NCBI GenBank assembly: GCA_023374045.1
Contig: CM041776.1
Coordinates: 475,405,375 to 475,469,374, forward strand
DNA length: 64,000 bases
Source: Limonium bicolor
Lineage: Eukaryota > Streptophyta > Magnoliopsida > Caryophyllales > Plumbaginaceae
Direction of reading: 5' to 3'
The translations under genes and the position numbers were made by a program. The notes beneath the pieces were generated by a model that saw only the letters and a list, made by a program, of their open reading frames with translations, was not told where the DNA came from and did no database searches. How positions within the stretch are numbered: position 1 is the stretch's first letter; each line of letters starts with the position of its first letter. This document shows, piece by piece, positions 1 through 64,000 of the stretch.

Positions 1-1173
1 TAATTCATTGAGATGTTTAAAGCACAAATTCTAGGGTTTACCTTTGGAGTGTTTTAGGAGGGGTTTTAGCCCTTGGTTCAAGAAGGTGATTCCACCACCA
101 TTGCAAGGTTGAATTGGTGCTCAAAAGAGAGAGAAAAATAGAGCATTATAATGGGGTAAAAATCGGTTACAAAGGAGGGTGAACTAAACTTGAGATTTTC
201 ATGGAGCTTTTTACCTTAATGGAGAGAGGAGACTCCAAGCTACCCATTGATGCTATTTTCTTTTTGAATGGGGAAAACCCATGGAGATGAACTTCCTCAT
301 TTTTGGATTTTGAAAATAGGGAAGTGTAGAGAATGATGAGGGGAGCAAGAATATGTAGTTATTTTTGCATTTGGAGGTCACGTGAGGAAGGAGCATGAAG
401 AAGAAGTGAGGAAGCCATGGGAGCTTCCTTTGGAGCTTCAAAATCGCCAGCACAAGGGAGGAGGAAGAGAGAGAGTACGGTGAGGAGAAGGAAGGAAAGA
501 GAGGGGTGAGTGAAATGAGAGAGTGAGGTGAGAGAAAAGGGGTAAAGTACCCTTTTCACTTTATTACTTTTTGCTTTTTACTCTCTTATTTAATTAGCTA
601 GTTACATGTGTGTGTGGGGGAGTTATTTTACTGTTAAAAACCGGCCCCCTACAGTTATACTAGTTGGAGTGTTTTTGGTCTTTTACAGAAAACGCTCGTT
701 ATTTTACCCGGTTTAGCACTATTCACTAACCGGGTCTGTTTTCTGGAGTTTTCCCGTTTAATTATTTTTACTGGTTATTAAGCTTCCATAAATGCTTAAT
801 AATTGTTATTTAATGATTTATAATTTTTTACAGGTTCGTTTGACCACTTAAAGTCACGTTTTCGGGCTTTCTCAAAAAACGTGCGCTAAAGCTCTATTAG
901 CGTTTTAATACATTATTTGGATCCGTTTTCTTCAGGAGTTGTTCTCATATATTATTTTGGTCTTATTAAACCCTAGGAATCCACATAATACGCTAACCGA
1001 GGTCTCATACCTCCTATGGTTAGTTAACGCTTATTTAGCGTTTTTCGCTTTTTTAGTGTTTCCTTATTTCTTTTGGATTTATTTTCCCTTACCAATATTT
1101 CTTAATCATTATTAGGCTCTTAAATAATGATTAGAATAGTCTTAATCACTATATTTAAGTTCGGGGTATTTCA
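1..1173 (-). repeat. 3' LTR of outer element (partial)
   Basis: This segment repeats 18427-19600 with scattered substitutions and short indels. It ends at 1173 where the two copies diverge. On the minus strand it begins TGAAATACCCCGAAC, a typical LTR start. Only about 1.2 kb of a 4.2 kb LTR lies in the window, so the target duplication cannot be checked. Short frames at 253-559 on the minus strand recur in the other LTR only because the LTRs are copies; I do not call them genes. Confidence 0.85.
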
Positions 1174-1187
1174 ATCTACCCCCCTTA
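1174..1187 (-). other. Polypurine tract of outer element
   Basis: On the minus strand this reads TAAGGGGGGTAGAT directly before the 3' LTR start, the position where plus-strand DNA synthesis is primed. Just inside it, minus-strand sequence resembles the codons that end pol in related gypsy elements (aactttgaggacaaag), so a coding relic may survive next to the tract. Confidence 0.75.
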
Positions 1188-3573
1188 AGAACTTTGTCCT
1201 CAAAGTTGTTCGAGGTTATAAGTTTACAATGCTTACTCATTCTTACATGTCTAATACCACGGTCATACATTCTTCCTCCTTACTAATTCCCAAATCCATT
1301 ACTCAAGGTTTCTACATACCATACCATCCAAATGTACTATAATTACTCCAATCCATATTAGCACCAACCATTGGTTCCACATTACCAGGTTTTCACATAT
1401 ATACAATGCAAAGCTATCCCCAAAGCAATGCAATACACATACAGTCCCGCAGGCACTCAGGTCAACTAGACACAGGACTCCTATATGTCCCGCTGCCCTT
1501 GGAATAATACAATATGCTACACTACTATCTTTTCCGGTATAAGGTTCTAACCCAATCTTTATTCTCAGTCCAAGGAAAATCTTTCCCAACAGCTAATTAG
1601 AAAACTTTCTAGAGCATACAACTCCAAATTCCAGTTTATATTCATTACTTCTATCCTAAGTGTGATTCTTGTGACCACTAAATGGGAGCTTCAAGAATCA
1701 TTCTACCCTGATGTGATCAGCACCAGTGTTGAACTATCTTTCCACTCCAATTTGTGTTCGGTTTCCCTTGATCTGATCAGAATCAAGTTCGACTTCCCAC
1801 ATCAGTTTTAACAAGCAATTAATTAGTTGTTCTCATTTTCTATCTTTTTACTCTTTCTAGTCGTGATACGAAATCATACATCTCCAAAGGATGGAATCAA
1901 TCCATCAATCATCCTCACTCTACTTCCCGAATGCTTTACTCCAAGGTTCAATACCTAAATGCTCATTTCATCAACCTTCATTACTTCCCTCCATTACTCT
2001 CCATCATTTCAATTATTCTAACTAGGGATTACCATACTTATAAAATTTAGTCATCCTCAATTTACTTCCCATAACTTACATACAAATGCACTACTCATGG
2101 CTACATTCCTCTACTACTCTCAATCATTTCGTACTACTTCTTCAAAGGGTACAATACTTGTGGAGCTTCATCCACTACTCATTACTTTTCTTTTACTAAT
2201 ACTCTTACATGGTGTTACAAGGTAGGTATATCCATCCCATGGTATTTGCATCTCTCATGCCTAGTTACCATAATTACAATATGAATGAATACTTATGTTT
2301 ATTTAACATAGTATCAATCATCCATTCGATTCTCATTTGTGCTATGCACATTATGGTTTATGTGTTTTATTTATAAAATTCACATTGTGCAATTTTCGCT
2401 CTACCCCCCTTAAAAGGGATTACGCCCACGTAATCTACCATATGTGATTATTATTAAACATTGGTTTACTCAATGTGGGCAATCTGAAGCGTTTAGCTTC
2501 ACTACGGTATACTATACAATATGCTCTGGTCAAAGGGTCCTAACCATACCAATGGTTTAGTCTTTGCACCAAGGATTTCTATATGAGTTTATTTAACTCA
2601 TAATTAATTCGGTTCCAGCCTATTAGGCTTCAAGGCATTAATTGCCATTCTACTATACTTACTAGGTATATTATCTCCTAGCTAGGGCCCACTAGCTTCT
2701 GTTGTGCGACCCTGATAACTTGGGTTATTCACCCTTCTTGTTATCCTTAATTTGCTATACATCACCTTTTTATCCGTCCATTATGGGAATAAGGTTTACT
2801 AAGCAAATGCGGTATTCTTCTACCGGGTTTGAACTCAATGAGTTTAAGATTTGTAACCAGCTCTTTGGTAATCTACTGCACATGCTATTCGTGCTTCCAC
2901 GATTATTCGTTAAGTTCCTCCAACTTACTGTCGGGCGCGGTTAAGTCACTACTTAGTTGTAGTGCTTCCTCTAGTGTCACTAGTTTCTGAATCATACCAG
3001 TTCTTCTGGTCCAGTACAAGTGTTCTTTACTTGTATGACCTTGCATTCTATGCGTCGGTCCTAGTGACTTTCTTACATCTCCTTTCACCTTTTTTTCCAA
3101 TGGATTTCACATCTTGTGATTGATGGTGTGTTTTACACCCTTGGTGCGGTTTGTTGCTAAGAATGCTAGACTGGCTTATGCCATGTTTGTGGTGAAAAGA
3201 AAGATTTACTACGGTTTACATTCTCCATATCCCTAGCCATCCCATTAGATCATTAGCTGCATAAGTACAATACCAAAACACTCAGTCATACAGAGTGCAG
3301 AGGCGTAAACGCATGATAGTAAGTCACTTATGTGATAGAAAGGAATATTTCTGCCAGTCATCTCATGCTTATACTCCGTGTTATTATCTGTTACTTCTTC
3401 ATAGCGGTCGCCTGTTGCGCGCCGTATTCTTACTCATTGTACAACATTGTTTTTACTGTTTATGTTACTGTGGTAGTTCCTCTTTACTTATTGCCATTAT
3501 CGTTGGCACCATTTCCTTATGGTGTACATACACTAGGAGGTTCCTAGTTCATATGTATGACGGTTGTCGTAGC
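1188..3573 (-). other. Interior of outer element, 3' part, non-coding
   Basis: About 2.4 kb with only short frames and no recognisable retroelement domain on either strand. A second polypurine-like block (minus strand TTTTAAGGGGGGTAGAG) lies at about 2400-2415. The rest is AT-rich unique-looking sequence. It stops at the GTACC target duplication of the nested Tat-like element. Confidence 0.6.
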
Positions 3574-3578
3574 GTACC
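3574..3578. repeat. Target site duplication GTACC (left copy)
   Basis: GTACC at 3574-3578 is repeated exactly at 12227-12231, immediately outside the two LTRs of the Tat-like element. This fixes both ends of that insertion. Confidence 0.9.
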
Positions 3579-5305
3579 TGTGAGCCTCGATTTTAAACCC
3601 TATCCTATGTTGATTAAAGTTGATTAGGATCTAACCGGGTTTTAGGTCTACTTATAGCCTAAGATTAATAACTATGTCATATAACAATAATTATTAAAAC
3701 CTAAGCTAGCTCACTGGAACCTATTATGAGTCGCCACCTAATTTTAACCTAGATCAAATTAGGAAAGGAGAGTTCGGGTTCGGGGGCTCGATATTCGACT
3801 TAATTAGGGTTCAATTACTTTCATTACCCCTCCTAGGTCGTTTTTCCTCTACTTGGTTTCATTACGGCTTTCTACAAAGTTGCTTTTTAACCTAGGTGCG
3901 CGCTTCTGTTTTTTGTGTTTTTTAGCATTTTTTGACAGAAAATTAAAGTGGAAATTAAAATACCTAAACTAGGGTTTCGGAGGCAGAATTAGGTCAAATT
4001 TTATTTCCGTCCGTAGCCACGGACCTAATGTCCGAAGCCACGGACCCCAGTTAACCTACATAACAATAAAAGCCGAATTAAACAAAAAACAGAAAATTGT
4101 AAAGTCCGGGGCCTCGGACAGACTGTCCGTGGGCCCGGACACTATTAAAAAAACCTAATTTTTAAATTTTAAAAATCCCGCCGCCGTCCGTGGGTGTCCG
4201 AGCTTACGGACAGGGAGTCCGGGACCCCGGACACGACGTCCGTGGGTGCGTAGCCTGAAAGATGTACAATACGTTAGTGGTCGAAAGTTCTCAATTTGAA
4301 TTCGAATTATGCACGAAACTTGGTAAACAAGTTATTGGACAGAAGCTTAAACAAACATCAATACAGAAGCGTAGAAGGGTTAGTTTGAGCCCAAATTTTG
4401 AGGCAAGACAGATAATCCCGCAGAGAATTAGGGAAGTGGAGTTTCTACCTGTTTTACCTTCGGATTCACAACGTTTCTTCACACCGGAATTCGTCGAGCG
4501 CTTCGTTGATGGTAGACCCGAAAGGATTTCGAACCGGGCTTCTGGTGGTTGGTTGTTCTTGCTGTTCTTCACGTTTTGGTGGTGTTTTTGTGGGGTTTTG
4601 ATGATTATTGGTGCTTTGGGAATTGGAAAACGTGTTTAGATAGTGATTTCGGGGGATTTTCGGTATGATTTGGGTGGCCGGGTGTTGGAAAACGTGAGAG
4701 AGAGAGAGAAGGCTGCCTCTTTGGACTCTCTAGGGTTCTTTAGCATGTGAGGTTCTGATTTTATCCAAAAACCTATCCCCTTATATTGACTTTCTTAAAG
4801 ATAAAGAGAATCTAGTAAAAGTAAGATTTTTCGATATTTTAGTTAAGTGACTTCCCAAAGGAATTTTGCTGTGAAATTTTAACCACGTGTCAAGGATGGA
4901 AATTATGAATTTTCTGAAGTGGAATCGGATTTTTTTTTAAATGTTGGAATATTTTTAAATTGAATTTCTTGTCAGATTCAGTCAGAAATTGCTAGAAAAT
5001 TATTGGAAACTCGAAAAATCAAAATTCCAACGCCATTATGCTTAGAATGTCATCCTCTATCATAGGTTAAAATATCAAATCATTTCAAGCTGATTTGGGC
5101 ATCCTTTGGAGGAGAGAGAAAGCTTATAGGAGGTCTCAGGAGCCTTTAAAGATTACCAAAACACCCCTGAAAATGACGAAGCTGCTCCTCATGCCATGGG
5201 ATGTGCCGCTCGAGCCGGGATCCCTCACTACTCGATTAAAACGCCCCTCACATCACCAGGACCTTGTGGACCCTAACCAGGGGGGTCAAAATTTTGGGTA
5301 TAACA
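3579..5305 (-). repeat. 3' LTR of Tat-like element
   Basis: Near-identical to 10433-12226 and flanked outside by GTACC. It lacks a ~68-bp block that the right LTR has at 11103-11170, apparently lost between short GGGTGCG repeats. On the plus strand it runs TGTGAGCC to TATAACA. At about 4009-4250 it holds clustered short dyads of the TGTCCG/CGGACA type. Confidence 0.9.
4009..4250. repeat. GC-rich inverted-repeat cluster in Tat-like LTR
   Basis: Several short palindromes of the form GTCCG(N4-6)CGGAC are packed here, for example TGTCCGTGGGCCCGGACA and GTCCGGGACCCCGGAC. The same cluster recurs in the right LTR (about 10860-11120). It resembles, with different spacing, arrays in the other LTR families of this window. 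Confidence 0.7.
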
Positions 5306-5325
5306 GATTGCCCCCCGTCAACTAG
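5306..5325 (-). other. Polypurine tract of Tat-like element
   Basis: Minus-strand sequence GACGGGGGGCAATC lies immediately before the 3' LTR start (TGTTATACCC). Confidence 0.75.
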
Positions 5326-5419
5326 ACTTTGTAACGAAAGTGAGAAGGCTAGTTGATGCTTGAGTGATACCCCAAAATTTAAAATGTTTCCAAGAACCTG
5401 CATGTTGCCGAAAACTGAT

Positions 5420-5705
5420 AAGTTGTGTCGAGCTATTCTAAGGTGCTGACTACCTATAAGTAAAATGAAGTAATGTCAAGCAATTCTAAGGCGTTGACTA
5501 CCTATAATGATGAAATAATGTCAAGCGATTCTAAGGCATTGACAACCTAAAATGTGGAAATGAGATAGTGTCAAGCGATTCTAAGGTGTTGACAACCTAA
5601 AATGTGGAAATGAGATAGTGTCAAGCGATTCTAAGGCGTTGACAACCTAAAGTGTGAAAATGAAATAGTGTCAAGCGATTCTAAGGCGTTGACAACCTAA
5701 AATGT
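5420..5705. repeat. Tandem repeat, ~58-60 bp unit
   Basis: About five imperfect copies of a unit containing gtcaagcgattctaaggcg followed by ttgacaacctaaaatgtg. It lies in the 3' interior of the Tat-like element with no coding frame across it. Confidence 0.85.
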
Positions 5706-5734
5706 GATAACTGGGTGGTATGCAAATGCAAGAA

Positions 5735-5835
5735 TGCTGAGATGTTGATGATGCTAATGATGCTGATAATGTTGATGATGCTGATGATGTTAATGATGAT
5801 GATGATGTTGATGATGCTGATGATGATGCTCGGAT
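5735..5835. repeat. GAT/ATG trinucleotide microsatellite
   Basis: Imperfect run of gatgatgct/gatgatgtt triplets. A minus-strand serine-rich frame across it is a product of the simple repeat. Confidence 0.8.
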
Positions 5836-6129
5836 GCTTCTAGGGACCGAAACTCGTGCCAATGCTCCTGGCTGGACCCAATGTGGACTTATTGCCATCG
5901 CCCCCCAAGCCGGTGTGCAGGGATAACTCCTGGTAAAAACCTTGGGGACTTATTGCCTTCGCCCACCATTCGTTGATCCCGAAAATAAGTTGACATCGCA
6001 AAAGGAGGATTTATTGCCATCACCTCGCCAACTTTTCTGTCGCCAGGTCTTGTGACGCGCCTGGATAATGCAACTAGGTCTTACGACGAGCCTATATGAA
6101 TGAGATGATGCAATGTGTTTGATAATAGT

Positions 6130-6610
6130 GGGTAAGCTAAAGGGTAACGCTAGGTCTTACTACAACTAGCCTAAGGGAATGCAGCTAGGTCTTAACTGGC
6201 AGCCTAAAAATGGTTCTAGGTCTTATGGCGGCCTAAAAATGGTTCTAGGTCTTATGACGACCTAAAATGGTTCTAGGTCTTATGACGACCTAAGGGATGC
6301 ACTAGGTCTTACTATGAGCCTAAGGGAATGTGACTAGGTCTTATGGCGAACCTAAAATGGTTCAGGTGGTCTTATGGCGAGCCTAAAATGGTTCTAGGTC
6401 TTATGACGAGCCTAAGGGAATGTGACTAGGTCTTACGGCGAGCCTAAAAATGGTTCTAGGTCTTATGGCGAGCCTAAAAATGGTTCTAGGTCTTATGACG
6501 AGCCTAAGGTATGCAACTAGGTCTTACTACTCGAGCCTAAGGGAATGTGACTAGGTCTTATGGCGAGCCTAAAATGGTTCTAGTCTTATGCGAGCCTAAA
6601 AATGGATCTA
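6130..6610. repeat. Tandem repeat, ~30 bp unit
   Basis: About fifteen imperfect copies of a unit centred on ctaggtcttatggcgagcct followed by aaaatggtt. Copies vary by small indels, so no frame is kept. It belongs to the interior of the Tat-like element. Confidence 0.85.
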
Positions 6611-8509
6611 GGTGAAAGTCAGTAAAATGTATGATGGGTTAAATGATGTAGAAGGATTAGGGTTTATGTCAAACCTGGAGATGGTAGGGCTCAAGACGGG
6701 CCTGTGGATGTTTGAGTGTGAAGGTAGGGCTTAGGGCCTGAGGAATTTTGATGTGGAGGACGGGCCTGAGGGAATTTGATGTGGAGAAAGGGCTTAGGAC
6801 GGGCCTGATGGTATGAAAGGTTTGAATCCTTTGGGTTTCTGGCTTTTGGCCTCAATCGTGTCATTGTTGCAATTGTTGGGACCAACAATTGCCCCAATAT
6901 TTTTCCTTAGGCAATCTGAGTTCTTTGGAATTTTTGGCAATCGATCGGAACGATCGATTGCCCCCAGTATTTTCTTTGATTAATTGTGCAAAACAAATCT
7001 CATTCTCACAAGGTCAAGGTTTATCTTGTTGTGGTGCTTTCTATCCTACACTCAAAGTGTTTAATGCTTGCACTCATGCTCTCCTTTTGGACAAAACATC
7101 TCGACCATTGAATTTGACATTTGTTAGATTTACGCGTTCAACCTGTTACTTTCACGTGATTGGATACAAAACTACTAGGTCGGAAGTCTTTTAAGCTTAT
7201 AACGTGGCTATGGGGTGTGATGATTGACAACAGGGTTATGGAGGGATGTTTAAGATATGTGGAGCTTTAAGGGTGACCAAAGCTGCAACTTGCACCGTCT
7301 CTCGGACTTGTCTTCTTTGCCTTGACGTCATTTGGCTACTTCGTTATGACTTCGCTTGGGACTTGGAAATTTTAGGTTGTTCCTTGCATCTTCTTTCTTT
7401 TTTCCGATTTGGGATTTCTTTGAGGCTTTCAAGTTTGCCCTTCTTTGAATCTCCTTTCCTTCAGGGTTCTTGTGTTTCCCGGTTTTGAACTTCGAGGGCT
7501 GTTCTTGATGTTAGCCCGTTTGGATCCTGTGTCACTTTGGGACCATTTGCGGATCGCTTCGTCATTCTGGTAGCAATTTTGCTTCTTTGGACTTGTGAAG
7601 TTGTTGTTCGGAAGTCGGGCTCCTTGCTTCCTTGGTCACCGGGTCGGTTATTCATCACTGGCTGGCTTATTTGTGGAGCTTGTAGTGTTGTAAAAGAGGT
7701 CATATATGAAAAGCTCAGCGGGGGTGCCTAGGGTGTAATGTCAGGGTTCACAAGCTTTTTGGCTGTGTGGTGCTTGTACCTAGGTGCTTCGTCATCCCTA
7801 ATAGTTGTGTATCTGTTCTTTGTTACTTTTCACAGGTTTAAGCATAAATTTACAAATTATCTCCTTCGGTCGGAGTCATGCCGTTTACCTCACCTTTGAA
7901 TGTGGCCTCCCTGGAGTCGTGTAAAAATGACACGCTCTTTCGCTCTTGGTTTGACCACTCAAGGCACTCTCGTGAGACGCTCACTCAGAGACTTGTTTGC
8001 ACATTTAAACATTATCGTTCCTTAACTCAGATTGCCCCCAGTATTGTTGTGGGGTGTACTTAATAAACCTTAGAATGCCCAAGCTATTTTTGTGGAGGGT
8101 GATTGCATGTGTGGTGGTGAACAATGGTGGGGTACTCTTGTGAAGAGGTGATGGGTGATCTTGCAGCAACAAATTTTGGCTTTGTGTATTTGGTGAAATG
8201 TTGAGAAAACGGATTGGTGAGACGCATGGGATGTATATGATGAGGGTGGTTTTTGTACGAGGAGCTGTAGTGAGAATGGACGGAGCAATGAGGTTTTTTT
8301 TTTTTTGAAATGAACGGAAAATGCTTTGCATGGAAATTGTGAAAATGGAACCATGTATTATTCAATGTAAAAATAACGTTGGAAACTACAAACTCGGGAG
8401 AGCCACCAAGAATAGTAAAGGGGACCAACTACTACAAAATCCAAAAGGTGACTAATAAAAAGAAATCTACCTAATTGAAAAGCAAAACAGTACTTAAAGA
8501 CTACAAACT
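6611..8509. other. Interior of Tat-like element without recognised genes
   Basis: About 1.9 kb. Short frames occur on both strands but none carries a retroelement motif. 6680-6800 repeats a ggacgggcctga-type phrase a few times, and 8291-8309 is a T-rich tract. I see no gene. Confidence 0.5.
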
Positions 8510-9194
8510 CTAATAAGACTCGGGCATGGATGCCCTGCCTACACTTCCATGTCCTTGAAATTGATGCCCTTGATCGATGAGATCTTGGATTGCGTGTCTC
8601 AAAGCCTTGCAATCATTGGTATCATGGCCGGGTAATTGGTGGTACCAACAGAACTGACTTAGATTCCTTCCTTTTGAGGGTCCCCAGGTCGGGGAGTGAG
8701 AGGCTGTAGCATGTTTCGTTCCTGGAGCATTGCAAATGTCTGGCTTAATGGTTGGCCAATGTCTGAAAATTCTCTCCGACGGGAGCTCTGTCGGGGTGGC
8801 CCTATGCTCCAATGATCCAACCTGGTTCTCTTTGACCGGCATTCGCCTCATGCTGCCTAGACCTTTTCCGGGTGCAACTTTGGATGCAAGCTGTTGCTCC
8901 TGGTTGTCTGATCACTTTCCTAAGTTCTGTAGCAATTTCTTTGACATTCTCCTCCGATCCTCGGACCCTAATGGAGCCAACTTCAATGCAATCATAAAGG
9001 ATGTTGAGAAGCCTGTCCACTAACTCATCCCGAGCTTGACGTTCGGACTCGAGGGAAAGAGCCTTTGCTTTCAACTCTTCGATAACAGCAACGTAGTTAG
9101 ATTCCACGGCGTCCATGGCAGCACTTTGCCTCTGCTCCATGGCTTCAATGGTGGCCATGTGCTTTTGTTCCAAAATTACGAGCTGGGCTTCCAT
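8510..9194 (-). pseudogene. gag: Tat-type gag fragment (frameshifted)
   Basis: Two overlapping minus-strand frames. The upstream one (8802-9194, ~130 codons) is glutamate/alanine/arginine-rich and probably coiled-coil. The downstream one (8510-8851, ~113 codons) is in another frame and carries the knuckle-like CWYHQLPGHDTNDC followed by KALRHAIQDLIDQG. The Cys-X2-His-X4-His-X4-Cys spacing and the following helix are typical of Tat/Ogre-lineage Gag, which packages the element's RNA. The frame change near 8802-8851 breaks the protein, and no start or full capsid domain can be fixed. Only the C-terminal part of a normal Gag is recognised. Confidence 0.65.
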
Positions 9195-10412
9195 GTCGAT
9201 TGGACCGCACTTAGGACTTGAGTCTACCTGTGTTCAAGGTGTCCATTATTAGCTAACAAAAGGAAGTGGGCTGAAAGATACTAAGGTGAGAATGACGCTT
9301 CACGAGATAGATCAAAACAGACTTAGGCTGAAAGCGAGTGGGCCAGGATACCTAGAGAATGAGGTGTTTGAGCTGGAGTATCTCTCAGACTATGAACTGG
9401 AATTTGGACTGAAATGTAAACAGATGGCTTTGATTGGGCCTGAGAGATAGCACCTAGATCTAGGGTTTTGGACCAGGGCCCGAAATAGAAGTCTACCTAG
9501 ACTAGAATAAGCCCTTGGGCCGGAATGTGTTTGGGCCTGGAGTAAAGCACATGGGTGGAATGGTCCCTAATTCACAAATGGGCCTAACTTTCTTTGGGCC
9601 AGAGAAGATGGTTGCTAAGCAGAAAAAGATTTTATTTTCAGAACTTGTGGGTTATTTCAAGTTCAGGTGGATTTCTTTTTTTTTTTTGGCCTAGAACTAA
9701 TTGGATAATTCAAATTGGGCCAGAAGAGAAATCACCTAAGTCTAAGCTTTTGGGCCGAATCCCGAATGACTCACATATTAAACCAAACAGGACCTCTAGG
9801 CCGCAAACAGCAGAGCCGCCAATCCGGGTTGGGCTAGGTTGATGTAGGAGAAGTTCCTATCAATCTCTAGCTGGGTAGTGGGCCGATCATACAAGCAAAC
9901 AAGGCCCACACAAATTCAACATGTCCTCACTTGGCGTTTAAATCAAACTGGGTATGGATCGATCCGGAGAGGTGCTTGGGGCATGGGCCCAGGTCACCTC
10001 AAAGGAATAGGGCTTGCACGCTATTCTCTTTGGGCTTCCCCACTTTTCCACATCACCTGAAGGGTGTGTTGCGGCCGGGTCTTTGACTGACCAAACAATG
10101 GGCTAGGTAAGGACACTGCCAGGAAAACGCTTGGGGCTAAGGCCCAGGTATTAAGGGGATGTGGTTAGACGACATCCTCCTTTTTCCCCCGCTTATTCAC
10201 ATCACCTAAAAGGTGTGAGTCCCTGACAGGGGACCCTCAAACGGGTCCCGGGATGAATCAGTTTAGGTGGACCCTCGCTCTCATATGATGCAGGGGTGCA
10301 AAAATTTAAAGTGCGCACGAAAGTAAACAACAAAGTAACAAAGCCATAAATAAACAATTTTTCAAGTTAAGCCCTCTTTCTTAAAATTAAACAAGTTAAA
10401 ATTAAGAATTTA
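9195..10412 (-). other. 5' interior (leader side) of Tat-like element
   Basis: About 1.2 kb between gag remnant and PBS, rich in ggcc/gggcc phrases (for example 9400-9850). No frame with a recognised domain is present. It is the leader and possible gag N-terminal region, decayed. Confidence 0.45.
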
Positions 10413-10429
10413 TCCCAGCAGAGTCGCCA
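10413..10429 (-). other. Primer-binding site of Tat-like element
   Basis: Minus strand TGGCGACTCTGCTGGGA, three bases inside the 5' LTR end. PBS sequences of this type are common in plant Tat-like elements. Confidence 0.8.
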
Positions 10430-10432
10430 GTC

Positions 10433-12226
10433 TGTGAGCCTCGATTTAAACCCTATCCTATGTTGATTAAAGTTGATTAGGATCTAACGGGTTTTAGGTC
10501 TACTTATAGCCTAAGATTGATAACTATGTCATATAACAATAATTATTAAAACCTAAGCTAGCTCACTGGAACCTATTATGAGTCGCCACCTAATTTTAAC
10601 CTAGATCAAATTAGGAAAGGAGAGTTCGGGTTCGGGGGCTCGATATTCGACTTAATTAGGGCTCAATTACTTTCATTACCCCTCCTAGGTCGTTTTTCCT
10701 CTACTTGGTTTAATTACGGCTTTCTACAAAGTAGCTTTTTAACCTAGGTGCGCGCTTCTGTTTTTTGTGTTTTTTAGCATTTTTTGACAGAAAATTAAAG
10801 TGGAAATTAAAATACCTAAACTAGGGTTTCGGAGGCAGAATTAGGTCAAATTTTATTTCCGTCCGTAGCCACGGACCTAATGTCCGAAGCCACGGACCCC
10901 AGTTAACCTACATAACAATAAAAGCCGAATTAAACAGAAAACAGAAAATTGTAAAGTCCGAGGCGTCGGACAGACTGTCCGTGGGCCCGGACACTATTAA
11001 AAAAACCTAATTTTTAAATTTTAAAAATCCCGCCGCCGTCCGTGGGTGTCCGAGCTTACGGACAGGGAGTCCGGGACCCCGGACACGACGTCCGTGGGTG
11101 CGGACAGCCCTCGGACGGCGGCTTTGAGGCTGTTCCCGAAGGTGTTTTCGGCTCATCTTTTATGGGTGCGTAGCCTGAAAGATGTACAATACGTTAGTGG
11201 TCGAAAGTTCTCAATTTGAATTCGAATTATGCACGAAACTTGGTAAACAAGTTATTGGACATAAGCTTAAACAAACATCAATACAGAAGCGTAGAAGGGT
11301 TAGTTTGAGCCCAAATTTTGAGGCAAGACAGATAATCCCGTAGAGAATTAGGGAAGTAGAGTTTCTACCTGTTTTACCTTCGGATTCACAACGTTTCTTC
11401 ACATTGGAATTCATCGAGCGCTTCGTTGATGGCAGACCCGAAAGGATTTCGAACCGGGCTTCTGGTGGTTGGTTGTTCTTGCTGTTCTTCACGTTTTGGT
11501 GGTGTTTTTGTGGGTTTTTGATGATTATTGGTGCTTTGGGAATTGGAAAACGTGTTTAGATGGTGATTTCGGGGGATTTTCGGTATGATTTGGGTGGCTG
11601 GGTGTTGGAAAACGTGAGAGAGAGAGAGAAGGCTGCCTCTTTGGACTCTCTAGGGTTCTTTAGCATGTGAGGTTCTGATTTTATCCAAAAACCTATCCCC
11701 TTATATAGACTTTCTTAAAGATAAAGAGAATCTAGTAAAAGTAAGATTTTTCGATATTTTAGTTAAGTGACTTCCCAAAGGAATTTTGCTGTGAAATTTT
11801 AACCACGTGTCAAGGATGGAAATTATGAATTTTCTAAAGTGGAATCGGATTTTTTTTTTAAATGTTGGAATATTTTTAAATTGAATTTCTTGTCAGATTC
11901 AGTCAGAAATTGCTAGAAAATTATTGGAAACTCGAAAAATCAAAATTCCAACGCCATTATGCTTAGAATGTCATCCTCTATCATGGGTTAAAATATCAAA
12001 TCATTTCATGCTGATTTGGGCATCCTTTGGAGGAGAGTGAAAGCTTATAGGAGGTCTCATGAGCCTTTAAAGATTACCAAAACGCCCCTGAAAATGACGA
12101 AGCTGCTCCTCATGCCATGGGATGTGCCGCTCGAGCCGGGATCCCTCACTACTCGATTAAAACGCCCCTCACATCACCAGGACCTCGTGGACCCTAACCA
12201 GGGGGGTCAAAATTTTGGGTATAACA
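10433..12226 (-). repeat. 5' LTR of Tat-like element
   Basis: Copy of 3579-5305 with few substitutions plus a 68-bp block at 11103-11170. Read on the minus strand it runs TGTTATACCC to GGCTCACA. The high similarity of the pair indicates a fairly recent insertion. Confidence 0.9.
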
Positions 12227-12231
12227 GTACC
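12227..12231. repeat. Target site duplication GTACC (right copy)
   Basis: Exact copy of 3574-3578 directly outside the 5' LTR of the Tat-like element. Confidence 0.9.
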
Positions 12232-15200
12232 GCAATGTTATTATCTTCCCCATGTGGAGATATTTTATTTCAATTTAGGTTTCATGTGCAGGTTAGCTTA
12301 CCTCACATTACTTCCTCATTCATGATATAGTTTGCCAAATAACTTGGTTAACCAAAGATGAAGTGGTTTATCGGGTTACAAGCTTTCTTGTGCGTTGGTC
12401 ATTCATGGTGTGTAGTGTGCACACACATTGATTGTTTTTGACAATTACTGTCTCCATAGTGCTGAGCATTGGTTATAGGCTCTAGCTGTGTAGTTCTACT
12501 TGTATGTACATCACCGGAACATCCCAAGAAACTTCAAGGGTTTTCCGGTCCCGTTCTTCAATTGAAGGGTATTCCATCACTGGTAAGTGAAGGTTCTTGT
12601 TGAGGGGTTTGTTTCCACTCATAGGTCTCATGGCGGGGTTTACCATGTTGATGTTTACACAATGGCTCACCACATGCTTGGGTGCATATGAGATATACTT
12701 ACTCCTTTAAGTCATAGTTGTTTGGAAATCTCATTTCCTTTTTCCATCGCCCCTTGACAATATCTATTGCATAGGTTCTATTGTTATAGTAGATGGAAGC
12801 CTATTCTAAGGGTTTACATCTTCACCACCTCGGTGGTCTTCGATTAACGAGGGGTACTTTTCCTCGGGTTTCCCGTAGGGTCCAAATGTGGACTAGGCCA
12901 ATGTTGGCATCATCGCGTTTCTTATGCCCCTGTGCTACCATTGCTATAGGAAGCATGAAGGTAATTAAAAGCTTGTCAACTGTATACTAGACTGATGCTC
13001 TAGTGACAGTGACACTGAGTTGACCATTACTCCAAGTCACTCAGGACGTTCGGTTTGAATTGATGGTCCAGTTGTTGATTTCTTGTCGTATGAGACAATA
13101 TCTCTTGCAAGTTTTGTTATCAAATGGTGTGGGTTATGCAACTGTTAAGGTTTACATATCATAGTTGGTTGATGGCTTTTAAGCCTTATTACTGCAGGTT
13201 ATGCTCGTCGCGAGCTACTTATGCATGTTTCCACTCCATGTATACCCCATAGGTTGGAGGTGTTACTAGGCTCCATGGTAAGTCGTGACATCACGCTTCC
13301 AATCATAGGAGACCCTTTTGGCAATCTGGTGCAAATTTGGGCCTTCTGGTAATTTAGGGTATTTCCTGTTAAGTAAAATCCCTTCGGTGCCCTAACCGAA
13401 TATTCGTTCTAGCTCATGTGCTCTTATCATGACGCTTGTTCAATTGTTGTTATCTCAGACACCCTTCAAGGATTGCTCCTGAGTGCTGTTAGTTATGTCG
13501 TTACATCCGGCTAATGTTTACGATATGTTGTGTCTACTATACAGTCTTGTGGTATTGTATTTGAGTTATTCCCTTTGGGTTATAACGTCTCCCGTCGTTG
13601 GGTAGACCGTTTATACTTGCTCCTAGTGCTTGAGTCTAGGTTAAATATCCTCTTCGATAATGGATTATAATCAGTGGTAATCTTGTGATCGCTCTTGGGA
13701 ACCCTTCCCGTTTGTTGAGCCTCGTGGTGTTCACGTTAGGCGATAGCCTTACTGTGTTTAGGCTGGGTATACTTTCCAGCTGTCATGTATTTGCTTGATG
13801 TCTCGAGACATGTCCCATGTATATACTTACTAGTTTGTGCATTTTGCACTTTCCAGTTTTTATTCCTTATCTTCAGATGGATTCTCTGAGTTCCTTATAC
13901 TTGGTTGTCTGAAGTATCCTGTTGTTCTGATTTGAACTCACTCATGGTCCGTAGAACGGAGTTGACTACTTCCCGTGTGTCGTTCACTACATGTGTACAT
14001 ACGCGGGGTACCATATTGATACGTTACCACTTACCCGACTATATGTCTGGCCCACAAGCTCCTTCGGAGTGCGGTTGTCCCACATCCCGTAATTGGGTAC
14101 ACTCGTAGTGTTCGTCACACGCCTAGGTGAAGTATTCTGTTGTCAACTCCTCTTGTATCATTCTATGATACTCACCGTAATTATGTTGGTTCGGTTTTTA
14201 AAATCCAAGGTTTTAAAAGAAGGTTTGTGGTTTTGAAAGAAAACTTGGTTTGAAAATAACGGTTCGGTGTTAAAAGACGTTCTTCATGGCCTAGCCATGT
14301 TTGAGGTCTTGACCAAGTCCAGCTTCTTGCTGACTGGTATGTCCTTATTACAATGGTCGGGCTGCTGAGCCTTTCCAGGTTTCCATTCTTCCAGTTTCAG
14401 GATTTGTGATCCGGTAGTAGCTTCATTGCAGTCACGGTACATTACTATGTACTTGTGGTGTGTTAGAAGTCCTCCACATGTTCTTGTTCTTACTGCACTT
14501 GCCGTGGCAAGTGCGTGGTACTGGTGGTTTTTGGGTAACCCTATACCGGTCACGGTGTGGGTTCCACTCGTATTTGGGTAGTCTTGTTGACTCTTCCCTT
14601 GATCTTATTGATCTATGTCTTGGATACTTGATCTTTTAAGTAGTTCCTCTGTGATCTTGACATGACTGTCGTTGATCGGGGTACTTCTCCAATCCTTGGA
14701 GATCCCCATCAATTTAGTTTGTGTTTTTCCTTATTGCTCGTTCCCACTGGTTTACCGTGGCGATTGAGCCTTAACTGGTTTAGGCACTACCCTTGTAGTC
14801 CTATCGGTTCATATCCTGCGGATATCCTTGTAGCTGTGTAAGCTATGTCGGCCAGGTATTGTAACCTTTTGGCGTTATATTTTTGGAGTTAGCCACTCCT
14901 GACTATGTCCTTAGTCAGCTAGCATACCATTGGTGGTATTACTTAGCTATTACTGTCCCGTAGACTTATGTCTCGGGTTTTGTTACAGTTCCTTTTTCCC
15001 GCTTCGTTGTGCTTAGTGCTTCTTTTCCTGTTGCTGGTTGGTTAGCCAGGTTCCGCGACTGCTAAGCATGTCGCCCCATGCTGTTGTAAGTTGTAGCCTC
15101 CTTATGGCTGGAGTACTCATTCCACCGCTATTAAGTGCGGGTATTGTTGTTCAACCGGGAATTATCTCCGGAGCTTCCAATCCTTGGTATCTACTATATG

Positions 15201-15393
15201 TCAGGTTCTTTCCTTCTCTCTGGCGTACTTTCCCAAGTTATGCAGTGGGGATGAGGTGGGCGGGACTGGTATTGTAGGTATCCGGTACACACCGGTGGTT
15301 CCTAACTAGCATATCTCTAATGCTAACACTCAGCCCTTAGCCCTAAGCTCCTAATTCTTAACTCGGTATTTCCTAGACTCGGCATTTCCAGTC
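12232..15393 (-). other. Interior of outer element, 5' part, non-coding
   Basis: About 3.2 kb between the nested insertion and the PBS. The minus-strand leader next to the PBS (about 15300-15393) resembles the leaders of elements A and B, with repeated taccgag/taggaa phrases. Where A and B then start gag, no gag frame is found here. Short frames such as 14284-14553 (minus) have no recognised domain. Confidence 0.6.
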
Positions 15394-15421
15394 ATCAGAG
15401 CGATACTTCGCTCTGATACCA
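15394..15421 (-). other. Primer-binding site inside a stem-loop (outer element)
   Basis: TGGTATCAGAGC on the minus strand (15410-15421) matches the initiator-Met-tRNA-type PBS used by many plant LTR elements. ATCAGAGCGA at 15394-15403 and TCGCTCTGAT at 15408-15417 form a perfect 10-bp stem with a 4-base loop that overlaps the PBS. The same structure occurs in element B, and a covarying version in element A. Confidence 0.85.
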
Positions 15422-15529
15422 CTTTTTGTAACACCCCTACCATTAATACAATCATTACCGTCCAATCTCCTCGTGCTTTCAAAGTCATGCAGCGGATACA
15501 TACTTACATACAGTGGGTGATACAATGCC

Positions 15530-15551
15530 GTTAGTCACCCACGTGACTAAC
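15530..15551 (-). other. Stem-loop near LTR 3' end (outer element)
   Basis: GTTAGTCAC (15530-15538) pairs perfectly with GTGACTAAC (15543-15551) across a 4-base loop. Elements A and B have stem-loops at the corresponding place with different but still paired bases. Confidence 0.65.
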
Positions 15552-15949
15552 AAGGCTACTACTTCTACATACAGCATCGGTCTGATGGACCGAAATATCC
15601 GAGTACTACACAGTGCGAGTCTTACTACATTTACGAATCAAATACTACAATTCCCATTCCATACGATCCACAAGTTCAATATAGTACAATATCGATCACC
15701 GAGTTTACTGAGATCCTTATGCAAGAATATTACCTCTTCCAAACTCATACATACTCACTAGGAGTCTACCCACTACCCATTCCTCACAACTACTTGCTTC
15801 CAGAATAAAGGGTTGTGCCACCGGTCTCTTACCTTGACCAAACTGCTTCGGGTACCTGCACACTAAAAACGTTCCCCCGAGGGGGTCAGCTTTCGCTGAG
15901 CATGATAACCGCATACCCCGCGTACTAGTGAGGGTACACCGACCACTTG

Positions 15950-16280
15950 GTCAAATACATGCGGTTCATTTTATTCATACATACATGCATACATGCTCTT
16001 ATACATAATATTACAATACATTACACAAGAAATACATGCATACGCATCAATACACTCTCTTCAATGCATACATGGTAACCAATACAAGCCATCAGATACA
16101 TTCTTACCTTCCCGAGATCCGCATTACACAATACATATACAATACATACGCAATACATACACAATACATATCCTTGTTAGCTCATGTTGGTCCACCTGGG
16201 TTAATCGGGTGGAGATTACTCTTTTACTCGTTCCACAGTACTTACACATACTTACTCATACTCATACATACTTACTTACT
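15950..16280. repeat. ATAC/CATA-rich simple-sequence region
   Basis: Loose tetranucleotide repetition (catacatacatgcatac, acttactcatac). Frames at 15993-16383 follow from this composition. Confidence 0.7.
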
Positions 16281-17083
16281 TACTCTTACTCACGTTAAGT
16301 TGTCGGGACCTCCGGCCCGGGGACTACTCCGTCCCACCAGCGGGATTTACTTGACTCACCAATCTGGGATGCTACCCATTTAAGGGGTTTGGGCTGCGGA
16401 CCAGTTTAAGAGTCAGGAATCGGATCCAACCTCTTGTGTCTCCTCATCCTCACGCGTGGCCGAAACTATATCGGACTTCTACTCATTCCAATTTACTCAC
16501 TTAAGTTAGGAGTTAGGTAGTTAGGAATTAGTAGAAGTCAACATCGAGGCCACATACACAAATACATTGCTCAATACACATTCATACGAAATACAATGCA
16601 ATACTTAAGTACAATACAAGATTCAAATACAGTTCATCATCATTCATATATTTCATGAATTATACAAACTATTGTTCAAGACAAATATCAAGAACAATGT
16701 AAACAAGCACAAGTAAGTGCAATATAGTCCGATTCATGCATTTATCTTATTAGGTGATCAAATAAGCACACAAATCGGGGTAACCAGATTAGGATACAGG
16801 GCATGAAGAAATCATACCATTCACCGTTGTACTTGTATCCGACGTTCCTCCGGTGTTCACAATTCAAATCCTATGATATACATACAATCGAGTGATTAAT
16901 CTAACTATCATCAACTTAACTCGATTACTCTCACGTTTCCTAACTCATACTTACTAAGTCTCTGAAGTTCTTATACTTACACATTGTTGACTTTCTTTAA
17001 GTTTATTTCCTTACTTAACATTGGTATACTTACATATATGTACATATGTATATGTGGGTATACACCCTTTTTTTGTATGACTC

Positions 17084-17408
17084 GACCGACCTTACAAGTC
17101 CGGTCCCAAGGTCGGTCGAAGTCAGTAGGACAATACGCTGGGAAAATTTCAGGGCCGACCGACCTTGCAAGTCCGGTCCCAAGGTCGGTCCATTCCAGTA
17201 AGTTACACGACGGAAAATTTTTGGCCTGACCGACCTTGCAAGTCCGGTCGCAAGGTCGGTCCATTCCAGTAAGTTACATGACGGGAAATTCTTCTGGCCG
17301 ACTGACCTTGCATGTCCGGTCCCAAGGTCGGTCTATTCCAGAAGGTTTCCGCTCTTTGTAGATCTGGGCTCGACCGACCTTGCAAGTTCGGTCCCAAGGT
17401 TGGTCCGG
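17084..17408. repeat. Five-copy tandem hairpin array in LTR of outer element
   Basis: Five copies with a ~71-bp period start near 17084, 17157, 17228, 17300 and 17372. The core of copy 2 is GACCGACCTTG, a 12-base spacer, then CAAGGTCGGTC: a perfect 11-bp inverted repeat. Between cores the spacers also resemble one another (cattccagtaagttac). It is a tandem repeat whose unit contains a hairpin. Confidence 0.9.
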
Positions 17409-19600
17409 CCCAGTATTTCAGTGTTGAATTCTGTTTTCAGTTCTATACTTTGCCCATTGTTTCTCCAATCCTCCTACATGTAATCCCACATGTTTAAACA
17501 CTACCTAGGCCCTCCAAATTGCCTTAGTTCATCCACCAAGTTCCCTACTAAATCCATCAATCAACTTACACAATTTCCTCATTTCCTTTCCACACTTACA
17601 ATAGTTTTTCATCCTTCAATGCTACAGATTTTTGTTCCAACTTCTTACACTCAATACTCCTACTACTAATACCATTATTAGCATCCCAAATGCCTTATCT
17701 TACCATGACAATTCCTTTCCAAGCAATTGCACCATTTGTACCCAAGTCCAACCTTCATTTTACCAAGTCTTATACTCTAGTTCTTCCTAGTTTCTCCAAG
17801 GCAATCCAATACCTCTTGCTACAGCTTTTACATTCTTTCATTCTCATACTATAACTACTACTCCATGATTACTAAACATCCTCACTCAATCCAATACATA
17901 CCTTGGTTCTCCCATTCACCATGTCATCCAATAATTCACAATTCCTACCAAAATTTCGCCATAGTTCACCTACAATTCTCACTTATCCACACATATCCAT
18001 TATTACCAAAATCATTCCTATTCTAGCCACACCCATACAAGGGTCCTACCAGCACTCAAGCAATTCTCAATACATCAATACACCATCAACTTCAATACCA
18101 ATATACATACACAATCATTTGGCTCTAAGGCCTATAATCCACATACTTACTCACAAATACTTAAACTTCCACAACTACAATACTAATACAATGTTTGGGT
18201 TCTTTTATTTTTTTACCCATTCCCATTACTCTAATGCATTAAAATTAAGCATTAAGAACAAGCTCTTACCTTAAGCTTATATTTCTATCTTTTCTTTTTC
18301 AATTCTCCTCCTTCTCTTTTTCTTGCAAAAATCGACCATATGAGGAATGGAGTTGCCAAACTCCATTCCCATCACCCAAATCACACAAAACATGTATAAT
18401 TAAAATACTAACCCTTAGATTTATACTAATTCATTGAGATGTTTAAAGCACAAATTCTAGGGTTTACCTTTGAAGTGTTTTAGGAGGGGTTTTATCCCTT
18501 GGTTCAAGAAGGTGATTCCACCACCATTTCAAGGTTGAATTGGTGCTCAAAAGAGAGAGAAAAATAGAGCATTATAATGGGGTAAAAATCGGTTACAAAG
18601 GATGGTGAAGGAAACTTGAGATTTTCATGAAGCTTTTTACCTTAATGGAGAGAAGAGACTCCAAGCTACCCATTGATGCTATTTTCTCTTTGAATGGGGA
18701 AAACCCATGGAGATGAACTTCCTCATTTTTAGATTTTGAAAAGAGGGAAGTGTAGAGAATGAAGAGGGGAGCAAGAATATGTAGTTATTTTTACATTTGG
18801 AGGTCACATGAGGAAGGAGCATGAAGAAGAAGTGAGAAAGCCATGGGAGCTTCCTTTGGAGCTTCAAAATCACCAGCACAAGGGAGGAGGAAGAGAGAGA
18901 GTACGGTGGGGCGAAGGAAGGAAAGAGAGGGGTGAGTGAAATGAGAGAGTGAGGTGAGAGAAAAGGGGTAAAGTACCCTTTTCACTTTATTACTTTGTGC
19001 TTTTTACTCTCTTATTTAATTAGCTAGTTACATGTGTGTGTGGGGGAGTTATTTTACTGTTCAAAACCGCCCCCCTACAGTTATACTAGTTGGAGAGTTT
19101 CTCGTCTTTTACAGAAAACGCTCGTTATTTTACCCGGTTTAGCACTATTCACTAACCGGGTCCGTTTTCTGGAGTTTTCCCGTTTAATTATTTTTACTGG
19201 TTATTAAGCTTCCATAAATGCTTAATAATTGTTATTTAATGATTTATAATTTTTTTACGGGTTCGTTTGACCACTTAAAGTCACGTTTTCGGGTTTTCTC
19301 GAAAAACGTGCGCTAAAGCTCTATTAGTGTTTTAATACATTATTTGGATCCGTTTTCTTCAGGAGTTGTTCCCATATATTATTTTGGTCTTATTAAACCC
19401 TAGGGATCCACATAATACGCTAACCAAGGTCTCATACCTCATATGGTTAGTTAACGCTTATTTAGCGTTTTTTGCTTTTTAAGCGTTTCCTTATTTCTTT
19501 TGGATTTATTTTCCCTTACCAATATTTCTTAATCATTATTAGGCTCTTAAATAAGGATTAGAATAGTCTTAATCACTATATTTAAGTTCGGGGTATTTCA

Positions 19601-19741
19601 CTTCCCATGTCCGGACACAAGTTTGGACCAAGCTTTATTTGCACTTTTAGGACTCGTTTGGTGTCCGTTTTCGAAGCCGTTTTCACCGTTAGATTTGTAA
19701 TTTAATCATCTATGGTTTAGGGAAAAATCTAGGGTGTTACA
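19601..19741 (+). repeat. Remnant of an LTR 3' end
   Basis: Sequence outside the outer element that ends in agggtgttaca, the terminal sequence of the A/B-type LTRs. It also contains a gtccggacacaagtttggac phrase like the hairpin array of element B's LTR. No PBS follows; it joins directly to an RT fragment. Confidence 0.5.
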
Positions 19742-19903
19742 GCAACTATGTTATCTACTCGACAAAGGGTTTATACGCTCGGGCGTATCACCGTGGGGAG
19801 CACCAGTCCTCTTCGTGAAGAAGAAGGACGGTAGCCTCCGCCTCTACATTGACTACCGCGAATTGAATGTGGTCACTATAAAGAACAAGTATCCATTGCC
19901 ACG
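19742..19903 (+). pseudogene. pol: Ty3/gypsy reverse transcriptase fragment
   Basis: About 54 codons closely matching the start of the RT domain in element A (41957-42120), including [18 protein letters not shown] and IDYRELN. It begins abruptly after an LTR end and stops abruptly at CCACGC, where copia sequence follows. It is too short to be functional and is the junction piece of a rearranged locus. Confidence 0.85.
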
Positions 19904-20596
19904 CAAGCCTAGTTATCAGGAAGACTATGTTTACAACACAGTTTTCCGAGATGTATTAGATGAGAGAGTGTATAGATACAAAAATACCCAAGCTCATTCA
20001 ATGTCAAATTATGCAAGCTTGACCGAGATAAAGCCTTTCTTTTATATTGATTTATTATCGGTTGACTCCAAGGGTGTCATGGACATGTCTAAACCAAACT
20101 CTTATCAAGAAGTTGTCGTTCATGATCATTGGTAGAAAGCAATGAAAGAAGAGTTGCAAGCTCTAGAGGAAAATGACACATGGGAAGTAGTTGTTTTAGC
20201 AAAGGGCAAGAATGTCATAGGATGCAAATGGGTTGACAAAGTGAAACTCAAATCAGATGGCACATTAGAAAGATACAAGGCCCTGTGGCTAAAGGATTTA
20301 CACAACGACATGGTTTAGAATACAATGAAACATTTTCTCCTGTTGTTAAGTTAACTACAATATGTGCACTTATTGTCGTTGCTCTCAAGAAGGGATGGAT
20401 AATCAACTAATTAGATGTGAACAATGTCTTTTTGCATGGTAATCTTGATGAAGAGGTTTACATGAGAATACCTCACGAAATTGAGGTAGTACTTCAATAC
20501 AAAGCTTGTCGGTTAAAGAAATCTTTGTATGGTCTCAAGCAGGCATCTCGACAATGGTTTTCTAAACTTGCAAGTTTTCTTCGCATTGTCGATTTC
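19904..20596 (+). pseudogene. pol: Copia reverse transcriptase, N-terminal half
   Basis: Conserved copia RT features appear in order: [30 protein letters not shown], a block matching the NETFSPV region, a catalytic-block-A piece with [15 protein letters not shown], and [16 protein letters not shown]. In-frame stops (for example after HDHW near 20135) and frame changes break it. It ends at ATTTC (20592-20596), the target duplication of the nested element, and resumes at 26268. Confidence 0.85.
20592..20596. repeat. Target site duplication ATTTC (left copy)
   Basis: Repeated exactly at 26268-26272, outside both LTRs of the element at 20597-26267. The interrupted copia RT confirms the ends. Confidence 0.9.
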
Positions 20597-20869
20597 TGAT
20601 AAGTGTCCAAATGAGCATGTTTTATAGGTGTATTTCATATATAATATTAGCACTTTTCTTGCTCATTTCTCCACTTCAGTTAGTTTTCCTCTAGTTTATG
20701 TTTTATTGTTTATCTCACAAATTTATTGGTTTAACATGAGGAAAACCGAGCTGGGAGTAAAGTAGACGAAGAGACAAACGCATAGACGCAAACGACTCAG
20801 AAAATGGGGTCCAAACGAAGAATCTAGAGCCAGTCGAAGTTTGAAGGAAAATAGGTCACGGTCATACTT

Positions 20870-21135
20870 GTGACCGCCTACACAACCGCCTAGCTAGAGG
20901 CGGTCAGGCTTACAACTGCCTAAGGAACCGCCTATAATAGGGCGGACTCCAGGCGGACGGCAGGCGGACTCCAGGCGGACGGCAGGCGGACTCCAGGCGG
21001 ACGGCAGGCGGTCACCAGGCGGACGCTTAGGGCGGAGACAATTTACAACCGCCTAAGAAAGGGCGGACACCATGCGGACGTGAGACCATGCAACCGCATG
21101 GATCTGAGCGGACGCAGAGGCGGTCGTGACTAAAA
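20870..21135. repeat. GC-rich CCGCC/GGCGG repeat and dyad cluster
   Basis: Includes ACCGCCT-AGCTAG-AGGCGGT (7-bp stem) and a run of about six direct repeats of a ggcggac-type phrase. The same cluster is in the other LTR (24905-25165), and a related one is in the Athila-like LTRs. Confidence 0.8.
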
Positions 21136-21304
21136 TCAGTCACGAAACAGTTTTCTTCTTCGCTCGTCGACTTCGCTCGTCGACTTCGCCCGTCGACCTA
21201 TCTGCAACTTATTCATCTACTCTTCACGCGTTCTGTCCCCTGAGCAATCAATGAGCAAATCTCTTCACGCGTGATCCAGCTCTATCTTCAATCTTCCTTT
21301 CTCC

Positions 21305-21312
21305 TATATAAA
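21305..21312 (+). promoter_or_regulatory. TATA box candidate in 5' LTR
   Basis: TATATAAA in a pyrimidine-rich setting just after the GC-rich cluster. The equivalent place in the 3' LTR (about 25336) has lost two bases and reads ctattaaac, so only the 5' LTR keeps the box. Confidence 0.5.
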
Positions 21313-22252
21313 CGCACGTAACTTCTGCTTCCAAACCCATACATCCTCCACCCATACAATCCATCACCGTACCACTTCACCACACATCACACGTTCATCT
21401 CATTTCTCTCCTCCCGTCTTCTCCATTTTTATTTCACTTCCCACCATATTCACCTCTAGTCCTATGTATACAAAATAGCAGAACGAATGCAGGAGTGACT
21501 ACAGATGATTTCTACTACTCTTGTTTCTGTTTATCTATTTAACATGTTAGGCTAGAATATTTATACTCTGGGAATGGTTATTATGAGTTTATATTAATTA
21601 TGCAATATTTTTACTGGTTTATTTAAATACAGTTTGTTACGTTTTAAAGGTTATCTCGCCTATTTAATAAATCTCATGAATTTATTAAATTGCATTACTA
21701 AGTCTGTTTTTAATTTCATCGGTTAGAACAGATGGGTTAATTAAGCCGTAAAACTGGGGGAACTTATTTTCATCGTTTAAGTTAGTACTAAGTTGCAAAT
21801 GTAATTCCTTAATACTCCTCTGCCGTTTACAGGCATTTTGCTTGAGTTTTCATCGGACCTTGCATTACAGGTAAACGAGTTCTTATGAGTTTTCATCGGA
21901 CCTTAAGAAAATAACAGGAACCTTGCCAAATTATTAAACCAGTAGAGATAGCTTAATTATGTAGATTATAATAACCTGACCCAGAGTTCCATTTAATTTA
22001 TCTATTAACTTGGTTTATTTAATCTTTCCTTTTTATTTATATTACAAGTCAATTAATCCCCCCTCTTGTGACACGCTTAGGTACTATAATATGTATATTA
22101 GTCCCACGGTTCGATAGCCGGTCGCTTACATTTCACTATACTACTGCGACCGGGATTTGTTTGCAGCCCGACGTTTATTTTGAGTTTTAATTTATTTTCT
22201 TTTCTTTTAATTTTACACCAGTTTAACCACTCAGATATACACGTCTGCAAAA

Positions 22253-22270
22253 TGGCGCCGTTGCCGGGGA
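22253..22270 (+). other. Primer-binding site of non-autonomous Athila-type element
   Basis: TGGCGCCGTTGCCGGGGA three bases after the LTR end; identical to the PBS of the Athila-like element at 59726-59743. Confidence 0.9.
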
Positions 22271-24618
22271 CTAGTTTATTCTAGTCCCTAAGCCCCAGAT
22301 TATTCACTTGTTATATTAGAATATTTTGTTTATATTATTTTTGTTTGTTGTTTATATTAATTATCTTTTATATTTTGTCTATTTTATTTTGTTTATTGTT
22401 TATATTTAATTATCTTTTATAAATTGTTATATTATTATATGTTTGTTTTCTAAATCTGTTGTTTTGTTTCAGTAACTACGTAATCGAAAAAAAAAACGAA
22501 CAGGGGCGTGTCCGCCTCCTGTCCGCCTCAACTGACGCGGACGTCACTGCTGGTCCGCCTCCTCCTGTCCGCCTCTTTATCCGCGGTTGTCCAAGCGGAC
22601 ACACACAGCCACGACCGCCCAAGACGACGCGGACGCCCGCGCGGACGTCCCTTGATTCAGAAAAAAAAAACTTTGTGTTTCAATTCTGTTTTTCTCCAAT
22701 CCGCTCCAACTTCCTACTTCATTTTATATTTTGTTTATATTTTTATTAAGTTTGTTTCTAATCGTTTTATTTTCTAATCTTTTTCAGTAGTTTCGTTTTA
22801 TATACAAAAACACAAAAAAAAAAATTGTACGTGGCAAATGGAACAGGTGTTCGAGCAAGAGTTCTGCTATTTACAGTATTTATACTGCTCCGTATGTGGG
22901 GGAGCTCATGATTATGAGGATTGTCTCGTATTCCAAGAACAACTCTAGTTAGAAGATCAACCAGATTACCTGGAGAGACTCGCCCAACCAGAACAGCAAC
23001 CAAAGAGCGAAATAATTCATGAGGTAGAACACCCCACTACGGATGTAACTTATTCTCTTCCCTCTACGGTCACCTACCGTTAGTTTCCATCCTTCTCTAT
23101 GCTCTATCCAGAAGATGAGGATACTTACATCCTCAAAAATGAAGAGAAGGAATTGCCATCACCTCCCGCTAATATATCCAAACAAAACGCCACTATCACC
23201 TTCAAAGAATTTACCTTCTCTGAAGATGATATCGATCAGCGTTCTTTCTACAAGCCTCATCTACAAGAGGATGATGTTTACATCCTCCAATTTGAGGAAG
23301 AAAAATCATCACCGCCGGATCTTCTGTTAGAACTACGTTCCCGGCAGTACCTCCTCAAACACCAGATTTTGTGGAGTATTAATTTTCTTATTGTGTATGC
23401 CGAGGTAACGTTTTGTTTTGATCCAGGATAACGAAGCATGCGTCTAGCCAAAGACGTTAAAGAAGGGCAGCTTCCCGGGAGGCAACCCGGATGTCCTTTT
23501 ATTTTTATTTGCTTTTATGCTCTTTTAATTTTCAGGTTCTCTTTAAATTTATTTTTGCTAACTTATAACCCCGTTTTTAGTATGGTTGCTTCTAGTATCC
23601 TATGCAGGTGCACCTTCATATCTACACTGCAACCAAGCTACGCTACTTGAGGCTGAAGCTCAAGTGTGGGGGAACTCCTTTACCAACTAGCAAAAATAAT
23701 ATCATGGGAGTACCAGTTTCTTTAATTATGCTTTTATTTAAATAAAAACTGCAGAGGAGCGTTTATGTGCTTAAATGTTTATTTGTGATCTTTGTGTTAT
23801 CTCTATTTTATCTACTTACCGAAAAGGTCTTCTGAAAACCTTCCCTTGTTTTTTTCTGGTGAACAATGAGGACATTGTTCAATTTAAGTGTGGGGGAGTG
23901 TGCCCTTTCGGTGGAATTTTGTGCTTAAATGCTTAATCTCTCTGCTCATCTTGCGTTTGTCCAATTCAATATCGTGGACCCTTTATATGTGGGTTGTTCT
24001 CTTTAAGAATAAATATTGTTATGAATTGTGGGATAAATTGTACAAAATTTTAAAATTTTGATTACTTTTGAGGAGCATTTTATATGCGGTGTGACCAAAT
24101 AAATCTGCAAATGGTTGGATTTTATTGCTCAGGGTTTCTTTCTGTCTTCTCTCTTAGGGATTGCTAAGGGGTGCTTCTCTGTTAAAAAAAAAGAAGAAAG
24201 AAGGAAAAAATAAGGGACTTACGAGACACCATTGGTAACCAACAAAGAGAGTTGAGTGTTCTTAAATACAAAGGCGTGATGCCTACATTTTCTCATCCCT
24301 TATGCAAAAGTGAAACAAATGCATAAATCTATTTTTCCTTTTGTTTTCTCCTCAATGCCCATTCTTGAGAGAAGTTGGCCATGGTAAAAGTTCTTAGAGT
24401 CACCTAAAAGAAACATTGAAGTACCTTGGATCATACCCCGAAACTCAATATTTTATTTTTACCCTGAGCACACCTATGCCACCAGTGGTTAATTTTTCAC
24501 ACTCCTCAATAAGTTAAAAAGATCATGTTTATCCTACCCTTCATAATAATATTTGTTAGTATTGAGCATTCCCTACTTACTTGGTTACGTGATTTTGCTT
24601 GAGGACAAGCAAAAAGAT
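22271..24618 (+). other. Interior of non-autonomous Athila-type element
   Basis: No Gag or Pol motif. A second GC-rich block with tgtccgcc phrases lies at 22500-22650. Frames of 96 codons (22459-22749) and 110 codons (23099-23431, acidic) have no recognised domain. From about 23430 to 24618 the sequence follows the 3' spacer of the Athila-like element in inverse orientation (52542-53858), including three conserved short motifs. Confidence 0.7.
23430..23900 (+). other. Conserved Athila-type 3' spacer motifs
   Basis: Three motifs occur in order: gtctagccaaagacgttaaa followed by a GGGAGGCAACCC block (23441-23490), gctgaagctcaagtgtgggg (about 23652), and atgaggacattgttcaattt followed by aagtgtgggggag (about 23867). 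The same three are found, minus strand, at about 53797-53850, 53560-53585 and 53385-53425 in the coding element. A weaker set is at 32460-32720. Their retention without any coding capacity suggests cis-acting RNA roles. Confidence 0.7.
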
Positions 24619-24631
24619 AAGTGTGGGGGTG
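24619..24631 (+). other. Polypurine tract
   Basis: AAGTGTGGGGGTG immediately before the 3' LTR; preceded by ttgcttgaggacaagcaaaa as in Athila-type elements. Confidence 0.8.
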
Positions 24632-26267
24632 TGATAAGTGTCCAAATGAGCATGTTTTATAGGTGTATTTCATATATTATATTAGCACTTTTCTTGCTCA
24701 TTTCTCCACTTCAGTTAGTTTTCCTCTAGTTTATGTTTTATTGTTTATCTCACAAATTTATTGGTTTAACATGAGGAAAACCAAGCTGGGAGTAAAGTAG
24801 ACGAAGAGACAAACGCATAGACGCAAACGGCTCAGAAAACGGGGTCCAAACGAAGAATCTAGAGCCAGTCGAAGTTTGAAGGAAAATAGGTCACAGTCAT
24901 ACTTGTGACCGCCTACACAACCGCCTAGCTAGAGGCGGTCAGGCTTACAACCGCCTAAGGAACCGCCTATACTAGGGTGGACTCCAGGCGGACGGCAGGC
25001 GGACTCCAGGCGGATGGCAGGCGGACTCCAGGCGGACGGCAGGCGGTCACCAGGCGGACGCTTAGGGCGGAGACAATTTACAACCGCCTAAGAAAGGGCG
25101 GACCACCATGGGACGTGAGACCATGCAACCGCATGGATCTGAGCGGACGCAGAGGCGGTCGTGACTAAAATCAGTCACGAAACAGTTTTCTTCTTCGCTC
25201 GTCGACTTCGCTCGTCGACTTCGCCCGTCGACCTGTCTGCAAACTTACCATCTACTCTTCACGCGTTCTGTCCCTGAGCAATCAATGAGCAAATCTCTTC
25301 ACGCGTGATCCGCTCTATCTTCAATCTTCCTTTCTCCTATTAAACGCACGTAACTTCTGCTTCCAAACCCATACATCCTCCACCCATACAATCCATCACC
25401 GTACCACTTCACCACACATCACATGTTCATCTCATTTCCTCTCCCGTTCTCCATTTTTATTTCACTTCCCACCATATCACCTCTAGTCCTACGTATACAA
25501 AATAGCAGAACGAATGCAGGAGTGACTACAGTTGATTTCTACTACTCTTGTTCTGTTTATCTATTTAATATGTTAGGCTAGAATATTTATACTCTGGGAA
25601 TGGTATTATGAGTTTATATTAATTATGCAATATTTTTACTGGTTTATTTAAATACAGTTTGTTACGTTTTAAAGGTTATCTCGCATATTTAATAAATCTC
25701 ATGAATTTATTAAATTGCATTACTAAGTCTGTTTTTAATTTCATCGGTTAGAACAGATGGGTTAATTAAGCCGTAAAACGGGGAAACTTATTTTCATCGT
25801 TTAAGTTAGTACTAAGTTGCAAATGTAATTCCTTAATACTCCTCTGCCGTTTACAGGCATTTTGCTTGAGTTTTCATCGGACCTTGCATTACAGGTAAAC
25901 GAGTTCTTATGAGTTTCATGGACCTTAAGAAAATAACAGGAACCTTGCCAAATTATTAAACCAGTAGAGATAGCTTAATTATGTAGATTATAATAACCTG
26001 ACCCAGAGTTCCATTTAATTATCTATTAACTTGGTTTATTTAATTTCCTTTTATTTATATTACAAGTCAATTAATCCCCCCTCTTGTGACACGCTTAGGT
26101 ACTATAATATGTATATTAGTCCCACGGTTCGATAGCCGGTCGCTTACATTTAACTATACTACTGCGACCGGGATTTGTTTGCAGCCCGACGTTTATTTTG
26201 AGTTTTAATTTATTTTCTTTTCTTTTAATTTTACACCAGTTTAACCACTCAGATATACACGTCTGCA
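24632..26267 (+). repeat. 3' LTR of non-autonomous Athila-type element
   Basis: Copy of 20597-22249 with small deletions. It is followed by the ATTTC target duplication at 26268-26272. Confidence 0.9.
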
Positions 26268-27330
26268 ATTTCCAACAATCAAAGAATGATTATTCCTTGT
26301 TTCATAAGGAGTGTCCAAGTAGGATGGTCTTCATTGCAGTTTATGTGGATGATATGTTGGTGGTTGGAAGCAATCAGAAGGACATTGATGATGTGAAATA
26401 TGCTTTGGATCTTAATTTCAAGATTAAAGATCTAGGCACTTTACATTATTTATTTGGGGTTAGAATTTATTCACATAGGAAATGGATACATTCTATCTCA
26501 ACGAAAGTTTTGTAAAGATTTGTTGGAAGAGAATGATTGTCAACATTCTCCCATTGCCCAAGGACCAATGGTTGTCGGAAAAAAACCTTTTGGTGACTGT
26601 TGGATCACCCCTCAATGATCCTATCGTTTATCTCAGATTGGTGGGAAAACCCAATTACTTGTCTAATACTCGACCGGATATCAGTTTCACGGTGCAAGTC
26701 TTAAGTCAGTTCATGCAAAATCCTACTGATGTACACATGCAAGCAGCCCTTCAGGTGCTTTGTTACATCAAGGGCACTATGAATAATGGAATTGTATTGA
26801 GCAAACAAGATCGTTGCGAATTGGATTTGTTGGCATATTGTGATTCAGATTGGGCGGCTTGTCCTAACACAAAGAAATCAGTTTCAAGTTACTATATTTT
26901 CCTAGGAGATAGTCATATCTCATGGGAATCCAAGAAATAAGGTTCGGTTTCTCTTTCTAGTGCCGAAGTGGAGTACCGTTCTCTTTGACGTGTTACCGCT
27001 AAACTTACCTGGTTAACACGACTTCTACATGAGATTGGTGTTACTAACATCATCCCGATCCTGGTAAAGTGTGATAATCAATCAGCGATACACATAGCTT
27101 GAAATCCAGTATTGCATGAAAGAACGAAACATATTGAAATAGATCACCACTTCGTCCAAGAAAAGATCCAACAAGGCCTTGTGAAGATAGAGTATACACA
27201 CTCTACAACGCAACTTGCAGATATGATGATAAAAGTTCTTCCAGGGACTAAGTACAAAGAGCAACTACGATCCATGGGCATGAATAAAGACAGTTCTTCA
27301 AGCCTTGGTAACCTCGATTACCTACGGCTT
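26268..27330 (+). pseudogene. pol: Copia reverse transcriptase C-terminal half and RNase H
   Basis: Resumes the copia RT with NDYSLFHKECPSRMVFIAVY then VDDMLVVGSNQKDIDDVK. The YVDD active site is intact. It continues through LGTLHYLFGVRI, TRPDISFTVQVLSQFMQNP, and RNase H motifs YCDSDWAACPNTKKSVSSY, SSAEVEYRSL, CDNQSAIHIA, ERTKHIEIDHHFVQEKI and TTQLADMMIKVLPG. Stops at 26938, about 26989 and 27100 and at least one frameshift (about 26515) disable it. It ends at the copia polypurine tract GAGGGGGG. Confidence 0.9.
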
Positions 27331-27333
27331 GAG

Positions 27334-27338
27334 GGGGG
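27334..27338. repeat. Target site duplication GGGGG (left copy)
   Basis: GGGGG here and at 31911-31915 flank the short-LTR element. The sequence is low-complexity, but the copia polypurine tract on the left continues into a copia LTR start on the right, which supports the boundary. Confidence 0.65.
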
Positions 27339-27808
27339 TGAAGAAGGCAAAAATATGACGAGACAGAAGGGACAAGACGGTTCAGGCCCCGGGCCTCCTT
27401 CAGGACCTTGTTCAGGCTCCAATCTAGGCACCAAGCACCAATCCGGGTCCTAGGCCACATGGCCGAGTTCGCATCCCGCATCCAGTACTCTTTTACCGGA
27501 TCCCGGATCTCGGACTCTTTGACCGGATCCCGGATCCCGCACTCTATGACTGGGTCCCGGATCCCACACTCAACACTCTACAACCAGGTGCCACACCCGC
27601 ATCTCGTATTCCGCATCCGGGCTTCATACCCCGTACCTCACACTACCACATGTACAAGGGTTAAGAGATAGACTTCACCCTAGAAAGTCTATAAATAGGG
27701 ATGGGGGGTTCACTTGTTAAAAAGACACACAAGATTAGAGGAGGGATAAACACTAGAAAAGCTCCCCAGCATTGTAACGCAAGGGAGAGGAATACTTATA
27801 CGTTTTCA
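27339..27808 (+). repeat. 5' LTR of short-LTR element
   Basis: Matches 31477-31910 except for a 19-bp deletion near 27375 and a divergent start. It contains repeated accggatcccggatc phrases and a TATAAATA box at 27690-27697, and ends tacgttttca. Confidence 0.8.
27690..27697 (+). promoter_or_regulatory. TATA box candidate
   Basis: TATAAATA in both LTRs (also 31792-31799), followed by a G-rich start region. The position within a short LTR fits a U3 promoter. Confidence 0.6.
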
Positions 27809-27809
27809 T

Positions 27810-27827
27810 TGGCGCCGTCTGTGGGAA
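27810..27827 (+). other. Primer-binding site of short-LTR element
   Basis: TGGCGCCGTCTGTGGGAA one base after the LTR end, a PBS type widespread in plant gypsy-related elements. Confidence 0.85.
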
Positions 27828-30800
27828 ACGGACATCAACCACGATCCATCCACAGGTTGAGGAAAGTCCTGCATCACAAAATTCTTGATTTCTGGAGATT
27901 TGACGTACGACGATCTTGTAAAAAGAAAGAGAAGATTACGTTGATAATGAGAAAGTTATTTGCGATAAAAGTAGTCGATCCACCCTTCCGACAACCGCAA
28001 GAAGGTTATCTATGAAAAACAAACGACATCGGAAAAGTTGGCCACAATCAAGAGCGATCGGTGAATCCATCCACAAAGAATCGATAGTAGAAGTTCCGGA
28101 TGAATCTCGATCAAGATAATCCATCGCTCCACGAGCGAAACTCCGATTTGGAGCGGATAAAGCAAAACAGAAGATTCTTGGTGAAAATTTATGAGGATAA
28201 GGTAGCAGATCCAAAAGCGCTATTCGATTAGAACATGGAAACCAAAGAAATTCATTAGATATATCCAAGAACCTCACTCAAGAACTTCACTCACGTGGCA
28301 AGAAATTTAAGAACACGTCGATCAAATTGAGACTCCAAAATAATCAAATACGATTGAGAGGATCTGTTGCCGGAAGATGATTCCACCGTTACCTATTCAA
28401 GCGACAGCGAGATCGGGACTCAACAAACAACAGATTTCGAAAGGAGCGTGGTTCTTCTACCAATCGCCACAAGCTAATTCCAGAAGGGATGACCTAAGAA
28501 GAAAAGGATAGAGACTATCCAATTGTTTGAAATACCGGTCGCAAGCGGTAAAGGATCAGGATTAAAAATCCAGAGGATTAAAGAAGGACAAATTCTTGAA
28601 GGCTCAAAATCCGGTTCACTCGGATCCTGTTCAGAAGAGTCATGGATGAACCGGCGTGCTCTTTATCATACCAAGAGCAACGCGGAGGCAAATTAACGAT
28701 TATCGCCTGGCCCCAATCGCTTGAGCTAGGAGAAAGCAAGCTCGAGGCATGATAATTAAAGAAAGACTCGAAGCAAACAAAACCATAACAGGAAGACAAA
28801 AATCCCTAACTCTCTGTTTTTCGTTCTAAAACTTCATTTGATTATATAATCAGGATTTGTTTGTCATTAATCAGAATCACGCTTGCTCTCCTCCTATGCA
28901 GCAGCGTTTTTGATTGTCCATGTCCTAAAGGATTGCGCTTGCAACTTGGAGTGGCACAGATTCGAAACCAAAGAGAATCACAGATCGATGAAGGCGTAGC
29001 GCTACGAACAGCGTCGTTCTGAGATCAGGCACGGCACCGACCAGGTGCAACATTGACTGGGTGCGGCGTCACTTTGACTTGAGAATCAGGCACAGCATCA
29101 ACCGGGCGATGACCTTAGAGCAACCAGGAGATGATTCGGTTGACAAATAAAGTTCAACTTCAAGCAATAATTAAAGATTGTCGACAGGATGTGTGGAAGG
29201 AGAGAAACTCGAAAGCATGTCCTTAGTTTGGCCTCAAAGTCAAAATCACTTTGCTACCAGCTTCAGCCAACATTCAACATGACCGGAAGGTACCCGGACT
29301 TCCTTCGCCGCATCTCAGTCCATCCGGACTTCCTCGGCCGCGTCTCAGTCCATCCGGACTTCCTTGGCCGCATCATGACCGGGCCACAACCAATCGATCA
29401 CCTCCAATACAATGACCGGCCGATGACTATTCAAGTCCAAAGACCAGGTGTGGCCTCAATGATTCTCAGCTACCGGCTCAACTTCCGGCCAAAGCCTTTC
29501 TTTCGGGAGATAATCGGGCATAGACTACCGGGCACAACAATTCAATCGCCTTTCAAAAAACAAGCCAACGACGTTTTCCTTCAAGACCAACCTGAGATCT
29601 CAAATTCAGGCTCAATCACAAATTCTCCAAAACTCTGGCAATTAACAGAGGACGCAAATCCCTCAAAACAGAAGTCGAAGTCAGACAACAACCACGATAA
29701 AACCAAAAGAAGGAGCATCCGAGACTAATTTCTAAAGATGAGTTTGTTAACTTACCGGAAGGCAGCTTGACTTTCCTGACCGCATCGCAGTCCATGACCG
29801 AAAGGCAGCTTGACTTTCCTGACCGCATCGCAGTCCATGACCGGAAGACAATTCGACTTCCTTGACCGCATCCTCAAGTACAAGGCTGGACGATATCCTC
29901 GACTCGAAGCCAAGTGACGTCTTCCTTCCAGACTGGACCGGAGTCTCAAATCCAAGCTCAGTCTAGCACTTCAAATTCTAAAGAATATGGACGTCAAACG
30001 AATCAAGAAAGGAAAAGGAATTTGGGTCTGCGAGTAGCTAGGCCTAGCGAGGAGAAACTCATCTACAACCAAAGAATCGTCGATCAAAATGCCTTCAAAA
30101 GTCTGTACCTCTCAATATCTTCCTTCGCAAAGCAATAAGGTAAACAGTTCTGAAAATCTATATCTAGGCAGCATCTGTCAAAACATGGTAAGAACTTGAA
30201 TCATAAAATTGTAAATCCTTTGCGCATAAATCAGTATGCTCTATTGAGAATTATCACTTCATTGCTCTTTTACCTTCCTGGTTATCTCGGTGCCTGATTA
30301 TGAGCTTTACTTCTAAAAACTTTGGCATTTACGATAGAAGTATGCACATAGAACGAAGCATCACTTTGAAAATTCTTTCAAAAAGTTTCATTACCTTTGG
30401 ATTACATTCGTAATTCTTCTAATCTTCAAAAGCTTTAAGAAAATCAGTAATGTGCAACCAAGGCTACTTGGTAATAAAGCTGAGATCTATAGTAAGAAGC
30501 TATATTTTATTAGACATGATCTTAGCTCTACTTGAAAGTTACAGGCTGAATTTGCTAACATTGCCACTCTGAAACCCTTCGGCCCTTTATCCCTTAATCA
30601 ACTTGGTTAATTTATGATTGTGTGCTTCTTTCAGATACACCGCCTATAGCAGTGATAAGAATAAGAAGCATTGCCACTACATTATTGAATCATTACCACT
30701 GCATTTTTCAACAGTTTATGGTTTCCATATTGTTACCATGCCTACTTCTATTTTAATATTTGGTTTTTAGGATGATATAAACTAAAATGTTTTTCACTTC

Positions 30801-31476
30801 TGCTGAGCTACTTAAACCCGGAGTTTTTGCTGAATTATCCTAGGGTTTGTGGCGCGCATATTATCCTTTTTCTGATTAATTATTAATTATCGTCTTAACC
30901 CCCAGCAGTAATTCAGTTTGATTTAAAACTGATTGAAGCTTTATACAGAACGAAATGTGGTAAGTTTCAAAATTATCAAATTGTGGATTCACAAGCTGTC
31001 TTCCCCTCTGTTTCAAATTATCTCTCTACAAAATTTATGATATAATGGCTGGTTTGCTGTTGAGGTCTGCTCTTTATAGTCTTCATGAATAGATTGTTTT
31101 ACCGGGTTTCTCCTTATAAAATGCACCATCTTTACTTCAGTTCTTGTTTCTGTTTGATCTGCACAAAACAAATTGCCATTGCAATAGTATAGCTTGTGAT
31201 GTTAAGGACGTTGAGAAGGCATCAACATAGTAACAGTGATATAAAACATTCTGTCTTTTGCATCTACTGGGTGATCAATCTCTGTTTAAAGCTGAAATTT
31301 GGCTTAGGAAGTTTAACATCGAGTCTGATTGCTGATGTGATGCTATTTCTACCATTATAGAGTTCAGCCAGTACTCTGTGTACTTTTTATTGTCTCGGAT
31401 GCGTATAATTCTTCTGTCTAAAATTTTATTAAGTATTTCAGGCAGCAACCTCCCTAGCTATGCTCTGCCGCACAAA
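27828..31476 (+). other. Interior of short-LTR element, no recognised gene
   Basis: A purine-rich, weakly repetitive first half includes phrases repeated near 29290-29370 (catccggacttcct) and 29755-29870 (gcttgactttcctgaccgca). The longest frame, 29189-29728 (179 codons), has no domain and is probably chance plus repeats. 30140-31470 is AT-rich and looks like intron or untranslated DNA, perhaps captured host sequence, but I see no exon. Confidence 0.5.
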
Positions 31477-31910
31477 AGGGACAAGACGGTCCAGACCTTA
31501 GATCCCGGTTCAGGCCCCGGGCCTCCTTCAGGACCTTGTTCAGGCTCCAATCCAGGCACCAAGCACCAATCCGGGTCCTAGGCCACATGGCCGAGTTCGC
31601 ATCCCGCATCCAGTACTCTTTGACCGGATCCCGGATCCCGCACTCTATGACTGGGTCCTGGATCCCGCACTCAGCACTCTACAACCAGGTGCCACATCCC
31701 GCGTCTCGTATTCCGCATCCGGGCTTCATACCCCGTACCTCACACTACCACATGTACAAGGGTTAAGAGATAGACTTCACCCTAGAAAGTCTATAAATAG
31801 GGATGGGGGGTTCACTTGTTAAAAAGACACACAAGATTAGAGGAGGGAGAAACACTAGAAAAGCTCCCCAGCATTGTAACGCAAGGGAGAGGAATATTTA
31901 TACGTTTTCA
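31477..31910 (+). repeat. 3' LTR of short-LTR element
   Basis: Copy of the 5' LTR from the shared aagggacaagacgg onward, ending tacgttttca at 31910, followed by GGGGG. Confidence 0.8.
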
Positions 31911-31915
31911 GGGGG

Positions 31916-32180
31916 TATTAGAATAGTGGGCTAATGGGCTAGCCCATTCAATTACTTAGTCTAATATTCAACTTAGTAAATATTTAAGCTAGTAATTTCG
32001 CCTTGTAACTAACCCTTATTTTGCTCAACTTATTTATCTTTCAAGATCTTGTATAGATGTATATATATATATATGCACCAATCCGTGCAGTTAGGGTTGT
32101 ACAAAAAAACAACAATACAAAAGCAAAGTGCCTCTCAAGGTCACTGTTTTATTCATCGTTCCATTCTTTACAAACACAAG
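31916..32180 (+). repeat. Copia 3' LTR (approximate end)
   Basis: Starts tattagaatagtgggctaat directly after the duplicated polypurine tract, i.e. a copia LTR start with TG mutated to TA. A tatatatata stretch near 32058 could be its TATA region. The right end is not visible because no second copy is present. Confidence 0.55.
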
Positions 32181-32200
32181 ATACATAGAATTCCATCACT

Positions 32201-32377
32201 ATGGCCAAGAATTTATCAGGGGTTACTGACAAGCATGTTCTAGCTATTAAGATGAAGAAACTTTGGAGCGAGTTTGAGAAGTATAAGTTGTCCACACCCT
32301 GGAAGCCTAAGGACTTTTTTCTTCTTACTTTGGGAGTAGTTCTTTTAACACAAAATCATGTAGTACTTGACCTGTAG
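32201..32377 (+). other. Short hypothetical frame (58 codons)
   Basis: ATG at 32201 to TAG at 32375-32377, lysine-rich at the start (MAKNLSGVTDKHVLAIKMKK). It may be a Gag remnant or chance. I recognise no family and give it only because it is the one clean small frame in this gap. Confidence 0.15.
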
Positions 32378-32439
32378 TTGATATTTTTTTTACTAGGGGC
32401 TACTACTGTAGCTTAGAGTGAGTGGATGACTTATTGGAA

Positions 32440-32900
32440 TAGGCAGATATCCCTACCATGCCTCAACCTATAGCCAAAGATCATAAAGAAGGGTAGCTTC
32501 CTACGACGCAACCAAGATATCTCGATTTCTTTTACTTTTTGTTTTATGGTTTATAGTTTAGTTTATAGTTACATCGAAATATTGTTTTTGGCTAAAATTA
32601 ACCACCATTTCTTGTTGGTTATTTCTAGTGTGATGTTTTCTCAAAATTGTGTTTCAAGGTTGCACTTCAACCATATTATGTTGACTTGAACTTTCAACTC
32701 ATGTGTGGGGGAGGTCCTTTGAAGCTCACTATCCAACTCAGTTTAAAGAGTCATAGTTTTTTTTTATCATTGAAGATTGATTGTTTCTCGCTTATTTTTC
32801 CCTCTTCCAAGCATCATGGTCCTAAAGTTTTTAACACCTTCTATGTGTTTCTTTGTAGTTAAATAAAGAGATTTTAATTGTGGGGCAGACATCCTTTGTT
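32440..32900 (+). other. Remnant of an Athila-type 3' spacer
   Basis: Contains degenerate forms of the spacer motifs: tagccaaagatcataaagaa with gggtagcttcctacgacgcaacc (about 32471-32510), an aactcatgtgtgggggaggtcc block (about 32696), and an attgtggggcag block (about 32875). Order and spacing match 23430-23900. No LTR of that element is recognisable here. Confidence 0.5.
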
Positions 32901-33526
32901 TTTTTTTGCTTAACTATGTGTGTTCATTTCTTTCTTTGTGCTAAGCTTTTTGCATGTTCTTGCAATTTTTCCAACATTTCTTGATGCCTTATTCATCGTG
33001 GGTGGAAAAGTCATAAAATTTATAATAGGAATAGATTTTATGTTGTTCTTTTAAGGTCAAGTTAGGCGGCGGTCTTGAAATTCTTTGCTCTCACAGCTAG
33101 TATGTATGTAACTTTATGCACTTGTGTGCATATATGTAACTAGAATTATGGATTGTAGATGAGTTGTCTTAGATTACCTTAGGGTCTTTTTTCTCAATGT
33201 TTCTTTTGGTAATTGGAGTTTTACTGTTTCCTATTTTGATTAAAAAAAATGAACCAAACGCACCTCTTGTAATAGGAGATGAGGTAAGTATAAAATTAAT
33301 GAACCCTATTAAATAATATAATCTTCATCCACCTATGAAAGCTTGTGTGAGAAACGATCCTAACTCGGTTCTTATATAAACTTACAACTAGAGATGATTA
33401 TTTGGATGGACGTGTCGAATTTGGGTCAAGCTTATAGAAACTTTTAAGGCTTTTATTTACCATTTTAGTGTGCGACCCACTTGAGTTCGGCGTTATTTCT
33501 ATATAAATCATGTGCCTTATGTGAAT
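32901..33526. other. Unassigned AT-rich DNA
   Basis: About 0.6 kb with no frame, repeat or motif I can assign. It may continue the Athila-type spacer remnant on the left. Confidence 0.4.
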
Positions 33527-34800
33527 CACATATATACTTACGAAATGTTATAATATACCCCTGATGTTTACCCATTTTTCACAAAACATCCATAAACTTC
33601 ACAAATCACTACAATATACCCTGTGAGTGTAACAAATATTTTTTCATGATGTACCTATATGCACAGTATACCGGCAAAATTTTCATGATATACCCTTGTG
33701 ACATGTGATGAATTTTTTTCCCACGATATACCCTTTCAAGCACAAAAGGAATGCCACACTACCTCATAAACAACCAATCAGATAGAATTCAATTTTACTC
33801 GGTGTACCCACTAAAATTAACGCACCAATTGCTTTTTTCATTTCACATTGTATATTTTTGTTGTTTGGACAAACTTGGTTGATGTACGTGAAAAAAAAAC
33901 AGATACAAAATGTTATGTAGCATGATAGTAGAACAACGAGAGTGACAATTATCCCTAAAAAATGCTCTAGACTGAGATAAAGGCTTCCGAGAGCTAGGCA
34001 AAGGTTCAAGTGACTCGCTTACAAATTATATGAGACAACCATACTTGTCAAACACAACTTTCCCAATACCCGGATATGTAAAGATCTGTTTGTCCTTATC
34101 TAAATATTTCCTTAAGAGACTATCAGAGATGTAACCAATGATGCAAATAGAACCATCAATATAGCACTGACCAACCCCCCTCTTGCATGGTTGAAGGCAT
34201 CGAGAGAGGTCATATGCCCAAATATCCATTAACTTATAATAAAAAGATCATAATACGGTTAGCAAGTGCAATATGAGAATATATAAAAACGTAGACACCA
34301 ATTTAAGAGACCCAATTTACACTAAATATCTAGAACAATAGGTGGGGATCTTCTTATATTCTCTACAAAGTCTAACATAACTAAAATATTTCTCTCCACC
34401 AAAACTGGAAGCAAATTTGACACTGATCTTAAATTATACCATTAAACGTTGTTTGTGAGACACTAGACATATATGCTATTTCCAGTATTTAAAGGCCAAA
34501 ACTAACTTCTACATTATGACGGGTATATTATGAAAAGAGTACTTGTTACACTGTATAAGGGGTATATCGTGTAAAAAAAACAAAATTCATTACACTTCTC
34601 AAGGGTATATCGTGAAAATGTTGTCGGTACATTGTGCAGGGGTATATCATGAAAAATATATTTATTGTACACACATGGGTATATTGTAGAGTAAAATAAA
34701 CCCGAGAGGTATATTGCATAGTAAAATAAACCTGAGGGGTATATTGTAGAGTAAAATGAACCTAAGGGGTATATAATAATGATTTATGAAGTTAACATGT
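33527..34800. mobile_element. Foldback-type element with long inverted repeats
   Basis: The left arm (about 33527-33745) and the right arm (about 34495-34800) are inverted copies built from subrepeats of a catgatatacccttg/caagggtatatcgtg phrase. The core is about 0.75 kb. Two short minus-strand frames in the core (34026-34229 and 33764-34009) have no recognised domain and could be captured gene pieces. Exact ends and a target duplication are not clear; the right edge touches the start of element A's LTR. Confidence 0.6.
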
Positions 34801-36655
34801 TGTAATACCCCGAAATTAAAAATAGTGATTAATTAGGCTAATGAGGATTTTAGAAGCTTAATTATGCCTAAATAAACACGTGGGAACAATTCCCGAAGAA
34901 AATGGATCCATAAAACGGATTAAAAACACAAACGAACCTTAAAGCGCGTTTTTCGAGGAAACTGGGAAAACATGACTTTAAGCGGGTTAAATAGACTCGT
35001 AATAATTATAGGCAATAAAATAGCTATAATTAAACATTATTGAAGGTCTAGAACCATTAAAATTAATTAAACGAGAAAATTCCGGAAAACGGATTCCGGT
35101 TAGTGAATAGTGCAAAAACGAGAAGTTGTGGGGTGTTAGTTGTAATAAGAGAAAAATAATCTGGAACTACGTTTGTGTGTGGGTCACGATTCATTCAGCC
35201 CTCCCACTCTCTTTATTCACTCTCACTCACAAAAGGACAAAATAATAAAGTGAGGGGGAAAATGTAAAAAGCTCACCTTTAGTCTCTCTCCTCCCACTCT
35301 TCTCTATTCTCACGTTTTCTCCTTCTTCAAGATTTCTTCTTCCTCCTTTGCCTGGTAATGGCGATTTAAAAAACCCCTCACAGCTGCCTCATTCTCCTTC
35401 ATTTTTGAAAGCCAAAATCAAGTCCAAATGCAAAACAAATTACACCACTAAACTCCTTCTCTTTGGGCATCATTTCCCATCCTTCAAAATCCAAAAATAG
35501 TGAGGTCCATCTCCATGGATGTAGCTCCCCTTGGAGCTTGAAGGTTACCATTTCGAGCTCCATCTTCCTCTTGTTGTTTTATGGTAAGAAAGGAACCCTA
35601 AAACTCGTTTTTCTAGCTCTTTTGCCTACAACAAGAAATCCAACGTTTGAACCTTATCGCTCCTTGTCCAGCCGGTTTTGGCATTCAAAATAGGAGCTGA
35701 AGCTTTGCCACTTTGCTACCCAACATCTAGAAGTTTCAAGGTAATGTTTCCTTAGAGCTGTAAGAATTCTCTTGTAAGTTAGGGTTTAATTCTTGAGTTA
35801 GGAATTGATTAGTGTTGGTTTTGTATCCCTTGGAATGTGGCTGTAGCATTAACGATTTCATAAGTCGAGAACAAAGAAAAGGAGAAAGGAAGAAAAGAAA
35901 GAAAACTAGCAAATTCAAGGTAAATGAACTTACCCTTGAGCTAGTTTTGTATGTAATGTGAAACAGAATTTTAAATGCTTGAGTATGAAGAAATTTACAT
36001 GGTTTAAGTATTAGTTATGTTACAGCATAATGAGGAAAAGATTAAGTTAGTTTAATGTTGTTTTAAATGATGATTAAAGGCTTGAAAACCAGGGGAAGTA
36101 AATTGTAAATGTACTGGAAGATTAGTGTTGTTGTTGTCTTGGATAAACAGGGATGCTAAAATAATTTGAGTGAGCAAAATGATGTGGTGAGAATGATAGG
36201 ACTGTAGGGAACCTCTGTAAAAATTTGGGTAGAAACTAGAGGACTTGATAGTGTAATTGTTAGGAAAGAACCAAGATTGTTCTAGGTGTATTTAAGGATT
36301 GGATTGGAGTAGTTATCACCTTGGTTTGTATTAGGATGAAGTTGTGTAGTTGAGTAGAACTACAATGGAGTAATGTAAGTTGCTTAACTAGGTAGTGCTA
36401 GATGAAGAACCACTGGGTTAAAGAAAAGAAAAGAAAACAAAATCTGTAGCATGAGGCTTTAAGGAAAAACAAGAGTGAAAATTGTGTAAAGTTAACATAG
36501 GATGAGTGATGAGTTTTACCATTGGATTAGGGTAGTTTAGAGTGTCTAATTAGTGCTAAAATATGCTAAATTATATGTAGGAGGATTGGGGAAGAAGCTG
36601 GTAAAAGATTAAAGTTGAAATAGAATAAAAAACTAGCAAATTGAACATTACTGCA

Positions 36656-36914
36656 CTTGGTCCGGGTTTATAATCTGGTACAGAAACCTGGACCAAGCTA
36701 AAAACAACGTAGAAGGTATTACGGAAGGGATGGTCCAGGTTTACAAATCGGTACACAAACCCAGACCACCCCAAAATCATGGCAGAGAGGTTCCGAGCGT
36801 ATTGGTCCGGGTTTCTAAATCGGTACACAAACCCGGACCTACCTAAAAAGTCACCTGAGAGTTTTTCCAAAGATTTGGTCCGGGTTCGTAACCTCACACA
36901 CAAACCTGGACCAC
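36656..36914. repeat. Four-copy tandem hairpin array in LTR of A
   Basis: Four units with a ~65-85 bp period. Copy 3 has GGTCCGGGTTT, a 14-base loop, then AAACCCGGACC (perfect 11-bp stem). Copy 1 extends the stem to 14 pairs with one G.T. The architecture is like the arrays in B and the outer element, but the sequence differs. Confidence 0.85.
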
Positions 36915-38451
36915 TCTAAAATCTTCACATAAATTGTTTTAAAGCCATTCTAAGGTGGGGACTTGGTTGGTAATAATATTATAAGGTAATTAGGACTTGA
37001 TTAATGATGTTTAATGGTCATTGAGAGTATAAACAAACTCAAGAAGTAATTTGAAGTGAATGACCTAAGTAAATGAGTTTGAATTGCAATAGTTAGTAAT
37101 TTGTAATCGGGAAAAATTAAAGATAAGATGAGTTAGGTTAATTGTAGATAATTAACCGCCCGATTCCATATATGTTATAGGATTCGAATAGTTGATTTCT
37201 GAAGAGGAGTCGGTGATCCGAAAACGACGGTGAAAGGTATGATTTTCTCATGCCCTGTATGCTACCGTGGCTTCCCTGATTTGTGTGTTGTGTGTTATGT
37301 ATGATAACCTAAATAAGATAAAATACACAAATCAGGTTTATTGCACTTTCTTGTGCTTGTAATGTAGAGGTTCCTAGCTGGATTGTATTTGAACTCGTAG
37401 TTTGTATAATTCATGAAATATATGGTTGTGGATGAAGTGTTTGTTGGCCTTGGTGTGAAGTGTACTAACCAAGTAGTATGGAAATAATGATTTCTCACTA
37501 ACTCCTAACTAAGTTACATTTCTAACCTTGAGTAAATTGGTAAATTAGAGTAATGTGAGAAGTTCGATATAGCTTCGGCCACGCGTGCGAATGAGGAAAT
37601 ACGAGAGGTTGTTTCTAAATTATGGTTTGTTCTTCCTTGTGGTCCAAACCCCTTAAATGGGTAGCAACCCTAGGAAGTAAGCCACCCTAAAGCCTGGTGG
37701 TGGGATATCGTAGTCCCTGCCGGAGGTCATACCGGCTTGACTTAAGTATTAAAGTAAGAAATTAATTGGCCAAGTAAGATCATGACTGGTGTAAGTCGAA
37801 TGATCTCGAGTAAAAGAGTAAAGTACATCCGATTAACCCGGATGAGTTAGTAACTAACAAAGTATTGTGGATGAACTTCAGAAGTGTATCTCAGTGCCTT
37901 GGTAAGTATGAATGGTTGATCTGCTATTGTCTCCCATTGTATGTATTGGAATGTATGTATGTATGCACTATTGTGTAAATGGATTGTTGTTCATTATAGC
38001 ATGTATGCATGTATAAAATAAATGAACTCCATGTATGCGATCAAGTTGTCGGCGTACCCACGTTAGCACGCGGGGTATGGGAATTTCATACCAGCTATTT
38101 GCTAAGCCCCTTGGGGCACCGTTTTTATTTCAGGTACCCGAGATAGTTGAAGTTGAACTTGACCAAGATGAACATCTTTTTGAGTAGTTGGTATGATGTG
38201 AAAGATGTACTGAGTTGTGCACAGCCTATAGCCTTTTTGAGTAGCCGGTGTACCATGTGGTACACTCTTTTGGATATTTTGGAATAGTGAACTTGGTAGG
38301 AATGAATAGATTGATAAACTCATAGCTTTTGTTAGGCTTGTAAGAAAGGGATGTAATTTGATATGAATTTGTATACTCGGTAATCTAAGGATGCAAGCAA
38401 ATGTTGGGAATTTCTATTCATCAGACCGTTACCGTATGTAGTGTAAGCCTT

Positions 38452-38472
38452 GTTAGTCATTAGGTGGCTAAC
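38452..38472 (+). other. Stem-loop near LTR 3' end (A)
   Basis: GTTAGTCA (38452-38459) pairs with TGGCTAAC (38465-38472) including one G.T pair. It corresponds in position to stem-loops in B and the outer element. Confidence 0.55.
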
Positions 38473-38581
38473 GGCGTTGTATCACCCGCCGTGAGTATGT
38501 AGGATTTTCCGCTGTGAGTAGAGTATTAATGGAGACGACTAGAAGATAATAATAGGATTAGCGGTTGGGGTGTTACAAAAG

Positions 38582-38609
38582 TGGTATCAGAGCGTAGTAA
38601 CGCTCCGAT
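38582..38609 (+). other. Primer-binding site inside a stem-loop (A)
   Basis: PBS TGGTATCAGAGC is at 38582-38593. ATCAGAGCGT (38586-38595) faces ACGCTCCGAT (38600-38609) across loop AGTA, with one mismatch. The last pair of the stem is T-A here and A-T in B. Confidence 0.85.
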
Positions 38610-39472
38610 GTCTAGAAATTACTGAGCATAGTGATTACCGAGTTAGGGTTACAACCGTTTCACAATAGAGAAGTAGGAACCTAACCTTGAATAATCGTTA
38701 ATGATAACGGATACCCCTTAACGTCTGAAAGGATGATGCAATTGTTTAAACCCAAGACCTTGTGGTCACAGTACCTAATGCATATTAAATGCTTGTTCAG
38801 ATGTCAGGCAAAGGACGCGGTCGTGGCGGAGGCCGTGGAGGGTCTGTTGAGGGACCCGGCACGCAGACGATAGCTGAGATCGTCGTAGCCACTGTATCAC
38901 AGATGCTACCACAAGTAATCGCGGCTGTACAGCAGACACACCAGAACCAGCAGACTCAGGCAGGACCAATCCCACCCCCACCACCCAGAGAAGTGAATTG
39001 GGTGAAGAGTGTCACAGATCTCCGACCTCCATGCTTTAGAGGCGAGAGTGACCCCGCTAAGCTCGAGGCTTACATCTCTAAGATGGAGACGGGCTTCGAG
39101 ACCCTCGAGGCTCCTACTGGAGTGAGGGTGAGGATAGCGGCGTACTATCTGAAGGATGCTGCGATGGACTGGTGGAAGTTAGTAAAGGGTGAGTATGTTG
39201 ATGACCCTACATTTGACTGGGAAGCCTTCACCGTAATTCTCTTATCCAAATACTATCCAGAGCACGTCAAGACAAAGAAGCGTTTAGAGCTCGACGTCTT
39301 AAAGATGACGGAGAAGATGAGTGTTGATGAATACTATCGTACCTTCACTTCTATTCTACAACTACTGCCCGACCTTGGGTATACCAGCCAGGTCTTGGTC
39401 GACCGCTTCTACGGCGGATTGGGCCATCGCCTCCGGTATGGCATGAGGTACCCACGGTTTACCTCACTCCAG

Positions 39473-39562
39473 GTAAACAACGTTTTAAACCCTTAGTGTC
39501 ATAGTCTATGTGAACTAATCCCTTGTATGCAACGAATGTTATCTAATGCCTGGTGACTCCAG
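39473..39562 (+). other. Gag intron 1 (A)
   Basis: 90 bp, CAG|GTAAAC to CTCCAG|GA. Removing it joins the LQ codons of exon 1 to ECYHAA of exon 2, as in element B. Inferred from sequence comparison. Confidence 0.7.
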
Positions 39563-39841
39563 GAGTGCTATCATGCTGCATCTCGTGTTGAGATCACATG
39601 CCAGTTAAGGGATGAAGAGCAAGCGCTTAAGCGCAAGGCTAACAGCAAGAACACCAGCTCAGAGGAGTAGAACTAGGGTAAGAATTGGAAGAAGAGGAAG
39701 AGGAAATTTGCCCAGCAGCATTAGAAGAGTACCCCGGGAGATAGCAGTGCCTAGCTGAGAAGGGCAAGGCAGCTAAGCCGTTGTAGCTCGCCTACACTAC
39801 GCAGGTGGCAGCGAAACCACTGAGATCTCACCCTTATAAGG

Positions 39842-39918
39842 GTAAGAATCTGAAACTAAATTAGTATGTATGTGAATTAGTATCAGTATGTCGAACCCTG
39901 CTAACTCCAAAGTTACAG
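39842..39918 (+). other. Gag intron 2 (A)
   Basis: 77 bp, AAGG|GTAAGA to GTTACAG|GT. It splits a glycine codon after base 1; B splits the equivalent codon in the same phase. Confidence 0.7.
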
Positions 39919-40263
39919 GTTCTAATTCTGGCTATGGTAAGAACAACATTGACGACCGTAACTACGTCTACTGAAACTGCAACAAGGATCACCCCGGCAC
40001 CGATTGTCAAGGAAGAGAAATACAATGCTACAACTGCCAAAAACCGGGACACCGTGCGAATGAATGCCCTGATAACTCGAATCCCAAGGGCAACTACCAG
40101 GGATACAAACAGCGAGAAGGCAAGGAGGTTGCATCTGACGATGCTCAGGCCCAGCAGACCTTGCAGGGACAGGGGTCCCGAGGTGCTCAGAAGGGCTCAC
40201 CACAAAGGCAGCCAGCCTTGCACATCATCGACCGTGATGGGACCGGTACAAAGTCCGGCTTAG

Positions 40264-41300
40264 GTACTAACTAATACCTTTAATCCTTGAGAGCATGTCT
40301 AAAGTATTAATTGCCAACTTGAGTGAATGCATGGATGTGTAGAATTTGAGCATAAGTTTAAGCATGAAATGAACTAGTTGAAACTAGAACTCATGCTAGA
40401 TGTAATTTACAACCTTAAGGAAATTTAATATCTACTACCCAATACCTTCGAACCCACTCCATGAAGAAGCCGACATCACCACTCACCACTCGACCAACGA
40501 GCAGTGTCAGGTTATCCGACCAGGTATGATCTTACTAAAAGGATACCTAACACCTGAAGCACAAATTGCCATCATTTGACGATCAACGAGATAGGAGTAG
40601 GTCCAGGAGGATTTTACACACCTGAATTTCCTGGAGGAGCAAAGATGAAGCTGAAAATGATGTGCTTGGGAAAGGATTGGAATCCTTATACCAAGACGTA
40701 CCAAGAGACACGAACGAAAGACGGAGCAACACCACCAGCAATACCCATCGAATTGTAGATGCTTGTTACACAAGCTATAGAAATTGCACAACAATGTGAA
40801 GATGATCGAATCCCTGCACTTGAAGCAGATTTATGTATTGTCAACTTCTATGAGAAAGAAAGACGACTTGGTTTACACCAAGATAAGGACAAGACAATAG
40901 AATCTCTTGAACAAGGAGTGCCCGTAGTGTCTTGGTCTATTAGTGATGACGCCGTATTTTTGTATAGCGAGCAGAAGCATGTGAACCTCGCCGAGAAAAT
41001 GGTATTGAGATCAAGAGATGTCTTGATCATGGGTGGAAAATCAAGGTTTCTGTATCACGGTATCAAAAAGATCAAATTGAATACGGCACCGCCGGCAATA
41101 ATCAATGCCACACACATAAAACCAGGACGCCTGAACCTTACCTTTAGAAAGTATTAACCTTGTAATGCCATGTAATGCATTAGTAATGTGTATTAGAGAC
41201 ACAATATGTATGATGGATGGTTTATTAATAAAAGCAGTGTTGGTTATTAAATTCCACTTGTGTTATACCATCAATTCTTATAAAATTTATGAATCATTAG
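40264..41300 (+). other. Gag-pol intron containing the AlkB frame (A)
   Basis: Donor TTAG|GTACTA, acceptor CATTAG|GT at 41300. Splicing joins phase-1 exon 3 to the protease exon in frame. An alternative acceptor TTAAG|GA at 40419 lies before the AlkB frame. Both acceptors correspond to sites in B. Confidence 0.6.
40420..41157 (+). pseudogene. AlkB-type Fe(II)/2-oxoglutarate dioxygenase, copy A
   Basis: AlkB-family enzymes oxidatively remove alkyl groups from nucleic acid bases using Fe(II) and 2-oxoglutarate. Visible here: RPGMILLKGYLTPEAQI, GGFYTPEFPGG, MMCLGKDWNP, IVNFYEKERRLGLHQDKD (metal ligands His at 40876-40878 and Asp two residues on), VPVVSWSISDDAVF, MGGKSRFLYHGI (distal His) and PGRLNLTFRKY (the two conserved arginines of the RxNxTxR signature). 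Similarity is closest to plant cellular AlkB/ALKBH1-like proteins from remembered motifs, not a search. Inactivated by a frameshift near 40577, a TAG at 40756-40758 and an indel near 40472. It lies between Gag and protease in the same orientation. Confidence 0.88.
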
Positions 41301-41640
41301 GTTGTGGACTCAGTACAGAAGGTTCCCTAAGTATCCTCACTGAGACACAGGCCGATAAGAGCGACACTATCACGGGTCCTTTCCGTAAATGGCATTGATG
41401 CCTCCTATTATTCGGCTCCGGCGCCTCTCATACCTTGTTTCACCGTCATTTGCGAAGAGGTTGGGGCTAGACACAGAAGAGCTACCAGACTTTATGGTTG
41501 CGCTCCCGTCGAAGGAGCAAGTGCGGTGCACTAAGTACTACCGAGCTGCCACTATCCGAATCAAGGGTGAAGAATTCCCCATCTCTTTCATCGAATTCAA
41601 TGGGTTGGGATTCTCCTTGATAGTCAAGATGAACTGATTG
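41301..41640 (+). pseudogene. pol: Aspartic protease of element A
   Basis: Starts at the inferred intron acceptor (CGLSTEGSLSILTETQ) and matches B's protease. The active-site Asp-Ser-Gly appears as GSGAS (Asp to Gly), a frameshift precedes it near 41396, and the conserved MNWLERY end has a TGA in place of Trp (41636-41638). It would have processed the polyprotein but is inactive. Confidence 0.75.
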
Positions 41641-42545
41641 GAGCGGCACAAGGGCGAATCCTCTGCGCCGAGCATAGACTGTTGCTCAAGAGTCCATCTG
41701 GGGTTACTGTTTCATACCGTCAGAGGCCTAGAGAGCCTTCGACTACGATCATCTCCGTTATGGCTATGTACCGGGAGCTCAGAAAGGGGCACGATGTGTA
41801 TTAGTGCTATGTGCAAGATCTAGAGAGAGTTTCAGAATTTAGCACCGAGGTGCCACCACCGAGAATAGTAGAGTTCGAGATTGACCTCGAACCTGGTACT
41901 GGTCCCATTGCTAGGGCACCATACCGTATGGCACCGGCCGAAATGACAGAACTTAAAGTGCAACTACGTGATCTACTCGACAAAGGGTTTATACGCCCGA
42001 GCGTATCACCCTGGGGAGCACCAGTCCTCTTCGTGAAGAAGAAGGACGGTAGCCTCCGCCTCTACATCGACTACCGCAAATTGAATGCGGTCACTATAAA
42101 GAACAAGTATCAATTGCCACGCATCGATGACCTGTTTGATCAGTTAAAGAGAGCTTCAGTCTTTTCCAAGATTGACATCCGATCCGGATATCATCAGATT
42201 GCCATCTGAGAGCAAGATATTGAGAAGACGGCATTCCGTACGAGATATGGCCACTACGAATTCACGGTGATGTCATTCGGTTACGAACGCGCCAGCCAAA
42301 TTCATGGATCTAATGAACCATCTGTTCAGCGATCAGTTGGACACTTCAGTAGTAGTCTTCAGCGATGATGTACTTATGTATTCAAAGTCAGCAGAAGAGC
42401 ACAAAAATCACCTGAGAAAAGTCTTGAGACACTGCGTGAGAACCAGCTGTATGCGAAGTTCTCCAAATGCGAGTTTTGGCTTGATCAGGTATCATTCCTT
42501 GGACATGTCATCTCGAGCGCGGGTATCTCAGTAGACCCGCCTAAT
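41641..42545 (+). pseudogene. pol: Reverse transcriptase of element A
   Basis: Contains [31 protein letters not shown], the [14 protein letters not shown] block and the catalytic [10 protein letters not shown] (x-x-Asp-Asp). A stop at 42208-42210 and frameshifts near 42280 and 42430 break it. It is close to the RT of B and to the fragment at 19742-19903. Confidence 0.88.
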
Positions 42546-43144
42546 TGAAGCAGTACGATCATGGCCTAGACCTAAGATTGTTACCGACATCTGGAGATTT
42601 CTTGGTCTAGCCGGTTATTACTGGAGATTTGTGAAAGACTTTTCTAAAGTCGCAAAGCCCATGACGACATTGATTAAGAAGGATGCACCATTTGTGTGGA
42701 CTGACGATTGTGAGAAATCCTTTCAGAGCTTGAAGGACTCGTTAACCTCAGCGCTCGTTCTCACGTTTCTAGAGGGCATAGAGGGATTCGAGTTATATTG
42801 TGATGCATCTGGTAAGGGCATGGGATGCGTACTCATGCAGCATGGCAAGGTAGTAGCTTACGCCTCCCGCCAGCTGAAGAAACATGAGGAGAATTACCCG
42901 ACTCTTGACTTAGAGCTTGAAGCCATAGTCTTCGCATTGAAGATATGGCGACATTATCTATACGGGGTAAGCATCACCATATATTCTGATCATAAGAGCC
43001 TGCAGTACATTTTCATACAGAAAGAATTGAATCTGAGACATAGAAGGTGGATGGAATTCCTATCTGATTACGACATTGACCTTCAGTATAAAGAAGGGAA
43101 GGCGAACGTTGTAGTCGACGCCCTGAGATGTCGAGCACACTCAC
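42546..43144 (+). pseudogene. pol: RNase H of element A, truncated pol
   Basis: The connection region ([20 protein letters not shown]) is followed by RNase H with [59 protein letters not shown] and [10 protein letters not shown]. The catalytic Asp in DASG is present. The frame ends at RAHSL where foreign LTR sequence starts, so integrase is lost. Confidence 0.88.
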
Positions 43145-43781
43145 TGTAGACACCAAAAATTCTCACCCCATGAAGCAAATTCCGAAATAGTGAATAGAAT
43201 AAGAGGGTCGTCGCCTTTCATTTCAAAACACATTTACGTGTAGGCCAAAAAGAAACCATCGTTTTTTGACAAAATTCTTAAATCATTTTTTAAAGCATTT
43301 CAGAAAAAACCCAATTCTTCGAAAATGAATTTCCAACTACAATCCGGTTTCAAACCTTTCCCTTTTGGATTATTCACTTATTTTACCGTGTTCCACTTAG
43401 CTGTGTTTATTTATTATTACTTTTTTAAATCTTTTTGTTTTGTTTTATATAGCTTTTATTTTAAGCCATTTTATTACTTGTTTATCTGATTTTATTGTCA
43501 TTTTACTTTCTAGTATTTACTTTTGTCATGTTTTTCGATTAGTTTTAGAATTATTTTTCATCATTTTATTCATTTCATTTATACTACCTTTATTATTATT
43601 TATCTGTTTTTGTCTTCATGTTATTATTTCATGTATTTTTAAAAGAAAACATTTCATTTTGTTGCAAGGTCATTAGGTTCATCTATGTTCTCATTTTAAA
43701 CACTAGTGTTTTAGGGATTTTATTTCAGTCTGAGCTACTCTTTTCTATTTTGTCTCAACTAATTTGACGAGTTTGGTTAAT
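43145..43781 (+). repeat. 5' part of a Tat-like LTR inserted in element A
   Basis: Begins TGTAGACACC, a common start of plant Tat-group LTRs, exactly where element A's frame breaks. It runs about 0.64 kb of T-rich sequence until element B's LTR starts. No second copy is present, so the call rests on the terminus and on the abrupt break. Confidence 0.55.
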
Positions 43782-45921
43782 TGAAATACCCCAAACCTTA
43801 GTATATTGTTTAAACACCTAAATATGGTATGTTAAGACTAAAAAGAGTATTAGAAACATTAGTAAACAAATTTAAACAAAAGAAAACACAAAATGTGCTT
43901 TAAGGTCAATAAAGGCCAAAAATGTGCTCTAAGCTTGGGATAAGCTTGGTTAAGACCTAATGAACTTACCAAGACCTTATTTATATACTAATGAACATAT
44001 TAAACTAATTAGCAAAGAAAACCAAGCTTGAAAACAAGTTAAAACACAAAATGTACTTTAAGGAGTCTTAAAGCACATTTTTGAAAAATTATCTTTTAAA
44101 TGAGTTTTGAATGGCTAAATGTCCATCATTACTCTTTAATTAACATGTGTACTATATAGTATCACATTTGGAAGTCTATATCAATGGGAAATCAAAAATT
44201 TCACTTCTATGTGCCTTGTTTTTATGAATAGTGATTTAATAAGCTATTTTGTAACATATGTTTGTATAAGTAATTAAATTGACAAATAAAGACTATAATA
44301 CCCCTAAGTATATTGGGGGCCGGTTTTCTTAAGGGTGGTGACTCACCACTCTCTTGTTAACATATTAAGTAAATAAAGATAACTAATTAAAGTACTTTTT
44401 ACTTTAAAACTACAAATATCTTCAATAAGTTTACCTTCATTCTCCTTCTTCCTTGTATTCACACGGTTCCATGCTCTCTTCAACCTCTCTTCTTCATTCT
44501 CTTCCACGGTAATACCACACCACCACCATTAAACCTCATCTTTGATCTCTTGTTATTTCTAGCTCACTTAACCAAATCAAAAACAAACACCACCATTCTC
44601 TTAGTCATCAAGCTCTTCATTCCTATCTTCTCAAAACTTCAAGACCACCATTTTGGTGCCATGGAGTTCCACCATTGAAGGAGCTTGAGCTTGTATTCTA
44701 CATATTATTACTCTCCTTTGCTTCAGGTAAGGAATCTCAAAGAAAAATCATGTTTCCTCCATGTTTTTACCTTGACCGAAAATGCCCATTATGGTGCTCT
44801 TTGTGTGACTTTGTTCTAGCTTCATTCCAACCTTTCATGGACTAGGTGGAGGTCCTCTCTTGATATATATTCAAACTCTCTTCAAAGACCAAGGTAAAAC
44901 AACTACATTAATGTTTTTGAAATAATGTAAACCTAGGGTTTACAATGAGATGAAGCTTAAAGCTTGAATACTCATTATGTTATTTGTATAATGTTTTAGT
45001 AGTTGACAAGGAATCAAATACCTTACCGGTTTATAAGGAAACAAGGAAGAAGTTTGTGTGGAAAAGAGGTAAATATGCTAACCTAATGTGGTTTAAAGTC
45101 TTAGGAGAAATGAGCTTGTATTGCTTATGAAAATGATCTAAGGAGCCAATGGGAAGTGACTTAGAAGAATGCTCTTAAGAGCTTAGTAAAAGGCATATGT
45201 GTTGTTGAGTGTATTTGCAGGTCAAAGGCAAATATTTATTGTGGAAATTCAGTGTTTATGATTTATGCATCTTAAGGGGCCTAAGAGCCATGCTATTTAA
45301 GGGCCTAAGTGCCATGCAATTTAAATTATGCACTATATTGTGATGTAGTGCTAAATGTGTGAAGTTTGTGTATAAACAAGAAGTTCTAAGGGTTAAAATG
45401 AGTTTGGCAAGTTAAGAGATGTTTAGAATGGTTAAATGTTTGACTAGTGGGAGGAACATGGATTAAGGTGTTTTAAGGTGTGAGAAGGGCTAGGCAAGTT
45501 CTAGAGGATTTTATAATGCAAAAGAATGTTTGGGATACACCAAAGTCATTTGGACTTGTGTTAGGATTAGGTAAACTTTGGTGAACAAGGAGAAGTGTAA
45601 ACTTGAAAAAGGATTTCAAGAATGACATAAGGAGTTAGTTGTGAGAATAGATGCTGAGAGATGATGTTGTAGTGTGAGGAAACATATTGGCATAGTGGTT
45701 ATCATAGGTATGGAACACCACTTAGAAACCTAAGGAGAATATCATAAGTGTTAGGAATTTCGGTATGAATGAGTAAGTGTTTAAGGAAATAGAAATGAGT
45801 TTTATTGATGTTGTATGAGGGTGCGAGTGTACCAAATGATGTTAGGAAAATTATGAGGCTTTAGGAGAAGTTTGGTGAAATTGGTTAAGTGTTAAAGGCT
45901 TAGAAAATGAGTGTTTTGCCT

Positions 45922-46169
45922 TGTCCGAACATCGTCCGAACATGGATGTTCGGACAGGCCTGTTGCGTAGAAACTTTCAGAGTCTCGACTTGTGTCCGAC
46001 CTTGGGAAGTCCGGACACAAGTTCGGATGTACCTGCTTCTTCTTTTCAATTTCATCTCGACCCTTGTCCAAACTTCCGAAGTCCGGACACAAGTTCGGAC
46101 AGGGTCTGTATTCAGTTTTGAGTCTCGACTTGTGTCCGAACTTGGGAAGTCCGGACACAAGTTCGGACA
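45922..46169. repeat. Four-copy tandem hairpin array in LTR of B
   Basis: The first unit (45922-45956) is TGTCCGAACAT, 13 bases, ATGTTCGGACA. The last (46133-46169) is TGTCCGAACTTG, 13 bases, CAAGTTCGGACA. Both are perfect inverted repeats although their arms differ. The middle units are imperfect. Period is 65-75 bp. Confidence 0.9.
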
Positions 46170-47452
46170 GGCCACTGTATGGACCAAAAACCTTGTTTTA
46201 AGGAAGAAACAATGTCTAAAAATGGTGATTAGTTAGTAATGATGATATGAGGTTAATTAAGACATGTCAGGATGTTATAATGGCAATTAAAATGGTGAAG
46301 AGTTATAACAAGTGTGAAAATAAAATAAAACTAGATGTGAAGTAACAAGTTATCAGTGGACTAGTGCGTTAATTAACCGACGTTACTAATGTGTTTAGGA
46401 TTCTCTCAAGGTGGAAACAAATCAAAGCAAGGACCAAGGTATGGTTTTCTTGCGTCTGTTGCCTACCGGATTACACGGCTTGTGTGTGTGTTTTTCTGTG
46501 TGTTATGACGTTATAAGATGTAAACATGTAATGAGTTTACAGTTGTTCATATTATTGTGATGTTATGATGTGACTCATTTCCTGTGTGTGTCTAACGTGA
46601 CTTACCACCTGTTGTGTATTGGATGTTAAGTTCCACCGTGAACTTCTAACATGTGCTAATTGGGAAGTGAGGAATCCGGTGTCGGTCATGCATGTAAGTT
46701 AAGAGTAGATATCTGAATCAGATTCGACTCTTATGTTGTTAAGATTGTTCTCCTTAAATTGGCGTTCGATCCGCTAGCTTCCTCCAAAGCTTACCTATTC
46801 TGACTTATGATCGGTTAGTGGGAACATGGTGGTGTGGTGTGTTCGGGTCACTATATCCGAACCATCTGTGATTAAGTTACTCGTTTGAATAACAGGACGG
46901 TAATGAGTGGGTATAATGAGCTCAACATGAGGGTGAACCATTCTCTAGGCTTTATGTGTTTTAACCTTCTTGGTTTGTTGTTGTGGAAAGAATATCCACT
47001 GTGTATGTGATGTTGTGCTATGCACTATTGATGCTATGCCACATATTATGTTATGTTTGTTATGTTATGTATAAAATGAATGCCATGTTATCATGACAAT
47101 TAGTTGCGCGTATCCCGGTAGCCGATGGGCTGCGCGTTAACCATACCAGCCAAGGGTTGCTGACCCCCTCGGGGGCTCATATTTTTACTGCAGGATGAGG
47201 ACGAGGAAGCAGAGTGGCTGTAGGATCTAGGCTGCAGTTGTATTTTGGTTTATTTGGGATGTTGAGCCCGGGATGCGCCTGTGTCCCGTGGCAATATATT
47301 TTGATTCCGTTGAAATTACTATGGCGGTATATTGACAGTTTACAGTGAAGGAATGTAAGTAATACTCGGTATTGTATGTGATGCATTTATGGTTTAGTCT
47401 TATGCTCGGGAGTCTGATCATCAGACCGGTACACTTGTATTTATTCTGCCTT

Positions 47453-47474
47453 GTCAACCACGTGGGTGGTTGAC
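47453..47474 (+). other. Stem-loop near LTR 3' end (B)
   Basis: GTCAACCAC and GTGGTTGAC with a 4-base loop (9 perfect pairs). The outer element has GTTAGTCAC/GTGACTAAC at the same place, so paired positions differ in a compensated way. Confidence 0.7.
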
Positions 47475-47570
47475 GGCGTTGTAGCACCGAAGCGTTTAGT
47501 TATTGTTTAGTTATTTATTTCCGCTGCGATTTCATTAATTGTGAAGTTCAATGTAGGGGTGTTACAAAAG

Positions 47571-47598
47571 TGGTATCAGAGCGAAGTATCGCTCTGAT
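47571..47598 (+). other. Primer-binding site inside a stem-loop (B)
   Basis: PBS TGGTATCAGAGC at 47571-47582; stem ATCAGAGCGA (47575-47584) / TCGCTCTGAT (47589-47598), loop AGTA, ten perfect pairs. The stem covers most of the PBS. Confidence 0.88.
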
Positions 47599-48452
47599 GA
47601 CTAGAATACCGAGCTTAGGAATATACCGAGTTAGGAAACCTAACTACAGTTACCTAAGTGAGCAGTTATGGGAAGGTTAACCACTAACCAAGTGTGGAGA
47701 TACCTTGTTGTCGGGAAACGTTTCAACCGTTGGAACCGATAAGTGTGTAAGCATAATCCTAATAATGTTCATGTGAATTCAGATGTCAGGTAGACCGCGA
47801 GGTAGGGGCCGCGGAAGCGGTACTGGAGATACGGATGACCAGGGCGAGAATACTACGGCTCAGGTTATGGCCGAAGCTGTAGCGGCCGCCGTAGCCCAAA
47901 TGGTTCCACAACTAGTAGCTGCAATTCAGCAGGGGAAAACACCCGAAGTTCAACCACCACCGCCACCGCCACGAGAGACCAACTGGGTCAAGGCATTGGC
48001 AGACTTGAGACCCCCTTCATTTCATGGGGAGCCGACCCACGTAAGTTGGAGGCGTACATCTCCGAATTGGAGACCGCCTACGAGACCTTGGCTGTACTGC
48101 AGGGCTAAGGTCCGTTTGCCGCTTACTACCTTAAGGGTTTGGCACAGAGTTGGTGGAAGCTTGTGAGAGAGGACCGGATGGCGGATCCTCAGTTTGGATG
48201 GAGGAGTACACGGCTCTACTACGAGCCAAATACTACCCTGTGCATGTTCAAGAGGCCAAGCGCCTGGAGCTGGATAGTCTGAGGCAGGGGGACAAGGTGT
48301 CGGTTGATGAGTACTACACTACATTCACCGGCCTTATCAACCTGTTACCGGACCTGGGATACTCAAACCGGGTGCTGGTAAACCGTTTCTACAACGGTCT
48401 CAACCACCGTCTTCGCTATGGGATGGGGCCAGCTGAGTATACTACCTTGCAG

Positions 48453-48555
48453 GTAATTAAAATGAAGTGTGATGTGAATAAGTGTAATCCATAAGTGAGT
48501 ATTAATGTGAGTTTGTGAGTATGTTTTGCGGGGCATGATGACATCCTAAATTCAG
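48453..48555 (+). other. Gag intron 1 (B)
   Basis: 103 bp, TTGCAG|GTAATT to AATTCAG|GA, phase 0. It contains an in-frame stop, and its removal restores the Gag frame. Position identical to A although intron sequence is not conserved. Confidence 0.78.
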
Positions 48556-48817
48556 GAGTGCTATCATGCCGCTGCTAAGGTTGAGATCACCGTCCGTCTG
48601 AGGGACGAGGAGAATGCGCACAAGCGCAAGGCCACGAGCGAGGGCCAGAGTCCGCAGGGGTACGGGGGAGAAAAGAAGAAGAAGAAACCTTATTCCCAGC
48701 CCCAGAAGAGTCAGCACCAGGGTGACAAGGGCCAAGCCCAAACCACCACAGCTGAGGAGCCACTAAAGCTCACATATGCTTATGCGGCGAAACCCCTACG
48801 CTCTTACCCACCTAAGG

Positions 48818-48900
48818 GTAATTATCTAATCCTGTGTGATAAGTTGAAGTGTATGTTGATAAGTTGTGAAACAAGTATTGATTGTGTATTATGATAGCAG
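48818..48900 (+). other. Gag intron 2 (B)
   Basis: 83 bp, AAGG|GTAATT to ATAGCAG|CT, phase 1. Splicing joins PPKG to ASTGSGPERHYYC. The site matches A. Confidence 0.75.
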
Positions 48901-49389
48901 CTAGCACGGGCTCTGGACCGGAGCGCCACTATTACTGTAAGTGGTGTAACGGAGACCACCCCGGCAAGGACTGCAAGGGAAACGACGTACAGTGTCGTTA
49001 CTGCGAGAAGTGGGGTCATCGTGACTATGAGTGTTACCGGAACCCCAACAGCAGAGTCAACAAGCCTAAGGGGCAGTGGAAGGGTAAGGCCACAGCAGCT
49101 ATTGATGGCCCGAAGACGGCTAACCAGCCACCCACAGATCAGAGATACACTAATTCCCAGAAGGGGAAGGGGTCGGGACCTTGCAAGGCCACCCTGAATG
49201 TGGTGGACCGGTCTGAGGCGCCAGGGCCCTCTTCTAGACCAGGTACCGCCTAAACTGTTGAATGTAATAAGTGATTGCATACCGCATTTCATGCATGTGT
49301 GTACTAGTGAGTCCAAATGTGTTATCATGTGAGTAAAGAGTTAAAGTATAGTGTGAAAGTCACCTAATTAGATAATTCTAAACTTAAAG

Positions 49390-50127
49390 GAACCTCTAAT
49401 ATATGTTATCCAATCCCACCCACACCAAACCCTGAAGAAACCACCATCAACATCACCGACTTTCCAGTGGAGCAATGTCAGGTTATCCAGCCAGGTATGA
49501 CTCTTAAATGGATACCTGACACCGGAAGCACAAATCCATATCATCAGACGATGCGATGAACTAGGAGCAAAAGCAGGAGGTTTCTACACACCCGAATACC
49601 CGAACGGATCAAGAATGCAATTGAAGATGATGTGCATGGGTAAGGACTGGAACCCTTACACCAAGACATATCAAGAAGTGCGAGCTGAAGACGGAGCAAT
49701 AGTACCAAGTATACCCGAGGAGTTCCATGCGGTCGTTAACCACGCCGTGGGAATTGCTCAACAAGTTGAAACGGATTCAATTCCAAATGTGAAAGCAGAT
49801 CTATGCATTGTGAACTTCTACCGGAAAGGTGGACGGTTAGGTTTACACCAAGATAAGGACGAGTCGCCCGAGTCTCTAAGTAAGGGAGTACCCGTGGTGT
49901 CTTGGTCCATTAGTGATACCGTAGTGTTTGTGTATGGCGAGCAGAAGCGTGCTGACCTCGCAAAGAAGCTAGTGTTGAAGTCAGGAGATGTGTTAATCAT
50001 GGGTGGGCAGTCAAGGATGCTATATCATGGCATCAGAAAGATCAAACTGAATACCGCACCGTCGGCAGTGATCAATGCCACACACATGAAACCTGGACGT
50101 TTGAATTTGACCTTCAAACAGTTTTAA
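49390..50127 (+). pseudogene. AlkB-type Fe(II)/2-oxoglutarate dioxygenase, copy B
   Basis: The best-preserved AlkB module. From the proximal acceptor the frame runs through a proline-rich linker and VEQCQVIQPGM, then a small deletion near 49500-49510 shifts frame, then GYLTPEAQIHIIRRCDELGA, GGFYTPEYPNGSR and MMCMGKDWNPYTKTYQEV. Catalytic parts: IVNFYRKGGRLGLHQDKD (His 49846-49848, Asp 49852-49854), VPVVSWSISDTVVF, SGDVLIMGGQSRMLYHGI (His 50026-50028) and PGRLNLTFKQF. The first signature arginine is kept (50098-50100) and the second is lysine (50116-50118). The catalytic part from about 49510 to the stop is fully open. Family role: base dealkylation in DNA or RNA. Here an effect on element RNA or cDNA methylation is possible but is only inference. 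It could also be expressed from an internal ATG such as 49615. Confidence 0.9.
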
Positions 50128-50311
50128 AGCCCTGTATAATTATGTAATGTGTTAAGCCAGTGTATGTTAGGGATATTATATATGTGTTAAGTTAGGTCAA
50201 CCGTGTAAACCAACAATGTTGTAAGGAGAATGTGTTAATGAATAAAGTGGAGTTATTGAAGTATATCAACCGTGTTGTTACCCAGTACTTATTAGTTTGC
50301 CAATGAATTAG
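50128..50311 (+). other. Spacer between AlkB stop and protease exon (B)
   Basis: About 180 bp, T-rich toward its end (tgttgttacccagtacttattag), as expected before a 3' splice site. A homologous spacer in A (41158-41300) also ends in ATTAG. Confidence 0.55.
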
Positions 50312-50686
50312 GCTGTGCACTCGGAACGGGAGGTACACTGAGTGTCTGCAATGAGGCAGAAGCCGGCAAGAGCGGCACAATCCTCACCGGTACCTTTCCA
50401 GTCAATGGCGTGGATGCTTCGATCTTGTTCGACTCCGGAGCCTCACACACATTTATTTCGCTATCCTTTGCGAAGAGGCTGGGGTTAGACGGTGATGAGA
50501 TGCCAGACTTCCTAGTCACTCTCCCGTCGAAAGAGCGGATCAGGTGTACCCGCTACCACCGAGATGCTGTTGTAAGAATCAGAGGTGAAGAGTTTCCGAT
50601 CGACTTGATAGAGTTCGACGGACTTGGATTTGATGTGATTGTCGGGATGAACTGGTTGGAACGGTACAAGGGCAGAATCCTATGTG
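50312..50686 (+). CDS. pol: Aspartic protease of element B (5' part of pol exon)
   Basis: Open from the inferred acceptor, through GTILTGTFPVNGVDASILFD, the active-site DSGASHTF (Asp at 50431-50433), SLSFAKRLGLDGDEMPDF and GLGFDVIVGMNWLERYKGRI. It is a retropepsin-type protease that cleaves the Gag-Pol precursor. The frame is cut at 50686 by the Athila-like insertion and continues at 61649. All key residues are present. Confidence 0.82.
50682..50686. repeat. Target site duplication ATGTG (left copy)
   Basis: Exact copy at 61644-61648. Removing the insertion and one copy restores element B's pol frame through RILCAEHRLL, as in element A. Confidence 0.93.
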
Positions 50687-52541
50687 TGCAAACGATAGAT
50701 TTGACCTATTAAATACCAAGAAATAATCTTAGAGAATAATAAATCAGAAAACCGTCAGGTTGCAAAAATCCTGGTTATTGTAGTAGAGTTTATGGGAACC
50801 AGGTATCGAACCGTGGGACTATGTGATAATATCTAGACTTAGCAAAGGTTATAAATTGAGGGGGAATTTTGTTTTGTTCTAAACTGTGAATTATAATAAA
50901 GACAACAAGAATTTAAATAACAGCTAATAATTAAAATAACAGAATATAAAAGTGGTTGTGAATATGGAAGAACGGACTCTGGGTTCAGGTTTTACTCGTT
51001 TGATTAATTATGCTATTCTACCGGTTTAATTAAGAATAATTTGGCAAAATTCCTTTTATAGTCTTTAGATTTAAATCCTAAATTCTAATGACCTCGTTTA
51101 CCAGAACATGCAAGGTTTGATCTAAACTCAGGCAAAACACATGTAAACGGCTAGTTAAAAGGAATATAATTTTGCATCTGTGAAATACTATTTATTCAAT
51201 CAGAATAAATTTTCCACAGACATAACAATTAATATGACCTATCTATTTATCACGGATCTGATCAAAATAGATTTCGTAAAGCAATTTAAACTCATGTAAT
51301 TTATTAAAATGCGAGAGAATAACATTAATTGTATCAAATTATAATTAATTTAAACCGGTAAAATAAAGTGCACAATTAAAACAAACTAATAATAACCATC
51401 TCCCAGAGTATAATTAATCTACCGGACATGTTAAATAAATGAGCAGAGTAAGAGTAAAAGAAATCATCTGTTCGCTGACTCCTGCTCCGTTATCTGACAG
51501 ACCGGAATAGAATTGAGGGATGATAATTATGGAGAATGGTCGGCGTGGGTTTTGTGGTGGTGGTCGATGATTTGTGAATTGTAAATGGATGTGTACGTAA
51601 GTGAATTGTTTGTGAAATGGAAAAGGTGAAGGTGGGGGCGATGGAGTAGTATGGTGTCGGGTGATTTTGTGAATGGGTTTGTGAATGGAGTGGAGCAAAT
51701 TGGATCGTGGGTGAATGACTGGATGATGGACGATTTGAGAGTGATTTGCAGCTCTATTTATAGATACGTGGAACGGGATGCAGACAAGGAGATGAGCGGT
51801 GCAGTAGTCAAAGGCGGGGAGTTGGTACAGATCGGTGAAGATTTGAGTCAGAGATTTCATCGGGGGCAGAGCAATTGATTGCAGAGAGTCACGCGTGCAG
51901 AAATTAAGGTGGGCGCAATTAATGAAGTAGCAGTTCGAATGCGGCGCACGCGAACGGAAGAAAACTGTTCGAAATTCTGTTCTGTGCGCATGTATGCATG
52001 TCCGCCAGGCGGTCTGCCTCTCTTGTCCGCTCGAAATCAGGCGGTTGTCTCTATTGCTTCCGCCTCCTTAACATGCGGTAGCTTCTCTGATGTCCGCCAC
52101 TTATCAGGCGGGCTCTATTGCTGTTCCGCCATGCGGTTGTCACTCTTGTCCGCCACTTATGAGGCGGACGCCTCTGTCCTGTCCGCCAGGCGGTTGTGGA
52201 TCTCTTGTCCGCCTCGCGGTGGCATGTGTCTAGTCCGCGAGTTATCAGGCGGACACACCTATTGTGTCTGCGCCCGTCTTGTACAGAGTGTACTCCAATC
52301 TTGAATCGGCCCCATTCTTCGTTATAAGTCCGTTTTGGTCCCCGTTTGTTGCGTTGGAAAGCTCGTGAGGAGAACTATGCATTTCTGTCATTATTTCCTG
52401 ATTTTATCATATAAATTGGAATTAGTTCCTACCCAAAGTAAGAGTTACAAAAAGCATAGGATAAGTGTGAGAAGGTGCGTAAAAAGTTACATAATATAAT
52501 GACCAAGCACCTATAAAACTATATAAATTTCACACTTATCA
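50687..52541 (-). repeat. 3' LTR of Athila-like element
   Basis: Copy of 59747-61643 with small indels. On the minus strand it starts TGATAAGTGTG and ends GTTTGCA. It includes the gtccgcc/ggcggac cluster (51990-52265) and a TATA box on the minus strand at 51755-51762. Confidence 0.92.
51990..52265. repeat. GC-rich GTCCGCC/GGCGGAC dyad cluster (3' LTR)
   Basis: Repeated dyads, for example GTCCGCC-ACTTATGA-GGCGGAC and GTCCGCCAGGCGGTC. The second LTR has the cluster at 61078-61345. Confidence 0.8.
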
Positions 52542-52556
52542 AATCACCCCACACTT
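52542..52556 (-). other. Polypurine tract of Athila-like element
   Basis: Minus strand AAGTGTGGGGTGATT next to the 3' LTR, preceded by ttgcttgaggacaagcaaag as in the non-autonomous partner. Confidence 0.85.
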
Positions 52557-53858
52557 AGCTCTTTGCTTGTCCTCAAGCAAAACTCTCAAACACGAGTTCA
52601 AGTCAAGCGAATGAAACTCAACTCAAAAGGAAGGACACAGAAGAAAGATTACTAGTTTTACCAATACAGGGGCATTTTTTTTTTCATAAAACAAGAAGTC
52701 ATTCAAAGCTAATAATAGAGAAACAAAACCATAAGAACCTCGCCTTTAGCAATGAGCCAATCCACCTTTACATTCTCAAACCGTTAGAACGACAAGGGGC
52801 ATGAAGTAAGATCTTATTCCATCATACCTTTCAATGCCACATACTCTTGATCCATAGAGAAGATTATTTTTTCATTTAGCACAATGATTGCACATTTTTT
52901 TAATTTAAGCGCTTTTAAGTTCTTTCACCACAGACTTTTCTCTCCACCCATGTAACGGCTTTGGGTCAACTATCCCAGATCACAAGGACCTTAGGTAGCT
53001 AGGTGATGAGGCACCCCAAAGGACTTAATAACCAAGTGGACGAGGCCTGACTTTGGATCAGAATTAAAATTAAGCATGCTTAGGATCAGCGGAGTACCTT
53101 GCCTTGTTCTTTTTCCAACCATTTCAATCCAGACATTCCAAGGCTCAAGGCTAAAAACAGGGTTCAGATGGTGAGTATTCTCAATCATTTTAGTATCAAT
53201 AGAACATAGACTTCATTTTTAATCAATTAAAACCAGAAAAATTTAAAAATTTTGCACCCCATTATCAGCTAACCAATTACTCCTCTATGGCTTCCTTCCA
53301 AGTTGAGCAACACAGCAGGAGTCAAACGAATGCAAGAGAAAAGAGCTCAAAGATAAACAAAAGATAAGCTACGAAGGAGGTTACCCCACCCCACACTTAG
53401 AGTGAAGCAATGTCCTCATTGCTGGAAGAATATTGTGCAAGCAATCCAACGGGAAACAAAAGTAAGACATATAGTAGTTCAGAGGGGAGTATGTGTAACA
53501 GTAAAGAGTGAAAAGGATTTAGAATACTCCCCAGAGTCTGTTCACGGTGTGTTGCACGGCCCACCCCACACTTGAGTTCTGCTGTAGAATTGCGCAAGAT
53601 GTGCCTGGAAAGAAGATTCTATACAGCCAGAAGAACTCAAGTTATTACTGCCTCATGCGCTGCCACTCCTTAATGGAAAATAAACTAATAATATTTTTTT
53701 TTTTTAATATAGAATTATTGAAGCACACAGAAAACTGTAAAGTAAATGTAAGTTAAGAAAAAGGTAGAGAATTCTTCCGGTAAATTGAAAATAAGTGGTG
53801 GGTTGCCTCCCACCAAGCTGCTCTCTTTTATAGTCTCAAGCTAGACTCATAAGTCCGA
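52557..53858 (-). other. 3' spacer of Athila-like element
   Basis: 1.3 kb between integrase and polypurine tract with no coding frame. Minus-strand motifs GGGAGGCAACCC (about 53804), ctcaagtgtggggtg (about 53565) and an atgaggacattg block with taagtgtggggtgggg (about 53385-53420) match the non-autonomous element at 23430-23900 in order. Confidence 0.75.
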
Positions 53859-55169
53859 TTAATTAGAAGAGGAAGAGGAGTGGGAAGGGGTCCCACAACT
53901 TCCTAGAACTAAGTTGCGTAGCTTTCGGAACTTATGCTTCAATCGCCATGGTAGAGACGTCTTTTTAGGTGGCGCCGACTCCGAAACAGGGGAAGAGAGG
54001 TCCTGCTGTACCTGGACAAAAGAAACTCCAAGCAAGTTAGTAGAAACATCAGCAGGACAAGTATACCTTTTCAGACGGGCCCCATTAACTTTGAAGGTTT
54101 CACCCTTCTTGTTTTCCAGTTTGTAGGCTCCAAATGAAGTAACCCCTACCACCTTAAATGGTCCTGCCCAGTGAGATTTAAGCTTTCCTGGAAAGATCTT
54201 CAATCTAGAATTGTAGAGGAGCACCCAATCTCCAACTTTGAAGTCACGTTTCTTGATCATTTGATCGTGGAGTTCTTGGTGCTCCTTGTAGATTCGAGCA
54301 CTGTTGTAAGCTTTATCTCTTAGTTCTTCAAGCTCTGAAAGCTGAAATTTGCGTTTCTCACCAGCAGCAAGTATGTCAAAGTTCAGGGCCTTAAGTGCCC
54401 AGTACGCCTTATGCTCCAACTCAACAGGTAGATGGCAAGATTTCCCATATACCAGCCTAAAAGGAGACATCCCGATGGGTGTCTTGAATGCTGTCCTGTA
54501 GGCCCAGAGAGCATCATCTAACCGTAGAGACCAGTCCTTTCTTGAAGAGTTTACTGTCTTCTGGAGAATCCACTTCAACTCTCGATTGGATACTTCAGCT
54601 TGTCCATTTGTTTGTGGGTGATATGGTAGTGCAACCTTATGACGTACTCCGTACTTAGCCAACAAGGCATCGAATGAACGGTTGCAAAAATGTGATCCCC
54701 CATCACTGATAATTGCTCGTGGAACTCCGAAGCGAGTGAAGATGTGCTTTTTGATAAACTTGATCACGGTCTTTGAATCAGCATTCTGGCATGGTATGGC
54801 TTCAACCCACTTGGACACATAGTCCACTGCTACCAGAATGTATTGATAACCTTGTGAAGAGGGAAATGGCCCCATAAAATCGATACCCCAACAGTCAAAA
54901 AGTTCGACTTCCAAAATGCTTTGCTGAGGCATCTCATGTCGCCTTGAAGTATTGCCCATGCGCTGACAGCTATCACAACTAGCCACAAAGGTTTGGCAGT
55001 CTTTATGGAGTGTGGGCCAATAGAATCCGGACTCCAAAACCTTGGCGCCGTCCGATGGGATCCATGATGGCCTCCAGCTTCTCTGGAGTGACAAAACTCC
55101 AGAAACACTAGGTACCTCATCATCAGGGAGACACCTGCGAATTAAGCTATCTGCACACACTCGAAACAA
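53859..55169 (-). pseudogene. pol: Integrase of Athila-like element
   Basis: A 436-codon open frame. It holds [11 protein letters not shown] (zinc-finger end), [20 protein letters not shown] (first catalytic Asp), [16 protein letters not shown] (second Asp), [18 protein letters not shown] (Glu) and [20 protein letters not shown], then a basic C-terminal DNA-binding region with [19 protein letters not shown]. It inserts the element cDNA into the genome. The integrase core looks intact, but the upstream join to RNase H is shifted (frames overlap at 55142-55169) and the zinc-finger start is disturbed near 55010. Confidence 0.92.
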
Positions 55170-56038
55170 GTGAGGGTCTTCCCAGATATAATGGCGTGAG
55201 TCAGAAAGGAATTTCTTTTTCTGAGCATATGATAATCATGAGGAACAACTCCAGAAACAAGAAAATTAGCCATATCAGCATACCATGGCTCTTGCACCTT
55301 TTTCAAACTGAAGACGGCTTCATCGGGAAAAAATTCATTAATAGGAATACCGTCGTCAGGAGTTACCATCCTAGAGAGATGGTCAGCAACAACATTCAGT
55401 TTACCACTCTTGTCCCTCACTTCTATATCGAATTCCTGTAAAAGAAGAATCCAACGTAGCAAGCGAGGCTTGGCCTCTTTCTTGGCAAACAAATATTTAA
55501 GAGCAGAGTGGTCAGTGTGGATAATCACTTTACTTCCCCATAAATATGATCGAAATCTATCTAAGGAGAAGACCACTGCTAGGAGCTCTTTCTCAGTTGT
55601 TGTGTAGTTTCTCTGGGCATCATCTAGAGTTTTGCTGGCATAAGCAATAACTCTTAACACCTTATCTTTCTTTTGGCACAGGGCTGCACCTACTGCAAAG
55701 TCACTAGCATCACACATTATTTCAAATGGCGATGACCAGTCAGGAGAAACAACGATAGGGGCAGCTACCAATTTTTGCTTAATTAAATTAAAAGCAGAAA
55801 TACAATCTTCAGAAAATATAAATGAAACATCTTTCATTAGCAGATCAGTCAAAGGTTTAGCAATTTTAGAGAAGTCTTGAATAAACCTTCGATAGAAACC
55901 AGCATGCCCAAGAAACGATCTTACTTCCTTTACACAAGTGGGAGCTGGTAGCTTCTCTATCACTTCGACTTTTGCTTTGTCAACCTCAATCCCTTTAGCA
56001 GACACCTTGTGGCCGAGCACTATCCCATCCTTTACCAT
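55142..56038 (-). pseudogene. pol: RT thumb/connection and RNase H of Athila-like element
   Basis: Begins in [20 protein letters not shown], then [20 protein letters not shown], RNase H with [56 protein letters not shown] and [10 protein letters not shown]. Catalytic Asp and Glu positions are present. The frame is separated from the RT palm by about 90 bases in another frame. Confidence 0.9.
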
Positions 56039-56126
56039 AAAATGGCATTTCTCCCAGTTGAGAACTAGGTTGGTCTCTTCGCACCGTCCAAGGATAAGAT
56101 CAAGCTGTGCTAGACAAACATCAAAA

Positions 56127-56621
56127 TCAGAGCCATAGACAGAAAAAGTCCATAAATACCTCTATACTCTGCTCAATGAAGTCTGCAAAGATGGCCTGCA
56201 TGCATCGCTGGAAAGTGGCAGGGGCATTGCATAAACCAAAGGGCATTCTTTTGTATGCAAAGGTACCAAATGGACAAGTAAAGGTAGTCTTGTCCTGGTC
56301 CTCAGGTGCAATAGGAATTTGAAAGTACCCTGAAAAACCATCTAAAAAACAGTAATATTCCTGCCCAGCCAATCTCTCTAGCATTTGATCAATAAAGGGG
56401 AGTGGGAAATGATCTTTCCTGGTGGCTGAATTCAAACGCCTATAATCTATACACATACGCCATCCAGTGATCTTTCGTTGGGGAATGGACTCACCTTTGT
56501 CGTTTATAACAGCTTCAAAACCTCCTTTCTTAGGAACTACCTGTACAGGACTTACCCATGTGCTGTCCGATATAGGGTAAATGATCCAGCGTCCAGAAGC
56601 TTCAACACCTCGTCTTGACAA
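56127..56621 (-). pseudogene. pol: RT palm of Athila-like element
   Basis: Contains VSPVQVVPKKGGFEAVIND, the MCIDYRRLNSATRKDHFPLP block, FLDGFSGYFQIPIAPEDQDK, FGTFAYKRMPFGLCNAPATF and VFMD. The catalytic Asp-Asp motif is broken: a short deletion near 56140-56150 leaves MD followed by FFCLW instead of a second Asp. A frameshift also precedes it at about 56621. RT from this copy cannot be active. Confidence 0.9.
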
Positions 56622-57027
56622 CTTCCTTCATGTTAGGGTTGAGCCGACGCTGGGGTTGTCTGACAGGTTTGTAGTCTTCCTCCATATAGATACGATGTGT
56701 ACAGAAGGCCGGGATGCCTTTGATATCAGCTAGAGTCCATCCGATGGCTCTTATGTCTCTCAGACTTCAAGTAACCTGCTTTCTTGCCCAGAAGTCAAAG
56801 AAGATGAAACAATGACAGGCAAGTAATTATCATTAGCTAAAAAGCAGTACTTGAGATTAGAGGGGAGCTCCTTAAGCTCAAGTACTGGAGGTTGCTCTAT
56901 AGAAGGAACAGGTCTTTGGATTTCTTTATCAAGTCTCTCCAAAGGAGGGCGATAGGCTTGAAAACCTGGTTTTCCTCTCTCTACATGTGCTAGAGCTGTA
57001 TTAACATCCATATTAAGAGTTTTATCC

Positions 57028-57805
57028 TCAACAGAAGATAAGAACATGTTCTAAAGGTTCAAAATCTGAAAAAGTAGAAGAAAGTATAGAATAAATCTCA
57101 TCATCAGTAGAAAGTTCACATACCTCGCCATCCTCATCTTGCATACTTACCGACATAACTGAATGAGCTGAAGTAGAACTTAACTTCATCATCTTTTTCA
57201 TATCAAACTCTATCTTCTCATCTCCGTACCTCAAGGTGATTCTGCCATCATGCACGTCAATGACCGCCTTGGCAGTACTTAGAAAAGGACGACCCAAAAT
57301 GAGTGGGACCTCCACATCATCATCTATGTTTAAAACAACAAAATCCGCAGGAAAGATGAAGCGGTCAACTCCCACTACAAGATCTCGCACAATTCCCATC
57401 GGTTTTATCTCGGATCTGTCGGCGCAGCTGGAGTTTAAAAGGGACTGGGTGAAGCTCTCCTCCTTTTACCTTCAAGAAGGTTGCATATGGCATGATGTTG
57501 ATGCTTGCACCCAGGTCACACAGGCCGCTTCCACAATCTATATCTCCGATAAAGCAGGGAACAATAGGAGTGCCCGGATCCTTCTGTTTTGGGGGAAGTG
57601 CTCGAAGTAACGCCGTAGAGCACTCTTCTGTAAGGTGGACAGTCTCCTTGTCCTGCTTCTTCTTCCTCTTTGTTATGAGATCCTTCAAAAATTTTGCATA
57701 ATTGGGCATCTCCTGAAGAGCATCAATTAAAGGAATATCAATAGTCAGTTTCTTAAATATGCTTAAGAATTTATTGAATTGCTCATCTAGACACTTCTTT
57801 TTCAT
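57028..57805 (-). pseudogene. pol: Protease region of Athila-like element
   Basis: 57365-57805 has CFIGDIDCGSGLCDLGASIN followed by IMPYATFL, the Athila-type DLGAS active site. 57028-57399 continues with VPLILGRPFLSTAKAVIDVH. A frameshift near 57380-57400 separates them. 56760-57047 is a further shifted linker toward RT. Confidence 0.8.
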
Positions 57806-57825
57806 CCTGTTTGGAAATGGAAGCT

Positions 57826-59611
57826 CTATTTTCTTAGGAGTAGAAGAAGGTATATCAATTTGAATAGAAGATGGAGAAGGAGAAGAATTGATTGGAGCCT
57901 GTCTCCTCAGAAACTACCACTGGTGGGACCGAAGGCTCTGGTGATTCATTAGAATGGGTGATCTTTTCACCAGTTTGTTGTGCAGTCACTTGTTGTTGAT
58001 TATTCCCAGCTGCTTGCCACTTCTTAACATCACGGCTGCACTGAGCTCATCCTCAGGTTGGATTCTGAAGATGCACCACAATTGCAATCCTCAAGGCCTT
58101 GGCCGTCTCTCTTGGATTCTGCTGAGATTGTGATGGAAATGAGCCTGGCTGCCTTTGATGCTGGTTGTTAAGTAGCTGGTTCATCTGCTGCTCCAGATTT
58201 CTCTGGCTATCATCAAGGATTGGTTGAGAGTTTGTTGTTCCTTCTGGTTGGTAGCCATGGAAGTAATTATATCTTGGAGCTTTTCCATCTTTTCATCAGA
58301 TGCAGATTTAATAGGTGGCTGGTAAGAGTTCTGGCCCTGTCCCATCTGCATCTGAGGACGAGCTTGATTGTATGGTTGCCTAGAGAAGCCTGGGGGTCCC
58401 TGCACATTACTTTGTAAAAGATTCGAATTTAAGCATTGTTGGGATTACCATACCTGAGATTCGGATGTTGATTTCGGTTCCAGGGCTGTTGGTAATTCCC
58501 TTGTCCTACAAAGTTGGCTTCTTCAGCGACCCTATCTCCTCCAGATCAGGGCATACTCAACGAGAGTGTTCCCCACCACAATGAGAGCACAGAGGCTCAG
58601 ATGAGGATGAAGAAGCTATCCTCTTTCCTGCTGAGAAGGCTGACCATTAATTAGAAAATCGTCAAATCTTTTCACTAGTGAGCTTACCAGTGTGGATTGT
58701 TGAGCTTGTGACTCTGCCATCTGCTCCATCCAAGGATCTATATTTCTTGCACCTTTGGCACCCATAGTCATAGTTCTGCCACCTTCGGTGCCCACTGACG
58801 AACTTCTTCTATGTACGTCTCCATGGCCGCCATGAAATCATTGCCGGATCGGTTGAGGATGTTTCCTCCCAAAGCTGATCTAACTTCGGCTTGATGTATA
58901 TGCTGCAAACCATTAAAGAATGTCATAGCAATACACGTGAGATCTTGTCCGTGATGAGGACACTGTCGGAGCATTTCTTTAAAACGATCCATGCTTCACA
59001 GATAGTCTCAGTACCTCCCTGTTTAAAAGCAAGTAAAGCAGCAACCAAATTCCTAGTTCTAGAAATAGGATTATTTTTCATAGAACCTGGTTGTCATCTC
59101 CTCCAACTAGTGATAATACCAGAGGGAAGACAGTAGAACCATTTCATTGCTTCACCAGTGAGGCTGCTAGGAAATAAACTCATTCTAGCATACTCCAGGA
59201 GATTATCTGAGCACCCAATTTGATCAATATTTATTAGAAATCGGTTTACGTGATCTAGGCGTCGTTGGGGTTGGAACCGTCAAATGTGCCAGAGGGCATC
59301 TCTCGTATGACCTTGTTCTGATGTGATGGCTTCAGATCCTTCCATTCCTTCATTAATTAAGGTGGTAGCGTAGGAAGAGCTACTGGGCTTCTTCTTGGAA
59401 TGGCTGCTGGTCTGCTAAATTGCTTCATTGCTTGGCTACCGTTTGTAGGAGTTGCCATTTGTATCTCTCTTTGAAACCTCTGTTGGCGTCTGGCTAGCTG
59501 AGCGGTACGTTCGATTTCCGGGTCAAGGATTCTATCCCAGTCGAGATGAGTGTCTGACCAAGAACGAGTGTACACCATCAACAGTCTGCAAAAAAGAAAA
59601 ATAGATTCCAC
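57826..59611 (-). pseudogene. gag: Gag of Athila-like element (heavily shifted)
   Basis: The start region (59357-59611) has YTRSWSDTHLDWDRILDPEI and ARRQQRF. The middle (58768-58992) has ERF-like MDRFKEMLRQCPHHG, FFNGLQHIHQAEVRSALGG and a TYIEEVRQWAP helix. The end (58181-58405) is glutamine-rich with MEKLQDIITSMATNQKEQQ. A CSHCGGEHSR zinc-knuckle piece reads near 58570-58600. Many small deletions prevent one continuous frame. Confidence 0.75.
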
Positions 59612-59725
59612 AAAAGTTTAAAAGTAGAGTAAAATAAAATAAAAATAATAGAAATAATAATAGTAAAAAAATAAATGCAGTAAATCAAATTTTTAACCCA
59701 GGCTAAGGACTAGACAGGAATCTAG

Positions 59726-59743
59726 TCCCCGGCAACGGCGCCA
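59726..59743 (-). other. Primer-binding site of Athila-like element
   Basis: Minus strand TGGCGCCGTTGCCGGGGA, three bases inside the 5' LTR end. Confidence 0.92.
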
Positions 59744-59746
59744 ATT

Positions 59747-61643
59747 TGCAAACGATAGATTTGACCTATTAAATACCAAGAAATAATCTTAGAGAATATA
59801 AATCAGAAACCGTCAGGTTGCAAAAATCCTGGTTATTGTAGTAGAGTTTATGGGAACCAGGTATCGAACCTGTGACTATGTGACAATCATCTAGACTTTA
59901 GCAAAGGTTATAAATTGAGGGGGAATTTTTTTTTGTTCTAAACTGTGAATTATAATAAAGACAACAAGAATTTAAATAACAACTAATAATTAAAATAACA
60001 GAATACTAAAAGTGGTTGTGAATATGGAAGAACGGACTCTGGGTTCAGGTTTTACTCGTCTGATTAATTATGCTATTCTACCGGTTTAATTAAGAATAAT
60101 TTGGCAAAATTCCTTTTATAGTCTTTAGATTTAAATCCTAAATTCTAATGACCTCGTTACCAGAACATGCAAGGTTTGATTTAAACTCAGGCAAAACACA
60201 TGTAAACGGCTAATTAAAAGGAATATAATTTTGCATCTGAAATACTAGATTTATCAATCAGAATAAAATTTTCCACAGACATAACAATTAATATGACCTA
60301 TCTATTTATCACGGATCTGATCAAAATAGATTTCGTAAAGCAGTTTAATAAACTCATGTAATTTATTAAAATGCGAGAGAATAACATTAATTGTATCAAA
60401 TTATAATTAATTTAAACCGGTAAAATAAAGTGCACAATTAAAACAAACTAATAATAACCATCTCCCAGAGTATAATTAATCTAGCCGGACATGTTAAATA
60501 AATGAGCAGAGGTAAGAGTAAAAGAAATCATCTGTTTGCTGACTCCTGCTCCGTTATTCTGACAGACCGGAATAGAATTGAGGCGGATGATAATGTATGG
60601 AGAATGGTCGAGCGTGGGTTCTGTGGTGGTTCGAGTGATTTGTGAATTGTAAATGGATGTGTACGTAAGTGAATTGTTTGTGAAATGGAAAAGGTGAAGG
60701 TGGGGGAGATGGAGTAGTGTGGTGTCGGGTGATTTTGTGAATGGGTTTGTGAATGGAGTGGAGCAAATTGGATCGTGGGTGAATGACTGGATGATGGACG
60801 ATTCCCTCGATGAGTGATTTTGCAGCTCTATTTATAGATACGTGGAACGGGATGCAGACAAGGAGATGAGCGGTGCAGTAGTCAAAGGCGGTGGAGTTGG
60901 TACAGATCGGTGAAGATTTGAGTCAGAGATTTCATCGGGGGCAGAGCAATTGATTGCAGAGCTAGTCACGCGTGCAGAAATTAAGGTGGGCGAATTAATG
61001 AAGTAGCAGTTCGAATGCGGCGCACGCGAACGGAGAAGAAAACTGTTCGAAATTCTGTTCTCGTGCGCATGTATGCATGTCCGCCAGGCGGTCCTGCCTC
61101 TCTTGTCCGCTCGAAATCAGGCGGTTGTCTCTATTGCTTCCGCCTCCTTAACATGCGGTAGCTTCTCTGATGTCCGCCACTTAATCAGGCGGAAGCCTCT
61201 GTGTGTGTCCGCCAGGCGGTTGTTGCACTCTTGTCCGCCACTTATGAGGCGGACGCCTCTGTCCTGTCCGCCAGGCGGTTGTGGATCTCTTGTCCGCCTC
61301 GCGGTGGCATGTGTCTAGTCCGCGAGTTATCAGGCGGACACACCTATTGTGTCTGCGCGCGTTTGTATTATATATATACACACACGAGTGTACTCCAATC
61401 TTGAATCGGCCCCAAATTCTTCGTTATAAGTCTGTTTTGGTCCCCGTTTGTTGCGTTGGAAAGCTCGTGAGGAGAACTATGCATTTCTGTCATTATTTCC
61501 TGATTTTATCATATAAATTGGAATTAGTTCCTACCCAAAGTAAGAGTTACAAAAAGCATAGGATAAGTGTGAGAAGGTGCGTAAAAAGTTACATAATATA
61601 ATGACCAAGCACCTATAAAACTATATAAATTTCACACTTATCA
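59747..61643 (-). repeat. 5' LTR of Athila-like element
   Basis: Pair of 50687-52541; outer end TGATAAGTGTG at 61643 is followed by the ATGTG target duplication. It contains the dyad cluster at 61078-61345 and a TA-rich stretch at about 61368-61384. Confidence 0.92.
60829..60836 (-). promoter_or_regulatory. TATA box candidate in 5' LTR of Athila-like element
   Basis: TATAAATA on the minus strand followed by AGAGCTGC, identical in the 3' LTR at 51755-51762. It is the likely core promoter for the element's genomic RNA. Confidence 0.6.
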
Positions 61644-61648
61644 ATGTG
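61644..61648. repeat. Target site duplication ATGTG (right copy)
   Basis: Matches 50682-50686 exactly. Confidence 0.93.
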
Positions 61649-62545
61649 CTGAGCATCGACTGCTTCTTCGGAGTCCATCTGGGGTTACCATATCTTACCG
61701 CCAGAGGCCCAGGGAGCCTTTGACTCAGATCATCACCGCCATGGCTATGTGTCGTGAGCTACGACGAGGGAGTGATGTATACCTCTGCTATGTCCAGGAC
61801 ATAGAGAGAGATCCAGAGTTTAGTCCTGATGTGCCGGTAGTGTCGGAGTTTCCTGATGTATTTCCTAAGGAACTGCCGGGCATGCCGCCAGCACGGGAAG
61901 TGGAGTTTGAGATTGATTTGGTTCTGGGTACCGGACCAATTGCGAAGGCGCCCTATCGTATGGCTCCAGCAGAAATGACAGAGCTCAAGGAGCAACTGAG
62001 AGACCTACTCGACAAGGGTTTGTTCGCCCTAGCGTTTCACCATGGGGAGCGCCAGTCCTCTTCGTGAAGAAGAAGGACGGTCTCCGCCTGTGTATTGACT
62101 ATCGAGAACTGAATGCAGTTACGGTGAAGAACCGTTACCCTTTACCACGCATTGACGATTTGTTTGATCAGTTGAGGGGAGCATCAGTATTCTCCAAGAT
62201 AGACCTACGATCCGGATACCATCAGATTGCCATCCGTGACAGTGATATCGAGAAGACAGCATTCAGAACTAGGTATGGACATTATGAGTTTACGGTTATG
62301 CCGTTTGGGTTATCCAATGCACCAGCTAAGTTCATGGACTTAATGAACCGCTTGTTCCAAGATCAGTTGGACAAGTCAGTGGTAGTCTTCATCGATGATA
62401 TTCTTGTGTACTCGAAATCGAGAGGTGAGCATGAAAGCCACCTGAGAAATGTGTTACAAACATTGAGGAAGAATCAGTTGTATGCTAAATTTTCGAAATG
62501 TGAGTTTTGGTTTAACCAAGTATCCTTCTTGGTCATGTGATTTCT
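61649..62545 (+). pseudogene. pol: Reverse transcriptase of element B
   Basis: Continues pol after the insertion: [116 protein letters not shown] and catalytic [14 protein letters not shown]. Single-base changes shift frame near 62030 and 62530, and one residue appears lost in the KKKDG-LR stretch. The catalytic Asp-Asp is present. Confidence 0.92.
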
Positions 62546-63247
62546 GAGGCCGGGATCGCTGTTGATCCGGCAAAGATTGTTGCAGTGCAGCGCACCTGGC
62601 CTAGGCCGAAGACAGTTACCGATATCAGGAGCTTCCTCGGTCTGGCAGGTTACTATAGGAGGTTTGTAAAGGACTTCTCCAGTGTCTCGAAGCCGATGAC
62701 TTCCTTGATGAAAAAGGATGCACCATTCGAGTGGACAGTCGACTGTGAGAGTTCTTTCAAGAGTCTCAAGGATGCTCTGACATCTGCACCAGTCCTGACT
62801 ATACCAGACGGTCCAGATGGTTTTGAGGTCTATTGCAACGCATCAGGTAGAGGTATGGGTTGTGTGTTGATGAAACACAGGAAGGTCGTAGCATATGCCT
62901 CCCGACAGCTGAAGAAGCATGAGGAGAAACTACCCTACCCACGACTTAGAATTGGGTGCCATTGTCTTCGCATTGAAGATATGGCGACATTATTTGTATG
63001 GGGTAAGTGTGACAATCTATTCTGACCACAAAAGTTTAAAGTACTTGTTCACTCAGAAGGAGTTGAACATGAGGCAAAGAAGGTGGGTTGAATTTCTGAA
63101 TGACTACGACATTAATCTGCAATACAAAGAGGGTAAGGCAAATGTGGTAGCTGATGCATTGAGTCGCCGAGCACACTCTCTCCATTCGCTAGTCTCTCAT
63201 ACTGGCTTGGTTGAAGAGGTGCGGAGTGCCCAGATGACGATCAGTAT
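62546..63247 (+). pseudogene. pol: RNase H of element B
   Basis: Connection motif [20 protein letters not shown], then [50 protein letters not shown] and [17 protein letters not shown]. The first catalytic residue is Asn instead of Asp (element A keeps Asp). Frameshifts lie near 62930 and 63240. Confidence 0.9.
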
Positions 63248-64000
63248 ATGATGGAGATCCGACAGAAGCTTATTGATGGCACATTCGAGGGTCAGAAGTA
63301 CGACTTCAGACTCCACAATGATGACCTGATTAGGCTGAATGACCGATTGTGTATACCTAGGAGTAGCGTTGAGTTGAAGGAGCGCATATTGAGTGAATCC
63401 CATTGTTCTACTACTTCGATTCACCCCAGAGCTTCAAAGATGTATAAGGGTATGAAAAGATATTTTTGGTGGACTGGAATGAAAAAAGATGTAACTGATT
63501 ATGTGTTGAGGTGTCTCACTTGCCAGAAGGTCAAGTTTGAGCACCGACGGCCTGGTGGTATGGTACAACCAATGCCAGTGCCTGAGTGGAAGTTCCATGA
63601 CATTTCCATGGACTTCGTAGTAGGGCTTCCGCCCACAAGGGAGGTCTGAATATGATATGGGTTATTGTTGACCGACTGACCAAGGTGGCTCGATTCATAC
63701 CGATGAAGGACACCTGGAAAGTGGCAAAACTGGCAGAACTCTTTGATAGAGAAATTGTAAGACATCATGGGGTACCGAAAACGATTGTATCTGACAGATA
63801 CCAGATTCTTATCGAGGTATTGGAAGTCTACGAGAGAAGCACTGGGTACTGAACTGAAATTGAGTACAGGGTTTCACCCACAGACAGATGGTCAGAGTGA
63901 GCGCACCATCCAGACACTTGAGGATATGTTACATGCATGTGCACTTGACTTTCAGACCAGCTGGATTGATAAGTTACATCTGATCGAGTTTAGTTACAAC
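63248..64000 (+). pseudogene. pol: Integrase of element B (cut by window end)
   Basis: Zinc-finger region with ESHCSTTSIHPRASKMYKGM and RCLTCQKVKFEH, then [12 protein letters not shown] (first Asp), [18 protein letters not shown] and [12 protein letters not shown] (second Asp). A TGA near 63647 and a shift near 63800 follow. FHPQTDGQSERTIQTLEDML (Glu) is readable in another frame at about 63870-63930. Sequence type fits Tekay/Del chromoviruses. The remainder lies beyond the window. Confidence 0.88.

Follow-up and report, generated by a model that had tools for sequence, protein, structure and literature searches.

An ALKBH1-type AlkB exon between Gag and protease in chromovirus-like Ty3/gypsy retrotransposons of Limonium bicolor

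The AlkB domain of plant RNA viruses sits inside the replicase. Such domains occur in the Alphaflexiviridae, Betaflexiviridae and Closteroviridae (cited in PMC9289625), and the Ogre/Tat element Gypsy_Pa_2799 of the orchid Phalaenopsis carries an ALKBH5-like ORF2 with m6A RNA demethylase activity in vitro (PMC9289625). In the screen of 121 plant genomes reported there, only two Phalaenopsis species had the domain. Plant LTR elements are said to be generally without introns, Ogre and EVADE being exceptions (PMC12786077). Here we describe a Ty3/gypsy element of Limonium bicolor which has an AlkB exon between Gag and protease, and which appears to make use of it through alternative splicing.

The window, the whole 64,000 bp stretch of DNA that was analysed, contains two copies of this element, A and B, with the following features (copy B unless stated otherwise):

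38582..43146, + strand: copy A, a second family of the same element, with PBS, gag, AlkB exon, protease, RT and RNase H
47560..47566, + strand: 3' end of the 5' LTR (TGTTACA); the same motif ends the LTR of full-length copy c1
47571..47582, + strand: primer binding site (PBS) TGGTATCAGAGC, which we take to be of the tRNA-Met type; the same 12-mer is present in 5 of 6 long copies
47783..48452, + strand: gag exon 1 (Retrotrans_gag, PF03732), frame broken
48453..48555, + strand: gag intron 1, GT...AG, 66% AT
48556..48817, + strand: gag exon 2
48818..48900, + strand: gag intron 2, GT...AG
48901..49242, + strand: gag exon 3, nucleocapsid (NC) with two zinc knuckles, ending at the common phase-1 donor AG|GTA
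49243..49389, + strand: intron 3, whose donor is also that of the putative alternative splice
49390..50127, + strand: AlkB exon, an FDIC-like linker followed by the 2OG-Fe(II) AlkB domain and its own stop codon
50128..50311, + strand: AT-rich spacer 3' of the AlkB stop, containing AATAAA and ending at the protease acceptor TTAG|G
50312..50686, + strand: protease exon (RVP_2) with phase-1 acceptor, interrupted by a nested insertion
50687..61643, - strand: nested Ty3/gypsy element in the copy B pol, with RT and integrase, separate from the AlkB element
61644..63997, + strand: remaining pol (RT, RNase H and start of integrase), running off the window

The initial annotation of this DNA read 49390..50127 as one long AlkB frame, lying on the same strand between a zinc-knuckle Gag and a DSGAS protease. 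That arrangement is borne out, as the zinc-knuckle Gag is found at 48882-49250 (knuckles identified by eye) and the protease, which carries DSGAS, matches RVP_2 with an E value of 2.1e-27; the catalytic motifs it named (LGLHQDKD, YHG and PGRLNLTF) are likewise present in the translation. The frame itself stands in part: 49501-50127 is open, and a small deletion in copy B has put 49390-49500 out of that frame. Position 49390 is the first base 3' of a splice acceptor that is common to copy A and other genomic copies. The present analysis adds to that reading that AlkB apparently forms a spliced exon of its own, closed by a stop codon. It also adds that copy B is dead: neither gag nor the beginning of the AlkB exon is in frame, and pol is split by the nested element. 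The 5' LTR of copy B is placed by its 3' end, its start being undelimited. The nested 11 kb element, presumably of the Athila-like class, has LTRs at about 50687-52542 and 59747-61643 (1.9 kb) that are 95.5% identical, and a target site duplication (TSD) of ATGTG.

Copy A lies 9 kb upstream of copy B; its PBS is at 38582-38593, its gag begins at 38801, and its AlkB exon (40420-41157) is more decayed than that of copy B. The two copies are about 70% identical in DNA over the AlkB-to-protease stretch and 72% over pol. Elsewhere in the window three long direct repeats of 97-99% identity (1-1173 with 18427-19600, 3578-5306 with 10432-12227, and 20597-22250 with 24632-26268) are probably LTR pairs of other elements.

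A match to the 2OG-FeII/AlkB profile, on which the initial annotation staked its reading, is present in copy B: residues 1-205 of the 49501-50124 frame match PF13532 (2OG-FeII_Oxy_2) with an E value of 7.7e-45 and 153.9 bits (cut-off 31.2), covering profile positions 4-193 of 194. Among solved AlkB proteins the nearest is rice OsALKBH1 (5xeg, 218 bits), of the plant ALKBH1C/1D subfamily, followed by E. coli AlkB (81 bits) and other ALKBH1-named entries (43 bits). An AlphaFold model of the open genomic copy L079 (pLDDT 89.5) has the AlkB fold; in Foldseek it matches OsALKBH1 (5xoi and 5xeg) with TM 0.84-0.93, rmsd 1.8 and 48-49% identity, and E. coli AlkB is also matched, the ALKBH5 structures coming far lower (query TM 0.49-0.53). 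Ahead of the domain the exon has retained an FDIC motif and a linker like those of host proteins. Among 48 copies examined, the iron ligands H116, D118 and H176 are kept in 47 and the 2OG-ligand arginines R200 and R206 in 46; window copy B has Lys at 206 instead of Arg. In the protein database search suggested by the initial annotation, the window AlkB is about 43-53% identical to named plant proteins, a level that would also suit an ordinary host ALKBH1 gene, or a retropseudogene, that adjoins or was hit by retrotransposons.

The distribution of the domain in the genome speaks against such a host gene. A PF13532 search of the 2.92 Gb assembly gave 38,325 first-look candidates, which are unconfirmed; all of the best 150 that were scored lie above the curated cut-off, and 149 of them have no stop codon in the match, but as these 150 were picked for quality this intact fraction is no estimate for all copies. 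A DNA search with the AlkB exon gave 5,426 first-look candidates, of which 40 were scored and are 96-100% identical, and a host-like query led to 150 scored places of 62-66% identity. That query did not find the host ALKBH1 gene; its 150 scored places are element-like instead. There is some overlap between the PF13532 set and the exon-DNA set (scored sets of 150, 40 and 150), and comparison by eye of the host-like-query places with the PF13532 top 150 revealed no common place. AlkB is thus present at hundreds of places by the scored sets, far from the single locus that would have spoken against the initial annotation, and probably at thousands by the loose first-look counts.

The copies fall into several families. 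The 48 copies examined from the PF13532 top 150 comprise 42 of family B and six of family L, and six examined from the host-like-query set are five of family H and one, L136, whose AlkB-protease stretch matches that of copy A at 73% DNA identity. AlkB therefore lies between Gag and protease in at least four diverged families (A, B, L and H). Six of six copies followed over a long range have the order gag-NC-AlkB-protease-RT-RNaseH-integrase, with the exceptions that gag exon 1 was undetected in c3 and that the RT of c5 is split by an insertion; in six of six further copies, from the host-like-query set, AlkB lies between NC and protease/RT. The position of AlkB in the element is identical in all 12 copies checked, which again is not what a host gene neighbouring retrotransposons would give.

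The carrier has the features of a Ty3/gypsy element (LTRs, TSD, PBS and the gag-PR-RT-RH-INT order), as the initial annotation held, and its type resembles that of a chromovirus. The integrase C-terminus of family L copy L090, the sole copy scanned, has an SH3_Tf2-1 domain and a chromodomain-like stretch (PF00385, 24.4 bits, E 2.9e-5) slightly below the cut-off of 25.1, and for this reason we call the element chromovirus-like; we take it to resemble the Tekay/Del group. Copy c1 is about 14.1 kb long, with full LTRs of about 3.85 kb, a 5 bp TSD (ATAGT) and 53 mismatches in 3,871 columns between its LTRs. The LTRs of two other copies differ by 72 mismatches in 4,246 and 108 in 4,832, in aligned pieces for which the two ends are not both delimited. 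Judged by these differences, the insertions whose LTRs were compared look young. We note that at G000:C1:497439466-497470353 four AlkB matches about 10 kb apart on one strand form a tandem array of elements, in which neighbours perhaps have LTRs in common.

The exon structure was read from the alignment of copies A and B, in which exon-like blocks alternate with intron blocks of 34-46% identity and a post-AlkB spacer of 36-56%, identity in AlkB reaching 82%. The introns and spacer of copy B are 66-68% AT, against 43-54% in the exons, and are bounded by GT and AG. Families B, L and A have in common the NC donor AG|GTA and the acceptors of AlkB (AG|GAA) and of the protease (TTAG|G), each of them in phase 1. 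Since the donor and both acceptors have one phase and AlkB has its own stop, the NC exon could be joined to AlkB, giving Gag-AlkB-stop, or to the protease exon with AlkB skipped, giving Gag-Pol.

Both of these joints have left what look like fossils in the genome. The NC|AlkB junction, without intron 3, is found at 13 genomic places and the NC|protease junction at 14, each with at most two mismatches; reversed-pattern controls for both gave none. All three NC|AlkB copies that were read (L140, L141 and L142) are in frame across the junction, and so are both NC|protease copies read (L143 and L144), which have no AlkB. Intron 1 is exactly missing in L117 (one of 34 copies measured) and in L142, and intron 2 in L091 (one of 37 measured), with L122 likewise by motif; L142 has neither intron 1 nor intron 3, and by match coordinates intron 2 is missing too. 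The spliced-junction forms are rare, since neither NC junction is found among 69 genome loci. We note that L140, L141, L143 and L144 have exactly lost intron 3 or the whole AlkB cassette and have retained introns 1 and 2, so that they are no simple copies of a fully spliced RNA; they look as if they had recombined with partly spliced cDNA. Precise junctions could arise in part from microhomology deletion, as AGG stands at both ends, and several of the junction places may descend from a single event. As each of three introns has been lost at the sites predicted for it, splicing is the simpler reading, and on these grounds alternative splicing seems to provide the element with either Gag-AlkB or Gag-Pol. 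In a further copy, L134, AlkB runs in frame into protease-RT in a 531-aa frame; this fusion came about when the stop of AlkB, the spacer and the beginning of the protease were lost, with breakpoints away from the splice sites.

AlkB might instead be a separate protein, translated from a start codon of its own by internal initiation or from its own mRNA, as in the orchid element and with no fusion to Gag. A Met does stand immediately before the domain in most family-B copies and in the family-H copies, AlkB has kept its own stop, and AATAAA follows in most B copies (40 of 42, about 110 bases 3' of the stop). All six family-L copies have PGL and not PGM at this would-be internal start, however, and the absence of the Met there favours fusion to Gag; in every family most copies have retained the sequence that precedes the Met, the FDIC-like linker included, and three spliced NC-AlkB junctions are in frame. 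We therefore regard the separate protein as unlikely and the Gag fusion as the better account. The AATAAA is present in only one of the six family-L copies, at a different distance from the AlkB stop, and the idea that an internal poly(A) signal makes AlkB a terminal exon in all families was dropped on the family-L evidence.

Another alternative for the domain as a whole is that it is a passenger, a host exon that was trapped once and amplified with no function. Captured gene fragments are common in LTR elements and the window copies are dead; also, a first pass that included frameshifted copies gave an omega of 0.93 for AlkB singletons (0.22 for common variants), as a passenger would. The test for selection (dN/dS) that the initial annotation had proposed gives another picture. 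With 40 usable of the 42 family-B copies, 191 codons and variants sorted by carrier number, omega for AlkB is 0.35 for singletons, 0.22 for variants in 2-3 copies and about 0.11 for those in four or more. The protease of the same copies has 0.36, 0.21 and 0.11 in these classes (27 usable of 42; 15 of all 48 were unusable), and NC has 0.44, 0.27 and 0.24 (24 usable of 48). Comparison of family B with family L yields a mean omega of 0.11; in 26 of the 252 pairs dS is saturated and no estimate can be given. The 48 copies were drawn from the 150 best PF13532 scorers, by which the singleton omega is lowered. Purifying selection is shown in the copies sampled, in that AlkB would have been constrained like a core protein while the copies were active. 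A passenger is hardly to be reconciled with an omega of 0.11 for widely carried variants, equal to that of the protease, and the same value between families, nor with the kept catalytic residues and the fact that, of the coding blocks aligned between copies A and B, the one with the highest identity (82%) falls in AlkB; we consider this alternative very improbable and, by omega, ruled out.

A tree with plant ALKBH families, also suggested by the initial annotation, bears on the origin of the domain. Of its 46 proteins, the 15 AlkBs of element type fall into a single clade (98/99) that excludes the 24 proteins of host type; 21 of the latter, from angiosperms, form a clade as well (100/99), the other three being green-lineage or unnamed, and seven bacterial AlkBs serve as outgroup. 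The clade apart, the copy number and the constant position together rule out an ordinary host gene or pseudogene, to which we give a negligible probability. Four of the 15 element-type AlkBs are database proteins (P0001-P0004, 61-69% identical) that were placed there by similarity. P0001 and P0003 fall together with families A, B and L (100/96) and P0002 falls together with family H (100/98), a pattern which indicates that the families split early. The element clade adjoins the angiosperm host clade. By the AU test a grouping of the element clade with the angiosperms is unrejected (p 0.37), as is one with the legumes (p 0.146), and one with the Ranunculales is borderline (p 0.043).

Searches for relatives elsewhere gave little. 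Viral contigs scanned with AlkB, RT and protease contained no relatives, and a prokaryote contig scan with AlkB gave bacterial AlkBs only (70 loci). Of the long proteins with AlkB, those listed (120 of 363 matches) carry no Pfam gag domain, and a Gag search gave none at E 0.001 among 7,991 candidates scored, low-complexity words being the suspected reason. We note that the Acidobacteriota-type AlkBs (L001-L006) have 38-43% domain identity to the query, above other bacterial AlkBs at 27-38% (one short match 41%); this nearness may hint that the plant family came from bacteria.

We propose that a chromovirus-like Ty3/gypsy element captured a plant ALKBH1-type dioxygenase once, long ago, as an exon between Gag and Pol, and has retained it. 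The donor at the end of the NC exon would join either the AlkB exon, giving Gag-AlkB, or the protease exon with AlkB skipped, giving Gag-Pol, a choice for which the two fossilised splices and the codon phase are the grounds. AlkB, its Fe(II)/2OG ligands intact, has been maintained by selection in the copies sampled. Fusion to NC suggests that AlkB is taken up into particles on the element RNA, and Gag-AlkB would thus enter the virus-like particle by way of the RNA-binding nucleocapsid. There it may take N-methyl groups off the element's nucleic acid, be it m6A, m1A or m3C in RNA, or 6mA or alkyl lesions in single-stranded cDNA. The initial annotation likewise suggested that the element may use the enzyme to demethylate or protect its RNA or cDNA. 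Taken as a whole (an old single capture, spliced Gag-AlkB and Gag-Pol, and a selected, packaged enzyme that demethylates the element's own nucleic acid), we think this proposal reasonably likely. A bolder reading, a splice switch between a polymerase (Gag-Pol) and a particle-targeted demethylase (Gag-AlkB) that acts on RNA or single-stranded cDNA in the particle, is more tentative.

The benefit to the element would be relief of m6A-based sequestration or of blocks to reverse transcription. Two candidates may be put forward by analogy, removal of m6A from the genomic RNA, and removal of methyl lesions that stall RT from the RNA or single-stranded cDNA, since rice ALKBH1 reportedly acts on 6mA and the ONSEN RNA of Arabidopsis is held back by m6A. 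Rice ALKBH1 is reported to remove 6mA from R-loops and to promote gene expression, earlier work having dealt with single-stranded DNA, and ALKBH1 is reported to be active on 6mA in single-stranded or unpaired DNA (PMC10469495); m6A holds ONSEN RNA in stress granules and ALKBH9B releases it (PMC12786077). The same rice work also lends itself to a different view, that AlkB acts mainly on the host and erases m6A of mRNAs or 6mA of chromatin or R-loops so that silencing is weakened: the nearest solved relative of the element's enzyme is reported to demethylate R-loop 6mA and raise expression (PMC10469495), and host targets are offered as an option in the Discussion of the orchid paper (PMC9289625). 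Splicing to the NC exon points at the element's own particle and RNA, however, and we prefer the element's own nucleic acid as the target, an action mainly on the host seeming rather improbable.

If the splice-switch reading is true, the element encodes an epitranscriptomic or cDNA-repair enzyme that is packaged with its genome. A carried AlkB may aid an element by escape from host control or by faithful copying, and with the present one it can be tested whether plants and retrotransposons contend over m6A/6mA or alkylation damage. The element is also abundant enough that its genomic copies appear to record its own splicing products.

Each of the systems nearest to this element shares some of its traits. 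Plant ALKBH1C/1D and OsALKBH1 (5xeg, 5xoi) have the same fold and an FDIC-like motif upstream of the domain; the element exon differs in that it begins near FDIC without an NREKR-like stretch, belongs to a clade of its own and is, as predicted here, spliced to Gag. Tekay/Del chromoviruses (PMC6317226) agree with it in the order of the Ty3/gypsy domains and perhaps, given the match slightly below the cut-off in L090, in a chromodomain-like stretch that follows the integrase, and the present element is set apart from them by its introns between Gag exons and its AlkB exon before the protease. In Ogre and in the Copia element EVADE introns give subgenomic RNAs by alternative splicing (PMC12786077), as proposed here, but in the present case the choice would be between an enzyme exon and the polymerase part. 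Plant RNA viruses are also parasites with an AlkB of their own for nucleic-acid demethylation or repair (PMC9289625), though they are RNA viruses and not retroelements.

The closest system is Gypsy_Pa_2799 of the orchid, likewise a Ty3/gypsy LTR element of plants, present in many copies, that has captured an AlkB with its full catalytic set (PMC9289625). The initial annotation knew of no standard chromovirus with this domain; this agrees with the literature searched (open-licence PMC papers), in which we found neither another AlkB-bearing chromovirus nor such a mode of expression, while the general idea of an AlkB-bearing plant element was preceded by the orchid Ogre/Tat case (PMC9289625). The orchid element is 25.5 kb long, with 6.4 kb LTRs, a tRNA-Arg PBS and dual RNase H, its gag-pol is one ORF, and its ALKBH5-like AlkB is in the separate ORF2 (PMC9289625). 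The present element is chromovirus-like and about 14 kb long with LTRs of about 3.85 kb (one copy) and the PBS TGGTATCAGAGC, has an intron-containing gag, and carries an OsALKBH1-like AlkB exon between Gag and protease; the ALKBH5-like AlkB, tRNA-Arg PBS and separate ORF2 of the orchid type are absent. These differences suggest an independent second capture of AlkB by a plant Ty3/gypsy element, from another AlkB branch and into another element lineage, and as at least two captures have then involved different branches and lineages, demethylation probably repays the element. Relative to the orchid case, what is new, as read from the genome sequence, is the element lineage, the AlkB branch, the position of the domain and its putative mode of expression, which is unusual and is supported by genomic fossils.
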